Positions 1-64,000 of a DNA stretch of 64,000 nucleotides are shown one piece after another. Source of the stretch: Aliikangiella coralliicola. GTDB lineage: Bacteria; Pseudomonadota; Gammaproteobacteria; Enterobacterales; Kangiellaceae. The position numbers and the translations under genes were made by a program. The notes under the pieces are model-generated. The model saw only the letters and a list, made by a program, of their open reading frames with translations, did not search any database and was not told the origin of the DNA. The stretch lies in the NCBI RefSeq assembly GCF_007004725.1, contig NZ_ML660165.1, positions 1 to 64,000 on the forward strand. The letters are read 5' to 3'. Positions within the stretch are counted from its first letter, which is position 1; each line of letters starts with the position of its first letter.

Positions 1-3000
1 CCTACGATGGTACGCTTGATTCGGTGAATGAAATTAAGACGGGTTACACCTGGACTGAGAGTCGTCAGCCGGATGTTATCACCACTGATGTACTTCAGGG
101 CGATGGCCAGTCAATGGTGGTGGATACTGATTACAATACATACGGCTTACCGACTTCAGTGAAGACCTATCCGAAAGGCGATGCGAATAACTTCCGTGAA
201 GTGAAAACTACCTATTCCAATGACGGGGAAAACGAAAGCGCGGATGGCTACTTTGTGTTTAAGGTCACTAACGCCTTAGGTCAGTCTTCTTTCTCTCACA
301 CTTATCCAGAGCATGGTCAGGTGAAAAAGGTGATTGATGCCAATAGCCTGACAACCGAAACCAAATACGATGCCTTTGGTCGGGTGGAGCAGGTGACACC
401 GCCAGTTGGTCAACCGGCCTACAGCCGCTTTGCCCTTTGTGATGGGGGCTGTGATGGATTAACCGATAGCAATATCAAGTACAAAGTCACCACTTACCAG
501 GCCGGCAGTCCGCAGTCGACTGCTTATAAAGACCAGTTCAACCGGGTGAAAGCCGTCACCACCGAAGGCTTTGATGGCAATTTGATTTATGCATTCACCA
601 AATTTGACAAGCTGGGTCGTAAAACCTTTGAGTCGATTCCGTCATTTGACAGCACGGTGAATAAAGGCACCCATTACCTGAGCTTTGATGTATTAGGCCG
701 ATTACTCAAACGCAAGGTGGACCAGGCCGATGGGAAGTCGATGGAAGTGGAATATCAGTATAACCGTCATCGTACCATTATCGATGCCACCGATATGACC
801 ACGATGGAAAAGCTGACCATGAAGCGCACACACAGTGCCAATGGCCAGTTGATTCAAACCACCGATGCATTAAAGAAAGTCACCTACTATGCCTATGATG
901 CGATGGGTAACCCGATTGTGCTCAAAGATGCCAACGGTAATCCCATCAAGGCGACTTACAATGCCCTGGGTCAAAAGCAAAATGTGAATGACCCCAACAT
1001 GGGTATCAAGACATTCACCTACTCACCCTTCGGTGATGTCTTAAGTGAAACCGATGCCAAGAGCCAGACCACCGCTTACACTTATGACAAGTTAAGCCGG
1101 GTGTTAACCCGGAAGGTAGGTAATACTTTAGAAGCCTCGTTTAACTATGATGACAAATGTGTCGGCGGCCTTGATACGGAAACCCGTCATGACTCCGGCA
1201 GTGATAATTTCAAACGGGATTATGGCTACACTTCCCAGTGCCAGGTTAACCAGGTGAAAACCCATATTGCCGGCACCGATTACACCTTAAAAACTCAATA
1301 TGATAATCACTATGGTCGGGTCAAAGCCCTCACCTATCCCACCGGTTTAACCGTTAAAAACCTTTACAACGGTTTGGGTTATCAAACCAAAACTCAGAAT
1401 GCCGGTAATGATTATGTGTATTTCGAGGCCAAACAGCTTGATGCCAGAGGCCAGCTGATTGAAGCCAGCAAAGCCAACGGGGTCTTAACCGAGTGGAGTG
1501 ACTTTGCGCCGGAAACCGGTCAGATGAAAAGTATCTACACCCATACCAGTAACGGCGGTAATCAACGGCATAAGGTTTATTACACTTATAGCGGTTTTGG
1601 TAATTTGATGACTCAGACGGTTGAGAATAACCAGAATGCCGTTTCCAGTGAAACCTATGACTATGACCCGGTGCACCGACTGACAGAGTCGAAACGCACC
1701 ATGGGGGGCATCACCGATACCATTAGCTATGCCTACGATGCGGTCGGCAATATCACCCGTAAAGATGATTATGGTTCCAGTTACCAGTATGGCACGGTTG
1801 CCAGAGGTCAAAGCAATGCCGGCCCTAATGCGGTTTATGCACTGACTAAATCTGGCGGCGGTACTGTCACCTTTGGTTATGACTTAAATGGCAATCGCAC
1901 CCATGAAAACGATGAAGAAATCCTGCGGTATAACGCCTTTAACAAACCCACCTGGATAAAAAAGAACGGCATAACCAGTCGGTTCAGTTATGGCGCTGAC
2001 CAGATGCGTTACAAGCAAATCAAAAGTGGTAAACCCAACGGTACGGAAACCACGCTGTATATTGATAAGGCTTATGAGAAAATCCAATACAACGGTGAAA
2101 CCCAGCATAAGGTTTACCTGGGGGATGCCATTGTGACTTCCATCGAGAAAAACAATAGCAGCAGCCATAAGATAGGTTTTGTGCACCGGGACCGTTTAGG
2201 CTCAGTCGTTACTATCACAGACCATCAGGGGAATATGATTGATAACAAATCTTATGACCCGTTTGGGAAACCAAGGAAAGGCAATCTGGAAAGTGTTGAA
2301 CCACCGACTTTAAGAGATGTGGCTTATCAGAGTGGTTTTATTTCAGAACCGGATGATTTAAAACTCGAAACCAGAAGAGGTTTTACTGACCATGAGCATC
2401 TGGATGATGCCCAGTTGATTCATATGAATGGGCGAATCTACGATTACAACGCTGGCAGGTTTCTGAGTGTTGACCCTTTCATTCAATCTCCGGGTAATTC
2501 TCAGAGTATGAATCCTTATTCTTACATTATGAATAATCCGTTGGCTGGGACTGACCCAAGTGGTTATAAAATCCAGTGCGGAGAGCATATGTGCGACTTT
2601 ATAATAAGCGCAAATGAGAAGAAGAAAAAGCCAGGGAACGAAGATAGCGACGGTGATGAATCTGGAGAATCAGATAACGGTGGAGATTCAAATGAGAAGG
2701 GTGATGCTCCAGAAGATATTGGTGGTTCATCTGGAAAAGGTCGTTCTGTTGCAGGTCGTAATCCATCGCTACAGACAATCACAGGTGCACAAAACATCCG
2801 TGATTTTATGCGAGGAGCGGCATCAACCTTAACTTCTTTCGTGCCTTTCGGTGAAGCTGCTATGATGGCTTTTCAGGGAGATTGGGGAGGTGCTTTTCAG
2901 TCCGCCGCAATGGAAGGTGGTATGATGGTTGCCGGAGCGCTGACCGGTGGGATTGCTTATGGGGCTTATAAAGCGTATAGGAGTAGTAAAGCTGTTCGGA

Positions 3001-3518
3001 GGTTGAAGGAGGTTGTTACTGGAGGGACTAACAATATATTTTATAAAGTTGCTTCTGGAGGAAAAAGAGGTGAGACTCCATTAACTTCCGCGCAGCGGTC
3101 TGAAGTTGACGACTACCTAACAAACTTCAATTTAGATGGAGTTGCTATTAGACACGTTGATGACACCAATTTGAATACCGGATATCTAAATGGAGATTTG
3201 TTCTCGATACTTAACATCGGTAGTGATGTTATTCCCGGAAATGTAGGGAGAGGGACTCTTACTGCTAATTCTAGAGTTAGTGTTCGTGGCACGTTGGCAC
3301 ATGAGATAGTAGGTCACAGAGAGGCTGCGTTAGCAGGTCGAACCCAAAGTTTGCTCCACTTAGAGGAGGCACAAGCTAGTATTCGAGCAGCTCGATTTGG
3401 GCCAGATCTGACGAGTACGGAAAGAATAACATTGTTAAGAGACGGTATAACTCGACTTCATAAAAAAGGGGTCAAGGTTCGAGATGTTAAAGATCAATTG
3501 TTTATCAAGAATAGATAA
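1..3518 (+). CDS. Rhs/YD-repeat polymorphic toxin, 5' end outside window, zincin-like C-terminal tip
   Basis: The reading frame is open from base 3, and an in-frame GTG at 24 sits inside a YD-type repeat ('YDGTLDSV'), so the real start lies upstream of the window. Tyrosine-aspartate repeats (YDAFGRVE, YDKLSRVL, YDAMGN and others) run to the conserved Rhs core end near 2470-2570 (NGRIYDYNAGRF, then DPSGY). Rhs cores form a shell around a variable toxic tip. Here the tip is about 315 residues: an acidic, Gly/Ser-rich linker, a hydrophobic stretch near 2790-2990, and a final domain with HEIVGH at 3300-3317. HExxGH is an unusual zincin-like spacing, so a metallopeptidase toxin is possible but inferred. 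The tip is visibly more AT-rich than the core, as expected for exchangeable tips. The next gene, 15 bases on, is the likely immunity gene. Confidence 0.9.
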   Translation, partial: YDGTLDSVNEIKTGYTWTESRQPDVITTDVLQGDGQSMVVDTDYNTYGLPTSVKTYPKGDANNFREVKTTYSNDGENESADGYFVFKVTNALGQSSFSHTYPEHGQVKKVIDANSLTTETKYDAFGRVEQVTPPVGQPAYSRFALCDGGCDGLTDSNIKYKVTTYQAGSPQSTAYKDQFNRVKAVTTEGFDGNLIYAFTKFDKLGRKTFESIPSFDSTVNKGTHYLSFDVLGRLLKRKVDQADGKSMEVEYQYNRHRTIIDATDMTTMEKLTMKRTHSANGQLIQTTDALKKVTYYAYDAMGNPIVLKDANGNPIKATYNALGQKQNVNDPNMGIKTFTYSPFGDVLSETDAKSQTTAYTYDKLSRVLTRKVGNTLEASFNYDDKCVGGLDTETRHDSGSDNFKRDYGYTSQCQVNQVKTHIAGTDYTLKTQYDNHYGRVKALTYPTGLTVKNLYNGLGYQTKTQNAGNDYVYFEAKQLDARGQLIEASKANGVLTEWSDFAPETGQMKSIYTHTSNGGNQRHKVYYTYSGFGNLMTQTVENNQNAVSSETYDYDPVHRLTESKRTMGGITDTISYAYDAVGNITRKDDYGSSYQYGTVARGQSNAGPNAVYALTKSGGGTVTFGYDLNGNRTHENDEEILRYNAFNKPTWIKKNGITSRFSYGADQMRYKQIKSGKPNGTETTLYIDKAYEKIQYNGETQHKVYLGDAIVTSIEKNNSSSHKIGFVHRDRLGSVVTITDHQGNMIDNKSYDPFGKPRKGNLESVEPPTLRDVAYQSGFISEPDDLKLETRRGFTDHEHLDDAQLIHMNGRIYDYNAGRFLSVDPFIQSPGNSQSMNPYSYIMNNPLAGTDPSGYKIQCGEHMCDFIISANEKKKKPGNEDSDGDESGESDNGGDSNEKGDAPEDIGGSSGKGRSVAGRNPSLQTITGAQNIRDFMRGAASTLTSFVPFGEAAMMAFQGDWGGAFQSAAMEGGMMVAGALTGGIAYGAYKAYRSSKAVRRLKEVVTGGTNNIFYKVASGGKRGETPLTSAQRSEVDDYLTNFNLDGVAIRHVDDTNLNTGYLNGDLFSILNIGSDVIPGNVGRGTLTANSRVSVRGTLAHEIVGHREAALAGRTQSLLHLEEAQASIRAARFGPDLTSTERITLLRDGITRLHKKGVKVRDVKDQLFIKNR

Positions 3519-3533
3519 TTTGGGGAAACTTAT

Positions 3534-3821
3534 ATGAAACAAATCATGAAGGTTGAGGATTCTTTTTCTACAAATGAAGCGGGTGTAATTATTAGTGGAG
3601 TCAATCCAGAATTCGACTCTCTTGAACCCGCGGAAATTAAGAAGTATATCGGGAGTAAAGTTAGAATTGTTTCGAACGACGGTCAGGAACTGGAAGCTAA
3701 TGTGAGAGATGTTGCTATAAGTGAATCACTTGTCGGAAAGAAAAATATAAGTATTTCTTTGGGTGAAATTAAAGATGTTGAGAAGATTGGCCGGGGTAGC
3801 ATTATTTATATGAATGAGTAA
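3534..3821 (+). CDS. Small protein, probable immunity protein for the Rhs toxin
   Basis: This 95-residue protein has no signal peptide or membrane segment. I do not recognise the family. The sequence alternates short charged and hydrophobic stretches (IGSKVRIVSNDGQ, ISISLGEIKDVEKIG), which suggests a small beta-rich fold. The ATG at 3534 has a good ribosome site, GGGGA, six to eight bases upstream. It starts 15 bases after the Rhs stop codon and is followed by a terminator, so the two form one transcription unit. In polymorphic toxin systems the small gene directly after the toxin tip is normally the cognate immunity gene. That role is inferred from position only. Confidence 0.7.
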   Translation: MKQIMKVEDSFSTNEAGVIISGVNPEFDSLEPAEIKKYIGSKVRIVSNDGQELEANVRDVAISESLVGKKNISISLGEIKDVEKIGRGSIIYMNE

Positions 3822-3827
3822 GTAAGG

Positions 3828-3875
3828 CAGTAACTCAACTAGACACACAACCAGTAACTCAACTAGACACACAAC
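3828..3875 (+). repeat. 24-bp perfect tandem duplication
   Basis: Two identical 24-bp units, each beginning CAGTAACTCAACTAG, lie head to tail at 3828-3851 and 3852-3875. They start seven bases after the stop codon of the small gene that follows the Rhs toxin. No further copies were seen in the window. Confidence 0.9.
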
Positions 3876-3934
3876 CTATGGTCAATCTCTTACAGTCATT
3901 GTAGAAGATTGATCATGACTCAGGTAGCGTGTAG

Positions 3935-3956
3935 CCTCGATGAAAATCGAGGTTTT
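3935..3956 (+). terminator. Intrinsic terminator of the Rhs-immunity unit
   Basis: A perfect 7-bp stem, CCTCGAT/ATCGAGG, with a GAAA tetraloop is followed by TTTTCTT. It lies about 115 bases after the small gene. The rest of 3822-4145 holds the tandem duplication and no convincing gene; two short overlapping frames there lack ribosome sites and recognisable content. Confidence 0.75.
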
Positions 3957-4145
3957 CTTAAAACTCGGGAAATAGTTGATTCATTTGCAAAATCTTATTG
4001 TTTCCGATTCATTGGAAAATTCAAAACCAGACACTCAACAGTTCGCCAATTTTTTACAAATAAAAAAACTTTTTCTGACAAACTTTCGAGCGAGAAGACA
4101 TTTTAAAACATTGAACCTCTGCCCTAATAAAAACACGCTATCGAA

Positions 4146-5128
4146 TCACCTGACAAATATAAATAAATTGCTTGCCCAAAATTCCTTCACATTTCCAGGA
4201 GGATTAGGAGACAATCCGCTATCAAAAATGGACACTCCTTCTCCATTTTTATGCGTTCCTACTATAACTAATAAATTACTAATTCTTTTGCTCGCATGAA
4301 AATGAGTATTTGCATCAGCGCCTATTGTTGAATGGAGTGTATTCCCACCACACAGCTTCCCTTTTCTATGACTATAATTAAACAATACAGACTGGCTGAG
4401 ACTATCTACCAAAGGAACACAAGCTTCTGATTCCAGATCTCGTATAACGTCCAGCCTGAATACATAACCGCTGGTATAACTCTTGTCAGGACTGGAACTT
4501 ACCAAAAGTCGAGAACTCAAATCTCTTAACGCTCGCCATTTTTCATCAACTAAACCACCATAGACATAAGCAGGCTGGGACGGATCACTGATTTCCTCTA
4601 CCAGTTGTAATTCTTCTCTATTTCGAATTTGAACCAAAGTCCATCTTCCCCCTGCGCGTTGCATATCACAATAAGCATTAAAGGGTGGAATGCCATAATC
4701 GGGTCCATCAACATCAATTTCATATATTCCTGACTCTGCCTTGTCATAAGCCCTTTTAATATCCAGGCAGCTCCTGGCATAAGTAGGAATTTCGTCTTCA
4801 CTGCCCTGTAAATCTCGAAAATAAACGTACCTGATTTTGCAACGTTCTTCGTTATTTTTAGAATATCCGAATGTGATTTGACGATCAGTATCTGCAGCGA
4901 TGATCATCTCCACCCACTGTTGTCCAACGACTGTCTTTGAATCAAATTGAAAAGGCCAAAATTCATCCCCACAAACTTCTGGAGACTGACCATTACTATC
5001 GATAATCTTAGCCAAAGCGGTTCCATTTTCCAGAATATAAAAACGCTTAACTTTTCCTCTAAATTCAGCTGCGGATAATGAACTACATGTCATTAAAAAA
5101 TTAATGCGCCGAAAACGAATTTTTTCAT
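4146..5128 (-). CDS. Secreted fibrinogen-domain-like protein, signal peptide split by a frameshift
   Basis: The uninterrupted frame starts at an ATG at 5093 and codes for 315 residues. Residues from about 107 (SCLDIKRAYDKAESGIYEI, then PPFNAYCDM and GGRWTLVQI) match the start of fibrinogen C-terminal/collagen-C-like domains, which bind glycans or matrix. The 5093 start gives no proper export signal. An ATG at 5128, with AGGTGAG upstream, encodes MKKFVFGALIF and then hits TAA. One extra T in the T6 run (5095-5100 on this strand) would read through as MKKFVFGALIFLMTCSSLSAA, an excellent signal peptide cleaved after SAA. The gene is therefore either frameshifted, phase-variable or carries a sequencing error. 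It lies 32 bases after the collagenase on the same strand, so the two are probably co-transcribed. Confidence 0.7.
5095..5100 (-). other. Homopolymer run at the frameshift in the fibrinogen-like gene
   Basis: Six A on the plus strand (T6 in the coding direction) sit exactly where the signal-peptide frame (from 5128) and the mature-protein frame (from 5093) would join. A run of seven would restore a single frame. Confidence 0.7.
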
Positions 5129-5160
5129 TGCTCTCTCACCTGAAACTAACTAATCACCAA

Positions 5161-8100
5161 TTAAAATAGAACCTTTTTTCGAGAAAGTGCCAACAAACTC
5201 AAAAACACAATCGTAAAAAATCCCATATTACCGCCACCACCACTTGAGCCACCTCCCGAGTTTGATTGAACATTTTTAACCCGCACCGATACTGTGTCCA
5301 CTGATGTTGCACCTTCGTTATCAGTAACCGTGAGTTGAAAGGTCAGCGTTTGATCAGAAGAAATAGAAGGCGCAGTAAAGGTTGGTTTATCGATTGCACT
5401 ATTACTCAAGGCAACAGATACTCCACTTGTTTGTTGCCAAGCATAGCCGGCAATCTCGCCGTCACTATCGCTACTTGAAGAACCATTTAACGTCACCTGC
5501 ATTTGCTCGTTTACGCTAATATCATTACCAGCATTAGCGGTCGGCGCAGCATTGACAAAGTTAACCGTCACCTCGACAGTGTCAGATGAAGTTGCCCCTT
5601 CATTGTCAGTCACCGTTAACTCAAAAGTCAGCGTTTCATTGGTACTTAAAGTCGGAGCCATAAAACTCGGCTCACTAACATTCGTTTCACTTAAAGTAAT
5701 GTCAGGTCCACTGGTTTGTCGCCAGAGATAACTGACTATGGAACCATCACTATCGACACTGGCTGAACCATCTAGCACCACCAGAGTTTGTTCATTAACA
5801 TTCAAATCTGCACCAGCATTAGCCGTTGGCAACGCATTAACAAAATTGACAAGAATCTCGACTGTATCGCTTGAAGTTGCGCCTTCATTATCAGTAACAG
5901 TTAACTCGAATGTTAGTGTTTCGTTAATGGTCAAAGTCGGCGCGACAAAGTTTGGATTGCTCGTATTAGCGTTATTCAATGTGACGCTAGTGCCTGTTAA
6001 CTGGACCCAGGCATAACTAGCAATTTCACCATCACTATCAACACTTGAGGACCCATTTAAACTGACCTGAGTTTGTTCGTTCACTGAATTATCACTACCA
6101 GCATTAGCTGTCGGTGCCGCGTTAACGAAGTTTACCGTGATGTTAACAATATCCGTCGATGTTGCGCCTTCATTATCGGTAACAGTTAACTCAAAAACTA
6201 AAACTTCATCCTCGGTTAATGTTGGTGCAATAAAGGTTGGATTGCTAGCACTGAGATTACTCAAAGTTACACCGGTGCCGCTTACTTGCCTCCATGAATA
6301 AGCAGTTATTTCTCCATCACTATCATTACTCGTAGTACCATTTAGTGTCACCAAAGTTTGTTCATTGACGCGAGCATCTTCTCCCGCATTCGCGACCGGA
6401 TTCGCATTAACTGGATTAACGGTAATATCGATAGTATCAGTCGCGGTTCCTCCTTCATTATCTATAACTGTCAATGAAAAAGTTATCACTTCACTCTCGG
6501 TCAATGTCGGCGTTGTAAAAGAAGGCTCACCGATAATGTCACTACTTAAAGTTACCTGAGTACCGCTGGTTTGTTTCCAAATGTAGCGAACAATTTCCCC
6601 ATCACTATCATTACTGGCAGCGCCGCTCAAAATCGCTTGCGACTGTTCGTCAACATTCATATCACTTCCGGCGTTAGCTGTTGGCAACATGTTTTCACTA
6701 TCGGCATTTTGAACATAACGAGCCAACAAAGTTACACCGGAAAACTCATCATCAGCCTTAACATGAATGTAATTCCAACCGGCTTTAACTGAGTTGACGA
6801 TAACCAACTCATCGTTTGTCGCGGTATTGGAATAATGATCGTAGTCTTGCTCTGAAGGTCTGTTATCATATTTATGTAACAGATCGGCGTTGCCTTCACC
6901 ATGCTTAAGGCTGATTTGCAAACTCACGTTAACCAGCCCTTCAGGCACTAACAGTTCCATCTGTAGTTGATTGCCACCTGACACGGCATCCAGGCATACT
7001 GCAACGCCCGCCTGCATTTGATCGCCGATATATTGACCTGCGGTACAGGCGTCTATACCAACTTGGTCATTCCCTTGTACGTCATCAATATCGATTGGTT
7101 CAATTGGCGAATCAGGGCGTGTATCATCGATAGTACAATTCAATGATTTTACTGTTGGTAACCACGCCGCAAAGTCGGCATCAAAAGTTTTATTATCAAC
7201 CCACACATCAACTAATGTATCTCTATATTCCTGGTATTTTCCCAGCTTAAATAAATTAAGCATCGCGAAGAAGTCACCGTTTTTCTCTTCAAACATAAAA
7301 CGGGTTGCTAGATAACCCCAATTGTAAATACGATTTGAACCGACGCCATATTCGTTAGTGAAAATTGTGCTTAACGGGTATGTCCCCGCTTCAGCTTGTG
7401 CAGCCGCTTCGTCATTACAGTCCTTTCGAGAAATATATTCAGCTATCCCTTCACCATACCAAACGGTTCTGCCTATATCGTTAACATCAGCAAAATCACC
7501 TTGCTTAATAAAACGACCATCCAGATAGTGAATATATTCATGGCGTAAATTCCAGATATCAAAAATTGGACGAGCCGGTACATCTTCATAAGCAAAAAAT
7601 GTTGCCTGATCGCCAGCGACGCTCGGATCGCCTTCTAGATACAAACCGCCGTTATCGGTGCTGGCACCAAATAGCGCGTAACCGTATACGCCCCATTCAT
7701 GCGCATTATTGAACACGACCATTCGTAGCTTGTCGTTATCATCGGGTGTGACAGGGATATTTGATGTGTTTAATTTGCTGTGAAAATAATTTTCGTGGCT
7801 CACTAACGAGCTGCATGCCCAATCGAGTTGCTCCTGATTCATATCCTGAGCCCACATAAACAAAGTTCCAGAAGGACAATTAATACGATCCGCCAGAACG
7901 AAATTAATGATCTCGGTTACTTTTGAACAGACATTATACAAAGCACATTGTGCGTGGTAGTTAACCTCAGCCAACGCTTGCAGGTAAGCACGTCGTCCAG
8001 AGTCAGCCTTAAGCGGGCCAAAATCACTAAATATTTTGTTTAATTGTTTCTCAAGCTCAGGTCTAAGCGCTTCAAAATGTGCTTCGTTTTTACCCGCATA

Positions 8101-9021
8101 GACACCTGCTAAATGGTAACCAAAGTTATGTAAGTGAAAATCGGATTTAGTATTATCCATCCAACTGAGGTTTTCATGAATGAAATCACCCATTTTTTTG
8201 ACAAGTTCAGCGTTAACTTTGGAAGTGCGGCAAGCGCTTCGATTTTGACACTGATACATAACGTCCCAGAATATCGTCGCAAATGCGGTTCCCCATCCGT
8301 CAACATTTTCAAAAGACTCGTCATAATGATCGAATAAACTATCAACCAGAAAAACAAAATGTTCACCAACTAACGCATTATTGATATTAATCATTGCAGC
8401 GTAAACCAGCTCAGCATGCGCTTGAGTTTTGTCATAAAAATGGCTGTTTGCTGCAAACGCGTTTAATGCTGCGATAGTGGCGGCCTGATTATTGGCAGTC
8501 GTTAAGCTTCGATTATCAAAATAATAAAATGCTTTTATCCAGGTATACAGTCCTTCTAAATAACGGTCAGGGTCAGTTCCCTTATATTCTTCTGATTCAA
8601 CTTTAGCGGCACTTGCCACATTAAGAATATTCGCCTCGGTAAAAGTCCCCTCCCTGACCGAAAGCGGCGCTTCCTCAAATAAGCGATTAATACAGTCAAC
8701 ACCTTGATTGATGATCGCCGTCAACAATGCAGTACCCGAGGTCACAAAGGCATTGTCGTCACAAACATTCGAACGACTCATTTTATCGAATTGGTAATCT
8801 GTGGATTGTTCCTTTAAATGATGTGCATTGACTGGCAGGGCATAATCTGGAACTCGAACCGAGTCGGCATCTTGTTTTTGGAAATCTTTGTGTCTATGAA
8901 AATCCTCGTGTTTGTTAGCATTCACAACACCACTAACGGGTTTTAGTTCTCTCGCGGCATGAGTTTCACAAACACCAAAGACGATTAATAAAACTGATAA
9001 TAAACGTACTTTTACACTCAT
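5161..9021 (-). CDS. Secreted M9-type collagenase with PPC and five PKD-like repeats, GlyGly-CTERM-like tail
   Basis: This 1286-residue zinc peptidase is predicted to digest collagen outside the cell. A signal peptide spans residues 1 to about 22 (VLLIVFGVCETHA). The collagenase N-terminal region follows, then HEYIH at about 494-498 as the zinc site, with a downstream Glu in WYGEGIAEY. A PPC-like beta domain lies near 690-770. Five PKD-like repeats of about 94 residues (ANAGxD, VNEQ, SDGEI, LTVTDNEG) fill about 778-1250. The end, GGGSSGGGG then a hydrophobic helix then SRKK, fits a GlyGly-CTERM sorting tail, which implies rhombosortase processing and type II secretion. The start has AAGGAT upstream. 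The next gene on this strand encodes a fibrinogen-domain protein. Confidence 0.92.
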   Translation of the reverse strand: MSVKVRLLSVLLIVFGVCETHAARELKPVSGVVNANKHEDFHRHKDFQKQDADSVRVPDYALPVNAHHLKEQSTDYQFDKMSRSNVCDDNAFVTSGTALLTAIINQGVDCINRLFEEAPLSVREGTFTEANILNVASAAKVESEEYKGTDPDRYLEGLYTWIKAFYYFDNRSLTTANNQAATIAALNAFAANSHFYDKTQAHAELVYAAMININNALVGEHFVFLVDSLFDHYDESFENVDGWGTAFATIFWDVMYQCQNRSACRTSKVNAELVKKMGDFIHENLSWMDNTKSDFHLHNFGYHLAGVYAGKNEAHFEALRPELEKQLNKIFSDFGPLKADSGRRAYLQALAEVNYHAQCALYNVCSKVTEIINFVLADRINCPSGTLFMWAQDMNQEQLDWACSSLVSHENYFHSKLNTSNIPVTPDDNDKLRMVVFNNAHEWGVYGYALFGASTDNGGLYLEGDPSVAGDQATFFAYEDVPARPIFDIWNLRHEYIHYLDGRFIKQGDFADVNDIGRTVWYGEGIAEYISRKDCNDEAAAQAEAGTYPLSTIFTNEYGVGSNRIYNWGYLATRFMFEEKNGDFFAMLNLFKLGKYQEYRDTLVDVWVDNKTFDADFAAWLPTVKSLNCTIDDTRPDSPIEPIDIDDVQGNDQVGIDACTAGQYIGDQMQAGVAVCLDAVSGGNQLQMELLVPEGLVNVSLQISLKHGEGNADLLHKYDNRPSEQDYDHYSNTATNDELVIVNSVKAGWNYIHVKADDEFSGVTLLARYVQNADSENMLPTANAGSDMNVDEQSQAILSGAASNDSDGEIVRYIWKQTSGTQVTLSSDIIGEPSFTTPTLTESEVITFSLTVIDNEGGTATDTIDITVNPVNANPVANAGEDARVNEQTLVTLNGTTSNDSDGEITAYSWRQVSGTGVTLSNLSASNPTFIAPTLTEDEVLVFELTVTDNEGATSTDIVNITVNFVNAAPTANAGSDNSVNEQTQVSLNGSSSVDSDGEIASYAWVQLTGTSVTLNNANTSNPNFVAPTLTINETLTFELTVTDNEGATSSDTVEILVNFVNALPTANAGADLNVNEQTLVVLDGSASVDSDGSIVSYLWRQTSGPDITLSETNVSEPSFMAPTLSTNETLTFELTVTDNEGATSSDTVEVTVNFVNAAPTANAGNDISVNEQMQVTLNGSSSSDSDGEIAGYAWQQTSGVSVALSNSAIDKPTFTAPSISSDQTLTFQLTVTDNEGATSVDTVSVRVKNVQSNSGGGSSGGGGNMGFFTIVFLSLLALSRKKVLF

Positions 9022-9058
9022 TGACTATTTATCCTTTTTAATAGCAGATCAAACTTGT

Positions 9059-9079
9059 CGCCTCATCAAAATTGAGGCG
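9059..9079. repeat. Hairpin in the collagenase leader
   Basis: A perfect 7-bp stem, CGCCTCA/TGAGGCG, with a 7-base loop lies 38 bases upstream of the collagenase start. On the plus strand it is followed by TTTAAAA, but no plus-strand gene ends nearby. It is either a leader structure or a leftover terminator. The rest of 9022-9257 shows nothing further. Confidence 0.4.
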
Positions 9080-9257
9080 TTTAAAACCAGGGTTTGAATT
9101 TCGATTGGAAGAACTTTCTCTTCAAATAAGATGCAACCAACAACTACAAACAAAATCTTAACTTATTCTGGCGCCAAATAATGTATAAAAAATGTAGCAA
9201 ATGCAACTTGTATTATTAGGTGGTGCTGGCGGGAATTATTGCTTCTCTGGCTGGTAC

Positions 9258-9638
9258 CTATACATCCCCGGTAGGAATAATCGCAGCGGTTTCCATCATA
9301 AGCACCAGAGTTTTTTCAGGCGCCCTGGTTTTGTGGACGACTCCCTTTGGTATCACATAGCCCTGTTGAGGACCTAGCTCTACAGAATCTTGTCCTTCAA
9401 TGTCGATGATTAATTTTCCGTCCAATGTAAAGAAAAACTCATCTTCATTATCATGCTTATGCCAGTGATACTCACCATGAAGAATTCCCAGCCGAACGAC
9501 CGAATCATTAACCTGACATAGTGTTTGGTTGTACCATTGATCAGTACACGACTGAACGAGGGATTGAATATCGATCACTTCTAAAGGGTTGTGAAGAATA
9601 TTCATATGATTAACATAAGGGTATTTTTTATCAGTCAT
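9258..9638 (-). CDS. Small cupin-domain protein
   Basis: This 126-residue single-domain cupin has the first metal-binding motif HWHKHDNEDEFFFTLDG, with three His and a Glu as likely metal ligands. The second motif is P-K-G-V-V-H (about residues 97-102). Proteins like this are small beta-barrels that act as dioxygenases, isomerases or sugar- or metal-binding proteins, and the sequence does not show which. No signal peptide is present, so it is cytoplasmic. It is separated from the collagenase by 236 bases and from hrpB by 183 bases, and is probably transcribed alone. Confidence 0.85.
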   Translation of the reverse strand: MTDKKYPYVNHMNILHNPLEVIDIQSLVQSCTDQWYNQTLCQVNDSVVRLGILHGEYHWHKHDNEDEFFFTLDGKLIIDIEGQDSVELGPQQGYVIPKGVVHKTRAPEKTLVLMMETAAIIPTGDV

Positions 9639-9821
9639 CTAACTAATCTCCATGTAAATTTCTACCATCGTTATAATCAGTTTAAAGAAGAAATCTCTTC
9701 AATTGGCAATTCTTTTAGAAACTCCGCTTTTACGACTCAGCCTTGTTGTTTACAATCAGGTTGCTTTTATTGAATGCAAGATTGACGTCTGACCAAGGTT
9801 TTTATTTCGCATTGATATCTG

Positions 9822-12377
9822 TTATTTTTCAAGGCGCTTTTTTGTATAACGAGTTGCCTGTGCAGTCAAAGGATCATCCGGCCACGGATGCTTTGGATAA
9901 CGCCCTTTCATTTCCTTTTTAACATCCTCATAACTAGTTGCCCAAAAACTCGCCAGGTCTTCGGTAATTTGTAAAGGTCGCCTGGCCGGTGACAACAAAT
10001 GAACTCTTACCGAGAGTCGCCCCTCAGCCAACTTAGGCGTTTCTTTTTCTCCAAACATTTCCTGCAGTTTAACAGCGAGAATAGGCTTATCACTACTGGC
10101 ATAATCTATTTTGACTTTAGAACCACTCGCCACTTTAATCGATAATGGCATTAGCTTATCCAGCTTTTGCTGCGTGTTCCAATCGAGCATACTTTTTAAC
10201 GCCTGCGACAAAGTACTCTCAGTTATGTCAGATAATTTATACATTCCGGTTAAATAAGGAGCCAGCCACTGCGTTACCGTATCAGTCAACGATTGATGAC
10301 TCACATCTGGAAAATCATTTTGATACTCTGCTAATTGGCGCAATTTAATCAACCTTTCTTGCCACTGTAACAACTCTGGAGTCCAGGGCAAATTTTCGAT
10401 CCCTTGTTTGAGAACGCCTTGCAACAAACCTGCGGTGATTAATTCAGGCTCGAGGTTACTCAATTTTTTCGAATCTAATATTATTTCGTCCAACCGCGTA
10501 TTCAGTTGCGCCTTTACCGATAAACTCTTGTCGTCCCATTTCACATCGCGTGTTTGAGTGATTCTATCGGGAAAAAAGTTTTCAATGTCACTTCGAGTAA
10601 TCGCTGCGGCCTGAAAAATTTTTGTCGCTCGCCCCTGGCCACCTAACTTAACGACAACCAAATACTCATCGACCATTAAAAAGTCATCAGGCACTTGTGC
10701 ACCACTACCGTTCGCGAGTAAATATCCTTGCCCTCTTTTTTGTGCGATACGATCAGGAAACACCATCGCTAACAACACAGGCAATAAATGCGTGATTTCT
10801 TTTGGTTCTCTCTGGACACTACCCGATTTTTTTTCGATTTTATCGAGCTTGCGGGCGAGCACTTTTGACTGGCTCAAGATAAGTTTTTTAGTTCTCGATT
10901 TAAAGTTCGGCTCAAACAAAATATTCAATCGGTGAGAAAAGTCAGGGTTGTTATACTGGCCATTATGCTGACCTTGTAGAAGATCTTTTTCCTCTAACAT
11001 TGCAGCGATCAGACATCCTAACTTGCCGGCTTTTAGCTCAATCGATTTAATCAACATGTGGCCAATTCTAGGGTGTACGCCTAATGATAAAATGGCATTA
11101 CCATGACGAATCACTTTTCCCTGTTCATTCAGTGCGCCGACTTTTTTTAACAAATCCTGTGCCTGATTGAATGCACCGGTATTTGGTTGATCTAATAAAC
11201 TAAGTTGCTCTGGGCTTGCAACACCCCATTTCGCCAACTCTAATGCAAATTGAGCGAGATCGGTTCGTAGTATTTCCGCGCTGGTCTCTTTTCTTAAGGT
11301 GTCAGACTCAGCCCAAAGTCGAATACAACTTCCAGGTCCAAGTCTGCCTGCCCGACCGGTCCTTTGAGTTGCAGACGCTTGAGAAATATTTCGCGTACGC
11401 AACCGATTAAAACCTACATTCGGGTCGAACTCACTCTGGCGCATTAGTCCGCTGTCGATAACACAATCTACGCCTTGTATGGTTACGCTCGTTTCAGCGA
11501 TGTTAGTCGAAAGAATTATTTTGCGCACTCCAACCTCTGGCAACAATGCTTTTCGCTGTTCTGAAAATGGCAGGTCACCATAAAGCTCCACAACAACCAA
11601 TTCGCTATCATCACTAAAAGACTCTTGAATAATGCGATTAGCTTTTTTAATTTCACCGATCCCCGGCAAAAAAACTAAAATATCGTTATCGCTGGTTTCT
11701 AAAGCGCGATTAACTGCATTAGTGAAAATATTCGACCAATCCTGATGCTGTTTTGGAGCAACGTATTCGATACTGACGGGATAATTTCTACCTTCACATT
11801 TTAACAATGGCGCATTTTGCAATAACTGGGCGATGGACTCAGCATCTAAAGTTGCAGACATCACCAACAACTGTAAATCATCCCTCAGCGTTTGCTGCAC
11901 TTCAATTGAGAACGCCAGCGCAATATCAGCGTCTAGACTCCTTTCATGAAATTCATCAAAGATTATTAATCCCGTCTCTGCCAATTCAGGATCTGACTGC
12001 AGCATTCTCGTTAATATACCTTCGGTAATAACTTCGATACGCGTGTGCTTTGATATTTTTGACTCGTTGCGGATCCGATAACCAACAGTATGACCAACTT
12101 TTTCGCCGAGAATATCAGCCATTCTCTCAGCAGCATTGCGCGCAGCCAATCGGCGTGGCTCGAGAATTAAGATTTTTTGATTTTTGGGGATATGGTTTAA
12201 TAATGCCAGTGGTACAACGGTAGTCTTGCCTGCACCGGGCTCTGCTTGTAAAACCAGGTTAGCATGAGATAAAAAGTTTTTACTGATCCCGTCGAGATGT
12301 TCGACTATCGGTAGATCGAGGTTTACCAGCTTATTTTGAAGAAATTCGACCGTTGGCACAGATTGGATTTTAAGCAA
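9822..12377 (-). CDS. hrpB: ATP-dependent helicase HrpB
   Basis: This is a DEAH/RHA-type helicase of the HrpB family. Walker A is AEPGAGKTT (about residues 47-55), the DExH box is DEFHERSLD, and the motif III region is VMSATLD. Further motifs are LSTNIAETSVTI and QRTGRAGRLGPG. The HrpB-specific C-terminal region ends with SPARRPLQIT, then FW and RYPKHPWPDDP, a family signature. The length of 851 is slightly above the usual 810-830. HrpB's role is poorly defined; related proteins remodel RNA. The TTG at 12377 lies in the T-tract of a terminator and has no ribosome site, so a start further in (for example GTG at 12359) is more likely. Confidence 0.95.
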   Translation of the reverse strand: MLKIQSVPTVEFLQNKLVNLDLPIVEHLDGISKNFLSHANLVLQAEPGAGKTTVVPLALLNHIPKNQKILILEPRRLAARNAAERMADILGEKVGHTVGYRIRNESKISKHTRIEVITEGILTRMLQSDPELAETGLIIFDEFHERSLDADIALAFSIEVQQTLRDDLQLLVMSATLDAESIAQLLQNAPLLKCEGRNYPVSIEYVAPKQHQDWSNIFTNAVNRALETSDNDILVFLPGIGEIKKANRIIQESFSDDSELVVVELYGDLPFSEQRKALLPEVGVRKIILSTNIAETSVTIQGVDCVIDSGLMRQSEFDPNVGFNRLRTRNISQASATQRTGRAGRLGPGSCIRLWAESDTLRKETSAEILRTDLAQFALELAKWGVASPEQLSLLDQPNTGAFNQAQDLLKKVGALNEQGKVIRHGNAILSLGVHPRIGHMLIKSIELKAGKLGCLIAAMLEEKDLLQGQHNGQYNNPDFSHRLNILFEPNFKSRTKKLILSQSKVLARKLDKIEKKSGSVQREPKEITHLLPVLLAMVFPDRIAQKRGQGYLLANGSGAQVPDDFLMVDEYLVVVKLGGQGRATKIFQAAAITRSDIENFFPDRITQTRDVKWDDKSLSVKAQLNTRLDEIILDSKKLSNLEPELITAGLLQGVLKQGIENLPWTPELLQWQERLIKLRQLAEYQNDFPDVSHQSLTDTVTQWLAPYLTGMYKLSDITESTLSQALKSMLDWNTQQKLDKLMPLSIKVASGSKVKIDYASSDKPILAVKLQEMFGEKETPKLAEGRLSVRVHLLSPARRPLQITEDLASFWATSYEDVKKEMKGRYPKHPWPDDPLTAQATRYTKKRLEK

Positions 12378-12378
12378 A

Positions 12379-12406
12379 TAAAAAGTGATGCCATTGTAGC
12401 ATCACT
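12379..12406 (-). terminator. Intrinsic terminator after the exonuclease-like membrane gene
   Basis: In the minus direction an 8-bp perfect stem, AGTGATGC/GCATCACT, with a 7-base loop (12384-12406) is followed by TTTTTATTT. It ends the upstream transcription unit and means hrpB probably has its own promoter. Confidence 0.8.
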
Positions 12407-12456
12407 TATCAATAACCATGAAATACTCTGGCGCAGCCAAAGGCAACAGGCAAAAG

Positions 12457-13563
12457 TTATTGCAAAAATGAGTATCCGAAGATTCCAATTGCGGCAACGC
12501 TTGCTGCAACCCCGATGCCCCAACCCAGATATTGAGTAAAACGATTTCTGTGCAGCTGCTTACGTTTTTTCAGAAGGCTCGGCGTCCATTCAAAGGGCTT
12601 CATTGCCTGCATGTTATATAAACGCTCAAGATAAACCTGGGAAGAACAAGGTTCATTCATCGCTAAGATTTGTGATATCGCTGTCGCCCGTTCTAAACAA
12701 GAGCGCGGCGTTTTTTCTCCGAGGGCGACAGCCAACTGGGTCAGGCTTTTAGTATCAAACCCTAGTGCGCCCCAAGGGATATCTTTTTGGCTGGAATACC
12801 AATCCTGCTCGACCACCTCGGGAATTAAGGTGGCAATTAGTTTTCTCTCTACTTCCGCGTCATTATGGCTAACGACCATATCTGCCTGTTGAAACATCGT
12901 GCGTATTTTAGCGGTATCAAATGGCTGGCTTGCATGCTCATCACCTTGCCCGTTTAATTCACCTAAATTAAACTGACGAGCAGTTTTCACCGGAACAATG
13001 ATTTTAGTCTTGCGAGTAGCGACAAAGGTCTCAACAGTTTTCATTGGTTTGTCAGCTGCCGCGGAATATTCGAAAAGAACTAGTGCTAATTGAATGACTT
13101 CATCAGTATCACTTCGTCCGGTATAAGCAGCACATACAGATAAAACTTTTAGACTCTGTTCTTTAAATGGCTTTTTGTCGAGATTAACTCTTGGCGCAAC
13201 CTTGTTGACCGAGCTCAATGAGATCTTGTCCTGATCGTGGTACATTGGAACTAATTCGAGTTTGGCTAGGCTTGAAGGTTTTTCTTGAGCAATATCGCTT
13301 AGACGGCTGACCCGGTCAATTCGATCATAAATTTCCACCAGATCATCATTAGCAGCGTAATCCAGCCGAGCAAATCGCTTCAGGATGGCAGCTTCGTTTT
13401 CAAAGTCTTTGTGAAAATGATAGAGATCAGCCAGTTGCATATAGTGCTTTGAGTGAATTTTTTCGGCACTTTCCGAATCGTTTTGCCTGGCTTTTTCTTC
13501 GATAGCATCAATAATCGAAAGAATTTTCTTTTCGATCTTTAACGTGAGTTGTGGGGCGTTCAT
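12457..13563 (-). CDS. Degenerate DnaQ-like exonuclease domain protein with C-terminal membrane anchor
   Basis: I do not recognise a named family. Residues 1-90 are charged and helical. The middle resembles a DEDDh 3'-5' exonuclease: a segment like the Exo I neighbourhood (SDTDEVIQLALVLFEY), one like Exo II (QQADMVVSHNDAEVERKLI), then DIPWGALGFDTKSLTQLA and RATAISQIL. The acidic DxE pair and the terminal HxxxxD are not evident, so nuclease activity is doubtful. The last 25 residues (GWGIGVAASVAAIGIFGYSF) form one membrane helix, so this is a tail-anchored protein facing the cytoplasm. A TTG at 13569 is also in frame, but ATG at 13563 is preferred. A CRP-type palindrome lies upstream and a terminator follows. 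Confidence 0.75.
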   Translation of the reverse strand: MNAPQLTLKIEKKILSIIDAIEEKARQNDSESAEKIHSKHYMQLADLYHFHKDFENEAAILKRFARLDYAANDDLVEIYDRIDRVSRLSDIAQEKPSSLAKLELVPMYHDQDKISLSSVNKVAPRVNLDKKPFKEQSLKVLSVCAAYTGRSDTDEVIQLALVLFEYSAAADKPMKTVETFVATRKTKIIVPVKTARQFNLGELNGQGDEHASQPFDTAKIRTMFQQADMVVSHNDAEVERKLIATLIPEVVEQDWYSSQKDIPWGALGFDTKSLTQLAVALGEKTPRSCLERATAISQILAMNEPCSSQVYLERLYNMQAMKPFEWTPSLLKKRKQLHRNRFTQYLGWGIGVAASVAAIGIFGYSFLQ

Positions 13564-13698
13564 TTTCAACTGCTCTCGACTTCCTAACTAACCTTCCACA
13601 GCATATATGAGTTTCTGCTGTTTCTATTGCTTCTTTTTAACACTACCAACTTGCCGACTTACTAAATCAGGAAGCTGATTTTGACCAATTCAAACGCG

Positions 13699-13704
13699 TG
13701 TCAA
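13699..13704 (-). promoter_or_regulatory. Possible -35 hexamer for the exonuclease-like gene
   Basis: TTGACA reads on the minus strand here, about 38 bases downstream of the centre of the CRP-type palindrome. That is roughly the class I activator distance. No good -10 follows at 16-18 bases, so this is a weak call. Confidence 0.25.
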
Positions 13705-13730
13705 AAATTCCAGGCCGAGATATTACTACA

Positions 13731-13748
13731 TTGTGACCTCAGTCACAA
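13731..13748. promoter_or_regulatory. Perfect CRP-type palindrome
   Basis: TTGTGACCTCAGTCACAA matches the CRP consensus TGTGA-N6-TCACA in all ten key positions. It lies between aguB and the exonuclease-like gene, about 170 bases upstream of the latter, and is the only such site noticed in the window. The rest of 13564-13837 is non-coding. Confidence 0.6.
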
Positions 13749-13837
13749 AATAATGTTTATTTATTAACCAATTGATTTTATCTAATTGACCAGGCGCTAG
13801 CTACTTAGCCAGCTTCTGGTCTTAATATTTGCTGGTT

Positions 13838-14695
13838 TTAATGCCTGCTGATCCGACCATACAGTTCTGGCCGGCGGTCCCGAAACAATCCCCAGGCAAT
13901 TCTCTTCTTGGCAAGCTCATCCAGGTCAAACTGCTGGCAAATCACACCTGCCGATTCCGTATCCATCTCTTGTACTTTCGTACCAAATTGATCGGTGATA
14001 AATGAGCTACCATAGAAGTCGATTTCGCAACTGTCCCCTACTTCCTTACCAATTCGGTTGGCAGCAATAACGGGGATCATATTCGCGGCGCTATGTCCTT
14101 GCATGACAGTTTGCCAATGCGAGCGGGAGTCCCAATTTGGATCGTGAGGTTCGCTTCCAATCGCGGTTGGATAAAATATCACTTCTGCGCCTTTTAAGGC
14201 CAGCACGCGAGAAACCTCTGGATACCATTGATCCCAACAAATAGCTGCACCAAATAGGCCAAGCTTCGTTTCCCAAACTTTAAAGCCCGAATCGCCCGGC
14301 GTAAAATAAAATTTTTCGTGATAACCACAACCTTCGGGAATATGTGACTTACGATAGTTGTCCATCACTCGGCCGTCACTATCAATCATTGCAAGCGAAT
14401 TGAAAAAAGTATTGCCTGATTTTTCAAAATAACTGATAGGGAGTACCACTCCAATGCGCTTGGCTAACACAGAAAAGTGCTGCAAAACTTTCGACGACTC
14501 ATACTTATCAGCCCAACTGAAATACTTTGCGTCTTGATCTTTACACCAATAAAAGCCAGCAAATAACTCTTGCAGCAAGATCGCATTTGCTCCCTGCTCC
14601 GCGGCCTGCTTGACCATAGTTTCAGCATTGGCAATGTTTTCGTCAAAATCAGCTGTTGCTTGAAATTGAGTTGCGGCGAAAGTAACTTGTCTCAT
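13838..14695 (-). CDS. aguB: N-carbamoylputrescine amidase
   Basis: This nitrilase-superfamily amidase hydrolyses N-carbamoylputrescine to putrescine, CO2 and ammonia. The catalytic triad is visible: Glu in LLQELFAGFYW, Lys in YRKSHIPEG, and Cys in AAICWDQWYPE. The AguB-type features YWCKDQD and EGCGYHEKFYF, and the end WGLFRDRRPELYG, are present. At 285 residues the length is typical. It is the last gene of the polyamine cluster and follows aguA by 102 bases, so the pathway order (agmatine deiminase, then amidase) is kept. No export signal is present, so it is cytoplasmic. Confidence 0.96.
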   Translation of the reverse strand: MRQVTFAATQFQATADFDENIANAETMVKQAAEQGANAILLQELFAGFYWCKDQDAKYFSWADKYESSKVLQHFSVLAKRIGVVLPISYFEKSGNTFFNSLAMIDSDGRVMDNYRKSHIPEGCGYHEKFYFTPGDSGFKVWETKLGLFGAAICWDQWYPEVSRVLALKGAEVIFYPTAIGSEPHDPNWDSRSHWQTVMQGHSAANMIPVIAANRIGKEVGDSCEIDFYGSSFITDQFGTKVQEMDTESAGVICQQFDLDELAKKRIAWGLFRDRRPELYGRISRH

Positions 14696-14797
14696 AGTCT
14701 ATTCTCTAAAATTGAAACATGTGTAAAAACTTCTAAATACTAATCAGGTTCTTCGATTTAACACTATAAAAATTGATTCATTTCAGCGAATTTTCAA

Positions 14798-15793
14798 CTA
14801 CGTTGATAACATCTTTGGCTGTTGCATGGTAATACAGTGAATACCGCCGCCACCAACCAATATCTCATTCGCATCAATCGCATAAACTTTTCGATCGTTA
14901 AATATTTCTGCGATGGTTTTCAATGCTTCTTCATCTTGTGCGCATCCAAATTTTGGAAGCACCACCAGATCATTGGCAATATAAAAATTGATATAACTTA
15001 AAGGCACTCTTACGCCATTTTGATATCGAGCAGATGGCTCCATAATTTCTATTGTCTGGAGTTTTTCCTGCTGAAGAACGCATTTATTCTGCTGATAAAT
15101 TGCATAATTTTCGCTAGCACTGTCGCTGTATTGTGTCAGTATAGTATCCTCACTAACGAAACAGGCAATATTATCAACATGCCCATCAGTATCAACGTCA
15201 CCATTTAGCCCTTTTTCTAACCAGATAATTCGATTGACACCGAGTTCAGACTTTAGTTTTTCTTCTATTTCAAATTGCCGCATTTGTGAATTACGATTTG
15301 AATTTAACAAGCATTCTTTCGTGGTCAGCAATAATCCCTGGCCATTACCATGAATTGATCCGCCTTCCAATATCAGGTCAATTTCACAAATGTGACTAGC
15401 GGCATTCTTTGCCATGACTTGAGCTATTTTTTGATCACTATTGCAGGGCGAAAATTTATTTCCCCATGCGTTAAACTGAAAATCAAGTGCAACGGCTTGC
15501 TTGTTATTTTCAACCCAAATAGGCGCTGTATCCCGAGCCCAGCTATCATCCAGTTCTGCTTCAATTAACTCGACAGCACTACTTAATTTTTTTGTTGCAT
15601 AAGCCAGGTGTTCCCTTCGCACCAGCATTTTAACTGGCTCAAATTCGCTGATTAGATTAGCGACTTCTGCAAACGCTAATTGCGCTTTTTCTAAACCGTG
15701 ACGCCAGATTTCATTGCGGCAAGGGAAAATCATCCAGGTTGCCTGATGTAATTCCCATTCAGCGGGCCAGCGGAGTGAGTTAAGCTCAGACAT
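14798..15793 (-). CDS. aguA: Agmatine deiminase
   Basis: This guanidino-group-modifying enzyme converts agmatine to N-carbamoylputrescine and ammonia. Family hallmarks are the N-terminal RWPAEWELHQATWMIFP, the DDSWARDTAPIW motif, and AFNAWG-like FQFNAWGNKF. EGGSIHGNGQG, DTDGHVDNIACF and the C-terminal GGGGIHCITMQQP follow, the last carrying the catalytic cysteine. At 331 residues it is slightly shorter than many family members (340-370) but has both ends. It sits between speA (88 bases upstream) and aguB (102 bases downstream), consistent with one operon converting arginine to putrescine. Confidence 0.96.
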   Translation of the reverse strand: MSELNSLRWPAEWELHQATWMIFPCRNEIWRHGLEKAQLAFAEVANLISEFEPVKMLVRREHLAYATKKLSSAVELIEAELDDSWARDTAPIWVENNKQAVALDFQFNAWGNKFSPCNSDQKIAQVMAKNAASHICEIDLILEGGSIHGNGQGLLLTTKECLLNSNRNSQMRQFEIEEKLKSELGVNRIIWLEKGLNGDVDTDGHVDNIACFVSEDTILTQYSDSASENYAIYQQNKCVLQQEKLQTIEIMEPSARYQNGVRVPLSYINFYIANDLVVLPKFGCAQDEEALKTIAEIFNDRKVYAIDANEILVGGGGIHCITMQQPKMLST

Positions 15794-15881
15794 TGATATT
15801 TAGTCCTGTTCCACAAAAATGAAACCGAGCTTCCATAAAAATCGTGCCCATAAAAGTTGGAAATCGTTTAAAAAACATCAC

Positions 15882-17822
15882 CTACTCTTCCAAATAACAA
15901 TAGCCATAAATTCCCTGGCGAAGTTCTGCAAGATACTGTCTTTGAGTACTCTGTGGTAGTGCCGACTGTTTCAATTGACGACGGTAAGACTCCAGCAAAG
16001 ACTTGGCGTCAAAATCAACGTAATCAAGGAGTTCTTCGACACTCGAACCTGTTTCCGTGGCGACGACTTTTAACTCATTGTCGCCATTCAATTCTAAATC
16101 TACCGTGTGCGTATCGCCAAAAAGATTGTGCATGTCGCCAAGAATTTCCTGATAAGCACCAACCATAAACAGCCCGATTAAATATTCTTCGTCCGGGGTA
16201 TAGTGAGGCAGGTCGACGGTAGGCATAATGCTTTTTCCATTGACATAGTGCTTTAACACGCCATCGCTATCACAGGTGATATCTTGGAGAATAGCCGTTT
16301 CCTGTGGTTTTTCGTGTAATCCTTTTAACGGCATTATCGGAAATATCTGGTCAATAGCCCAAGCATCAGGCAATGACTGAAACACAGAAAAATTAACAAA
16401 AAACTTACTCGCCAGTTTTTGCTGTAAAATGGCTAAAGTTTCGTGGTGCGTTTTTATTTCAGGATCAATCCGCTGTTTTATCGTGAAGAGAATTCGCCGA
16501 TGAGTTCTTTCTGCCAGACCTCTTTCCACCAGATTAATAATGCCATGATTAAACATTTCCTGAGTTTGTTTTAACAAATATTCAGCATTATGGTAGCACT
16601 CAATCAGTTGATGGTTATTCTCTGAATCTTGAGCTTCAATAAAGATATCCCATAAATTATGGATAATCACATGACAATCATCAAACGGTTGCTCAACCTC
16701 AACTTCTCTCGGCTTTTCTGAGTCAATGACGTTAGTGATTAATACTGCATGATGTGCAGTTAACGCCCTACCTGACTCTGTAATAATTGAGGGGTGTGGC
16801 AGCGAAGATTTCTCGGCGGTTTCACGAAAAGCACCAACAACATTATTCGCATATTCGGAAAGTGAATAATTGACTGAACAGTGACTCTGGCTTTGTGTGC
16901 CTTCATAGTCGACACCTAATCCGCCCCCCACATCAACCGTCGTAATAGGCGCGCCTATTTTACAAAGTTCGGCGTAAAATCGCGCACATTCTTTAAGGGC
17001 GTTTTGAATGTCTCTAATTGAAGTGATTTGCGAGCCAAGATGAAAGTGTAGCAGTTGAAAAATATTCAGCTGGTTTTCTTTTTTAAGTTTATCGACCACA
17101 CGCAAAATCTGACTCGCTGATAAACCGAATTTTGAATGTTCGCCGCCAGACTCCTGCCATTTACTCTCCCCTTTCGAGGCGAGTCGAGCACGGATACCTA
17201 TTCGAGGTGTAACATCCATTATTTCAGCTTCTTGTAACAACAAGTCAAGTTCTGAAATTTTTTCAATCACAATATAAACTTGATGGCCGAGTTGTGTGGC
17301 GATTAAAGCTGTGCGCAGGTAATCTCGATCTTTATAGCCATTACAAACAATCACCGAGTTCGTTTTTTCTGAAAGTGCCAGCACCGCCATTAACTCAGAT
17401 TTACTTCCTGCTTCCAATCCCACTTGCGGCTGCGCAAGTTTTTGGTTGCTTTTAATTAATCCTTCGACAACCCGGCGTTGCTGATTCACTTTTATCGGAT
17501 AACAAACGGTGTAATTTCCTTGATAATTCTGCTCAGAAATTGCGTTGTTAAAAACATCACAAAGAGACTCAACCCGATGTCTTAAAATATCAATAAAGCG
17601 CAGAAGTACCGGCATTTGCATGCCTTTCTTTGCGAGTGACTGACAGATTTTAGTGAGCTCAAAGGTTGCTTCAGTTTGGTTGGGATCGGGTCGAACAAGC
17701 AGCTCACCGGCGTTATTCAGATCGAAGTAATTTTCACCCCAGTATTTAACATTATAATGTTGAATAGCTTGATCAACAGACCACTGCTGTTGATCAAGTT
17801 GATGGTTGAACACCGAATGCAT
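15882..17822 (-). CDS. speA: Biosynthetic arginine decarboxylase
   Basis: This PLP enzyme decarboxylates arginine to agmatine. The Schiff-base lysine is in YPIKVNQQ near residue 105. Glycine-rich PLP phosphate contacts are in VDVGGGLGVDYEG, and the catalytic Cys region near the end is ITCDSDG. The architecture is the long SpeA type (646 residues; E. coli has 658): an alanine-racemase-like barrel, an inserted helical domain and a C-terminal beta domain. It has no secretion signal. It lies between speE and aguA, and its product agmatine is the substrate of the next gene's enzyme. Confidence 0.97.
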   Translation of the reverse strand: MHSVFNHQLDQQQWSVDQAIQHYNVKYWGENYFDLNNAGELLVRPDPNQTEATFELTKICQSLAKKGMQMPVLLRFIDILRHRVESLCDVFNNAISEQNYQGNYTVCYPIKVNQQRRVVEGLIKSNQKLAQPQVGLEAGSKSELMAVLALSEKTNSVIVCNGYKDRDYLRTALIATQLGHQVYIVIEKISELDLLLQEAEIMDVTPRIGIRARLASKGESKWQESGGEHSKFGLSASQILRVVDKLKKENQLNIFQLLHFHLGSQITSIRDIQNALKECARFYAELCKIGAPITTVDVGGGLGVDYEGTQSQSHCSVNYSLSEYANNVVGAFRETAEKSSLPHPSIITESGRALTAHHAVLITNVIDSEKPREVEVEQPFDDCHVIIHNLWDIFIEAQDSENNHQLIECYHNAEYLLKQTQEMFNHGIINLVERGLAERTHRRILFTIKQRIDPEIKTHHETLAILQQKLASKFFVNFSVFQSLPDAWAIDQIFPIMPLKGLHEKPQETAILQDITCDSDGVLKHYVNGKSIMPTVDLPHYTPDEEYLIGLFMVGAYQEILGDMHNLFGDTHTVDLELNGDNELKVVATETGSSVEELLDYVDFDAKSLLESYRRQLKQSALPQSTQRQYLAELRQGIYGYCYLEE

Positions 17823-17908
17823 TCGCTACATACCTCGATCGGATCTATTTATTGACAGGCTCTCTTGGTCAAGAACAAATCTTCTCAAATGAAAGCGAGA
17901 CCAATCAA

Positions 17909-18760
17909 TTAGTCAGTTAGCGCATCCACAACATACTGGGGAAGCGCAAATGCGCCAACATGTAGCGCTGGATTATAGTATCGGGTTTTAAATCCGGCAG
18001 TTTCATATCGCTGCTGAATGACAGATTCAGGTATCTTTCTTAATTCTGGGTTATCTGTTCCCCAGGATAAAGTCATAATGCCGCCAACATAAGTTGGCAC
18101 TGGCGCAGCGTAAAACCAGCGATCTTTAAATAAACCATCAAAACGCTTGTAGGTTGTTTTCACCTCATCAAGCTGCATAAAACTGACGCCGTTTTGCGTG
18201 GCCAAAATCCCATTTTCATTCAGACTATTTTTACAGCCCTGATAAAAACGTGAAGTAAATAGAACTTCACCGGGGCCTTCAGGGTCGGTTGAATCCGAAA
18301 TGATGACGTCAAACTTTGCCTGGTTGTTAACCACAAAATCGACGCCGTCCGCAATGACCAGTTCAACGCGGGGGTCATCGAATGCGCCCGCAGAATGTTC
18401 AGGAAAATATTCTTTACACATCTCGACAACAGCGGCGTCGATTTCCACCATAGTAACGTGTTCAACCGTTTTATGGCGAAGCACTTCGCGTAAAATACCG
18501 CCGTCTCCACCACCAATGATTAGCACACGTTTCGCATGACCATGTGCAAACATCGGCACGTGGGTTAACATTTCATGATAAATAAACTCGTCTCGCTCGG
18601 TCGTCTGGACAATGCCATCGAGCGCCATAACATTACCGAATTCTTTATTTTTAAAAATAATCAGATGTTGATGTTCTGTTCTATTTTCAAATAAAACTTC
18701 TTCGATAATATAACTTTGTCCATAAGTACTATAGAGCGTTTCTGTAAATCGTTTGGCCAT
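17909..18760 (-). CDS. speE: Spermidine synthase (polyamine aminopropyltransferase)
   Basis: This enzyme transfers an aminopropyl group from decarboxylated S-adenosylmethionine to putrescine, giving spermidine. Motifs are [25 protein letters not shown] and [14 protein letters not shown] for nucleotide binding. [30 protein letters not shown] with the catalytic Asp, and [11 protein letters not shown] follow. The length of 283 is typical. It follows speD by 51 bases, giving the enzyme next to the source of its aminopropyl donor. Confidence 0.97.
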
Positions 18761-18811
18761 TTTTATTTCTTACAACCTTTATTTCTCACCACCTTAACTA
18801 CAACTCTAAAA

Positions 18812-19339
18812 CTAGAGTTGCTCAATGTTTTCACCACGAAGAATTTCTCTAACATCAATTCTTGAAGGGGTGAAAGCTTTACGTAATATTTCAGTTGCTT
18901 TGTGGGGTTCGGCATCGCCACACATAAACACATCAAAAGCGGCGTAATCAGCTTCTGGCCAAGTATGGACACTAATGTGGGATTCTGCTAATACGGCAAC
19001 ACCTGAAATTCCGCCGTTTGGTGAGAAGTGGTGTAAATGAATGTGCAATAAGGTCGCATTACAAACGTCAACAGCTTCGCGGAAGGCTTTTTCCATGACT
19101 TGTAAGTCATCTAATTTAGAAGCTTCCCAGAGGTCAATAATAATGTGTGTTCCGGCAAAAGTTTTACCGTCACGTCTTACAAAATGATCTTTTCGCTCAT
19201 CGTTCTCATTGGCATCTTTAAATTCAGGCCACTGAGTTTCTGTTGCGACTGTAGGATCAATCTCAGAGTTATAGTCGAAGTTTTTTAGCACTTCAATATC
19301 TCCATAATCAAGATTAAACAATTTCCAGAGGACGAACAC
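18812..19339 (-). CDS. speD: S-adenosylmethionine decarboxylase proenzyme
   Basis: This pyruvoyl enzyme makes decarboxylated SAM, the aminopropyl donor for SpeE. The self-cleavage segment AESHISVHTWPE is present. Cleavage before the central Ser would generate the pyruvoyl group, and DVFMCGDAEP supplies the downstream catalytic Cys. This is the short prokaryotic class, although at 175 residues it has an N-terminal extension of about 50 residues. The start is uncertain: the GTG at 19339 has no clear ribosome site and a TTG about 18 bases in is possible. It is the first gene of the polyamine cluster, with a plausible promoter 48-75 bases upstream. Confidence 0.93.
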   Translation of the reverse strand: MFVLWKLFNLDYGDIEVLKNFDYNSEIDPTVATETQWPEFKDANENDERKDHFVRRDGKTFAGTHIIIDLWEASKLDDLQVMEKAFREAVDVCNATLLHIHLHHFSPNGGISGVAVLAESHISVHTWPEADYAAFDVFMCGDAEPHKATEILRKAFTPSRIDVREILRGENIEQL

Positions 19340-19386
19340 GTTCTAAACTCTGGATCTAGCAGCCAGACAGTCTTAAATTTGTTCAA

Positions 19387-19414
19387 ATTATAGACAGCCA
19401 ACAAATTTTGGAAA
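19387..19414 (-). promoter_or_regulatory. Candidate promoter of the polyamine cluster
   Basis: On the minus strand TTTCCA (-35, four of six matches) and a perfect TATAAT (-10) are 16 bases apart, upstream of speD. The rest of 19340-19625 is AT-rich with nothing else recognised. Confidence 0.45.
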
Positions 19415-19625
19415 GAGCTTTATACGCTATTTTTTGTAAAAATCAAGAAAAATGATTACGACATAGCCATAAAGCTAACTCTGGATAAATAAATACATTT
19501 AAGAAAACGCTATAACCATATGATTTTTAATGTTTTCTATCAAAACTCGACAAAAATAAGATGAGTTAGCTTTAATAAGCTAAGTCCCTTTATTTTGATC
19601 AATTTAGACGTCTTTATTGCCAGAA

Positions 19626-19937
19626 TTAGCGACACTCATTGGCGCAACATTCTTCTTGTAAAAAGTTGACCACTTCAATTAACGAATCAAACTGAGGGAA
19701 ACAGTACAAAGTTCGACTTTCCCTCACCTGTTTGATTAAACCGACCTTAACCATTTTTGATATATGGTGCGACAAAGTCGAGGCCGGTATACCGACTTCC
19801 TGCTGTATTTCTCCCACCGGAGCGCCGCTGGTGCCAGCTTTAACCAAATGCCTGAATATGGCGAGCCTGGTTGGATGGCCAAGCTCCGCAAGCCGAGCCG
19901 CAATCGTTTCTAATTGATTTGTTTGAGAGATACCCAT
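19626..19937 (-). CDS. ArsR-family metalloregulator
   Basis: This 103-residue winged-helix repressor has the ArsR/SmtB core: ARLAELGHPTRLAIFRHLV, the recognition helix VGIPASTLSHHISKMVKVGLI and the wing ESRTLYCF. The C-terminus, EECCANECR, has three Cys that could bind arsenite, an organoarsenical or another soft metal. The classic ELCVC motif in the DNA-recognition helix is absent, so sensing would rely on this tail. It is divergent from the ArsP-type permease. The shared region contains paired palindromes over the permease promoter, so it most likely represses that promoter until ligand binds. Confidence 0.92.
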   Translation of the reverse strand: MGISQTNQLETIAARLAELGHPTRLAIFRHLVKAGTSGAPVGEIQQEVGIPASTLSHHISKMVKVGLIKQVRESRTLYCFPQFDSLIEVVNFLQEECCANECR

Positions 19938-20065
19938 AGCAACCTTATCGAATGATGACCTGTTATATTCCCGATTATACCGATCTTAAACCCTGATTTT
20001 TCTTAATCAGCTTCACCTGTGGCAAACAGTCAAAGCACACGAAGTTCAGATCAATCTGCAATATC

Positions 20066-20095
20066 TTGACATTTCGATAATACTAGAAATATAAT
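20066..20095 (+). promoter_or_regulatory. Consensus promoter of the ArsP-type permease gene
   Basis: TTGACA at 20066-20071 and TATAAT at 20090-20095 are both perfect, with an 18-base spacer. The first operator-like palindrome occupies the spacer. So strong a core promoter covered by an operator is typical of a tightly repressed gene. Confidence 0.8.
20071..20090. promoter_or_regulatory. ArsR operator-like palindrome 1
   Basis: ATTTCGATAATACTAGAAAT is an imperfect dyad with ATTTC/GAAAT arms, lying between the -35 and -10 hexamers of the permease promoter. Confidence 0.65.
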
Positions 20096-20115
20096 ATTTC
20101 GACAATTCTGGAAAT
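20096..20115. promoter_or_regulatory. ArsR operator-like palindrome 2
   Basis: ATTTCGACAATTCTGGAAAT repeats the first palindrome with four differences, 25 bases downstream, directly after the -10 and over the expected transcription start. The two sites suggest two repressor dimers. Confidence 0.65.
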
Positions 20116-20155
20116 ATAGTTTAAAGACATGCTCATCTGATGTTAACGGAGAATC

Positions 20156-21106
20156 ATGATGTACAAACAACAAATACTTAACCAACTTAACTCAACGCAA
20201 CTGTTAGACGCCTTAGAGTTTTTTATTTTTACTTTCGCCGAACTCACTTTACTTTTCATCGTTATCAGTTTTGTGGTTAGTTTAATTAATCAAATGCTCC
20301 CGCCGCAGAAAATAAAAGCGGTGTTAACTGGAAACCGAGGGTACGGAATAGCAATCGGTTTAGGTGCGGTGACGCCGTTTTGCAGCTGCTCTACTCTACC
20401 GATGACGATTGGACTTATTCGTGCTAAAGCCGCTTTCGGTCCTGTCATGGCTTTTTTATTTACTTCTCCATTGCTTAACCCATTTATCGTCGGTTTATTC
20501 TGGATAAGCTTCGGCGCCAAAACCACTTCTATCTATGTGTTCTTTGTCGGCACATTAGCAATACTAAGTGGTTATCTGTTAGAAAAGTTCAAATTCGATC
20601 GCTTCATTCGTCAAGATTTACTAACGCCAGATTGCTCCGCTCCTAATTCAAATTGCGATTCTAGCGCCGAGTCAAAATCCGATAATCAGGCCAAACGCAG
20701 CCTTGCGTGGAAATTGCTTTTCAAAAGCGCCGTAAAAGAATTTATTTCGTTTGCTCCCTATATGGCGATAGGTGTTTCAATCGGGGCTTTTCTTCATGGT
20801 TACGTTCCTCAAAGTGCGTTTGAATCTCTGGCTAACCAGGCAATATGGTGGCTGATACCGACAGCAGCGATCATTGGTGTTTTTCTTTACATTCGTGCTT
20901 CTACCATGATTCCAATCGCTGCTTCCTTAGCCGCTAAAGGAATGAGCATGGGTGCAATTATGTCATTAACGATTGCCGGCGCCGGTGCCAGTTTGCCAGA
21001 AATGATCATGATGAAAAGAATGTTTCATTGGCCACTTATTTTCGCTTTCATCCTATTGGTTTTTACCACGGCTTGCCTTACCGGGTTTGCCATTGATCTG
21101 ATTTAA
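20156..21106 (+). CDS. ArsP-type (DUF318) membrane permease
   Basis: This 316-residue inner-membrane protein of the ArsP_1/DUF318 family has about eight predicted helices in two halves, separated by a hydrophilic Ser/Asp-rich loop near residues 158-185. The signature is TPFCSCSTLP in the first half; the second half has ASTMIPIAASLAAKG and AGAGASLPEM. Characterised ArsP proteins export trivalent organoarsenicals, while other DUF318 members handle metals or are untested. GGAG lies before the ATG, and a second ATG follows directly. The divergent ArsR gene, the operator-covered promoter and the following glutathione synthetase all fit a toxic-metalloid efflux role, which is inferred. Confidence 0.88.
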   Translation: MMYKQQILNQLNSTQLLDALEFFIFTFAELTLLFIVISFVVSLINQMLPPQKIKAVLTGNRGYGIAIGLGAVTPFCSCSTLPMTIGLIRAKAAFGPVMAFLFTSPLLNPFIVGLFWISFGAKTTSIYVFFVGTLAILSGYLLEKFKFDRFIRQDLLTPDCSAPNSNCDSSAESKSDNQAKRSLAWKLLFKSAVKEFISFAPYMAIGVSIGAFLHGYVPQSAFESLANQAIWWLIPTAAIIGVFLYIRASTMIPIAASLAAKGMSMGAIMSLTIAGAGASLPEMIMMKRMFHWPLIFAFILLVFTTACLTGFAIDLI

Positions 21107-21171
21107 AAATGATAAAAATTAGCGCGCCTTTTATCAGGCGTGTTATATCAACTGATATTTAGAGGTGCTCC

Positions 21172-22584
21172 ATGACCATGACTAGCCCATCAAACCTGCT
21201 AAAAGAGCCGTCAGGCGAAACCTCGCTGCAGAGAAAAAATGTTAAAATTGAGTTGAAAAAAAGTGATATTTTAAATGCTCTTTATCAAAATAAACTGGGT
21301 TTAAAATCAGGAGAAGATCAATTTAAACCATGCCCAGTCACTTTAAAGCCCTGGAAAATCAGTAAGACATTGTTTAGGCAAGCTCAACTAACGGCTCAGT
21401 CTTTGAGTTTGCTTTTTACAAGAGTAAGCATGAACCACGGCTATCTTAAAAAAGCGCTTGAAGATTATTCAGCAGATTCAAGCTTGCTTTTTAAATTGAA
21501 AGAAATTGCTTTTTCACAACAACCAACAATAGCCAAAAACCTCAACCTGATACGGCAAGATTTCTTACTTGACGCTCAGTTACAGTGGCGACTTGTCGAG
21601 GCAAATTCAATTGCCGCAGGAATGGGTCCGTTCAATGATAAGCTAGTTAATATTCAGCAATCATTAACACAAAACAACGCGACTCAGTTTGCACCAAACT
21701 CCGCCTTAAAACTACAAGCTGCAGAGATTTACAAAGCAGCTTCCAACTCTAATAGAAACCAAAATCCTCTAGTCGTTTTTGTTATTCAAGAAAACGAAGA
21801 CAATATTTACGACCAAGAATTATTGGCTAACGCTCTGCAAGAACTCGGCGCAATAGTTATGAGAAAAACACTCAATCAGTTGGCCACCGAGCTTAAATCA
21901 AAATCAAAGAAACTCTATTTAGCCGACACAAAAAAAGTCGATTTATTTTACTTTCGAACGGGCTACAACCTGGCAGACTATTCGCTTAGCAACAATAAAA
22001 AAAACAACATAAACGAACAAAAAAGAATCCTGAAATTTCGAAACTGGATTGAACACCACGAAACGAATGTTTGCCCAAAAGTCGAAATGCAAATTGCGAC
22101 GTCAAAATGGGTTCAGATGAAACTTTCAAAACTCACAAAAAGTGAATTGTCCGACTACTTTTTTCTAAGTGATCGACAAGCCCTACTCGTCTACAATGCA
22201 TTGAAAGTCCCCTATACCGCAACCAATGATACTGAAGTCATACGCAGTAAACTTAACTCTGGAAATTGGCTCTTGAAAAGTCAAAATGAAGGGGGCGGCA
22301 ATGTCGATGACCAATACTCATATTCAATTGAAAAACGATCATCACAAGAAAGTTTGATGCTGATGAAAAAAATCGACACTTACGTTCGAAACGAACAAGT
22401 ATCAATCTATTTTGACAATCAGGTTTCTGTCCATACTAACCTTATCTCTGAACTCGGCATCTTCACGCTTGGAGATCAACATGACTATGGCGGTTATTTG
22501 ATGAGGAGTAAACACGAAGGACAACTTGAGGCAGGCGTACACGGCGGCTATGGCTTTTTAGATTGTATTGCGTTTTATGATTAA
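21172..22584 (+). CDS. Eukaryotic-type glutathione synthetase
   Basis: This enzyme should ligate gamma-glutamylcysteine and glycine using ATP. It matches the eukaryotic GSS family, not bacterial GshB. Marks are VEANSIAAGMGPFNDKL, FYFRTGYN, LLKSQNEGGGNVDDQYS for the glycine-rich ATP loop, LISELGIF, and the Gly/Ala-rich end HGGYGFLDCIAF. At 470 residues it matches the usual 470-480. AGAGGTG precedes the ATG. It begins 65 bases after the ArsP-type permease gene and is probably in the same operon, so glutathione supply may be induced together with efflux. The family is rare in bacteria, and transfer is possible. Confidence 0.88.
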   Translation: MTMTSPSNLLKEPSGETSLQRKNVKIELKKSDILNALYQNKLGLKSGEDQFKPCPVTLKPWKISKTLFRQAQLTAQSLSLLFTRVSMNHGYLKKALEDYSADSSLLFKLKEIAFSQQPTIAKNLNLIRQDFLLDAQLQWRLVEANSIAAGMGPFNDKLVNIQQSLTQNNATQFAPNSALKLQAAEIYKAASNSNRNQNPLVVFVIQENEDNIYDQELLANALQELGAIVMRKTLNQLATELKSKSKKLYLADTKKVDLFYFRTGYNLADYSLSNNKKNNINEQKRILKFRNWIEHHETNVCPKVEMQIATSKWVQMKLSKLTKSELSDYFFLSDRQALLVYNALKVPYTATNDTEVIRSKLNSGNWLLKSQNEGGGNVDDQYSYSIEKRSSQESLMLMKKIDTYVRNEQVSIYFDNQVSVHTNLISELGIFTLGDQHDYGGYLMRSKHEGQLEAGVHGGYGFLDCIAFYD

Positions 22585-22932
22585 AAAAATGTACGAAGTG
22601 TTTTTTCATACAATTAGAGGTATAAAAGTTTCGCTTGTGAAATATCCTGACAAACCCTCGCCATCCTTCTGGCTTACAACTAAAAAACTGCCTAACACAA
22701 ACACATAACTTTACGGTTAAACCAACTTAAAAACGATTAAATTAAATTGTAATAAATCGTTACCAAGCTCAAATATAACAGACCGAGATATTTTCTCGAT
22801 TTATTTAAAAAACTATCTGCATTTTTATAGTAATTTGTTTCTCTCATTGACGTTATTGCTCCCTTTTAAATACCGAATCGAACAGAATATTCGGGAAACA
22901 AATGACAGACAAATAGTAAGCGTTTTGCTCGC
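22585..22932. other. Non-coding AT-rich region before the TonB receptor
   Basis: No gene, RNA or terminator was recognised between the glutathione synthetase stop and the receptor promoter. Confidence 0.5.
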
Positions 22933-22961
22933 TTGACCGAAAAAAAAGCGTTCTGTATAGT
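22933..22961 (+). promoter_or_regulatory. Promoter of the TonB receptor gene
   Basis: TTGACC and TATAGT are 17 bases apart (each five of six). The start site would fall near 22968, giving a leader of about 75 bases to the chosen ATG. Confidence 0.7.
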
Positions 22962-23042
22962 CAGTTTGCCATTCTAACAATAATGCAGTACTTGAATAGC
23001 AACTCTTTACATAACTATCAAATCAAAAGGGAGTTATTATTA

Positions 23043-25685
23043 ATGTATAAAAATAAACTATTTAAACTTCGGAGCATCCCAATTGCATTAGCGAGCGTAA
23101 TGCTAGTTCCTTCTGCTAGTTATGCTGCTGAAGAAACCGATGAAGATGAAGACGAAGGAAAAAAAATTACTATTGTTGGGTCTCATATTAAACGAAGTAC
23201 GATTGAAGGCCCCTCACCAGTACAGGTTTTCGATCTCGAAGATATCGCAAAATCGGGTCAAGCAACACTTCAGCAACTTGTCGAAAGAATGCCCGCGGCA
23301 GGTGCTGGATCTTTTTCAACTCGCGGTAACAGTCAAGACTCTACCGGTAACGGTGGCGCCGCAATTAGTTTGCGTGGTTTTGGTGCCGACGCAACTCTGG
23401 TTTTAATTAATGGCCGCAGAGCAAACATTAGCGCATTTGCGGAAAGCGTTGTTAACAACTTTGTCGATATAAATAGCATTCCGTTAGCTGCTATTGAAAG
23501 AGTGGAAATATTAAAAGACGGTGCGTCCGCCATTTATGGTTCAGACGCAGTCTCGGGTGTGGTTAATATTGAGTTACGTAAAGACTATGTTGGCTCTGAA
23601 GTAACAGTCGGTTACGGTTCGACAACTAAGTCTAGTGCAGATGAAACTCAAATAAGCGGACTGTTTGGTTTTGGAGATGGAAAAACTAACGGTACTTTTA
23701 TTTTCGACCATTTTAGCACCGGTGAATTACGTAACTCAGATCGAGGAAGATTAGGTACCGCCAACCAGGAACCTCTCGGTGGCTTCGACCTTCGTTCTTC
23801 TCGCGGCTTTCCTGGCAGATATATTGTTAACGGACAAGTGACCATCGATCCAGACTGCCCAGCAGATAGAGCATTTGGACAAACTTGTGTTTATGATTAT
23901 GGTCCTTTTGGATTCCTGATCCCGGAAATGGACAGAACAGGCGCGATGTTTTTGTATAACAGCGAAGTATCGACTGATCTGCAATTATTTTTTGAAGTTT
24001 CGGCACAGCGAAACACCTCACAAGCCGGTGGTGCTGCTACACCACTCGACGGTGACGCAGGGCTAACTGCACCAGCGACTCATCCGAATAATCCTTTCGG
24101 CGTTGATATCGATATTGATCGACATCGTACTGTTGATGCCGGACCACGAGTTTTTGACATTCAAAGTGAAAGTTTGCGATTTGTAACTGGTCTTGAAGGT
24201 GTCATTAACGATTTTGATTGGCAGGTATCTCTCACTAAAGCTCGCAGCCTTTCGTTACAAACGGGTAACCGATCACAGGGATGGGTAAGAACCGATTTCC
24301 TACAAAGAGAAATTGATGCTGGTCGCTACAATCCGTTTGGTGGAACTATCAATCCTCAATCGGTAATTGACGACATTACCACTAGCTTAACGCGCCGTGG
24401 AGAATCTCGCTTAACAGCAGTTGAAGGAAAATTTTCAGGCGAACTTTTTGAAATGGCATCTGGCTATGTGGCAATGGCAGCTGGTTTTGAATATCGTAAG
24501 GAAAGTGTAAAAGATATTCCTGATGATCAATTTCAGCGTGGTTTAATATTCGGAACAGAATCTGTTTCTGCCCAAGCTTCAAGAGATCATTGGTCGGTAT
24601 TTACCGAATTCTCACTGCCTCTTTCTGATACTTTAGAACTGCAGTTAGCGGGACGTTATGATGACTATGAGTTGGCCGGAACTTCTACCAATCCAAAAAT
24701 AGCAGTTCACTGGCGACCCACCGATGATATTGCGCTAAGAGCATCATGGGGAACCGGATTCCGAGCGCCATCCTTAGCACAAATTGGTTTGGGGCCGTCT
24801 GAAGAATCGCGATTCTTCTCAGATCCTTTCTGCGCCGACGTTCCAGCTTGTGTTGCCTCTGGCGGAGCGGCAACAGATTTGACAATTAACTTCTCGGGAA
24901 ATCCAGATCTGAAACCTGAAGAGTCTGAGTCATTTAATGTTGGTTTAATTTGGGATCTTTCCGAAAACCTTAACCTGTCAGTTGATTATTGGAATATCAC
25001 CCAAGACGAAAAAATCGACGAAGACGATGTCGGTTCTGCAGTATTACGATTCTGTGATCCTAACGGTGTAATAGATCCAACCCGTTGTACACGTAATCCA
25101 ATTACCAACGAACTGTTAGAAGTTAGCAACTCTTACATCAATATTGCGTCACAAGAAGCTTCTGGGTTAGATGTTTCAGCCAACTACAAAATGGAAACAG
25201 GTATTGGTGATTTAACGTTTGGCCTTGACTGGACCTTCCTCAATAACTTCGAAAGAGAACGTCCAGAATTTAATCCAAATGATCCTGCCAATCCAACGAT
25301 TATCACCAGGGACTGGACCGGCGAATATGAATTTCCGGAAATTCGCTGGAACGGAAGAGTTGAATGGAGTGTTGATAATATGTCGGCCACGGCTATCGTC
25401 AACTACATTGGAGAGTTCCAGGATCAACCCGACTCCGACTTAGACGGTACCGTTGATTTCGAACAAAATGATACAAGAACAGTTGACTCAATGATGACGT
25501 TGGATCTCCAGTTTGCTATCGATGTAGGCGATTCAACGACCTATAGTTTCGGTTCAACCAATTTGCTAGATGAAGAAGTACCATTTGCAATCGGTGACGG
25601 AAACAACGACTTGTTCGGATACGTTCAGGGCGTTCACGATCCGAGAGGAAGATTTGTTTATGCTAGAGCGACATTCCGCTTCTAA
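23043..25685 (+). CDS. TonB-dependent outer-membrane receptor
   Basis: This 880-residue receptor takes up an unidentified substrate using TonB energy. The ATG at 23043 is chosen over one at 22983 because AAGGGAG lies nine bases upstream and it gives a clean signal peptide (SIPIALASVMLVPSASYA). The plug begins KKITIVGSHIKRS and holds VEILKDGASAIYGSDAVSGVVNI. A beta-barrel of about 700 residues follows, ending in an aromatic-terminated strand (FVYARATFRF). A very acidic stretch (ETDEDEDEG) follows the signal. No neighbour suggests the substrate. It is a single transcription unit, with its own promoter and terminator. Confidence 0.93.
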   Translation: MYKNKLFKLRSIPIALASVMLVPSASYAAEETDEDEDEGKKITIVGSHIKRSTIEGPSPVQVFDLEDIAKSGQATLQQLVERMPAAGAGSFSTRGNSQDSTGNGGAAISLRGFGADATLVLINGRRANISAFAESVVNNFVDINSIPLAAIERVEILKDGASAIYGSDAVSGVVNIELRKDYVGSEVTVGYGSTTKSSADETQISGLFGFGDGKTNGTFIFDHFSTGELRNSDRGRLGTANQEPLGGFDLRSSRGFPGRYIVNGQVTIDPDCPADRAFGQTCVYDYGPFGFLIPEMDRTGAMFLYNSEVSTDLQLFFEVSAQRNTSQAGGAATPLDGDAGLTAPATHPNNPFGVDIDIDRHRTVDAGPRVFDIQSESLRFVTGLEGVINDFDWQVSLTKARSLSLQTGNRSQGWVRTDFLQREIDAGRYNPFGGTINPQSVIDDITTSLTRRGESRLTAVEGKFSGELFEMASGYVAMAAGFEYRKESVKDIPDDQFQRGLIFGTESVSAQASRDHWSVFTEFSLPLSDTLELQLAGRYDDYELAGTSTNPKIAVHWRPTDDIALRASWGTGFRAPSLAQIGLGPSEESRFFSDPFCADVPACVASGGAATDLTINFSGNPDLKPEESESFNVGLIWDLSENLNLSVDYWNITQDEKIDEDDVGSAVLRFCDPNGVIDPTRCTRNPITNELLEVSNSYINIASQEASGLDVSANYKMETGIGDLTFGLDWTFLNNFERERPEFNPNDPANPTIITRDWTGEYEFPEIRWNGRVEWSVDNMSATAIVNYIGEFQDQPDSDLDGTVDFEQNDTRTVDSMMTLDLQFAIDVGDSTTYSFGSTNLLDEEVPFAIGDGNNDLFGYVQGVHDPRGRFVYARATFRF

Positions 25686-25710
25686 TCTTTAACAAATTTA
25701 ACTTAATCAA

Positions 25711-25735
25711 AAAGGAGCCTTCTGGCTCCTTTTTT
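25711..25735 (+). terminator. Intrinsic terminator of the TonB receptor gene
   Basis: A perfect 9-bp stem, AAAGGAGCC/GGCTCCTTT, with a TTCT loop runs into a T-tract, 26 bases after the stop codon. Confidence 0.9.
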
Positions 25736-25753
25736 ATGGCTTGCATATATCGA

Positions 25754-26311
25754 TTATTTAACTAAAAGCTTCAAGGTCTCATAAGCGTGACGAAGCGAAA
25801 TAAAGTACTGACTATCACCGCCCCGATCAGGATGATGTTTTTGTGCCAACTGATTGAAGCGCCTTTTTAACGTATCACGATTTAAATCACCACAATCTTC
25901 CAATCCCAAGGTTTTAATTGCGGCAGCCTTCTCATCAATAGCAAGAAACTTTTCCCAAAACTTTTTTTGCATATTGATCACTTCTTCTGTGGATAAGTTG
26001 AGATTTTTTTTATCGAGATAAAATGCTTTTAGCGCATCTTTTTCACCTAATGCAGCGCCAGCTTCGCCGATTTCACATAACCTGATTTCCAGCGGAGAAA
26101 TAATAAGGCGGACATTCTTCTTCAAAAGTTCAACGTCTAGATGATACAAATGATGAAAAAGCCAAAAATGTTTTTTGTACAGAGAAGGTTCCACACCTAA
26201 ACTCTCAAAAAACTCAGGGTGGTTTTTCTCCAGAAATCGTAAAAGTGAATATTCTTTGGTAACACCATCGTTAGCCATTAAATAATCGAGTATTAATTTT
26301 GTTTTTAACAT
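25754..26311 (-). CDS. DnaJ-related protein with C-terminal J domain
   Basis: This 185-residue protein has a short J domain at its C-terminus (about 130-185) with the HPD signature in AQKHHPDRGGD, which stimulates Hsp70 ATPase. The N-terminal 120 residues (LDYLMANDGVTKEYSLLRFL, then KKHFWLFHHLYHL) match the DnaJ-related N-terminal domain of gammaproteobacterial proteins. The substrate is unknown. It has no Gly/Phe linker or zinc fingers, so it is a specialised co-chaperone and not DnaJ itself. It is convergent with the TonB receptor and monocistronic. Confidence 0.88.
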   Translation of the reverse strand: MLKTKLILDYLMANDGVTKEYSLLRFLEKNHPEFFESLGVEPSLYKKHFWLFHHLYHLDVELLKKNVRLIISPLEIRLCEIGEAGAALGEKDALKAFYLDKKNLNLSTEEVINMQKKFWEKFLAIDEKAAAIKTLGLEDCGDLNRDTLKRRFNQLAQKHHPDRGGDSQYFISLRHAYETLKLLVK

Positions 26312-26510
26312 CTTAAGATCGCAACCCAGCTATAATTTTCGTCTTGCCGCTGTTTCCCCCAAACAATATTATCGCTGGAAAAAGCACAGGGAAAAATGAT
26401 AAAGTGACGCCGAATATAAAGTTCAACAACCCTTGGTTAACGTCTAACGACATCTATCGGCAAATTAATAAAACACATCAATTTGCAGACATAATTGAAA
26501 CAAGCTTATC

Positions 26511-27929
26511 ATGAGTTCTAATTGGATAATATTAAAATTCGGCGGGAGTAGCGTTGGAGAAGTAAGCCACTGGCAAACCATCGCCGAGCAAGCAAAGCGC
26601 CATCAAGACGATGGCCTTCAGCCATTGCTAGTTCTTTCGGCGCTGAAAAATGTTTCCAACCTTTTAGAAGCTTTATTGCATCAGGCCCTGGCAGGTGTTC
26701 ATAACCTGGCAATTTCTCACTTGAAAGAACTCCACCTGGGATTTGCCGCCAAATTAGAGATAGAAATCCTTGAACAAATAACCCCAATATTCTCTGATTT
26801 ACAAAATGACTGCGATGCGATTTATCAAAACCAAAAAATCCCACCGAATCTTCATGCAAGGATTTTGGCTAGCGGTGAATTATTATCAACGATCATCGGC
26901 GCGGAATACCTCAACCAATATGGTATAAATACACACTGGCAAGATGTTCGCCAGATACTGACCTCTAACAATCACACAGACGAATGGCATCATTTTACGA
27001 GTGCAAGATGCAGCTACGCATATCGTTCTTCAGTCAGCAACATGTTACAGCAGAAATCTGCGGTAATTGTTACCCAGGGCTTTATTGCTGCGGACGAAAA
27101 ATCTCAAACCGTTTTGTTAGGGCGTGAAGGTTCGGATACAACAGCCGCTTATCTTGGTGCTATCCTGGCTGCTCGCCGAGTTGAAATCTGGACAGATGTC
27201 ACTGGCGTTTTTAGTAGCAACCCACGAGAAATTGCCGGTACCCAGCAACTCCCTGAACTGAGTTATCGGCAGGCCAACCAGATGGCAAGATTTGGCGCCA
27301 AAGTGCTCCACCCACGCGCGGTTCAACCGGCAATGGAAAATAATATCCCCATCTGTGTGAAATGTACCGGCACGCCACAACACCCAGGAACAACCATTAG
27401 TAGCCAAGATATTAATTACACGCAACAAAACCCCGTCGCAGCCGTTGTTTACGAACAACAGGTCACAAAAATTAGTCTCTTGGACAAACAGTATTCCGAA
27501 GTGAATGCACAGATTAAAGCCTATTTATGCGAACTTGGATTTGATCAATTACTAACCGGTGAACAAAATGATTCGCAAGAATTGCTGATGCTTTATACTA
27601 ATTCCGATAAGCCTCAACCGAGCGATCAAAAACTAAGGAAAAAGATTTTATCGAAAATTGCCGATCCAGAAATATTCAAGGTAAAGGACAATAAGTCGGA
27701 CTTAACTTTTAAGCTACAATCAGATTGTGCACTCATCAGTGTCATTGGAAGTAAAACACAAACAGCGTGGGTTCAACAATGTATTGAGCTTATTGAAAAC
27801 CAATTCACCACTGAGCTATTAGCCCACTATCCCGCAGTTAATGAAGGACGTTACAGTTTTTTAACCCGCTCGGAAAATTGCCTATTAATCAGCCAAACAT
27901 TTCATAAGGCACTGATCAATTCTCAATAG
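26511..27929 (+). CDS. Aspartokinase
   Basis: This enzyme phosphorylates aspartate, the first step toward lysine, threonine and methionine. Motifs are the N-terminal LKFGGSSVG, the central VTQGFIAADEKSQTVLLGREGSDTTAA, WTDVTGVFSSNPRE, and MARFGAKVLHPRAVQPA. The C-terminal 170 residues carry two degenerate ACT-type regulatory units, so allosteric inhibition by an amino acid is likely. It is monofunctional: the 472-residue protein has no homoserine dehydrogenase domain. The ATG lacks a strong ribosome site. Which end product regulates it cannot be read from the sequence. Confidence 0.9.
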   Translation: MSSNWIILKFGGSSVGEVSHWQTIAEQAKRHQDDGLQPLLVLSALKNVSNLLEALLHQALAGVHNLAISHLKELHLGFAAKLEIEILEQITPIFSDLQNDCDAIYQNQKIPPNLHARILASGELLSTIIGAEYLNQYGINTHWQDVRQILTSNNHTDEWHHFTSARCSYAYRSSVSNMLQQKSAVIVTQGFIAADEKSQTVLLGREGSDTTAAYLGAILAARRVEIWTDVTGVFSSNPREIAGTQQLPELSYRQANQMARFGAKVLHPRAVQPAMENNIPICVKCTGTPQHPGTTISSQDINYTQQNPVAAVVYEQQVTKISLLDKQYSEVNAQIKAYLCELGFDQLLTGEQNDSQELLMLYTNSDKPQPSDQKLRKKILSKIADPEIFKVKDNKSDLTFKLQSDCALISVIGSKTQTAWVQQCIELIENQFTTELLAHYPAVNEGRYSFLTRSENCLLISQTFHKALINSQ

Positions 27930-28008
27930 CTGAAACAAAATAGAAATCATACGAAGATATTACAACAGCAAGTTACAAGCATTAGCCCCTAGCCTGCCGA
28001 AGTTATGA

Positions 28009-28031
28009 AAGCTTCCATTAGCTGGAAGCTT
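28009..28031. repeat. Perfect 9-bp inverted repeat between convergent genes
   Basis: AAGCTTCCA and TGGAAGCTT flank a TTAGC loop, between the aspartokinase and Lrp-type genes. Neither side has a T-tract, so termination is possible but not clear. Confidence 0.5.
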
Positions 28032-28088
28032 AATCCAGCTTTATTTCACGATGGCAAAACTCCACGATGATAAAATGGTATCAAGCAA

Positions 28089-28559
28089 TCATCGTTCTGA
28101 AATTGGATACTCACGCACCATTTTTACTGTCGAAAGAACCACTGATGATTTAATTTTACCGAGTGTGTTCAATCTGGCCAGTTTTTCACGAACAAAACGC
28201 TCATATTGCTGAATATCTTTACACACCACTTTAAGGATAAAGTCGTCGTCTCCGGTTAAATGATAACACTCCATAACTTCCGTCAAATTTTCAATCGCAC
28301 GATGAAATGCTTCGATGGCTTCTTCAGAATGTTGATGCAAAGTAACCGAAACCATCATTACCGCACCAAGGTCGACTTTTTTCGGATCGAGAACGGCAAT
28401 ATAGCCGGTGATGTAACCAGAACTCTCCAGTTTTTTAACTCGTTCTAAAGTCGGCGGTGGTGACAATCCCAGTTGAGACGATAGCTCCTTATTTGTGATC
28501 CTGGCATTTTTTTGTAAAATTTCGAGTATTTTACGGTCTGTTTTATCAAGTTCATTCAT
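28089..28559 (-). CDS. Lrp/AsnC-family transcription regulator
   Basis: This 156-residue feast/famine regulator has an N-terminal helix-turn-helix (DRKILEILQKNARITNKELSS, recognition helix near PPPTLERVKKLESSG). The RAM ligand-binding domain contains VMECYHLTGDDDFILKV, the typical GxxD-type effector loop. Members bind amino acids and control amino-acid metabolism as octamers. The neighbouring aspartokinase is a possible target, but this is only positional. It is convergent with aspartokinase and followed upstream by a 527-base non-coding region. Confidence 0.93.
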   Translation of the reverse strand: MNELDKTDRKILEILQKNARITNKELSSQLGLSPPPTLERVKKLESSGYITGYIAVLDPKKVDLGAVMMVSVTLHQHSEEAIEAFHRAIENLTEVMECYHLTGDDDFILKVVCKDIQQYERFVREKLARLNTLGKIKSSVVLSTVKMVREYPISER

Positions 28560-29086
28560 TATTTTGATTTACTCTCCTAGCCCCTAATTCTTAACAACAG
28601 TGCCTTTATGTGGCCCAATCATCTGTCAAATCATAAGTCTTTCAAACCTACAACCTTTCAAATCTTGATAGCCACATTCAAACTGCACTTAACGCGATTG
28701 GCTTCCTAACCTTCGTTTCAAAATAGGCATTTAAATAAGACTATTCCAAAACTCGAAGTTTTAAAAGCTCGTTAATCCAGATCGATACCTCTAAAACTCA
28801 ACCTGTAACGATATCAGCGTGAACTAATTCCCTGATATTGAGTTATGTTGACATTTTTTTGCGACATACGTTCAACGCCAGCAACAAAACTCGATTGTTT
28901 TTAATGGTAATATAAATTATTCGCGTTATGATTAGCACTTTACCATGGAATCCACTTGGACAAAACGAACTATTTGCAATGAACATTGTAATAAGATCTT
29001 TCAAATAATTGATTTGACCAATCCACTTGCAGCTAGATTAAAGATTGGGTTTAATTCACTTCACTACTTACAACAGGACATAAAAA
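28560..29086. other. Non-coding region between divergent genes
   Basis: AT-rich DNA separates the Lrp-type regulator and the exported methyltransferase. A TTGACC at 29014-29019 could be a -35 for the latter but lacks a good -10. No RNA or ORF was recognised. Confidence 0.4.
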
Positions 29087-29926
29087 ATGAAAAATATTTG
29101 TCATAAAATGAATTTAACATTGAAGTCAGGCTTAGCCCTCGCGCTTACCTGCGGTTTAATGAGTATCAACGCCCAAGCGTCTGATAAGTTGGCCGAAGCG
29201 ATCGCCAGCGAGCACCGAACTGAAAAATATGCCGCTCGAGATGAGTTTAGAAATCCCTATGAAACGCTAAATTTCTTCGGTATTAAAGAAGATATGACAG
29301 TTGTTGAAATTTGGCCCGGCGGCGGTTGGTATGCTGAAATTCTAGCGCCTTATTTAAAAGACAAAGGACAATACATTGCGGCAGGATTCGACCCTGCGTC
29401 GGATGTCGATTACTACAAACGCAATGCAAAGAAATTCAAAGAAAAAATTGCCGCCAATCCGAAACAATTTGATAAAACCGAGCTAACAATTATGCAGCCG
29501 CCAAAAAAACTGGCGTTTGCTAAAGAAAATGCTGTCGATATGGTTGTGTCCTTTCGAAATACTCATAACTGGCATAGACGTGGCTATGCTGAAAGTGTTT
29601 ATAACTCAGTATTTAAAGCACTAAAGCCTGGCGGTGTGTTCGGAGTAGTGCAACACAGAGCGGGAAAAAATCAGCCCACAGACACCAGCGGTGAAAAAGG
29701 CTACCTTAAACAATCTGATGTTATAGCGATGGCTGAAAAGGCAGGTTTTAAATTATTGGCGCAATCGGAAATTAATGCAAACCCGAAAGATACCAAAGAC
29801 TATGAAAACGGTGTATGGACACTACCACCATCTTATCGATTAAAAGACAAAGACCGAGAAAAATATACTGCCATCGGTGAAAGTGATCGAATGACTTTAA
29901 AATTTGTAAAACCGGCGAAAAAATAA
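29087..29926 (+). CDS. Exported predicted methyltransferase (COG4798-like)
   Basis: This 279-residue protein has a clear signal peptide (SGLALALTCGLMSINAQA, cleaved near residue 31) before a Rossmann-type methyltransferase fold. Motif I is VVEIWPGGGWYAEILAPYL, followed by DMVVSFRNTHNW and the ALKPGGVFGVVQHRAG strand-turn. It belongs with predicted extracytoplasmic methyltransferases (COG4798 type). No target is known, and SAM is not expected in the periplasm, so the true activity is open. AGGA lies before the ATG, and a strong hairpin follows the stop. It is monocistronic. Confidence 0.85.
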   Translation: MKNICHKMNLTLKSGLALALTCGLMSINAQASDKLAEAIASEHRTEKYAARDEFRNPYETLNFFGIKEDMTVVEIWPGGGWYAEILAPYLKDKGQYIAAGFDPASDVDYYKRNAKKFKEKIAANPKQFDKTELTIMQPPKKLAFAKENAVDMVVSFRNTHNWHRRGYAESVYNSVFKALKPGGVFGVVQHRAGKNQPTDTSGEKGYLKQSDVIAMAEKAGFKLLAQSEINANPKDTKDYENGVWTLPPSYRLKDKDREKYTAIGESDRMTLKFVKPAKK

Positions 29927-29949
29927 TTTTAATAAAACTCACACACTTC

Positions 29950-29975
29950 GATATCCCGAAAGTCTTCGGGATATC
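29950..29975. terminator. Hairpin terminator between convergent genes
   Basis: A perfect 11-bp stem, GATATCCCGAA/TTCGGGATATC, with a 4-base loop lies 24 bases after the methyltransferase and 10 bases after the amine oxidase gene. It probably serves both, although T-tracts are poor. Confidence 0.7.
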
Positions 29976-29984
29976 TTCTTGCTA

Positions 29985-31613
29985 TCACCCCTGAACTAAA
30001 CTAACAATCTGGTCGATCGCATTATAAGCCGACAAAACAGCGCCTTCCTGCCACCCTTGCAATTGACTTAAATGCTCTCCTGCAAACAAAATATTGTCGT
30101 CAGCAGTGGTTAAAACTCCTGGATCGGACACACCCCAGGCGCCCAGCTGATAAGGCATTTTCGGCCAGGAAACACTAATGCCAGCAGAAGTTTCTGTGAG
30201 AAACTCATTATGTAACTGCCCGGCCTGCGTCGTTCCCCAGGTGACTCGTTGTGACGGCGATAAATTCGCAAACTCTGTCCCTGCCGCGGCGCCAAATGTA
30301 TAAGCACCGACAATAATACCTTGTTGCTGACCATAACCTGCACTGGGATACCAAATTTGCGTTATATTCTGATCGGTCCAGGAAATACCACCATAAATAT
30401 TATGATCCTGTTCCCAAAAACGCCTCGATTGAAAAGCAAGCTTGCCAGACTGCGAGTAAACAAAATTATTAATCGCGCTAGCATGCTGAGCCGAAAAATC
30501 GTTAGTGATATTTCTTAAGACCGTTGCGGGAATAGAACAGACACAATAGTCAGCCTGCAATGACATTTGCGCTTGAGTGGCATCGCGATAAACGATGTTA
30601 ACGCCATTGGAAGTCTTGCGAATCTCGCTTACTTCTGCAGAGTAAATGATCGAATCTGCGACCCGTTGTTCAAACGCACGCGCAATGTTATCCATGCCGC
30701 CAACCGGTTGCAGCAACGATGATTGCTGGTCGAGTGATTGAAAAAAATCAAGTTGAGACTGCCAGAAATTACTCGCAAGCAAATCATTTAAGCTAATGGG
30801 ATCAACCTGAGTACCGCGTAACCGCCCACCCGCATTTTCCTGTCCAGCATAGCCAGCTCTATCGGTTCCTTGGTAATCAAGGTTAGCGTTCAAGCTACCG
30901 AACTGTTGCAGCAACGCAATCAGATTATTTTGTTCGGTAACAGACAAGTTAATGTTAAGTACATTATCGCGGGTTGCTTTGGCCAGTAAATCCCCGATAT
31001 AGCCGCGCGTATCAGCAATAATTTGCCGGGCGATCTGCGGTTGACCGTTAAATGCCGTGGTCGAATGAAACAATGCCGCTTTGTTTTCGTTAATAAAGGG
31101 TTCGAGGGCCACGCCAAACTCGCGGCAATATCCAAGAATTAAATCATGATGGTGAGGAATTCGCGCCGGGCCGGGGTTAAAATATAATCCTGGCTCATCA
31201 TCAAACAGGCAGTTTTGCTCTGAATCGAGCTCGGTCACAATATCACCCGAACGCAGTGTCTTACAACGTCCACCGGCATTGGCTTGAGCTTCGAGTATGG
31301 TTACTTGAAAGCCAAGTTTACTCATTTCAAACGCTGTCACCATGCCGGCAATACCGGCCCCCAAAATAATCACACTGCTGCCGCTACCGACGCCTGCCGG
31401 CCAATCCGCCGGACGAGGAGACGGATTTTGCTGCACAGGTGGTGGATTATTGCCGCCACCGCCTGAATTAGCATTTGACGATGAGCCACACCCAATTGCC
31501 GATGCAGTAATTCCCATCGCGGTAGCCGCACGAATTAACGCGCTCGTCGCCGCAGTTTGGCTTATTTGCGCTAAAAATTCTCGACGCGATAGTTTTGAAT
31601 ATTGACTGGTCAT
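29985..31613 (-). CDS. Tat-exported flavin amine oxidase, probable lipoprotein
   Basis: This 542-residue FAD enzyme of the monoamine/L-amino-acid oxidase family would oxidise an amine or amino acid, giving peroxide. The N-terminus has a Tat motif (SRREFLAQ), a hydrophobic segment and a lipobox-like AIGC near residue 42, then a Gly/Pro/Ser-rich linker. The FAD Rossmann motif is VIILGAGIAGMVTAFEMSK, with EAQANAGGRC after it. The C-terminal FAD contact is NILFAGEHLSQLQGWQEGAV. It is therefore folded in the cytoplasm, exported with its cofactor and perhaps membrane-anchored. The substrate cannot be told. It is convergent with the exported methyltransferase. Confidence 0.88.
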   Translation of the reverse strand: MTSQYSKLSRREFLAQISQTAATSALIRAATAMGITASAIGCGSSSNANSGGGGNNPPPVQQNPSPRPADWPAGVGSGSSVIILGAGIAGMVTAFEMSKLGFQVTILEAQANAGGRCKTLRSGDIVTELDSEQNCLFDDEPGLYFNPGPARIPHHHDLILGYCREFGVALEPFINENKAALFHSTTAFNGQPQIARQIIADTRGYIGDLLAKATRDNVLNINLSVTEQNNLIALLQQFGSLNANLDYQGTDRAGYAGQENAGGRLRGTQVDPISLNDLLASNFWQSQLDFFQSLDQQSSLLQPVGGMDNIARAFEQRVADSIIYSAEVSEIRKTSNGVNIVYRDATQAQMSLQADYCVCSIPATVLRNITNDFSAQHASAINNFVYSQSGKLAFQSRRFWEQDHNIYGGISWTDQNITQIWYPSAGYGQQQGIIVGAYTFGAAAGTEFANLSPSQRVTWGTTQAGQLHNEFLTETSAGISVSWPKMPYQLGAWGVSDPGVLTTADDNILFAGEHLSQLQGWQEGAVLSAYNAIDQIVSLVQG

Positions 31614-32009
31614 AATTTAACCTTAGCTAAGCCATCATAAAAATCAATATTTCAGTTCAAAATTCAATTTAAAGTACCCCGATAAAATCAATAAAAATAA
31701 AGTCTTACAACTAACAGCTAACCATTTATGATGCTCAAAAACAGGTTAATTTTTGTTTAACCTGAACTCAGCGTAAGAACAAACATCCCAAGTTCCGTTT
31801 ATTTAGTCGGCTCACAGACTGGCATTACTGAAAATTTAGCGTTAATCTTGCCATCACCAATGAGTAAGCCATTACACTGAAAATAATAAAGGGCCAGGCC
31901 GGATAAAGTAGATTAGCACTTATTGCAGTTAAATAATCACACTTAATCGCGCCTTCTCAATTGTGCCACCAGCAAAAATAAGTCGACTAAAAATTCGGGA
32001 GAATACACT
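31614..32009. other. Non-coding region between divergent exported-enzyme genes
   Basis: It contains the leaders of the amine oxidase and M28 peptidase genes and one inverted repeat (31742-31764). Nothing else was recognised. Confidence 0.4.
31742..31764. repeat. Inverted repeat in a divergent intergenic region
   Basis: CAGGTTAA and TTAACCTG (perfect, 8 bp) flank a 7-base loop. It could be an operator or an RNA hairpin; no T-tract follows. Confidence 0.4.
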
Positions 32010-33662
32010 TTGTTTAAACTACCTCAATCGCTTTTGCCATGCTTGATAAGCTTGTCAATCAGCTTTCACGTTGCGGCATCAGATGATAACTTTACCAAGG
32101 CTTATCAGTCATTCGATCTGGCCGAACTACAGCAAAATATCAAGACGCTCTCTTCTGACGAGTTTGGTGGCAGAGCACCGGCAACCCCTGGTGGTAAAAA
32201 AACCACTGAGCTACTAGTACGAGAATTTAAAAAGCTTGGCTTTCAACCAGGAAACGGCAAAAGTTACCTGCAACCGGTTCCGTTAGTTTCAATTGTTAGT
32301 CACCCTAAAACAGGGTTGCGCATTGGAGACATTGAGTTTTCTTATTTAAAAAATTACGTAGCAAATTCACGTAAAACTCAAAAAAATATCAAACTTGATA
32401 ATTCAGAATTGGTTTTCGTCGGCTATGGGATCAACGCACCGGAATATCAGTGGAATGATTATGAAGGAATTGATGTAAAGGGAAAGACCGTTGTTGTATT
32501 GGTCAATGACCCCGGCTATGCAACGCAAGACCCAAACTTATTCAACGGCAACACCATGACTTACTATGGACGCTGGATTTATAAGTATGAAGAAGCTGCA
32601 CGCCAAGGCGCGGCCGCGGCCATCGTAATACATGAAACTAAACCTGCCAGTTATGGCTGGAATGTCATTGAAAGTAGCTGGTCGGGTGCTCAATATCACC
32701 TACCAGCCAAAGAAGTGAACGAGCCCGCTATTGACGTTGAAATGTGGATCAATCTGAACAAGGCGAAAACCCTGTTTTCTAAAGCGGGTCATGACTTCGA
32801 GACCCTCAAGAACAAAGCTAAGCAGAGAGATTTCAAAGCGATCCCACTCAAGCTCAATGCTTCAATCGAGTTAACCAACGATATTGCGGTTTCAACCTCT
32901 AACAATGTCATCGCCACGCTACCGGGATCAGAATCACCTGACGAACAAGTTATCTATATGGCCCACTGGGATCACATAGGTACAGTCACAACTAATGGCG
33001 AAACCAAAATCTATAATGGTGCCCACGATAATGCCACAGGAACCGCAGGTTTAGTCGCTCTGGCAAAAGCCTTTAGTCAATTGAAGCGAAAACCGAAACG
33101 CTCCGTCACCTTGATCGCAGTAACCGCCGAAGAACAGGGGCGCCTTGGGTCTCGTTACTTTGCAAACCACCCGACAATTCCTCTTAATCAAATCAGTGGC
33201 TTGATTAATATGGACAGCCTGAATATAACCGGACTGAAAAAAGACGTTCGAGTGGTTGGTTATGGTAAATCCGAACTAGAAAAAATACTCGCTAAAGCGG
33301 CTAGCAGACAACAAAGAACTTTAACACCTGAACCAACGCCGGAGCGCGGTTACTATTATCGCTCAGATCATTTCAGCCTGGCGAAAAAAGGCGTTCCAGG
33401 CTTAAGCGCCGGTGGTGGAACAAAACCGCTCAATCAGAAGCAGGCGGAAATATCAGCCAGAATCAGCGAGATTATAAAGAACTGTTACCATCAGGATTGT
33501 GACGAATACAATGAAGACTGGGGATGGGAAGGAATGGTCGCTGATCTACAAATGTTCTTTGAAGTCGGCTATTTGTTAGCTAATAGTAACCAGTGGCCCA
33601 ACTGGTATGAAGGAACTGAGTTTAAAGCGGCACGAGATGCCATGATGAAAATGAAGAAGTAG
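32010..33662 (+). CDS. Exported M28-family zinc aminopeptidase-like protein
   Basis: This 550-residue metallopeptidase has a signal peptide (CLISLSISFHVAAS). The TTG start at 32010 is supported by GGGAGA six bases upstream and by the signal peptide it yields; no in-frame ATG precedes the mature part. A PA-type insert lies near 110-280. Zinc ligands of the M28 site are visible: His in MAHWDHIG, Asp in NGAHDNATG, Glu-Glu in TAEEQGRLG, Asp in NMDSLN, and a final His in RSDHFSL. It would cleave N-terminal residues from peptides in the periplasm or outside. It is monocistronic. Confidence 0.9.
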   Translation: MFKLPQSLLPCLISLSISFHVAASDDNFTKAYQSFDLAELQQNIKTLSSDEFGGRAPATPGGKKTTELLVREFKKLGFQPGNGKSYLQPVPLVSIVSHPKTGLRIGDIEFSYLKNYVANSRKTQKNIKLDNSELVFVGYGINAPEYQWNDYEGIDVKGKTVVVLVNDPGYATQDPNLFNGNTMTYYGRWIYKYEEAARQGAAAAIVIHETKPASYGWNVIESSWSGAQYHLPAKEVNEPAIDVEMWINLNKAKTLFSKAGHDFETLKNKAKQRDFKAIPLKLNASIELTNDIAVSTSNNVIATLPGSESPDEQVIYMAHWDHIGTVTTNGETKIYNGAHDNATGTAGLVALAKAFSQLKRKPKRSVTLIAVTAEEQGRLGSRYFANHPTIPLNQISGLINMDSLNITGLKKDVRVVGYGKSELEKILAKAASRQQRTLTPEPTPERGYYYRSDHFSLAKKGVPGLSAGGGTKPLNQKQAEISARISEIIKNCYHQDCDEYNEDWGWEGMVADLQMFFEVGYLLANSNQWPNWYEGTEFKAARDAMMKMKK

Positions 33663-33793
33663 ATAAATGTTTTGTCTGGCGGGAGGTTAACTGGCAATCA
33701 GATGACTTAATGTTTGTTTGCTCCTCTTCCTCTACGTGATAAGGCGCTCCGGGAGTGGTGGTGAGAGGGCAAAGGATTTCTACCTCTCCCTGG

Positions 33794-33815
33794 CCCTCTC
33801 CTTCAAAGGAGAGGG
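33794..33815. repeat. GC-rich hairpin of interspersed-repeat type
   Basis: CCCTCTCCTT and AAGGAGAGGG are nearly back to back, inside purine/pyrimidine-rich DNA (33720-33825). This is the form of intergenic repeats found scattered in many proteobacterial genomes. It may also terminate the M28 gene and the convergent cyclophilin gene. Confidence 0.55.
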
Positions 33816-33882
33816 AAAGATAATCATCAGCTACCTTCACAACTTTCAGAACTGATTGAGTCTGTAACGCTATTTTGGCTCG

Positions 33883-34566
33883 TTACTTTCCTCCGGCCTG
33901 CTCCACAACAATAGTGGCGCCGCGAATTTTCAGCTCTTCTTTAGTTTGACCACTGGGAGACCCAAAACTTTCTAATTTTTTTAAGGTATCCATCCCCTCA
34001 ACCACATGGCCAAAAACCGTGTGTCTTCCATTCAGGTGTGGCGTTGCTTTAAAAGTAATAAAAAATTGGCTGCCGTCTGTATTTGGGCCTGCATTGGCCA
34101 TGCTCAATATCCCGGCCTTATCATGTTTTGCGCTAGCGCTAAATTCTCCGGCATATTTATAACCCGGTCCACCGGAGCCATTACCCATTGGATCACCACC
34201 TTGCGCCATAAATCCTTTAATCACACGGTGAAACTTCAGGTCATCATAAAAGCCTAATAATGTCAGATACATAGTGCTTGATACATGCATAGGCGCAACG
34301 TCGGGCATCAGCTCAATTTTCATATTGCCTTTGTTGGTTCTTATCTCCCAAAAATATTTTTTATCTTGTGTGAAAGCCAACTTGGGCGGCTTTGCCAGGC
34401 TTCTTTTCCAGCCAGCTTTATTTTTGTCGATTTTCTGTTGATTGATAAAAGTCTTAATCTTGGCAACAGCTGGATCTTCTCCTTCACTACAGCCGGAAAA
34501 AATTAGCGTTGTAAAACAAATAGATAGAATCGCCAGAAAGCGCTTGAATACCAATGAGTGAGCCAT
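33883..34566 (-). CDS. Cyclophilin-type peptidyl-prolyl isomerase, probable lipoprotein
   Basis: This 227-residue protein has an N-terminal hydrophobic segment ending in a lipobox-like FSGC near residue 26, so it is probably a periplasmic lipoprotein. The cyclophilin domain starts near residue 70 and contains [16 protein letters not shown] with the catalytic Arg. [35 protein letters not shown], and [15 protein letters not shown] follow. It catalyses cis-trans isomerisation of prolyl bonds during envelope protein folding. GAGGGT lies before the ATG. It is monocistronic and convergent with the M28 peptidase. Confidence 0.92.
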
Positions 34567-35001
34567 ATTACCCTCTATTATTAATTTTATCGTTAGTGCC
34601 GAATTATAGGGGGCATGACAATAAATGTGAATCGCACAAACCCAGTTAAATTTGTTGAATCTTCACATAGATCAGAACCAATATAAAATGACAGCTTAAT
34701 ATCGGCTATTTTCACGCCTGATGGTGTCGCTCATTTTGCCCATCGACCTACCAGGCACTGCAGTGAGCGCCTAATCAGCCACCAAAACCTCTCAATTTTA
34801 TTCATGTCATTTTATATTGATTCCAGTCTAGTCGGTGCTTATGAATGTTCATCTGACAATCCACCAATTCTCAACTACACTGAAATGGAAAAGAATATTT
34901 CTCGTTTCAAGTTCCAGTAGGCAAACAAGGAGTCAAAGGTTCCAGCTGATGGACTAGGGAAGATAGTATTCAACAAAAATTTGTTCATTGGTGGGATTGG
35001 A
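34567..35001. other. Non-coding region holding a small inverted-repeat element
   Basis: No gene was recognised. It contains a 163-bp element with terminal inverted repeats (34668-34830) and the leader of the EAL-HDOD gene. Confidence 0.5.
34668..34830. mobile_element. 163-bp MITE-like element with 26-bp terminal inverted repeats
   Basis: The ends at 34668-34693 and 34805-34830 match in inverted orientation at 22 of 26 positions, with an unbroken core of CAATATAAAATGACA. The 111-bp interior has no ORF. I could not see a target-site duplication, so mobility is inferred from structure. Confidence 0.45.
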
Positions 35002-36243
35002 ATGACAGAAAAATCAATCGAATCGGATCTGCTTTTTGCGCGGCAACCAATTTTTGACGGTAATAACAAACTTTACGGCTACGAACTACTCTATCGAAAC
35101 CTTCACCCGGATGTGGCCATATTTGACGATGGCAATAAAGCCACCAGTGAGTTAATGGTTAATTATTGCGGCGGAATTCTTAACGACGAAGACGCTCCCT
35201 ACGTTAAAATATTTATCAATCTAACTCGTAAGCTGCTTCTTTCTGATTATTTTTTTCCACTACAACCTTCCCGCGTGGTTATCGAAATTGTAGAGGACAC
35301 CAAAGTTGACGAAAAACTCGTTAACAAAGTCAAACAATTGATTAAGCAAGGTTATGAGTTTGCTCTTGACGACTACGATTTCTCGCGAGATTTCGATCCT
35401 TTAGTACCACTAGTTAAATATATCAAAATCGATCTCGAATACATTTCTGACGTGACTTTAAAAGATAGCGTACAAGAGCTAGAGCAAAACATCCTTAAAG
35501 ATCTTCCTCGAAAACCAATTCTGTTAGCAGAAAAAGTTGAAGATAAAGAAAAATATGAATTTTGCCGCGATTTAGGCTTTGAATTGTACCAGGGATATTT
35601 TCTGGAAAGACCACAATTAGTTTACGGTAAAAAAATCAGTAATAGTTCCGAAACTGCATTGCAGATTGTCGCTCAAATGCAAGATCCCGAAATCTCCGTT
35701 GAGGACTTGAGCAATTCAATTTCACGCGATACTAAACTCAGTTATCAAATATTAAAAATCATTAATAGCCCACTTTGTCGTCTCCCAAAAAAGGTCAACA
35801 GCTTAAAAGAAGCAGTGGTATTTTTAGGACTGGACCAAATAAAAAAATGGGCTGTCGCTTTAGTATTAGCCGGAAACTCAAAACAATCTACTGAGCTTTT
35901 TCGAATTCTACTCACCCGCGGTCGCACTTGCGAGCTGTACGCAATCAGTAAAAAGTACGAAATGCCGGAAAGTTTTTTTACCGTCGGACTATTTTCGAGC
36001 ATTGACGCTGTGATGCTGGCCGACAAAAAATGGTTGATTGAAAAGCTAGACCTCGCGCAAGAAATGAATGACGCATTACTGAAAGAGGAAGGAATAAAAG
36101 GCCAGGTGCTTAAGTGGGTACTCGCCGTAGAACACGTTGATTGGAGCGCGACTAACGAAATGTCGACTATGGACAGAATTGAATTATTTTCCGCCCATGA
36201 AAACGCAATCAACTGGGCTCATAAGCTGTGTGAAGTAATCTAG
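35002..36243 (+). CDS. EAL-like and HDOD two-domain signalling protein (YuxH-like)
   Basis: This protein of about 413 residues has an N-terminal EAL-like domain and a C-terminal HDOD domain. The EAL-like domain begins LFARQPIFDGNNKLYGYELL. Its catalytic signatures are altered: ELL replaces EAL, EIVE replaces ELTE, and DDYD replaces DDFG. Phosphodiesterase action on c-di-GMP is therefore doubtful, and it may be a sensor. HDOD (SNSISRDTKLSYQILKIIN, VFLGLDQIKKWAV) lacks HD-hydrolase residues. ATG at 35002 is preferred, with GGTGGGA five bases upstream, over an in-frame TTG at 34981. It is monocistronic. Confidence 0.88.
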   Translation: MTEKSIESDLLFARQPIFDGNNKLYGYELLYRNLHPDVAIFDDGNKATSELMVNYCGGILNDEDAPYVKIFINLTRKLLLSDYFFPLQPSRVVIEIVEDTKVDEKLVNKVKQLIKQGYEFALDDYDFSRDFDPLVPLVKYIKIDLEYISDVTLKDSVQELEQNILKDLPRKPILLAEKVEDKEKYEFCRDLGFELYQGYFLERPQLVYGKKISNSSETALQIVAQMQDPEISVEDLSNSISRDTKLSYQILKIINSPLCRLPKKVNSLKEAVVFLGLDQIKKWAVALVLAGNSKQSTELFRILLTRGRTCELYAISKKYEMPESFFTVGLFSSIDAVMLADKKWLIEKLDLAQEMNDALLKEEGIKGQVLKWVLAVEHVDWSATNEMSTMDRIELFSAHENAINWAHKLCEVI

Positions 36244-36393
36244 ACTCATCGCGGTAAGCGGTCTTAAAAAACGCTCTTAAGATAAACAATATTGGTCACA
36301 AGTTGCGCCATTTGCTGAGAGCCCACCAATCACGAGCAATGTTATTGTGAAAAGCCAACAAATAGCGCAATAAAAAAGGTAACCGAAAGAAAA

Positions 36394-37347
36394 TTACGCC
36401 GTCTCTCTTTTTGGTATTAATTTAGCAGTTAAAGAAACACCAGCTAAAACAATTCCGCCAGCAATAATGCCGAAAATTCCGTTGATTAAAGTCGGCGCGA
36501 TAACCGATAAAACACCACCCACACCAGGCACCTGCTGAGCGAGTTCTTCTACCTGATGAATACCAGACTCTGCCAACGGAATGCCGTGCAATAAAATACC
36601 ACCGCCCACTAAAAACATCGCAGCAGTGCCCACGACAGATAAAGTTTTCATAAGAAATGGCGCAAATGCCAACAACATGCGCCCCACTCCACGCTTAAAA
36701 CCTGCCCAGGCTGATTTTGCGAGGTCTTTTACCAGGTAATATCCAGCATCGTCCAACTTAACAATCCCAGCAACCAGGCCATAAACGCCAATCGTCATTG
36801 CAAACGCCATACCGGAGACAACCGCCACCTGCATACCAAAACTCGCATCTTTGACCGTACCTAACACAATTGCAATGATCTCTGCAGACAGGATAAAGTC
36901 AGTTCGAATTGCTCCTTTTATTTTGTTTTGTTCGAATTCCACCAGATCCACATCGGGATCTGAAAGTGCTTTGATTGTTTCAGCGTGCTTAGCTTCATCT
37001 TCTTCTTTGCTATGCAAGAAATGATGCGCCAGCTTTTCAAAACCTTCATAGCATAAGAAGGCACCGCCTATCATCAATAATGGCGTAATTAGCCAGGGAA
37101 TAAATGCACTTATCGCCAACGCAGCCGGAACCAGAATCAACTTGTTTTTAAAAGATCCTTTGGCCACTGCCCAAACAACCGGAATTTCTCGCTCAGCCCT
37201 GACACCTGAGACCTGCTCGGCGTTGAGCGCTAAATCATCACCAAGGACACCCGCCGTCTTTTTCGCCGCAACTTTGGTCAAGATAGCCACATCATCTAAT
37301 ACCGTTGCAATATCATCAATTAGTGCCAGCAAGCTAGAACCAGCCAT
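36394..37347 (-). CDS. DUF808 inner-membrane protein (YedI-like)
   Basis: This 317-residue membrane protein has about seven hydrophobic segments. The N-terminus [18 protein letters not shown] and the following [22 protein letters not shown] are typical of the DUF808/YedI family, whose function is unknown. Other marks are [34 protein letters not shown] and the conserved hydrophilic loop with HAETI. GAGAGG precedes the ATG. The region before it carries a 14-bp tandem duplication. No neighbour gives a clue to its role. Confidence 0.88.
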
Positions 37348-37673
37348 ATATCAGCCTCTCATTTATGTTTGTTCTGTTGTGTTTATTCTGTTGTGTTTAT
37401 TGCTCTCAGTGATGACGATCATTGTCTGTTAATTCTACGTAGAACCATCATCGACAAACAACCTTAAACCATCGCTCTCGTCAATCAGTAGTCTATTCTT
37501 TCACAACCAAGAATAGCCAACGATTGCCGTTGAATAACGTATATTAACTGAAAATATTTAATCTGTGGTGAAATTTGTGCCTTAAAATCAATGGATACAA
37601 TTCAGAAAGACTATTAGATTTTTGCCTCTGGCGAGATTATGCTGCTTGTAAAAATAGCATTGAATGAAGCGAG
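37348..37673. other. Non-coding region between divergent genes
   Basis: It contains a 14-bp tandem repeat (37372-37399) just upstream of the DUF808 gene. Nothing else was recognised. Confidence 0.4.
37372..37399. repeat. 14-bp tandem duplication
   Basis: TTCTGTTGTGTTTA occurs twice head to tail, starting 25 bases upstream of the DUF808 start codon. It could affect expression if copy number varies. Confidence 0.8.
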
Positions 37674-38057
37674 ATGATGACTCAAAACACGAATTCAAAA
37701 GTGACTGTGATACTTGGCGCTAGCAGCAACCCGGAGCGCTACTCAAACAGGGCGCAACGCAAATTAGTTAATTACGGGCACCCGGTCATTCCTGTCACGC
37801 CCAAAGGCGGTGTTATTGAGAATGAAACGACTTTTCGCGATATGACAGAAATTAACGCATCTGTTGATACTGTAACGATTTACCTCAATCCGAGTCGTTT
37901 AAACAACGAAATAGACAAAATTATTTCATTGAAACCTAAAAGAGTGATTTTTAACCCTGGCTCTGAATCACCGGATGCTATGGCCAAGTTGGCCGCTAAC
38001 GGTATTGAGGTTATCGAAGATTGCACTTTAATTTTGTTAAATAACGACCGCTACTGA
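37674..38057 (+). CDS. CoA-binding domain protein
   Basis: This small 127-residue Rossmann-fold protein is of the CoA-binding (YccU-like) family. It has the nucleotide loop ILGASSNPERYSNRA, then GHPVIPVTPKG, and IIFNPGSES-like VIFNPGSESPD. The family binds CoA or acyl-CoA in vitro, but its cellular role is unclear. A second ATG follows directly and is an alternative start. It lies 41 bases before the thioredoxin 2 gene and is probably co-transcribed with it, which would link thiol chemistry to CoA. Confidence 0.9.
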   Translation: MMTQNTNSKVTVILGASSNPERYSNRAQRKLVNYGHPVIPVTPKGGVIENETTFRDMTEINASVDTVTIYLNPSRLNNEIDKIISLKPKRVIFNPGSESPDAMAKLAANGIEVIEDCTLILLNNDRY

Positions 38058-38098
38058 CTTCAGGTCATAGCCAGTTAACTTTATGACGAGATGATTGA

Positions 38099-38545
38099 AT
38101 GACAACCAAAATTCGACTAGTTTGTGGTGAATGTAACACCGTTAATCAATTTCCAGTTGAGCGACTCGACGACCAACCGATATGCGCCGAGTGCAAACAA
38201 CCATTATTCTCTGGTGCGCCAATCAGTGTTAACACCGACAATTTGATCAGGCATATCAAACATTCTGGTATACCGGTACTCGTTGACTTTTGGGCTCCCT
38301 GGTGTGGTCCCTGTGTTTCCTTCGCGCCGGTTTTTAATGAATTTGCGCAGCGTGTCGGTAATCAACTCAGGTTATTAAAAGTTGATACTGAAGCCAATCA
38401 GCAAGCCTCTATCGATTTTAACATTCGTTCTATACCAACCTTGGCACTTTACCGTGACGGTCAGGAAATTACGCGTATGTCGGGTGCTATGGGTTTACCT
38501 CAATTGCAGCAATGGGTCATCCAGCAACTCACCGAAAATAGTTAA
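38099..38545 (+). CDS. trxC: Thioredoxin 2
   Basis: This cytoplasmic 148-residue thioredoxin has an N-terminal zinc ribbon (CGECN and CAEC, residues about 8-36), the mark of TrxC. The redox site is FWAPWCGPC, with the cis-Pro loop RSIPTLALY. It reduces disulphides and is usually induced by oxidative stress. The ATG has only a weak GAG upstream. It lies downstream of the CoA-binding gene. The stop codon lies inside a 10-bp hairpin that probably ends the transcript. Confidence 0.95.
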   Translation: MTTKIRLVCGECNTVNQFPVERLDDQPICAECKQPLFSGAPISVNTDNLIRHIKHSGIPVLVDFWAPWCGPCVSFAPVFNEFAQRVGNQLRLLKVDTEANQQASIDFNIRSIPTLALYRDGQEITRMSGAMGLPQLQQWVIQQLTENS

Positions 38546-38554
38546 TTTTCGGTG
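38530..38554 (+). terminator. Hairpin over the trxC stop codon
   Basis: CACCGAAAAT and ATTTTCGGTG form a perfect 10-bp stem around AGTTA, overlapping the last codons. No strong T-tract follows. A second, near-perfect stem (AACCACCTT/AAGGAGGTT) lies at 38573-38596. Confidence 0.5.
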
Positions 38555-38622
38555 AAGTTAGGCCAGTAAATAAACCACCTTATTCAGAAGGAGGTTAAGG
38601 GCTAAAAACAAAATATCCCCTC

Positions 38623-38937
38623 TTAACTTACCGACTTGCGGCCTTGTTTAATCGCCCAGGGAATATAGTTTTTGATAGTCTCATTTTCCATTAATTTATC
38701 CAGGGTATTGAAATCTCTTCCCAACTCTTTTTCAGAAAATTGTCGATGGATAAAAGAATGACATTTTCTGCACACAACAATACCTCGGTTAGTCATCTCT
38801 TCTTTAGTAAAGTTCTTTTTAAACCATTTGTTAGAATGGCAGCTTTTGGGAATTAGATGGTGGAAAGTCAGTAGATGATTCACACCACAAAGACTACACC
38901 TTTTTTCATCCACAGTTTTATACCAATAAACGGACAA
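38623..38937 (-). CDS. Small HNH-type nuclease-domain protein
   Basis: This protein of about 104 residues has an HNH-like zinc-finger nuclease core: CSLCG, LTFHHLIPKS, then VVCRKCHSFIHRQF. The two CxxC pairs would bind structural zinc and the HH pair the catalytic metal. The likely start is TTG at 38937, immediately after and in the same frame as the TGA stop of the NTF2-like gene, so translation must be coupled or the stop read through. There is no own ribosome site outside the upstream coding sequence. Its target is unknown; many short HNH proteins are uncharacterised. Confidence 0.75.
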   Translation of the reverse strand: MSVYWYKTVDEKRCSLCGVNHLLTFHHLIPKSCHSNKWFKKNFTKEEMTNRGIVVCRKCHSFIHRQFSEKELGRDFNTLDKLMENETIKNYIPWAIKQGRKSVS

Positions 38938-39426
38938 TCATTGAATAAACCACACATTTTGAATTTTGCCGCGAATTACCTCGTAAACAGCCGCTACGGT
39001 GATAGTTTTATTCTCAACTAACCCTACTGCCAGCTCATGGTCAATCACAAAATTTCCCTGAACAATTCTGCGTTGAATCGTAACATTAAGGTCAGGGTGT
39101 GTTTTGAAAAGTTCACCATACACTTTTCGAATTCTATCGTGTCCTGAATAAAGTATTGAGTTTGGATGATTATAAATTTTGACATCTTTTGCATAAGTGT
39201 TAACAAAGGCATCAATGTCTCCCTTGTTATAAGCTTCTAATTGCGCCTGGACAACAATTTCAGGGGGCATTTGCTCGTCAGTCAACTGTTCACCAGTTAA
39301 TATCTCGCCAGTCTTTGGCGAAACAGGAACACTAACAATTGATTTTTCTGACGTGTCTTCTCCTGCGTGAGTAGAGCAAAACATTGCATTTGATATTATT
39401 AACACTAGCCCAAATATTTTTCTCAC
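38938..39426 (-). CDS. Exported SnoaL/NTF2-like protein
   Basis: A signal peptide (KIFGLVLIISNAMFCSTHA) precedes an NTF2/SnoaL-type cone domain: VVQAQLEAYNKGDIDAFVNTY, YSGHDRIRKVYGELF and the ending YEVIRGKIQNVWFI. Such domains bind small ligands or act as isomerases or hydrolases, and none can be assigned here. An in-frame ATG at 39441 is possible, but GTG at 39426 is preferred. It has GGGAG eight bases upstream, inside the ATG-proximal sequence, and it gives a better signal peptide. It lies between a DUF1272 gene and an HNH gene on one transcript. Confidence 0.78.
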   Translation of the reverse strand: MRKIFGLVLIISNAMFCSTHAGEDTSEKSIVSVPVSPKTGEILTGEQLTDEQMPPEIVVQAQLEAYNKGDIDAFVNTYAKDVKIYNHPNSILYSGHDRIRKVYGELFKTHPDLNVTIQRRIVQGNFVIDHELAVGLVENKTITVAAVYEVIRGKIQNVWFIQ

Positions 39427-39465
39427 TATTTTTTCTCCCATAAATACTTTTCAGTCTTTTTTTAG

Positions 39466-39774
39466 TCACCTTTTGTGAGAAGGCGTATTTTTAATATTTT
39501 CAGCAAAAACCTGATGCATGGCTAAGTCGACAGGTTTATAAACTTTATTAGTCGACGCAGGATTACTACCAAGATAGTTACCACCTTTTAGATTACGTTG
39601 TGGTCTATGAGGTCTTGCACTAAAGCCGCCACCACAATTTGGACAGACATTTTGTAGAATATTTTCCACACAAGCTTGACAGAAAGTACACTCAAAAGAA
39701 CAAATCATTGCTTCAGTTGAGTCTGCCGGAAGTTCTTTATCACAGTGTTCGCAAGAAGGTCTTAACTCTAACAT
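39466..39774 (-). CDS. DUF1272 zinc-ribbon protein
   Basis: This 102-residue protein matches DUF1272 from its first residues. The MLELRPSCEHCDKELPADS start, ICSFECTFCQACVE and CPNCGGGFSARPHRP give four CxxC pairs, enough for two zinc sites. Function is unknown. The C-terminal 40 residues are polar and probably unstructured. It is the first of three closely spaced minus-strand genes (DUF1272, NTF2-like, HNH). Confidence 0.92.
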   Translation of the reverse strand: MLELRPSCEHCDKELPADSTEAMICSFECTFCQACVENILQNVCPNCGGGFSARPHRPQRNLKGGNYLGSNPASTNKVYKPVDLAMHQVFAENIKNTPSHKR

Positions 39775-40137
39775 TATTCGTTCTCCTTAAGTTCTTTTGG
39801 GGCTGGTTTAACGCTGTTGAAAATAGACGTGAGCCAGAATAAATCAATTCGTCTCAAGTCAGCGTCCCCAATGGGGCTACCCAGCCAATAAATGCAAAAT
39901 ACTTTATCTCATATCACTCAGTCAACATCTCAGACGTTGAATTGGACTCGAATAGTTCTACTTTTATCTCAAATTCATAATTTCAAAATACAAACTTTGA
40001 CTCTATTCTATCCATAGCAGTTTGCGGCTCTACCTGTTTTTTATTGTCCGCTGATTTATTTCAATAAAACCAGGCAATGAAAATTGATTTAGAGGAATCC
40101 AATTTCATTATTGTTTCTCAACCAAGAGGACTAACAG
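39775..40137. other. Non-coding region between divergent genes
   Basis: AT-rich DNA with no recognised gene or RNA. It should hold the promoters of the DUF1272 and GH18-like genes. Confidence 0.4.
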
Positions 40138-40797
40138 ATGTCTATTTCAACAGTCATACAAGGTTACTGGGGCTGGACCTGGTCTCAAGGCCAACTACCA
40201 GATGATGCCACATTAAGCATTGCATTTAGTGGATGGTCCGATCCCAAAACAGCACTTTCAGATAGTTCTAATGAGCTTTCAAAGCTGACTGGCGAGCGCT
40301 ATTTAGGTTTAGGCGGTGGCAATAAAAATGGCTCATTTAACAAAAATGTTCTTAACGATATTTTGACATTTATCAATCAGGGCCAATTTGACGACTATGA
40401 TGGCCTGGCGTTTGACGTTGAAGAATGTGACGCCGGCCTGGAAAGCCAATTTGGCCAAGCATTTAAAGCTGCCAAACAGCGCGACTTAAAAGTGCTTGTC
40501 ACCGTTAGCCATGCAGCTCCCTATGCTTGCGACGATGCCAAGGAATTAATGACCGCATTTTTTAGCGACGGTAATATCGACTATCTTTCTCCTCAGCTTT
40601 ACACAACCGGTAAAGAAAAAGAAAATGACTACACTGTTAATCCTTCACTGGGTGTTGACTGGAAAGACTATGCCAGTTCAAAAGCGGCAATTATTCCGAG
40701 TATTGTCAAAGCCAGTTACTATCAAAGTGCTGTTGATTATTTCGAACAACAGGATGTCAATATAGTCGGTTATGTTCAATGGGAACAAATCACTTAA
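40138..40797 (+). CDS. Short GH18-like (chitinase-type) protein
   Basis: This 219-residue protein resembles a trimmed glycoside hydrolase family 18 barrel. The strand-4 motif YDGLAFDVEEC parallels the DGxDxDxE signature: the catalytic Glu and preceding Asp are kept, and the middle Asp is Ala. IDYLSPQLYTTG matches the later Gln/Tyr motif, and the end VGYVQWEQI fits the last strand with its Trp. GAGG precedes the ATG. No signal peptide is present, and the length is below the usual 280-350 residues. It may act on intracellular or specially exported material, or be a lectin-like derivative. Confidence 0.75.
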   Translation: MSISTVIQGYWGWTWSQGQLPDDATLSIAFSGWSDPKTALSDSSNELSKLTGERYLGLGGGNKNGSFNKNVLNDILTFINQGQFDDYDGLAFDVEECDAGLESQFGQAFKAAKQRDLKVLVTVSHAAPYACDDAKELMTAFFSDGNIDYLSPQLYTTGKEKENDYTVNPSLGVDWKDYASSKAAIIPSIVKASYYQSAVDYFEQQDVNIVGYVQWEQIT

Positions 40798-40833
40798 TCC
40801 TTCGAAACAAAATCCATCGAAACAAAGCTTTAT

Positions 40834-40862
40834 TGTGATAGTCATGTTTGGTGGCTATCACA
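40834..40862. repeat. Hairpin after the GH18-like gene
   Basis: TGTGATAGTCA and TGGCTATCACA pair over 11 positions (one G-U) around a 7-base loop. It probably ends the transcript, although no clear T-tract follows. Confidence 0.45.
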
Positions 40863-41046
40863 TGAGAGTATTACACGAAAGCGACCTTTCTCTTACCTTC
40901 TAACCTTCCAGCGGCCTGTTCGCTTCCAGCTCTCTGTTAACATTTAGTTACACTGAGAGTACAGAACACTTTAAACCGATCTCAACTAGCTTGCGTCTAC
41001 GACTTCAGAAGCCATTAATAAGATAAGTCAATTGTTAGGAGAAATC

Positions 41047-41835
41047 ATGAAAAACGAAATAATTAAAAACCACTTTAGAAAAATAAGTTTTTTGCCAGCG
41101 ATTTTAGCAGTTACCCTGTCAACCAATGCCAATGCTGACGTCAACGACACTATCGAAAAAACCTTTAGTTTTGATTCCGATGGCAAAATTCAGCTATCGA
41201 ATGTTAACGGCGATGTTAGCATTTCTGCCTGTGGCTGCAATGAAGTTCACCTGATTGCTGAAATAACTGCCTCCAACCAAGAAATTCGCGATCGAATCAC
41301 TGTTGAAATTGACGAGTCATCTAGCAATCTTAGAATTAAAACTCGTTATAAAAATAATGAAAACCGCAAACGCTCGTGGAATAACGGACATTCACAAGTC
41401 ACCTATACCTTGTCTGTGCCAAACGATGTCCAGTTAAGTGATATCGATCTGGTTAACGGCGACCTGAAAATTAACGGCGTAACTGGAAAGTTAAAAGCTG
41501 ATTTGGTCAATGGTGAGCTACACTCTGATGGCTTAACATCAACCACCAGCGTTAATATGGTGAATGGTGATATGGACATTAAATTCGCTGATTTAAGTAA
41601 TGCAGAAAGAGTTAACCTGGAATCAGTCAACGGCAACATTACCGTTTATCTGCCATCTGACGCTGATGCGACGCTTGATGCCGAAACAGTGAGCGGAAGA
41701 ATTAGCAATGAATTTGGAATTAATGTTGTTAAGCATAAATATGTTGGTAGTGAGATGCGGGGGGCGATTGGTGGTGGTGGAGTTAAGATTAATTTGGATA
41801 ATGTTAATGGGAGAATTGAAGTTAAATCGCATTAG
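41047..41835 (+). CDS. Exported DUF4097 repeat protein
   Basis: This protein of about 262 residues has a signal peptide (FLPAILAVTLSTNANA). A DUF4097 beta-repeat domain follows, with short turns recurring about every 20 residues: NVNGDVSI, LVNGDLKI, LVNGELHS, MVNGDMDI, SVNGNITV, TVSGRIS, NVNGRIEV. This suggests a right-handed beta-helix or stacked beta sheet. The family is called putative adhesin, but function is unknown. ATG at 41047 is chosen, with AGGAG six bases upstream, over an in-frame TTG at 41032. It is followed by a MITE-like element. Confidence 0.88.
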   Translation: MKNEIIKNHFRKISFLPAILAVTLSTNANADVNDTIEKTFSFDSDGKIQLSNVNGDVSISACGCNEVHLIAEITASNQEIRDRITVEIDESSSNLRIKTRYKNNENRKRSWNNGHSQVTYTLSVPNDVQLSDIDLVNGDLKINGVTGKLKADLVNGELHSDGLTSTTSVNMVNGDMDIKFADLSNAERVNLESVNGNITVYLPSDADATLDAETVSGRISNEFGINVVKHKYVGSEMRGAIGGGGVKINLDNVNGRIEVKSH

Positions 41836-41905
41836 AAGCGTAAGCTTTTTGTTATTTTAAGTTGATACAAAAGTAATTGGACTGCGTTGGCTAATCGAAC
41901 GTGGT

Positions 41906-42447
41906 CTTTTTTTAAGTCAAGGGCGGTTTCGCACCGCTGCGCTTGCGTGCGAGTTACTTTTTTCAAGAGCAAAAAAAGTAACCAAAAATGCCCGTACGCT
42001 TGGCCGCTAGGCAACGCGAGTACGCTAGTCAAAAACCCCTAATTAATCTTTTGCGCCTACCCACTCTTTTTTAATGGGGTTCCCACCAATGACTGTTTAT
42101 GAGATAAAACTATATTAGTGGATGAGTTCAGGAAGCTAGAAGCACGAAAAGTTCGTTGGCAATTCGAGAAAGTCTTTAGAGTCTCTTCGCCCAGCGGCTA
42201 TAACGGGCTTGTGGAATTCATGACTCATTGGATTAAGCGGAAAAATGTTTGAGGGAACCGAGTCTTTTTCCGCCCAATGAGTCGCTTTCAACAAGAAAGG
42301 CCAGCAAAGGCTTAGCAATTCTATCAACACGCAACAAATTAGTTATCTTCAGCGAAAAAGCCCTTTTGGTTACTTTTGTGGCTTTGGACAAAAGTAACTC
42401 GCACGCAAGCAAAGCGGTGCGAAACGCCTTTAACTTAAAAGAAAAAA
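41906..42447. mobile_element. MITE-like element, about 540 bp with long terminal inverted repeats
   Basis: The ends at 41906-41992 and 42361-42447 are inverted copies over about 85 bases, sharing blocks such as TTTCGCACCGCT and GCTTGCGTGCGAGTTACTTT. Each arm contains its own hairpin (GTTACTTT...AAAGTAAC). The interior has another dyad: GACTCATTGG near 42220 pairs with CCAATGAGTC near 42282. No ORF is present. The right end touches the stop codon of the MATE gene. It fills most of the 612-base gap. Confidence 0.65.
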
Positions 42448-43785
42448 CTAAAACACCAACCTCCTATTTAACTCCCTCCTAACCAAAACCAAACTAAAAA
42501 CCATCTGAAAAATAACCGTCACAATCGACAAATACCAAATCTCCTCAATTTCAAAGCCAACTTGTCGAGAAACCCAAATTGCTGGAATAGCAAAAGTCAA
42601 TAAACGAGTCCCCGTACTAATGAGTGCAGGCCAAGTATTTCCAACCCCCTGAAAAACTCCAGAGCAAACAAAAATCAAACCAGATGGGATAAAATTAAAA
42701 GCAATTAACCTTAAAAAATCTGATGCGACCAAAATCACTTCAGGCTCTTTAGTAAATGGTGTCAGAAAAATACTGGGATTAATGATACATAATAAAGAGA
42801 GTCCCCCCATTAGCATTGCAATTATTATCGCCGCTGACTTAAAAGTTTCCCTGACTCTATCAGCCAATTGCGCACCGTAGTTTTGTCCAACAACCGCCGG
42901 CACCGCAAACGCAATTGCTAAAGCTGGTAAAAAAATCGACTGCATGATCCGCGAGCCTAACCCGAACCCGGCTTGCGCCGCAGAACCAAAGTCACGAATG
43001 GTCCAGTAGATCACTCCCATGTAAACAAACATCAGCAAAAATTCTCCACCAGCGGGAAGACCGATTGACAAAACTTTCTTCCATACTTGCCACTGGGGTA
43101 AAAATTTCGACGCATCAAAATAAACATATTTTTCTAGTTTATGAAAATAGAACCACAAAACAACCACTGCAAACAACGCAGCAATACTACTGGCTAAACC
43201 CGCTCCGGCAACGCCCATTGGTTTACCGGTTCCCCAGCCGGCAATTAACACCGGCGCAAGAATCATATTGACTAAAACACTTAACATTTGAACTATCATT
43301 GTTGGTTTAACGATACCGGTTCCGCGTAGCGCCGCCCCCATTGCGACCAGTGCAAACTGAAGTGCAAGATTAGGGATAAACCAGAATAGATATTCTTTGC
43401 CCGCACTTACAGTAGCCTCATCAGCTGCAATTGTCCTAAGGTATGGTTCAGCAAATAAGTACCCGCCGATTAAAGTGATAACTCCAAGCAACATAGAAAG
43501 TAACAAGGACTGATTAAACACCAAGTTGGCATCGGCTTTATCTTTTTTTCCGACTGCCTGAGAAATCAGAGCAACGGTCCCAACATTTAAGATCTGCGTT
43601 AAAGCAATTACCAGAAAAGTCAGATTGCCGGCAGCGCTGACTCCGGCAAGGGCAACATCACCAAGGGCACCAACAAAATAGAGATCGACCAGGTAATACA
43701 GGGTTTGTACGACCATCCCCAAGCCAATGGGAATAGACATATTGATCACATGTTTTGGAATACTTCCCTGAGTGAGATCTTGCAT
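42448..43785 (-). CDS. MATE-family efflux transporter
   Basis: This 445-residue inner-membrane protein has about twelve predicted helices in two six-helix halves. It has MATE features: MSIPIGLGMVVQTLYYLVDLYFVG in helix 1, LISQAVGKKD, and the second-half SIFLPALAIAFAVPAVVGQNYGA. It would export cationic drugs or metabolites in exchange for Na+ or H+, with no specific substrate visible. The last codons abut an inverted-repeat element, which may provide the transcript end. Confidence 0.93.
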   Translation of the reverse strand: MQDLTQGSIPKHVINMSIPIGLGMVVQTLYYLVDLYFVGALGDVALAGVSAAGNLTFLVIALTQILNVGTVALISQAVGKKDKADANLVFNQSLLLSMLLGVITLIGGYLFAEPYLRTIAADEATVSAGKEYLFWFIPNLALQFALVAMGAALRGTGIVKPTMIVQMLSVLVNMILAPVLIAGWGTGKPMGVAGAGLASSIAALFAVVVLWFYFHKLEKYVYFDASKFLPQWQVWKKVLSIGLPAGGEFLLMFVYMGVIYWTIRDFGSAAQAGFGLGSRIMQSIFLPALAIAFAVPAVVGQNYGAQLADRVRETFKSAAIIIAMLMGGLSLLCIINPSIFLTPFTKEPEVILVASDFLRLIAFNFIPSGLIFVCSGVFQGVGNTWPALISTGTRLLTFAIPAIWVSRQVGFEIEEIWYLSIVTVIFQMVFSLVLVRRELNRRLVF

Positions 43786-43937
43786 TAGCGTTTATTTTTT
43801 TAGTTTAAGTCGGCGGATAGTAACACAGAGGAAAAGTGATACAAATGAAATATCAATATTAATCCAATGAATTGAATGCGGGTAAACTTTTAAAATTTTA
43901 CTCTGATTTAGCTCTGTATATTCAGCCCCTAAAACTT

Positions 43938-45119
43938 TTAGGGTAACTGTTTGATTTCAACCCTTCGATTTTTCTCCCGTCCTTCCTTGGTATTGTTATC
44001 AGCAATGGGTTTCACTTCACCAAAACCAGACGATTTGAACCGGTTTATTGAGATCCCTTTTTTAAATAAATAACTAACCACTGCAATCGCTCTACGATGT
44101 GACAAGAAAAGGTTATAGGTATCGGTACCGCTATTATCTGTATGTGCTTCAATACTCACTTTAATTCGCGGATATAACTTGAGAGATTCGGCAATTCTAT
44201 CAAGCACATGAGTTGCCGAAGTTGTTAAGACCGACGAGTTTTTATTAAAGCTGATACGGTCATTTAATATCGTTGTCACAACACAATCAAACTCGTCCTC
44301 TAATTCATGGCTTGTCCTTTCACAAATTCGTTTAGCTTTTTTTACGATCTTTTTATTAACTTTATCTTGATGAGATTGCTTATCTCTAAGCTGTTTTTGC
44401 GGAATGGGCTGGGGCGTAGCGGTTGTCTCTGAGACTCTGGCAATATCCCGTTTGGGCGGAGAAAAATAAGATTTATTCTTTTCCGAGTTGGGTTCCCCTA
44501 AAAAAGTTCCTATTTGTAACGAAGCATAGGACGCATCTTTGGCGTAGTAATCAAGCTCTGCTCGAATAAACCAGTTTTTACTAAAACGCCAATGACTACC
44601 AAGGCCGGCAGCAAACTGTGCAGACGTTTGTTTCTCAAACAAAATCTCATCATGTGTCGATGAATTAGAAATAGCAGCGCCGCCAAATTTCACATAATAA
44701 TTCCAGTTATCAGTCGCCTCACGAAAATAATAGTTAGCCATCAACGAAGGAATTTGATATTTAATCCCAGGCTCATTTAATTGGGCATCAACAAAAACAT
44801 TAACATTGCTTAACCCAGCTTCTCCCGCGTCCACATAGCCCAGCTCAATATTCCAGTGAGGACTTAGCTGATACCCAAGATAAAATTTATATCCCTCACT
44901 TGCATCATCATCGGTATACCAACCATTACTCTCTCCTTTCGGATCAACGTAACTGGCACCAAAACCAATCCCCGCGTACCACTCAGGTTTAAAGCCAGAG
45001 AACTCCTTATCGCGATATTGAAATGTCTGGCTAGCTTTCGTTGCATCGTCAAATCCGTGCACATTCTCAGACCACATCAAAGCCCCGGAAAATGACACAA
45101 ACACCAAAAATACGAACAT
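43938..45119 (-). other. OmpA-type module at the C-terminal end of the giant protein
   Basis: The final 393 residues begin with what looks like a fresh signal peptide (MFVFLVFVSFSGALMWSENVHG). An eight-strand OmpA-like barrel follows (WYAGIGFGASYV, YKFYLGYQLSPHWNIELGYV), then a Lys/Pro-rich linker. The OmpA C-terminal domain ends the protein (ISFNKNSSVLTTSA, IKVSIEAHTDNSGTDTYN, RAIAVVSYLFKKGI, GFGEVKPIADN, NRRVEI), with the peptidoglycan-contacting Asp and Arg. It would be a complete outer-membrane protein on its own. Only a weak purine-rich stretch precedes the internal ATG at 45119. Confidence 0.8.
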
Positions 45120-48100
45120 ATTTTCTGTGCCTGTTTTATTAAATCGCCGCCACAAAATAATTAATACGAAAAAGATGAGTGCCGCAAAAATAACACTTCC
45201 ACCACCGCTGATAACCGCAGTTTCCAGACGCGTATTAGATAAAGGTTGCAATCGATCCGGAACATTATCAAAGTTATCGTCACCGGGCTCTTGCTCGTCC
45301 GGAATTTCATCGCCGTCGCTATCTACATCCTGAAAATCGGGCGCGCCGTCGCCATCAGTATCAGGCACAGCAACAGCTGTCCCGGCAACACCATTTACGA
45401 CGTAATTATCAACAATATCAACCAAACCGTCTCCATCCATATCTGTCACCGCGTCAAGTACACCATTACCATCGGCGTCAGAATCTGCTGGCGCGCCGCC
45501 TTCAATTAAATCGCTAATACCGTCACTATCGCTATCAATGTCAAGGTGGTCAGGAATACCATCGTTGTCGGTGTCAACGATAGCCAAGTCAATCACATCA
45601 TCAAATCCATCCCCATTGGCATCTGCAAAATTATCAATCATGCCATCGTTATCTGTGTCGAGCCCTTCGGCTTCCATCACGTCGGTAATGCTGTCATTGT
45701 CCGAATCTCGGTCGAGTTGATTAGCAATACCATCGTTATCCGAATCGATGAGTGTTGTATCCACGTTGTCGTCTAAGCCATCGCCATTGCTATCAATAAA
45801 TCCGTCAATCACGCCATTGTTATTGGTATCAGGACCACCACTTTCATGGGCATCACTGATGCTGTCATTGTCGCTATCAAGGTCGCTGATATCTGCAACA
45901 TTATCTTCATCAAAATCAGGTAGCGCTCGATTATCATCAATGCCATCACTATTGGTGTCAGCGCCGCCAGTTTGGTCGACATCGAAATAATCATCGACAC
46001 CGTCGCCATCAGAATCAACCCCACTGATTTTTGCTTCGCTGGTATCGAGAATTCCATCGTTGTCGGTGTCCAGATCCCGATAGTTTGCAACCCCATCGCC
46101 GTCAGTATCAACCAGACCTTCCAGGAAATCAGGTACACCATCCACGTCAGCGTCACTGCCTGGGTCGAGGTAGTCAATTTCGCCGTCGCTATCGATATCT
46201 GCCGGGCTGACATTATCGTCAATGCCGTCATTGTTGGCATCGACTCCACCGGTTTGATCAACATCGAAATAATCATCGATACCATCGCCATCGGTATCGA
46301 CTCCGATAGGGCCACCTTCCAGGTGATCTGGGATTGTATCGTTGTCGGCATCGGTATCCAGATAGTTGGAAATGCCATCGCCGTCATTGTCATCAAGTCC
46401 CTCATGAAAATCTGGTACGCCATCTCGATCAGCATCGCTTCCCGGATCCAGGTAATCAATTTCGCCGTCATTGTCGACATCAGGCAATATTATTGTGTCG
46501 TCAATTCCATCGCTGTTGGCATCCACACCGCCAGTCTGATCGACATCAAAAGTATCATCGATACCATCACCATCACTATCAACACCGCTAACGCCGCCTT
46601 CTGCGCTATCTGGAATTCCATCATTATCCGCGTCAGTATCCAGGAAGTTAGGAATACCATCACCATCGGCATCATCAATTCCCTCAATCGCATCCGGTAT
46701 CCCGTCGCGATCAGCGTCACTACCGGGATCGGTATAATCAAGTTCGCCGTCTCCGTCTCGATCAATCGGCAATATCGCATCATCAACACCGTCACCATTG
46801 GCGTCGAAACCGCCAGTCTGGTCAACATCGAAGGCATCATCAATTTCATCACCATCTGCGTCATTACCGGTGGCGCCGCCTTCATAAAAATCAGGAATGC
46901 CATCATTGTCGGAATCAAGGTCGAGATAATTCGGGATACCATCACCATCTGAATCCGTTACAAATTCAATCGCATCAGGAATGCCATCGTTATCAGAATC
47001 TCTATCAAGATAATTGGGGATGCCATCATTATCGGTATCAATGGTGCCTTCCACAGAATCAAGAATGCCATCGTCATCGCTATCAGGATCGAAGAAGTTG
47101 ACTTGAGCGTTGTTGGCAATTGCAGCACCATCGAAAGTACCTGAAACCGTAACAACTTCAACCACAGAATTGACCAACAGTGCGCTATAGGTTCCATCAT
47201 TGTTATCGGTAACCGGACTCAACTGAGCACTTCCCGTTGATGACAAAATTACAATGCCGCCGCCGCTAGTTAAATTGTTACCCTGGGCGTCTTTCGCTTG
47301 AACCGTGATGGTCGATTCACTGTTTCCATCCGCCGCTACATCAGTAGGCGCAGCAGCAATGGTAGTGGCTCCCTGACCAACCGCACCGGGTGTAAAGGTC
47401 ACCGTAGCCTGATTGGTCATGTTATTCGAATTGATGGTTCCGGTAACGGTGACCACTTCACTGACAGTATTAGTCACAGTGGCCGTATACGAACCATTTC
47501 CATTATCAGACACCCCGCTTAATAGCGCGCTACCAGTAGACGCCAACACGACAGTATCACCACCGGTCGTCAGATCATTACCCTGACTGTCCTTCGCCTG
47601 AACCGTCACCGTCGATAGGCTGATTCCATCTGCAGTAACACTGGCCGGCACAGCATTGATAGTCGACTGGATACTGTCGGCGCTTCCCGCTACAAAAGTA
47701 ACTAGAGCGTTGTCAGTAATCGGCATGCCGTTAAGTGTTCCATTGATCGTTACCGGTTCGGCGACAGTATTGGAAATCGTTGCGGAGTAGGTGCCGTTTG
47801 CATTATCAATAACTGCAGTTAAACTCGCGCTTCCTGTCGCGGTAAGCACGACAGTATCACCACCAATTGCCAGGTTGTTACCTTGCGCGTCTTTGATCTG
47901 AACAGTAATTGTTGAAATACTCGTGCCATCAGCGGTGACTGTCGTTGGCGAAGCGGAAATTGTGCTGGTTGTTGCATCGGGCGCACCGGCGACAAAGGTC
48001 ACCATCGCAGCATCAGTTATCGCAGTGCCATTGAGCGTTCCGTTGACAGTTACAACTTCTGCAACGGTACTGGTAAGTGTAGCGGTGTAAGTGCCGTCTC

Positions 48101-51100
48101 CATTATCAGTCACCGCGCTTAAAGTTGCACTTCCAGACACTGTCAACACCACAGTATCGCCGCCAGAAGACAAATCATTACCTTGAGCATCTTTAACCTG
48201 CACTGTCACGGTAGAAACGCTAACGCCATCTGCGGTCAAGTTGCTCGGTGACGCATCAATCGTCGTTTGTGAAGCATCAGGACTACCAGAGGTAAAGGTG
48301 ACCACAGCATTATCAGTGATGGCACTTCCGTTAACCGTTCCGGTCACCGTCACAATTTCAATAATCGAATTTGTCAGGGAGGCTGAATAAGTTCCGTCAC
48401 CATTGTCAATGACAGTGCTAAGCACCCCGCTTCCTGTCACGGCTAAAGTGACAGTATCACCACCGCTGCCCAGGTTATTACCTTGCGCATCGATGAGCTG
48501 AACAGTAATCGTTGAAATACTTGAGCCATCCGCAACAACCGTTGTGGGTGCCGCATTAATGGTCGTTAGCGTTGCATCGGCTGGACCTGCAGTAAAAGTA
48601 ACCATCGCATTATCTGAAATTGCTGCGGCATTGACTGTCCCAGTGATGGTGACCATTTCAGCTACTGTGTTTGTCAATGTAGCGGAGTATGTCCCATTGC
48701 CATTATCAGAGAGCACGCCCAGACTAGCGCTGCCGGTCACTGCCAGAACGACAGTATCACCACCAGTAGCTAAGTTATTTCCCTGAGCATCTCTTAACTG
48801 CACAGTGATGGTGGAAACACTCACCCCATCAGCAATGAGGGTTGTTGGAGTCGCAGTAATTTGAGATTGTCCACCATCAGCTGCGCCTGGCACAAAGTTC
48901 ACAGACGCATTGTCCGTGATGGCACTACCATTAATTGTGCCGGTGACCACCACCATCTGCGCCACACTGTTAACGATAGTTGCCGTGTAACTACCGTTAC
49001 CATTATCAGTCACCAGACTGATTGAAGCACTGCCTGTCGCAGCAAGTAACACTGTGTCGCCACCTGTTGCGAGATTGTTGCCTAGCGCATCGATGGCTTG
49101 CACCGTAATCACTGACGTACTAACACCATCGGCAGTCACTGTTGACGGCGCTGCGCTAATAGTTGTTTGTCCGGCGTCTGCGATGCCAGGAATAAAAGTG
49201 ACAATTGCGTTATCGGTAATGGCGCTGGCATTTATAGTGCCGGTAACTGTAACGACCTCGGCAATAACATCTGTTAATGTTGCGGTATAGGTTCCGTCAC
49301 CATTATCAGTCACAGAACTCAGATTAGCACTACCGGTCACAGCGAGTACCACACTATCTCCGCCACTTGTCAGATTGTTTCCTGACGCATCAATGGCTTG
49401 TACAGTCACCGTTGCGGTGTTAGCACCGTTTGCAGTAACAATAACCGGCGCGGCACTAATCGTTGTTTGAGCCGCGTCTGCAGTACCTGGGACAAAAGTC
49501 ACAACGGCAGTATCGGTTATCGCGGCAGCATTTATCGTCCCACTCACAGTCACCGCTTCAGCGACGGTATTGGTTAGCGTGGCCGTGTAACTGCCATCGC
49601 CATTATCAGTTACAGCGCTTAAGGTTGCGCTGCCGGTAACAGATAAAACAACGGTATCACCACCAATTGTCAAATCATCACCGTTAACGTCTTTCGCTTG
49701 CACGATGATGGTTGAAATGCTCACGCCATCCGCAGTGACGCTTGTTGGCGCAGCATCAATCGTTGTGGTTGTTTCATCTGCAGGCAGTAAAGTCGCCATA
49801 GTCAATATGGCGCCATCGGCGAAATCGATTGCGGCGGTCCATAAATTACCAGAGCTATTGGTTAACGCGACAGGCGTCTCATCAGATAGATCAAGATCAG
49901 CATCGCTGTCGTGGACAATAAAGTAAGTAGTGCCAGCAAGTAAATCAGGTATATCAAAATCGGCATCACCCACATCCAGTTGAATATTTATCGCAGCGAC
50001 GGTTCCAGTTTCGTCAACTTTCCATACACGAGACAATAAGTTGTAGCCGGTGGGCGTTCCGGACGTTGTCCAGCTAGCGGCTCCATCATCATTACCAATA
50101 ATAATGTAATTACCATCACCAAGCGCAGTGCGACCAGCATCCTGATTACTGGATACAAAATCATTATCGCTCGCCAAAGTCAGGACAGCATCTGCATTAG
50201 TTGATTTTGAAATTTTCTGATTTAATGCTGAATCGTCGTCCTCCCCAATACCAACAATATCATTCCAATAACTGACATCGGTCCACACATCAACCCCAGC
50301 GCTATTCTTGTAGGCTACAACTGACGAATCCAGAGTAATTCCGTACTTTATTGCTAGATAACTTTCAATTTGCTGTTTGTCCGTGCCGGCGGCGGTGTCT
50401 TGGTTAAATGCCACTAGTTCAGCTAAAGAACCATCGTATCTTGTTGAGCAACAACCTTGCTCTCGTCCACCTAAAAATACGATATCCGAAGGGTTAGTTA
50501 GCGGGGCGACAAGGGTTCCGGTGTTAATCTGCAATCCATTGCCAAATGTGGTGACGTCAAGATCAGAGCGCCGCACAGTATGCAGTATCGCGGAACCAAC
50601 ACCGTCAGCCCCATTGACCTGGGTGAAACCTGGTCCACTGGCATCGGAACTAAGATAATTGCCCTGCGCAGATACTGACGGCCCAATCAGTCCTGCCGAA
50701 GTAATATTTTGCGCGAATATGGCTTCACTATTGTTGGCCAGTGTCACCAGGTAAAAGCTTTGCTTATCAGTGGTTAATTCATGATTAGGGAAAATAACCC
50801 CAGAATACCGCATTAGGTCATCAACACCGTCAAAAGTGACCGTTGGATTAAAGTTGAGCATCGTGCTAGTAGCGTCTGGTTCAGTAGCACCAGCCACATT
50901 GACAAAATTAAAGCTATTCCCTGACTGATCAGCCCAACCGGTTACCGCGGCACCGCCGGTAACACCAGCATCAGCTTTTAGCCACACCATTAAGGTCGCA
51001 TCAACTCCACCGGGACCATCGGCGAAAATGACAAAGGCGGTATCAATAATTGGTGTCGCATTGAGCGTTCCGGAAACGGTCACTCCTTCAGCAACAGCAT

Positions 51101-54100
51101 TGGTCATGGTTGCAGTATAAGTTCCATCACCATTATCAGTGACGGTGCTTAAACTGGCGCTGCCTGTCACTGAGAGCACGACGGTTTCGCCACCGGTGGT
51201 GAGATCATTACCCTGGGCATCTTTTACCTGCACGGTAATGGTTGAAACGTTGACGCCATCAGCAGCTAAAATTGCGGGAATGGCATCAATGGTGGTTTGG
51301 GTCGCACTTGGTCCTCCCGGAACAAAAGTCACTATCGCATTATCGGTAATCGCTACTGCGTTAATCGTGCCGGTCACAGTTACTGCTTCAGCCACGGTAT
51401 TAGTCATCGTGGCAGTGTAAGTTCCATTGCCATTATCGGTCACCGAACTTAAACTGGCGCTGCCGGTAACAGCCAACACCACTGTATCTCCGCCAGCAGT
51501 TAAATTATTGCCTTGGGCATCAATCGCCTGAACTGTAATTGTTGATGTACTTACGCCATTGGCAGTCACCGTGGCCGGCGCTGCATTGATATTTGTTTGG
51601 GTTGCGTCAGCGGCACCGGGCACAAAAGTGACCACCTCGTTATCGACAATTGCTACTGCGTTCAGCGTACCAGTAATGGTCACAACCTCGGCGACAGTAT
51701 TAGTCAACGTTGCAGTATAGGTGCCATCTGTGTTATCAGTTACCGTGCTTAAACTCGCGCTGCCTGTCGTCGATAAAATCACCGTGTCACCGCCAGCGGT
51801 CAGATTATTTCCGAGAGCATCTCTTACCTGAACGGTAATTGTTGAAGTGGTTACACCATCAGCGGTAACACTGGTTGGTGCCGCGGTAATCTGTGTTTGA
51901 GCAGGACTGGCGACGCCCGGTGTAAAGGTCACCACCGCATTATCGGTGATCGCCGCGGCGTTAATTGTACCAGTCACAGTCACCACTTCGGCTACTGTAT
52001 TAGTCACTGTTGCCGTATAAGTACCGTCGCTGTTGTCAGTGACAATGCTTAAACTTGCACTTCCGGTTACTGAAAGTACCACAGTGTCACCACCGACCAC
52101 TAAGTCACTTCCCAACGCATCTTTCGCCTGCACAGTAATGGTTGAAATTGAAACGCCATCAGCAGTCACGCTGGTTGGTGAGGCATCAATGGTTGTTTGT
52201 GCAGCCGATGGCACATCAACAATATCGTTAACATTAATGGTCAGATTTTCGTCGTAGACTTTACCACCATTGGTTTCAGTCACACGGACGCAAATCTGAT
52301 AGGCATTATCCGTGTTATTGTCCACAGGGGTTTCAAAATCGAATACGGTGGTATTTCTTAAACTAGTGCCCAAAATGTTAAAATGACCATCATCAACACC
52401 GGCAACAGCACATGCCAGACTGTAACTATAACTTTGCGGATTATTTTCCCCATCGTCAGTATTTGTCAGCGTACCGATAACACTGTTAGCAACCACCCTT
52501 TCATCCAGGCTGTCGGTGTTACCACCATCAATATCAATATTGGTTGGCGCGGCATCAAGATCATTAATTGTTATCGTCAGGTTTTCATCGTAGGTTTCAC
52601 CACCAATGTCAGTACTACGAACACAAATTTCGTAAGTGCCGTCAGTGTTATTGTCAGCAGGGTTTTCAAAATCAAAAACACTGGCGGACTGCAGATTACT
52701 TCCTGAAATCTGGAAGCTTGCATCATCGGCCCCTGGGGTCGTGCAGCTCAGCGCGTAAGTATGAATATCGTTAAAATCTGGATCAGTACTGGTGAGTACC
52801 CCAATATTGGTTCCACTGACTTCATTTTCATCAATCGTATCACTATTTGCGCCATCAATTTGAATATCGGTGGCAGGGCTACAAACGCGACCATTATCAT
52901 TAATCGTCCAACTATCGCTCGCGATCATATTGGCTCTTGCTGCTTCAGCTGTACAATATTCAAGATTCGTAGCGCCCAGTGTCACTCCCGACTGCAAAGT
53001 TTGCGCATTCCAGCCAATCAGAGTCGCGTCATAATTACTCGTGGACAAATTCGAGTTGTTCAACATATTGACCGCATTGGTTAACGAACTAACAGTCCAG
53101 GCTCCAAGGCTTTGATTAAAAACATTTGTATTAGCAAACATATACTCGAAAGTCGTTACATTGCTAACATCCCAACTAGAAAGATCTTGATCAAAACTGT
53201 CTGCATTTCGGAACATATTACTGGTATCGAGAACATTTCCAACATTCCAGCCACTTATGTCTTGGTTAAATACCCACGCACGGCGGAACATTGTATTCAT
53301 GTCGGTAACATTACTAACATTCCAACCACTGATATCTTGATTAAAAACATCTGCGGCAAGAAATAAGCTGGCCATGTTTAAAACATTGCTAACATTCCAC
53401 CCGCTAATATCCTGGTTGAAGCTCTCTGCGTTGCTAAACATAGCTGACAGGTCAGTAGCACTCCCAACATTCCAACCACCGATATTTTGATCAAAGACAA
53501 GGGCATCTCTGAACATATTTGAAAAATTGCTCACATTGGCCACATTCCAGGAACTGATATCTTGGTTGAAAATACTCGCGCCACGAAACATACTGCTCAT
53601 ATTTGTGACTGTTGATGTGTTCCAGCTACTAATATTCTGGTTGAGCGCAGCGGCGTTATAAAACATGCCAGATAAATCAGTCAACGCAGAAAGATCAGGT
53701 ACATCGCTGGCGTTAACAACTAGATTGGCGGCGCCAAAAAAAGCATTTGCCATACTCGTCCAGGGATTACTTCCCCACTGTTCAACTGAAAGAATTTTTA
53801 AAAAGTCGCCATTATTGTTGAAATAAATTCTGGGGAAAGTTCCAGTAATGGTAACGGTATAAGTTCCCGCGCTGGCATAAGTATACGTGGTGATTCCGGT
53901 AAGTCCGGTACTGAAAGTCCCATCTCCCCATTCCACAGAATAGTTGTAGCCACCTCCAGTAGTGGGGATCCTTATTTGAGTGCTTGTTGATATACCGGGA
54001 TTATCGGTTTTCCAAGTGGTTATAAACGCTAATTGAACCGTGGCGTTGACCGAGGTAGCAGTTGATGTGTTACCTGCCGGATCGGTTGCAGTCGCATCAA

Positions 54101-57100
54101 TGGTGACAGCTCCGGGCGACGGTGTGGGCGATAAGTCACAACTCCAGGTACCATCGCCGGCAACTGCCGCCTGGCAAGTTTCCCCGGTTCCCTGTACTGT
54201 AGCAGTAATGGTATCGCCGGGAGTTGCACCGCTGCCACCAACAGTACCGTCAGTAGTACCGCTGGCAGCCGGGTAGTCAACAGTTGGGGCAGGTGGTGCC
54301 ACGGTATCAATGGTAACGGCTAGCGCCGGTGACTGGCCCGATTCATTGCTCGAAGTATCTGTCTCGCTGTAGGTGATGTTGTGAACCGTCGAAGCGAGAG
54401 TATTTGCTGTCGCTGTTTCAGTTCCAACCCCCACGCAAACATGCGTCCCGATATTGGTATTCGGCGCCGGGCTATCACTATAAAGAGTGATCGTGGAGCC
54501 AGCCTCGGTACATACCACGTCAAAACTGGGTGTTGTATCGTTGGTAATATTATCCGTGTCACTACTACCGGTATCTGAAGCTGCCTGTAAATCAGGTGCA
54601 GCTGCGGGCGTCGCTGGTGGCGTATCGTCCACATTGTTAACGCTGATGGTCAGGTTTTCATCATAATTGAGCGCGCCGTCAAATACTCGCACACAAATGT
54701 CATAGATATTATTGCCGCCACTATCCACCGGCACTTCAAAATCAAATACCGTACTGTTTCTTAAGTTAGAACCATTAATATTAAAGTGACTGTCGTCAGC
54801 ACCCGCCACCGTGCAAGTCAGACTATAAGTGGGTGATGTATTTTCGCCGTCATCTACCGTCGTTAAAACACCTATCACGGTGTTAATTGCCAAATTCTCG
54901 TCAATAGAATCGCTATTGCCACCATCAACTGCAATATCCGTGGGTGCGGTATTCAGGTTATTAATGGTGATTGTCAGGTTTTCGTCATAGGTCAAACTAC
55001 CGCTGTCAGTGCTACGAACACATACTTCGTAAGTGCCATCAACATTAGCATCTGTCGGCACTTCAAAATCGAAAACAGCGTTTGATTGTAATTGCGCGCC
55101 GCTGATTTGAAACTGGCCGTCATCGGCACCGGCAACGGCACAAGCAAGAGAATAGGTATGACTATCTCCGGCGTTGGGATCACTGCTGGTCAGGGTACCG
55201 ATGTTAGTGCCAGAAACAGCGTTTTCGTCGATAGTGTCGCTGTTGCCAGCGTCGATTTGAATATCTGTGGGTGCGGTATTAATTTGCGTGGCAAGGGTGA
55301 ATAAAGCCCCATCTGCAAGATTAATGGCAACTGTCCATAAGTTGCCGGCACTGTTAGAGAGCACGATTGGTGTTTCGTCGGCCAGACTTTGATCGCCGTC
55401 GGTATCATGAACTAAATAATAGACTGGCCCAAAAGTTAAACTGGGGACATCAAAATCGGCATCACCTACATCGAACTGGAGATTAATCGTACCGACTGTG
55501 CCAGTTTCTTCTATTTTCCAACGACGGGTTAACAGGTTAAAAATCGCAGGGGAATCAGTTGAGGTCCAGGTGGCTGCACCATTGTTGTTGCCAATAATCG
55601 CGTAATTACCGTCACCTAAGGCCGTTCTCCCACCGTCAAGATTCGATGAAGTAAAATCATTATTGTTCGCCAGAATAATGATGCTGTCTGCATTATTTGA
55701 TCGTGAAACTTTTTGATTGAGTGTTGAGGTGTCGTCTTGTCCAATCCCAAAAACGTCGTTCCAGTAGGTTGCGTCCGTCCAGATATCGGTACCTGCGCTA
55801 TTTTTATAAGTGGCAGCAGACGAGTCTAAAGTTAAACCATATTTAAGCGCTAAATATGACTCCACCTGATTTTTTTGCGTCGCAGTTAATGTCGTGTCAT
55901 AAACAATAATTTCTCCGACTCCACCAACAAAATAACGATTTAAATTACTACCCGAATGGTTGTGCCCACCCACTCTGGAATAACCAATATTGATCGCACC
56001 AGCTGTAAATGTATCCGAGTTGGTCGCCCCCCCATCCTGACCGATGAATCCAGTGTTTCCTGCTCGACTTGAGTAAAATAATGAAACCTGATCAACAACA
56101 ACGCTTCCAGCGACCGCATCAATTCTGTTACTTGCTCCCCCATTATTCTCCAGAAAAAAATTCGGTAACGAACTGGAATTAAGCCCTACGTGACCTTCTA
56201 AAACACCAAAGTCGCCAAAACCATTAAAATCGCCGGCATCTGTATTAGATTCATTCCAGTAATAAATTATTTTGTTACCCGAAACTTCCTTAAAACGCAC
56301 CATAGTAAAAATCGTATAGTTAGCGTTGCTGTCCAGATTTGGCAGGTTGCCCGTGAACTCCAGATAATCAATAGAACCCTCGTTATCACCTCTAAACTCA
56401 ACCGCGGGATTGAAGTTAGTTGCGACGCTGGCATTTAGTGTGTAGTAAGGCTGATTGCTAGCTGTTCCCTGGGTTGCGTTAACCGCGCCACCTGATTGAT
56501 CATTCCATGAAGAAATATTGCTGCCTTCTACCGTTGTTGAGGTACCTGCGTCAGCTTTTAACCACATGCTCAGATTATTTATTACGCCCCCAGGCGCGCT
56601 AAACAGAAACGACACAGCGGCATTATCGGTAATCGCCGCTGCGTTAATGGTCCCGGTAACTGTCACCGCTTCCACGACGGTATTAGTCAAAGTGGTGGTA
56701 TAGGTGCCGTTACCATTGTCAGTGACGGAACTTAAACTTGCGCTTCCGGTTACTGCCAAACCGACGGTATCGCCACCGCTGGTAAGATTATCACCGTTAG
56801 CATCAACTGCCTGAACCGTAATGGTTGAAGTGGCGACCCCATCTGCCAATACCGTTGTTGGCGCGGCCGTAATCGTGGTGGTGGTCGCATCTGCCGGTAA
56901 AGCAGTTGCCAGTGAAAAAATCGCACCATCGGCAAAATTAATCGCTGATGACCATAAATTACCCGAGGTGTTTGTCAGTGATACCGGCGTTTCATCAGAT
57001 AGATCAGCATCACCATCACTATCGTGTACCAATAAATAATTTGAACCAGTTAATAACGCCGGAACATCAAAGTCACCGTCGCCCACATCAAACTGAATAT

Positions 57101-60100
57101 TAAGTGAATTAACGGTACCGGTTTCTTCGATTTTCCATTGGCGGGATAAAATTCTATAGTTGGTGGGTGCTCCCGTTGAGGTCCAAGTGGCCGCACCATT
57201 GTTGTTGCCGATTATTGCGTAGTTACCATCACCTAAAGCCGTTCGCCCTCCATCAAGATTCGATGAAGTAAAGTCATTATTGTTTGCCAGAATAACAATA
57301 CTGTCTGCATTATTTGAGCGAGAAACTTTTTGGTTGAGTGTTGAGGTATCATCCTGACCAATCCCCAAAATATCGTTCCAGTAGGTCGTATCCGTCCAGA
57401 TATCGACACCTGCACTATTTTTATAATTGGCGGCAGACGAGTCTAAAGTTAAACCATATTTGAGCGCTAAATATGACTCCACCTGATTTTTTTGTGTCGC
57501 AGTTAAAGTCGTGTCATAAACAACAATTTCTCCAACACCGCCGACAAAGTAATGGCTTAAACTACCATCACTACGATTGTGCCCACCTACTCTCGAATAT
57601 CCAATATTATCCGACCCACCTTGCGGCGAATTGGCAGAGTTGGTTGAGCCACCGTCGACTCCAATATAGCCATCATTTCCGGAACGATTCGCGTAAAGCA
57701 GAGAGACCTGATCAGCAATCACAACGCCATTGTTCACTTCGATTCGATGGCTAGACGCACCGTTCTGAAGAAAAAGATTAGGTTCAGAACCTGACTCTAG
57801 ACCAATGTGACCTTCCACAACCTTATTACTTGTTCCATAACCATCGTATCTGCCGCTATCCGAATTAGTGTCATCCCAGTAATAAATAATTTTACGCTCG
57901 CCAACCTCATTGAATCGGACCAGGGTAAAAATAGTGTAATTGCTATTATTTTCCAGGTTGGGTAAATTCCCGACGAATTCCAGGTAATCAATTGACCCTT
58001 CGTTATCTCCTCGAAATTCAACCGCAGGATTAAAATTAGCCGCAACACCAGAGCTTAAGGTATAGTAAGGTTGGTTTGCGCTTACTCCCTGCGTCGCGTT
58101 AACAGAACCGCCGGACTGATCTGTCCATGACGAAATATTGCTTCCCTCTACCGTTGTTGAAGTACCCGCATCGGCTTTAAGCCACAACTGTATATTGGGA
58201 ACCACCCCGCCGGGGCCGCTAGACAGAAAAGTCACTGCTGCATTATCAGTAATCGCCGCCGCGTTAATAGTGCCGGTAATCGTCACGGCCTCGGCAACAG
58301 TATTGGTAAGTGTCGCAGTGTAAGTGCCGTCACCATTATCGACCACCGAACTTAAACTCGCACTGCCTGTCACGGCCAATAAAACAGTATCACCACCAAT
58401 TATCAGATTATGACCGTTAGCATCTTTGGCTTGCACGGTAATAGTTGAAGTGCTGGTTCCATCAGCAAGTACACTGGTCGGCGCCGCGGTAATCGTAGTG
58501 TTGGTGGCGTCAGGTGGTAACTCTGTCGTGACTGAAAGCGCTGCAAGAGAAAAAATTGCACCATCGGCTAAATTCACCGCAGTTGACCATAAATCACCTG
58601 AGGTATTCGTTAAAATAACCGGGGTTTCATCGGATAAATCTGCATCACCATCAGTATCATGCACTAAATAATGGTCGGCTCCAGCTGTTAACCCAGGAAC
58701 GTCAAAATCCCCATCGCCTACATCAAATTGGATATTGAGCGAACCGACAGTACCTGTTTCTTCTATTTTCCATTGGCGGGATAAAATTCGGAAGTTAGTC
58801 GGTGCGCCGGTTGATGTCCAAATGGCTGCGCCATTGTTATTACCGACTATCGCATAGTTGCCATTGCCTAAGGCCGTTCGTCCTACATCAAGGTTAGATG
58901 ACGTAAAATCATTGTCATTCGCCAAAGTAACAATCGCATCAACTTCAATCGATTTCGAAACTTTCTGATTGAGTATCGAGGTATCATCCTGACCCAAACC
59001 AAAGATATCATTCCAGTAACTCACATCAGTCCAAACGTCAGCACCAGCGCTGTTTTTATAACTGGTAATGGTGGTGTCGAGTGTGATCCCGTATTTAATA
59101 GCTAGATAAGAATAGATTTGTTGGCTATAAGCACTAGTGACATTGGTATCATAAACGATAACCTCGGCAAGACGACCATCCATTTGGTTGCCGCCACCAG
59201 TCGTTGATAAACTGTCGCCTATCAACATTGTCGTAAAACTGTTGATATCTCCATCAAAATCATCAACAGAGTAACTCGCGGTACCATCCAACTTTGCATC
59301 AAGTCGAGTTGTAAATGTATTGCTTCCACTCCGCTGCAGGCTGCCAATATAAGCGATCCCAACTGATAGAAATTCAGCAAAATCAGTAGACTCACCGTCA
59401 ATTTGAGTCCGTTGAACCTCTCGATTACGCCCACCAAACGAGAAATCGTTACTTCCCAGGTTGCCGATAAAGCTATTGTCGTCTGATACAATATCTAATT
59501 CATAAACGACAAACATGCTAAAAGTGCCAGAACCTGGAATATTCAGATTATCTGCAATACTCATGAAAGTTCCGGTCGGCTCTGCGCCATCAAAATCCAG
59601 TCCCGGATTGAAATTGATCGATGGACTAATCAAAGCCGGTTGAACCGATCCAGTTCCCTGAGTTGCGTGATTAGTGTTACCACTTTGGTCATCCCACTGA
59701 CTGACACTACCACCGCTTTCGGTAATACCCACATCAGCTCTAAGCCACAGTTGTATATCGGAAACCACCCCGCCAGGGCCGCTAGACAGAAAAGTCACTG
59801 CTGCATTATCAGTAATCGCCGCTGCGTTAATCGTGCCGGTAATCGTCACGGCCTCAGCAACGGTATTGGTAAGTGTTGCAGTGTAAGTGCCGTCACCATT
59901 ATCTGTCACTGAACTTAAACTCGCACTGCCTGTCACGGCCAATAAAACAATATCACCACCAATAATCAGGTTATGACCGTTAGCATCTTTGGCTTGCACG
60001 GTAATAGTTGAAGTGCTGGTTCCATCAGCAAGTACACTCGTCGGCACCGCGGTAATCGTAGTGTTGGTGGCATCAGGTGGTAATTCTGTCGTGACTGAAA

Positions 60101-62177
60101 GCGCTGCAAGAGAAAAAATTGCACCATCGGCTAAATTCACCGCAGTTGACCATAAATCACCTGAAGTATTCGTTAAAATAACGGGGGTTTCATCGGATAA
60201 ATCTGCATCACCATCAGTATCATGCACTAAATAATGGTCGGCTCCGGCTGTTAACCCCGGAACATCAAAATCCCCATCGCCTACATCAAATTGGATATTG
60301 AGCGAACCGACAGTGCCCGTTTCTTCTATTTTCCACTGGCGGGATAAAATTCGGAAGTTAGTCGGTGCACCGGTTGATGTCCAAATGGCTGCGCCATTGT
60401 TATTACCGACTATCGCATAGTTGCCATTGCCTAAGGCCGTCCGTCCTACATCAAGATTAGATGAGGTAAAATCATTATCGTTAGCCAACACCATAATGCT
60501 GTCTGAACTACTTGAACGCGAAACTTTCTGATCCAGTGTAGAAGTATCGTCTTGGCCAATCCCAAAAATATCGTTCCAATAACTCACGTCTGTCCAGATA
60601 TCAACGCCGGCACTATTTTTATAACTGGTTGCCGATGAACTTAAAGTCACGCCATACTTAAGCGCAAGATAGGATTCGATCTGATTTTTTTGCGTCGCTG
60701 ACAAAGTGGTGTCATAAACAATGATTTCTCCGATTCCACCAACAAAGTATCGACTTGTGCTGCTGCTTGAAGCGTTGTGCCCACCCACCCTGGAGTAACC
60801 GATATTAAGTGCTCCTCCGGTAAAGGTATCAGAACTGGTTGCTCCACCATCTTGCCCGACGAATGCGGTGTTGCCGGCCCGGTTTGAATAAAACAATGAA
60901 ACCTGATCGGTTACAACACTACCACTAGAAACATTAATTTCATTACTCCCCGACCCATCATTCTCGAGGTAAAAATTAGGTAGTGAGCCTGATTCCAATC
61001 CAACATGGCCTTCTAAAATACCAGTATCACCAAAACCATTGTAATCACTAGTGTCGATATCAGCTTCATTCCAGTAATAGATAATGTGACGTCCGCCGAC
61101 TTCTTTGAGTCTGGCTAAAGTAAAAATGGTGTAATTGCTATTACTGTCCAGGTTAGGTAAATTGCCTGTGAACTCCAGGTAATCAATAGAACCTTCGTTA
61201 TCACCTCTAAACTCAACCGCGGGATTGAAGTTAGTTGCGACGCTGGCATTTAGTGTGTAGTAAGGCTGATTGCTAGCTGTTCCCTGAGTTGCGTTAACTG
61301 CGCCACCAGATTGATCATTCCATGAAGAAATATTGCTACCTTCCACTGTTGTTGACGTACCTGCGTCAGCTGTTAACCACATGCTCAGATTATTTATTAC
61401 GCCGCCAGGCGCACTAGACAGAAACGACACAGCGGCATTATCGGTAATCGCCGCTGCGTTAATTGTCCCCGTAACTGTCACGACCTCCACAACGGTATTA
61501 GTCAAAGTGGCTGTATAGGTACCATTACCATTGTCAGTTACTGAACTTAAACTCGCGCTTCCGGTTACTGCCAAACCGACGGTATCACCACCGCTGGTAA
61601 GATTATCACCGTTAGCATCAACTGCCTGAACCGTGATTGTGGAAGTGCTCACACCATCGGCCAATACCGTTGTTGGTACCGCGGTAATCGTGGTGGTGGT
61701 TGCATCTGCTGGTAAAGCAGTTGCCAGTGAAAAAATGGCACCATCTGCAAAATTAATCGCTGCTGACCATAAGTTACCTGAAGTGTTCGTCAGTGATAAT
61801 GGTGTTTCATCTGACAGGTCAGCATCACCATCACTATCGTGTACCAACAAATAATTTGAACCGGTCAATAACGCTGGTACATCAAAGTCACCATCACCTA
61901 CATCAAATTGAATGTTGAGTGAACCAACCGTGCCGGTTTCTTCAATTTTCCATTGGCGGGATAAAATGCGGAAATTGGTTGGTGCACCTGTTGAGGTCCA
62001 AGTGGCCGCGCCATTATTGTTGCCGACAACTGCATAGTTACCATTTCCCAATGCTGTTCGACCAACGTCCTGATTGGTCGATGAAAAATCATTGTCGTTG
62101 GCCAGAATAATGATCCCGTCTGAGTGATTCGAGCGCGAGACTTTCTGGTTCAGTGTTGAGTCGTCATCCTGACCCAC
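43938..62177 (-). CDS. Giant modular surface protein fused to an OmpA-type domain, 3' part of a gene split by a TAG
   Basis: The open frame codes for 6079 residues, but its GTG start at 62177 is not a real gene start. The frame runs on upstream through a TAG at 62196-62198 into the signal-peptide ORF. Modules in order: the rest of lectin-like (LamG/DUF8202-type) unit 1, then four invasin-type Ig domains alternating with units 2-5. Two cadherin-like and two Ig-like domains follow. A PKD-like turn, BspA/DUF285 repeats and two more cadherin-like domains come next, then four Ig domains, unit 6 and nine Ig domains. The end is an Asp-rich TSP3-like region, a membrane segment, and an OmpA barrel plus peptidoglycan-binding domain. 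It is probably a calcium-stiffened adhesin. Without the upstream ORF it has no export signal. Confidence 0.85.
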   Translation of the reverse strand: MGQDDDSTLNQKVSRSNHSDGIIILANDNDFSSTNQDVGRTALGNGNYAVVGNNNGAATWTSTGAPTNFRILSRQWKIEETGTVGSLNIQFDVGDGDFDVPALLTGSNYLLVHDSDGDADLSDETPLSLTNTSGNLWSAAINFADGAIFSLATALPADATTTTITAVPTTVLADGVSTSTITVQAVDANGDNLTSGGDTVGLAVTGSASLSSVTDNGNGTYTATLTNTVVEVVTVTGTINAAAITDNAAVSFLSSAPGGVINNLSMWLTADAGTSTTVEGSNISSWNDQSGGAVNATQGTASNQPYYTLNASVATNFNPAVEFRGDNEGSIDYLEFTGNLPNLDSNSNYTIFTLARLKEVGGRHIIYYWNEADIDTSDYNGFGDTGILEGHVGLESGSLPNFYLENDGSGSNEINVSSGSVVTDQVSLFYSNRAGNTAFVGQDGGATSSDTFTGGALNIGYSRVGGHNASSSSTSRYFVGGIGEIIVYDTTLSATQKNQIESYLALKYGVTLSSSATSYKNSAGVDIWTDVSYWNDIFGIGQDDTSTLDQKVSRSSSSDSIMVLANDNDFTSSNLDVGRTALGNGNYAIVGNNNGAAIWTSTGAPTNFRILSRQWKIEETGTVGSLNIQFDVGDGDFDVPGLTAGADHYLVHDTDGDADLSDETPVILTNTSGDLWSTAVNLADGAIFSLAALSVTTELPPDATNTTITAVPTSVLADGTSTSTITVQAKDANGHNLIIGGDIVLLAVTGSASLSSVTDNGDGTYTATLTNTVAEAVTITGTINAAAITDNAAVTFLSSGPGGVVSDIQLWLRADVGITESGGSVSQWDDQSGNTNHATQGTGSVQPALISPSINFNPGLDFDGAEPTGTFMSIADNLNIPGSGTFSMFVVYELDIVSDDNSFIGNLGSNDFSFGGRNREVQRTQIDGESTDFAEFLSVGIAYIGSLQRSGSNTFTTRLDAKLDGTASYSVDDFDGDINSFTTMLIGDSLSTTGGGNQMDGRLAEVIVYDTNVTSAYSQQIYSYLAIKYGITLDTTITSYKNSAGADVWTDVSYWNDIFGLGQDDTSILNQKVSKSIEVDAIVTLANDNDFTSSNLDVGRTALGNGNYAIVGNNNGAAIWTSTGAPTNFRILSRQWKIEETGTVGSLNIQFDVGDGDFDVPGLTAGADHYLVHDTDGDADLSDETPVILTNTSGDLWSTAVNLADGAIFSLAALSVTTELPPDATNTTITAAPTSVLADGTSTSTITVQAKDANGHNLIIGGDTVLLAVTGSASLSSVVDNGDGTYTATLTNTVAEAVTITGTINAAAITDNAAVTFLSSGPGGVVPNIQLWLKADAGTSTTVEGSNISSWTDQSGGSVNATQGVSANQPYYTLSSGVAANFNPAVEFRGDNEGSIDYLEFVGNLPNLENNSNYTIFTLVRFNEVGERKIIYYWDDTNSDSGRYDGYGTSNKVVEGHIGLESGSEPNLFLQNGASSHRIEVNNGVVIADQVSLLYANRSGNDGYIGVDGGSTNSANSPQGGSDNIGYSRVGGHNRSDGSLSHYFVGGVGEIVVYDTTLTATQKNQVESYLALKYGLTLDSSAANYKNSAGVDIWTDTTYWNDILGIGQDDTSTLNQKVSRSNNADSIVILANNNDFTSSNLDGGRTALGDGNYAIIGNNNGAATWTSTGAPTNYRILSRQWKIEETGTVNSLNIQFDVGDGDFDVPALLTGSNYLLVHDSDGDADLSDETPVSLTNTSGNLWSSAINFADGAIFSLATALPADATTTTITAAPTTVLADGVATSTITVQAVDANGDNLTSGGDTVGLAVTGSASLSSVTDNGNGTYTTTLTNTVVEAVTVTGTINAAAITDNAAVSFLFSAPGGVINNLSMWLKADAGTSTTVEGSNISSWNDQSGGAVNATQGTASNQPYYTLNASVATNFNPAVEFRGDNEGSIDYLEFTGNLPNLDSNANYTIFTMVRFKEVSGNKIIYYWNESNTDAGDFNGFGDFGVLEGHVGLNSSSLPNFFLENNGGASNRIDAVAGSVVVDQVSLFYSSRAGNTGFIGQDGGATNSDTFTAGAINIGYSRVGGHNHSGSNLNRYFVGGVGEIIVYDTTLTATQKNQVESYLALKYGLTLDSSAATYKNSAGTDIWTDATYWNDVFGIGQDDTSTLNQKVSRSNNADSIIILANNNDFTSSNLDGGRTALGDGNYAIIGNNNGAATWTSTDSPAIFNLLTRRWKIEETGTVGTINLQFDVGDADFDVPSLTFGPVYYLVHDTDGDQSLADETPIVLSNSAGNLWTVAINLADGALFTLATQINTAPTDIQIDAGNSDTIDENAVSGTNIGTLTSSDPNAGDSHTYSLACAVAGADDGQFQISGAQLQSNAVFDFEVPTDANVDGTYEVCVRSTDSGSLTYDENLTITINNLNTAPTDIAVDGGNSDSIDENLAINTVIGVLTTVDDGENTSPTYSLTCTVAGADDSHFNINGSNLRNSTVFDFEVPVDSGGNNIYDICVRVFDGALNYDENLTISVNNVDDTPPATPAAAPDLQAASDTGSSDTDNITNDTTPSFDVVCTEAGSTITLYSDSPAPNTNIGTHVCVGVGTETATANTLASTVHNITYSETDTSSNESGQSPALAVTIDTVAPPAPTVDYPAASGTTDGTVGGSGATPGDTITATVQGTGETCQAAVAGDGTWSCDLSPTPSPGAVTIDATATDPAGNTSTATSVNATVQLAFITTWKTDNPGISTSTQIRIPTTGGGYNYSVEWGDGTFSTGLTGITTYTYASAGTYTVTITGTFPRIYFNNNGDFLKILSVEQWGSNPWTSMANAFFGAANLVVNASDVPDLSALTDLSGMFYNAAALNQNISSWNTSTVTNMSSMFRGASIFNQDISSWNVANVSNFSNMFRDALVFDQNIGGWNVGSATDLSAMFSNAESFNQDISGWNVSNVLNMASLFLAADVFNQDISGWNVSNVTDMNTMFRRAWVFNQDISGWNVGNVLDTSNMFRNADSFDQDLSSWDVSNVTTFEYMFANTNVFNQSLGAWTVSSLTNAVNMLNNSNLSTSNYDATLIGWNAQTLQSGVTLGATNLEYCTAEAARANMIASDSWTINDNGRVCSPATDIQIDGANSDTIDENEVSGTNIGVLTSTDPDFNDIHTYALSCTTPGADDASFQISGSNLQSASVFDFENPADNNTDGTYEICVRSTDIGGETYDENLTITINDLDAAPTNIDIDGGNTDSLDERVVANSVIGTLTNTDDGENNPQSYSYSLACAVAGVDDGHFNILGTSLRNTTVFDFETPVDNNTDNAYQICVRVTETNGGKVYDENLTINVNDIVDVPSAAQTTIDASPTSVTADGVSISTITVQAKDALGSDLVVGGDTVVLSVTGSASLSIVTDNSDGTYTATVTNTVAEVVTVTGTINAAAITDNAVVTFTPGVASPAQTQITAAPTSVTADGVTTSTITVQVRDALGNNLTAGGDTVILSTTGSASLSTVTDNTDGTYTATLTNTVAEVVTITGTLNAVAIVDNEVVTFVPGAADATQTNINAAPATVTANGVSTSTITVQAIDAQGNNLTAGGDTVVLAVTGSASLSSVTDNGNGTYTATMTNTVAEAVTVTGTINAVAITDNAIVTFVPGGPSATQTTIDAIPAILAADGVNVSTITVQVKDAQGNDLTTGGETVVLSVTGSASLSTVTDNGDGTYTATMTNAVAEGVTVSGTLNATPIIDTAFVIFADGPGGVDATLMVWLKADAGVTGGAAVTGWADQSGNSFNFVNVAGATEPDATSTMLNFNPTVTFDGVDDLMRYSGVIFPNHELTTDKQSFYLVTLANNSEAIFAQNITSAGLIGPSVSAQGNYLSSDASGPGFTQVNGADGVGSAILHTVRRSDLDVTTFGNGLQINTGTLVAPLTNPSDIVFLGGREQGCCSTRYDGSLAELVAFNQDTAAGTDKQQIESYLAIKYGITLDSSVVAYKNSAGVDVWTDVSYWNDIVGIGEDDDSALNQKISKSTNADAVLTLASDNDFVSSNQDAGRTALGDGNYIIIGNDDGAASWTTSGTPTGYNLLSRVWKVDETGTVAAINIQLDVGDADFDIPDLLAGTTYFIVHDSDADLDLSDETPVALTNSSGNLWTAAIDFADGAILTMATLLPADETTTTIDAAPTSVTADGVSISTIIVQAKDVNGDDLTIGGDTVVLSVTGSATLSAVTDNGDGSYTATLTNTVAEAVTVSGTINAAAITDTAVVTFVPGTADAAQTTISAAPVIVTANGANTATVTVQAIDASGNNLTSGGDSVVLAVTGSANLSSVTDNGDGTYTATLTDVIAEVVTVTGTINASAITDNAIVTFIPGIADAGQTTISAAPSTVTADGVSTSVITVQAIDALGNNLATGGDTVLLAATGSASISLVTDNGNGSYTATIVNSVAQMVVVTGTINGSAITDNASVNFVPGAADGGQSQITATPTTLIADGVSVSTITVQLRDAQGNNLATGGDTVVLAVTGSASLGVLSDNGNGTYSATLTNTVAEMVTITGTVNAAAISDNAMVTFTAGPADATLTTINAAPTTVVADGSSISTITVQLIDAQGNNLGSGGDTVTLAVTGSGVLSTVIDNGDGTYSASLTNSIIEIVTVTGTVNGSAITDNAVVTFTSGSPDASQTTIDASPSNLTADGVSVSTVTVQVKDAQGNDLSSGGDTVVLTVSGSATLSAVTDNGDGTYTATLTSTVAEVVTVNGTLNGTAITDAAMVTFVAGAPDATTSTISASPTTVTADGTSISTITVQIKDAQGNNLAIGGDTVVLTATGSASLTAVIDNANGTYSATISNTVAEPVTINGTLNGMPITDNALVTFVAGSADSIQSTINAVPASVTADGISLSTVTVQAKDSQGNDLTTGGDTVVLASTGSALLSGVSDNGNGSYTATVTNTVSEVVTVTGTINSNNMTNQATVTFTPGAVGQGATTIAAAPTDVAADGNSESTITVQAKDAQGNNLTSGGGIVILSSTGSAQLSPVTDNNDGTYSALLVNSVVEVVTVSGTFDGAAIANNAQVNFFDPDSDDDGILDSVEGTIDTDNDGIPNYLDRDSDNDGIPDAIEFVTDSDGDGIPNYLDLDSDNDGIPDFYEGGATGNDADGDEIDDAFDVDQTGGFDANGDGVDDAILPIDRDGDGELDYTDPGSDADRDGIPDAIEGIDDADGDGIPNFLDTDADNDGIPDSAEGGVSGVDSDGDGIDDTFDVDQTGGVDANSDGIDDTIILPDVDNDGEIDYLDPGSDADRDGVPDFHEGLDDNDGDGISNYLDTDADNDTIPDHLEGGPIGVDTDGDGIDDYFDVDQTGGVDANNDGIDDNVSPADIDSDGEIDYLDPGSDADVDGVPDFLEGLVDTDGDGVANYRDLDTDNDGILDTSEAKISGVDSDGDGVDDYFDVDQTGGADTNSDGIDDNRALPDFDEDNVADISDLDSDNDSISDAHESGGPDTNNNGVIDGFIDSNGDGLDDNVDTTLIDSDNDGIANQLDRDSDNDSITDVMEAEGLDTDNDGMIDNFADANGDGFDDVIDLAIVDTDNDGIPDHLDIDSDSDGISDLIEGGAPADSDADGNGVLDAVTDMDGDGLVDIVDNYVVNGVAGTAVAVPDTDGDGAPDFQDVDSDGDEIPDEQEPGDDNFDNVPDRLQPLSNTRLETAVISGGGSVIFAALIFFVLIILWRRFNKTGTENMFVFLVFVSFSGALMWSENVHGFDDATKASQTFQYRDKEFSGFKPEWYAGIGFGASYVDPKGESNGWYTDDDASEGYKFYLGYQLSPHWNIELGYVDAGEAGLSNVNVFVDAQLNEPGIKYQIPSLMANYYFREATDNWNYYVKFGGAAISNSSTHDEILFEKQTSAQFAAGLGSHWRFSKNWFIRAELDYYAKDASYASLQIGTFLGEPNSEKNKSYFSPPKRDIARVSETTATPQPIPQKQLRDKQSHQDKVNKKIVKKAKRICERTSHELEDEFDCVVTTILNDRISFNKNSSVLTTSATHVLDRIAESLKLYPRIKVSIEAHTDNSGTDTYNLFLSHRRAIAVVSYLFKKGISINRFKSSGFGEVKPIADNNTKEGREKNRRVEIKQLP
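45130..45215 (-). other. Membrane segment with GlyGly-CTERM-like form inside the giant protein
   Basis: VISGGGSVIFAALIFFVLII followed by LWRRF has the Gly-rich/hydrophobic/basic pattern of a GlyGly-CTERM tail, but it is internal and not terminal. It separates the adhesin part from the OmpA module. Confidence 0.6.
45230..47095 (-). repeat. Thrombospondin type 3-like Asp-rich repeat region
   Basis: About 620 residues of repeating units such as DSDNDGIPD, DADGDGIPN and FDVDQTGGVDANSDGIDD. Aspartates at fixed spacing are typical calcium ligands. The DNA is strongly repetitive and opens long meaningless frames on the other strand. Confidence 0.9.
47100..49790 (-). repeat. Nine tandem invasin-type (Big_1) Ig domains
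   Basis: Each of about 100 residues follows one pattern: TTIxAAPTxVTADG, STITVQAKDAQGNDL, GGDTVVL, SDNGDGTYTATLTNTVAEVVTVTGTINGxAITD. Such domains form a stiff rod in intimins and invasins. Eight more occur elsewhere in the protein (four at 51010-52215 and four between the lectin-like units). Confidence 0.85.
53060..53790 (-). repeat. BspA/DUF285-type repeats in the giant protein
   Basis: About nine repeats of 24-25 residues with the core SFNQDISGWNVSNVTNMxxMF. This leucine-rich-like family is common in mycoplasma, Bacteroidetes and gut-associated surface proteins. It is preceded by a PKD-like turn (VEWGDGTFS) and followed by DATLIGWNAQTLQSGV, the usual capping motif. Confidence 0.85.
55300..61410 (-). 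repeat. Four lectin-like units alternating with Ig domains, near-identical at DNA level
   Basis: Units of about 430 residues start GGVxxxxxMWLxADAG and hold a LamG-like part, IGEIIVYDTTLTATQKNQ, ESYLALKYG, IWTDxxYWNDIFGIGQDD and RQWKIEETGTVGSLNIQFD. Each pair is separated by a Big_1 domain. Blocks at 58205-58920 and 59765-60480 are almost identical, as are 56340-56640 and 61140-61445. Confidence 0.8.
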
Positions 62178-62195
62178 GCCAAAAATATCATTCCA

Positions 62196-63053
62196 CTAGG
62201 TTGTGTCTGTCCAAATATTAGAACCACCGCTGTTCACGTAATTGGTAACTGAGGTCGGCAAGGTCATACCATATTTGAGCGCCAGGTAACTTTGAACCTG
62301 ATTGATTTCGTTCGCAGGTAAGGTTCGCTCAAATATGGCAACTTCCATAATATCGCCATCGAAACTATCGTTTGCATCGCGTCCGATACGATATGCACTT
62401 GCACCGTTATCACCATCAATCCCTAAGGTCTCAGTGTCGCTAGCCGAAACATTCGATACACTTTCAGTGAATGTGTAAGTCGCGCCATCGTAATATGAAG
62501 TTAACAGCATAGGGGCGCCGGCAGTAGGAATATTTACGCTGAGCCCATCTGCAACAAATACCCATCCAAACGTGCTATCTCGAATGACAATGGATGTCCC
62601 GCTATTAAATATTCCGAACCGGTGATCGCCTGAAGCGTCGTCAGTGGCAAAGGTGAAAAAATCATCGACGCTGTCGACAACATTGTCTTGCTGCATCACA
62701 AAAAAGGTTGTCAGTGTCGTGGTATCATCCACTCCCAGACCGTCCGGCCCTTCAAGATAATCTCCATCGGTTTGAGTTGTTGCATTGAATTCAACTGACG
62801 GGTTGAAGTTCATCTTATTAGAAATAAAGGTGGGTTGCTCTGTACTGCTTGCCTGGGTGCCGTTTTTCGCATTTGGAGACTGATCAGCCCAACTGCTAAT
62901 ACTGCCTCCACTCTCGGTAATACCAGCATCAGCTTTCAGCCATAATTGCAAATTGGTTTCAACGCCGCCAGGACCGGCTGCTTGTATCAATAAGGAATGT
63001 GTAATTAAAAGCCACAAAAAAAAGTGACAAAAAACTTTTACTGCCCTTTCCAT
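62196..63053 (-). CDS. N-terminal part of the giant surface protein, ending at an in-frame TAG
   Basis: This 285-residue ORF starts at ATG 63053 with GGGA upstream. It has a signal peptide (FFLWLLITHSLLIQAA) and then the first lectin-like unit (GGVETNLQLWLKADAGITES, EVAIFERTLPANEINQ, SYLALKYGMTL). It ends NIWTDTT then TAG, then continues in the same frame with WNDIFGVGQDDD. In all five other units this position reads YWND, so TAG has replaced a tyrosine codon by one base. The product alone would be a small secreted lectin-like fragment. With the TAG read as Tyr, the gene spans 43938-63053 (about 6,371 residues). Nonsense mutation, suppression or sequencing error are all possible. Confidence 0.85.
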   Translation of the reverse strand: MERAVKVFCHFFLWLLITHSLLIQAAGPGGVETNLQLWLKADAGITESGGSISSWADQSPNAKNGTQASSTEQPTFISNKMNFNPSVEFNATTQTDGDYLEGPDGLGVDDTTTLTTFFVMQQDNVVDSVDDFFTFATDDASGDHRFGIFNSGTSIVIRDSTFGWVFVADGLSVNIPTAGAPMLLTSYYDGATYTFTESVSNVSASDTETLGIDGDNGASAYRIGRDANDSFDGDIMEVAIFERTLPANEINQVQSYLALKYGMTLPTSVTNYVNSGGSNIWTDTT

Positions 63054-63428
63054 ATAATTCCCATGTCAAATCCACAACTTCAAACAACCAACGATTCTGA
63101 AAATCAGTTTTAATGTTTTTATTTATTGGAAGTACTTCCGTTTCAACTCTGATTGAGTATAGAAAAAATATTTAGGCAAAAACAAAAAACGAAAAAATTG
63201 CATCGAAAAACACAGGTTTCAAGAAAAAACCTCAGAAAAAAATCTCAAAACGAGAACTACGAATTAAATCTGAATGAGCTGAAATAATTTTTAATAATCA
63301 CAGCTCAAATTATTAGAATTAAAAAATATTTTTTTAGAGTATTAGATTTTAAGGCTAGGAGATTAGCCAAGGATAACCTTAAACTCAGCGGAAGTTCATA
63401 CGAGTTAATGCTTGTTATTTATTAGTGT
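63054..63428. other. AT-rich leader region of the giant gene
   Basis: The stretch between the PilZ and giant genes is very A/T-rich with poly-A runs. No confident promoter hexamers or ORF were identified. Confidence 0.4.
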
Positions 63429-63767
63429 TTATTCGCTGAAAAGCAGATGCCATTCACCGATATCAGTATCACTACTCTCTGAAAGTTGCAATCCAGCAAG
63501 GTACTCTTTTTCCGTGGTTTCAGTCACCCACTTGATCGTACCCACTAAATTTAAATCTTTTTGTTCTTCTTGCAAATGCACCATAAGATTCACATCAATA
63601 TCTTTTTCCAATGGTTGGCGACCATGCAAACGAATTCCCTGCCTGGAGAAGTCCCGAGAATTACATTCAAAAACCAGCGGAGGAATATTAGAATCTTCAA
63701 TTACTAATTCAACTTTAACCGTTTCTTGTCGAGAAATCCGAATAGCTCGTCTACGTTCGTCAGTCAT
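63429..63767 (-). CDS. PilZ-domain protein
   Basis: This 112-residue single PilZ domain has both c-di-GMP-contacting motifs: the N-terminal RRRAIRISR (RxxxR) and DFSRQGIRLHG (DxSxxG). The beta-barrel continues to LAGLQLSESS. It should bind c-di-GMP and alter a partner, for example in motility or adhesion. It is transcribed toward the giant surface-protein gene, whose start lies 375 bases downstream on the same strand, so a link between c-di-GMP and adhesin expression is possible but not shown. Confidence 0.88.
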   Translation of the reverse strand: MTDERRRAIRISRQETVKVELVIEDSNIPPLVFECNSRDFSRQGIRLHGRQPLEKDIDVNLMVHLQEEQKDLNLVGTIKWVTETTEKEYLAGLQLSESSDTDIGEWHLLFSE

Positions 63768-64000
63768 AAGATTATGAATAAATTAAAAGGCGTTGTGGCA
63801 ACAGTGTAAACTAAAACAATCCCGTTGCCGAGCGTGGTTTGTTAACTTTTATTTGCTAACTCAAACGGAAATTTTTTCTCTAAATAAGTGTTCCTGATCT
63901 GTGACCAGTTTCTCACTTTCGTTACCGAGTCTACTAGTATTTGTCATCCCGTACCCAAAACACTCACTGCGTTCGCGGGGCAGGCCCACCGCAGTGGAGA
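63768..64000. other. Non-coding window end with possible intergenic repeat
   Basis: No gene was recognised. The last 60 bases (TTGTCATCCCG, then GTTCGCGGGGCAGG) have the look of a dispersed intergenic repeat cut by the window edge. Confidence 0.25.

What the first reader, a model, noticed from the sequence alone, without database searches (positions are those of the whole stretch)
62177..62210. In-frame TAG splits a 19-kb surface-protein gene at a conserved tyrosine
Seen: the signal-peptide ORF (62196-63053) and the 18-kb ORF share one frame and are separated by a single TAG. The five other copies of the module read YWND where this one reads *WND. A one-base change from TAC or TAT explains it. 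Inference: the giant protein is either silenced, made by amber suppression or readthrough, or intact with a sequencing error here. If real, the downstream 6,079-residue ORF lacks an export signal.
Basis: seen in the sequence. Interest (0 to 1): 0.8.

Follow-up and report, generated by a model that had tools for sequence, protein, structure and literature searches.

The report
Nonsense codon in giant surface-protein gene
A bacterium carries a gene for a gigantic surface protein that looks intact except for one early stop signal, most likely a recent inactivating mutation (or a sequencing slip), which is an ordinary event in an unusually large gene.

Summary
Confirmed: the minus-strand frame 63053..43938 (6,372 codons) has one internal stop, TAG at 62196-62198, at a column where all five sister modules have tyrosine. 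It is one gene, not two: the stop lies inside a repeated module, no plausible start was found in the next 414 codons, and four cousins with the same C-terminal plan, in three of the seven genus genomes held, are single uninterrupted frames. The 158 codons after the stop show no clear decay: 81 of 83 module-invariant positions kept, dN/dS 0.04-0.07 against modules 2-4. No second stop exists, so any silencing is young (about 0.5% neutral divergence or less). No amber-suppressor tRNA was found, but the tRNA set is incomplete. TAG ends 8 of 26 window ORFs checked. Folding after the stop is no better than shuffles. Best reading: a recent nonsense allele silencing the giant protein in the sequenced clone. 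An assembly error is the main rival; no reads and no second strain with the gene were available. In relative G001 the flanking MATE and PilZ genes lie side by side without it.

The parts
62196..63053 (-). 5' piece: signal-peptide-like start plus first part of module 1 (LamG / concanavalin A-like), 285 codons, ended by TAG
   Evidence: weak PF13385 match, E 0.00036, 21.1 bits against cut-off 27.6
62196..62198 (-). in-frame TAG at a column that is Tyr in 5 of 5 sister modules
43938..62195 (-). rest of the same frame: end of module 1, modules 2-6, Invasin_D3/Big_1 repeats, DUF285 (PARCEL-type) repeats, cadherin-like stretches (below cut-off), Asp-rich TSP3-like repeats (my reading), OmpA-type barrel and OmpA domain
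61722..62195 (-). part of module 1 after the stop (158 codons); still matches its sisters
   Evidence: 81 of 83 invariant positions kept; dN/dS 0.04-0.07 against modules 2-4
45081..45260 (-). Gly/Ser-rich motif, hydrophobic helix and basic residues (GlyGly-CTERM-like, just below cut-off), then the start of a second hydrophobic stretch before the barrel
   Evidence: TIGR03501 14.3 bits against cut-off 15.5; hydropathy
43941..45038 (-). OmpA-type beta-barrel and OmpA peptidoglycan-binding domain
   Evidence: PF13505, PF01389, PF00691, all over cut-off
42448..43785 (-). flanking MATE transporter; in G001 its counterpart lies beside the PilZ gene
   Evidence: PF01554
63429..63767 (-). flanking PilZ-domain gene upstream
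   Evidence: PF07238

Best explanation
One gene of about 19.1 kb encodes an exported surface protein of about 6,370 residues (signal peptide, lectin-like modules, Ig-like repeats, outer-membrane barrel with peptidoglycan anchor). In the sequenced clone a recent single-base substitution turned the tyrosine codon of module 1 into TAG. Translation stops after 285 residues, leaving at most a secreted lectin-domain fragment; the giant surface protein is not made, or only in trace amounts. Shown: the single stop, its position in a conserved motif, the absence of a second stop, unrelaxed sequence after the stop, and uninterrupted cousins of the same C-terminal plan. Inferred: that the base is real, that termination is efficient, and that the protein is a surface adhesin or scaffold.
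For: Exactly one internal stop in 6,372 codons. Tyr in 5 of 5 sister modules; of four outside loci that reach the column, two have Tyr and two Phe (L122-L124 lined up by eye). Sequence after the stop keeps 81 of 83 module-invariant residues; dN/dS against M2, M3, M4 is 0.04, 0.05, 0.07. No further stop bounds any relaxation at about 0.53% neutral divergence. Among the first 414 codons after the stop, the one start codon with a ribosome-binding-like motif (TTG, 60998) opens onto no hydrophobic signal. Four cousins with the same C-terminal plan are uninterrupted ORFs of 2,191-2,685 aa. TAG ends 8 of 26 window ORFs checked. No CTA-anticodon tRNA among 40 tRNAs. GC3 of the gene (0.36-0.44) is near that of 18 other window ORFs (0.39), so it does not look like fresh foreign DNA.
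Against: No second genome with this gene was found: the N-terminal piece has no match in 40 relatives and the module none in 39 other family genomes. So nothing shows that the base is really in the organism. One of six relative-rate comparisons leans to faster change in module 1 (13 against 4, p 0.049, outgroup M5). Overall GC of the gene (0.40-0.50 in 1.5-kb steps) is mostly above the 0.43 of the other ORFs. Gene conversion between modules could hide decay.
Confidence: 0.66

Rival explanations
1. Consensus or assembly error: the organism carries no stop there and makes the intact giant protein.
For: A lone lesion in an otherwise open 19-kb frame is what an error would look like. The 5.9-kb contig C17 with the Ile and Ala tRNAs suggests a draft assembly with collapsed rRNA operons, and the gene is repetitive.
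Against: The site is not in a collapsible repeat of the gene: the nearest 21-mer that recurs within the gene (same strand) starts about 230 bases downstream, none upstream. In the own genome a 601-base query over the site matches five other places, all at 66-76% identity. Substitution errors in a finished consensus are rare (general knowledge).
Confidence: 0.2
2. Leaky or regulated readthrough of the TAG: a short secreted lectin domain as the main product and a little of the giant protein.
For: Unrelaxed sequence after the stop and no second stop.
Against: No CTA tRNA found. RNA after the stop folds no better than shuffles (z 0.11). TAG is an ordinary stop in the window. None of the four outside loci read at the column has a stop.
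Confidence: 0.1
3. Two separate genes: a small secreted protein and a downstream giant gene with its own start.
For: Two ORFs in the mechanical list.
Against: The break lies inside a module that is continuous in five sister copies; the GTG has no ribosome-binding motif and no signal sequence; cousins are single ORFs.
Confidence: 0.02
4. Older decaying pseudogene.
For: A stop early in the gene.
Against: No further stop or frame break in the 6,085 codons downstream; 81 of 83 invariant residues kept.
Confidence: 0.02

Closest known systems
Giant multidomain surface proteins with Invasin_D3/Big_1 repeats (Pfam PF09134, PF02369)
   Same: Signal-peptide-like start, long repeat array, strong Invasin_D3/Big_1 matches
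   Different: The module that carries the stop matched no named Pfam family over its cut-off here; the outer-membrane anchor is a C-terminal OmpA-type barrel, not an N-terminal intimin-type barrel (the latter recalled)
GlyGly-CTERM / rhombosortase substrates (PMC3237569 and PMC13393428, passages seen)
   Same: Gly-rich motif, hydrophobic helix and basic cluster; rhombosortase TIGR03902 in the genome (135.3 bits against 84)
   Different: Here the tail is internal, followed by a second hydrophobic stretch and a barrel; score just under the cut-off in the window, over it in cousin L110
Nonsense alleles of large adhesin genes in other bacteria (recalled, no call)
   Same: Single stop in an otherwise intact giant surface gene
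   Different: No population data here

Membership tests
Nonsense (null) allele of one gene | Frame continuous on both sides of one stop | tested here: met
Nonsense (null) allele of one gene | Intact allele in other strains | not testable with these tools
   no other genome with the gene among 40 relatives
Amber-suppressed or recoded gene | tRNA with CTA anticodon | tested here: inconclusive
   none among 40 tRNAs or at the hits in 35 distinct loci from two CTA-motif patterns; but tRNA-Phe was missed too
Amber-suppressed or recoded gene | TAG not used as normal stop | tested here: not met
   8 of 26 window ORFs checked end in TAG (7 of the 33 ORFs were not checked)
Programmed readthrough | Structured context after the stop | tested here: not met
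   z 0.11 for the 100 nt downstream
Programmed readthrough | Stop conserved in homologues | tested here: not met
   no stop in five sister modules or four outside loci; no orthologue was available
GlyGly-CTERM protein (TIGR03501) | Score over the curated cut-off | tested here: not met
   14.3 against 15.5 bits
GlyGly-CTERM protein (TIGR03501) | Tail at the protein's C-terminus | tested here: not met
   about 400 residues follow the matched stretch
GlyGly-CTERM protein (TIGR03501) | Rhombosortase in the genome | tested here: met
   TIGR03902 over cut-off; over it in 0 of 14 control genomes
OmpA-type outer-membrane protein | OmpA-like barrel and OmpA domain over Pfam cut-offs | tested here: met
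   PF13505, PF01389, PF00691

The most novel reading that the evidence does not exclude
The TAG is used rather than suffered: most ribosomes stop after the first lectin-like domain and release it as a small secreted protein, and rare readthrough makes a trace of the roughly 6,370-residue outer-membrane-anchored giant, a dose switch for a protein too costly to make in bulk.
Probability: 0.06. Interest if true: 0.75.

Novelty: new member of a known kind. Interest (0 to 1): 0.3.

Why it matters
If the base is real, the clone has lost a giant surface protein by one mutation, a reminder that giant genes are large nonsense targets: 1,712 single-base changes in this frame would give a stop. If it is an error, any annotation as two proteins is wrong. 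The more general point is the shared C-terminal plan of the genus's giant proteins, which could be a polyprotein with an internal sorting tail and an internal signal.

Tried and rejected
Suppressor tRNA: the RF00005 search scored 150 of 434 candidates and gave 40 matches; ARAGORN on 30 loci and 10 fetched stretches that cover all 40 found no CTA anticodon. A T-arm plus CCA pattern gave 54 hits (control 16): the same 40, one tmRNA and 13 non-tRNAs. Two CTA-anticodon patterns gave 8 and 29 hits, fewer than their reversed controls (13 and 59), and no tRNA at any hit. tRNA-Phe was never found, so the inventory has a gap.

Hairpin or repeat control of the stop: folding gave nothing; five inverted repeats of 10-13 nt in 61700-63500, the longest 71 bases upstream of the stop. 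Promoter-like sites around the stop are at chance level (5 found, 4.8 expected); terminator-like sites are 4 against 1.9 (sd 1.3) expected, two of them on the gene's strand inside the 5' piece, not followed up. Independent translation of the barrel: its ATG at 45119 has no ribosome-binding motif in the bases printed upstream.

Homologue searches: the N-terminal piece gave nothing in genome contigs. The module alignment gave one MAG contig there, nothing in viral contigs, 3 of 393 other genomes of the order, and 3 of 397 others of the phylum (E 1.7e-16, 9.6e-6, 2.8e-4), none of which reaches the stop's column. L113 and L114 were fetched and not examined. Paper searches: Aliikangiella, rhombosortase and GlyGly with barrel gave listings; passages of three papers were seen. 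Readthrough in adhesins, DUF8202, YeeJ, giant genes and internal signal peptides gave listings with nothing usable or no paper at all.

Full report
Observation. The minus-strand frame from ATG 63053 to the stop at 43938 holds 6,372 codons with exactly one internal stop, TAG at 62196-62198 (codon 286). The other five frames of the stretch hold 232 to 746 stops, so this is a real coding frame. Six copies of a module occur; the motif reads YWND in five and *WND in the first. From the motif to the module's end all six copies have the same length, 159 residues.

One gene or two. The stop is inside a repeat unit, not between units: the part before it matches the first part of the sister modules and the part after it matches the rest. 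The GTG that gives the 6,079-aa ORF its nominal start encodes a conserved aliphatic residue and has no ribosome-binding motif. In the first 414 codons after the stop only one start codon has such a motif (TTG, 60998), and it opens onto no hydrophobic signal. Searching the C-terminal 366 residues across the 7 held genomes of the genus gave matches in 7 of 7, most of them in short frames (under 650 aa) like those of ordinary OmpA-like proteins. Four matches lie in other open frames of over 2,000 aa: G002 (2,685 aa, L109), G000 contig 15 (2,423 aa, L110) and two in G005 (2,513 aa, L111; 2,191 aa, L112). All four are single open frames. L109, L110 and L112 begin with a clear signal-peptide-like stretch by eye; L111's is less clear. 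The window gene is thus one gene of a family of giant exported proteins, broken by one codon. The four are cousins in plan, not orthologues: the repeat regions of the three that were scanned differ from the window's.

Is it decayed? No clear sign. In the 158 codons after the stop module 1 keeps 81 of 83 residues that are invariant in modules 2-6. Leave-one-out controls, whose invariant sets differ, gave 83 of 84, 83 of 84, 83 of 83 and 83 of 94 for modules 2, 3, 4 and 5; module 6 was not run. dN/dS against modules 2, 3 and 4 is 0.04, 0.05 and 0.07; against 5 and 6 dS is saturated, and dS against 2 and 3 is above 2, so the ratios are rough. Relative-rate counts (module 1 first) are balanced against M4 with outgroups M2 and M3 (8:8, 7:7), lean to module 1 with M5 (13:4, p 0.049) and M6 (9:4, p 0.27), and against M2 give 11:8 and 5:10. 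With 1,712 of 57,330 single-base changes leading to a stop, about 5.7 further stops are expected per 1% neutral divergence; none is present, so any relaxed period is below about 0.53% (substitutions only, uniform rates). Gene conversion between modules could blur these figures.

Suppression or recoding. TAG ends 8 of the 26 window ORFs checked, the giant's own 3' piece among the 26 (7 of the 33 ORFs were left out as overlapping, cut by the window edge, or the 5' piece itself). No CTA-anticodon tRNA was found among 40 tRNAs or at the CTA-motif pattern hits. The inventory is not complete: tRNA-Phe is missing. RNA after the stop folds like its shuffles (z 0.11).

Error. The site's surroundings are unique in the gene: the nearest recurring 21-mer starts about 230 bases downstream, and the five other matches to the site in the own genome are 66-76% identical, so a repeat collapse is an unlikely cause. 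No reads were available. The 5.9-kb contig C17 with the Ile and Ala tRNAs suggests a draft with collapsed rRNA operons (inference).

Conservation of the column. Outside the window the motif could be read at four loci: Tyr in L121 (a MAG contig labelled Pacebacteria) and in L122 (G097), Phe in L123 (G130) and L124 (G182) (L122-L124 lined up by eye without gaps). An aromatic residue is found in 9 of 9 other copies read (five sister modules, four loci).

Locus history. The N-terminal piece has no match in 40 relatives, and the module none in the 39 other family genomes searched. In G001 the MATE gene (65% identity over 431 residues) and the PilZ gene (47% over 112) are about 0.2 kb apart; in the window 19.6 kb lie between them. 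The other five genus genomes have no close MATE counterpart (best 28% identity), so the site could not be compared there. The giant gene is a gain in this lineage or a loss in G001. Its GC3 (0.36-0.44) is close to that of 18 other window ORFs (0.39), while its overall GC is mostly higher.

Organism. No tool names it. No conclusion rests on it.

C-terminal plan. Before the barrel, the window protein and four cousins have (N/P)DRLQ, a Gly/Ser-rich motif with a hydrophobic helix and basic residues, then at once a second hydrophobic stretch (ending in small residue-x-Ala in the cousins, by eye), then a barrel-like part. The barrel passes a Pfam cut-off in the window, L109 and L110; L111 falls short (26.1 against 28.7 bits) and L112 was not scanned. 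The first element scores 21.4 bits against the GlyGly-CTERM cut-off of 15.5 in L110, 14.3 in the window and 13.8 in L112; L109 and L111 do not match TIGR03501. A rhombosortase is present. Passages of PMC3237569 place this tail at the protein's extreme C-terminus. A possible reading is a polyprotein: a surface part released or anchored through the tail, and a barrel with its own internal signal. This is inference.

Verdict. A recent nonsense allele of an otherwise intact giant surface-protein gene is most likely; an assembly error is the main rival; regulated readthrough is not excluded but has no positive support beyond the intact frame.

Noticed in passing
window 45081-45260; L109:7381-7560; L110:9266-9445; L111:9752-9931; L112:8949-9128: Internal GlyGly-CTERM-like tail followed at once by a second hydrophobic, signal-like stretch and an OmpA-type barrel-like part in five giant proteins of the genus; possible polyprotein. 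One of five passes the TIGR03501 cut-off.
   Followed up: partly
G001 contig 39, 43502-45408 (L174): MATE and PilZ genes adjacent, without the giant gene that lies between them in the window.
   Followed up: yes
L061 about 1490-1720 (G000 contig 14): Tandem tRNA-like fragments (Thr-like and Lys-like halves by eye) that ARAGORN does not call; looks like a pseudo-tRNA array.
   Followed up: no
window 62269-62281 and 62326-62338: Perfect 13-nt inverted repeat 44 nt apart inside the 5' piece, about 70 bases upstream of the stop; probably chance.
   Followed up: no
window 51351-54950: DUF285 / PARCEL-type repeats, named after Mycoplasma and Listeria proteins, inside a giant protein with an OmpA-type barrel.
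   Followed up: no
L121: A contig labelled Candidatus Pacebacteria encodes a 2,362-aa protein with the same module; unusual host for it, or a binning question.
   Followed up: no
G000, whole genome: tRNA-Phe was not found by the family search or the T-arm pattern; assembly gap or unusual tRNA.
   Followed up: no
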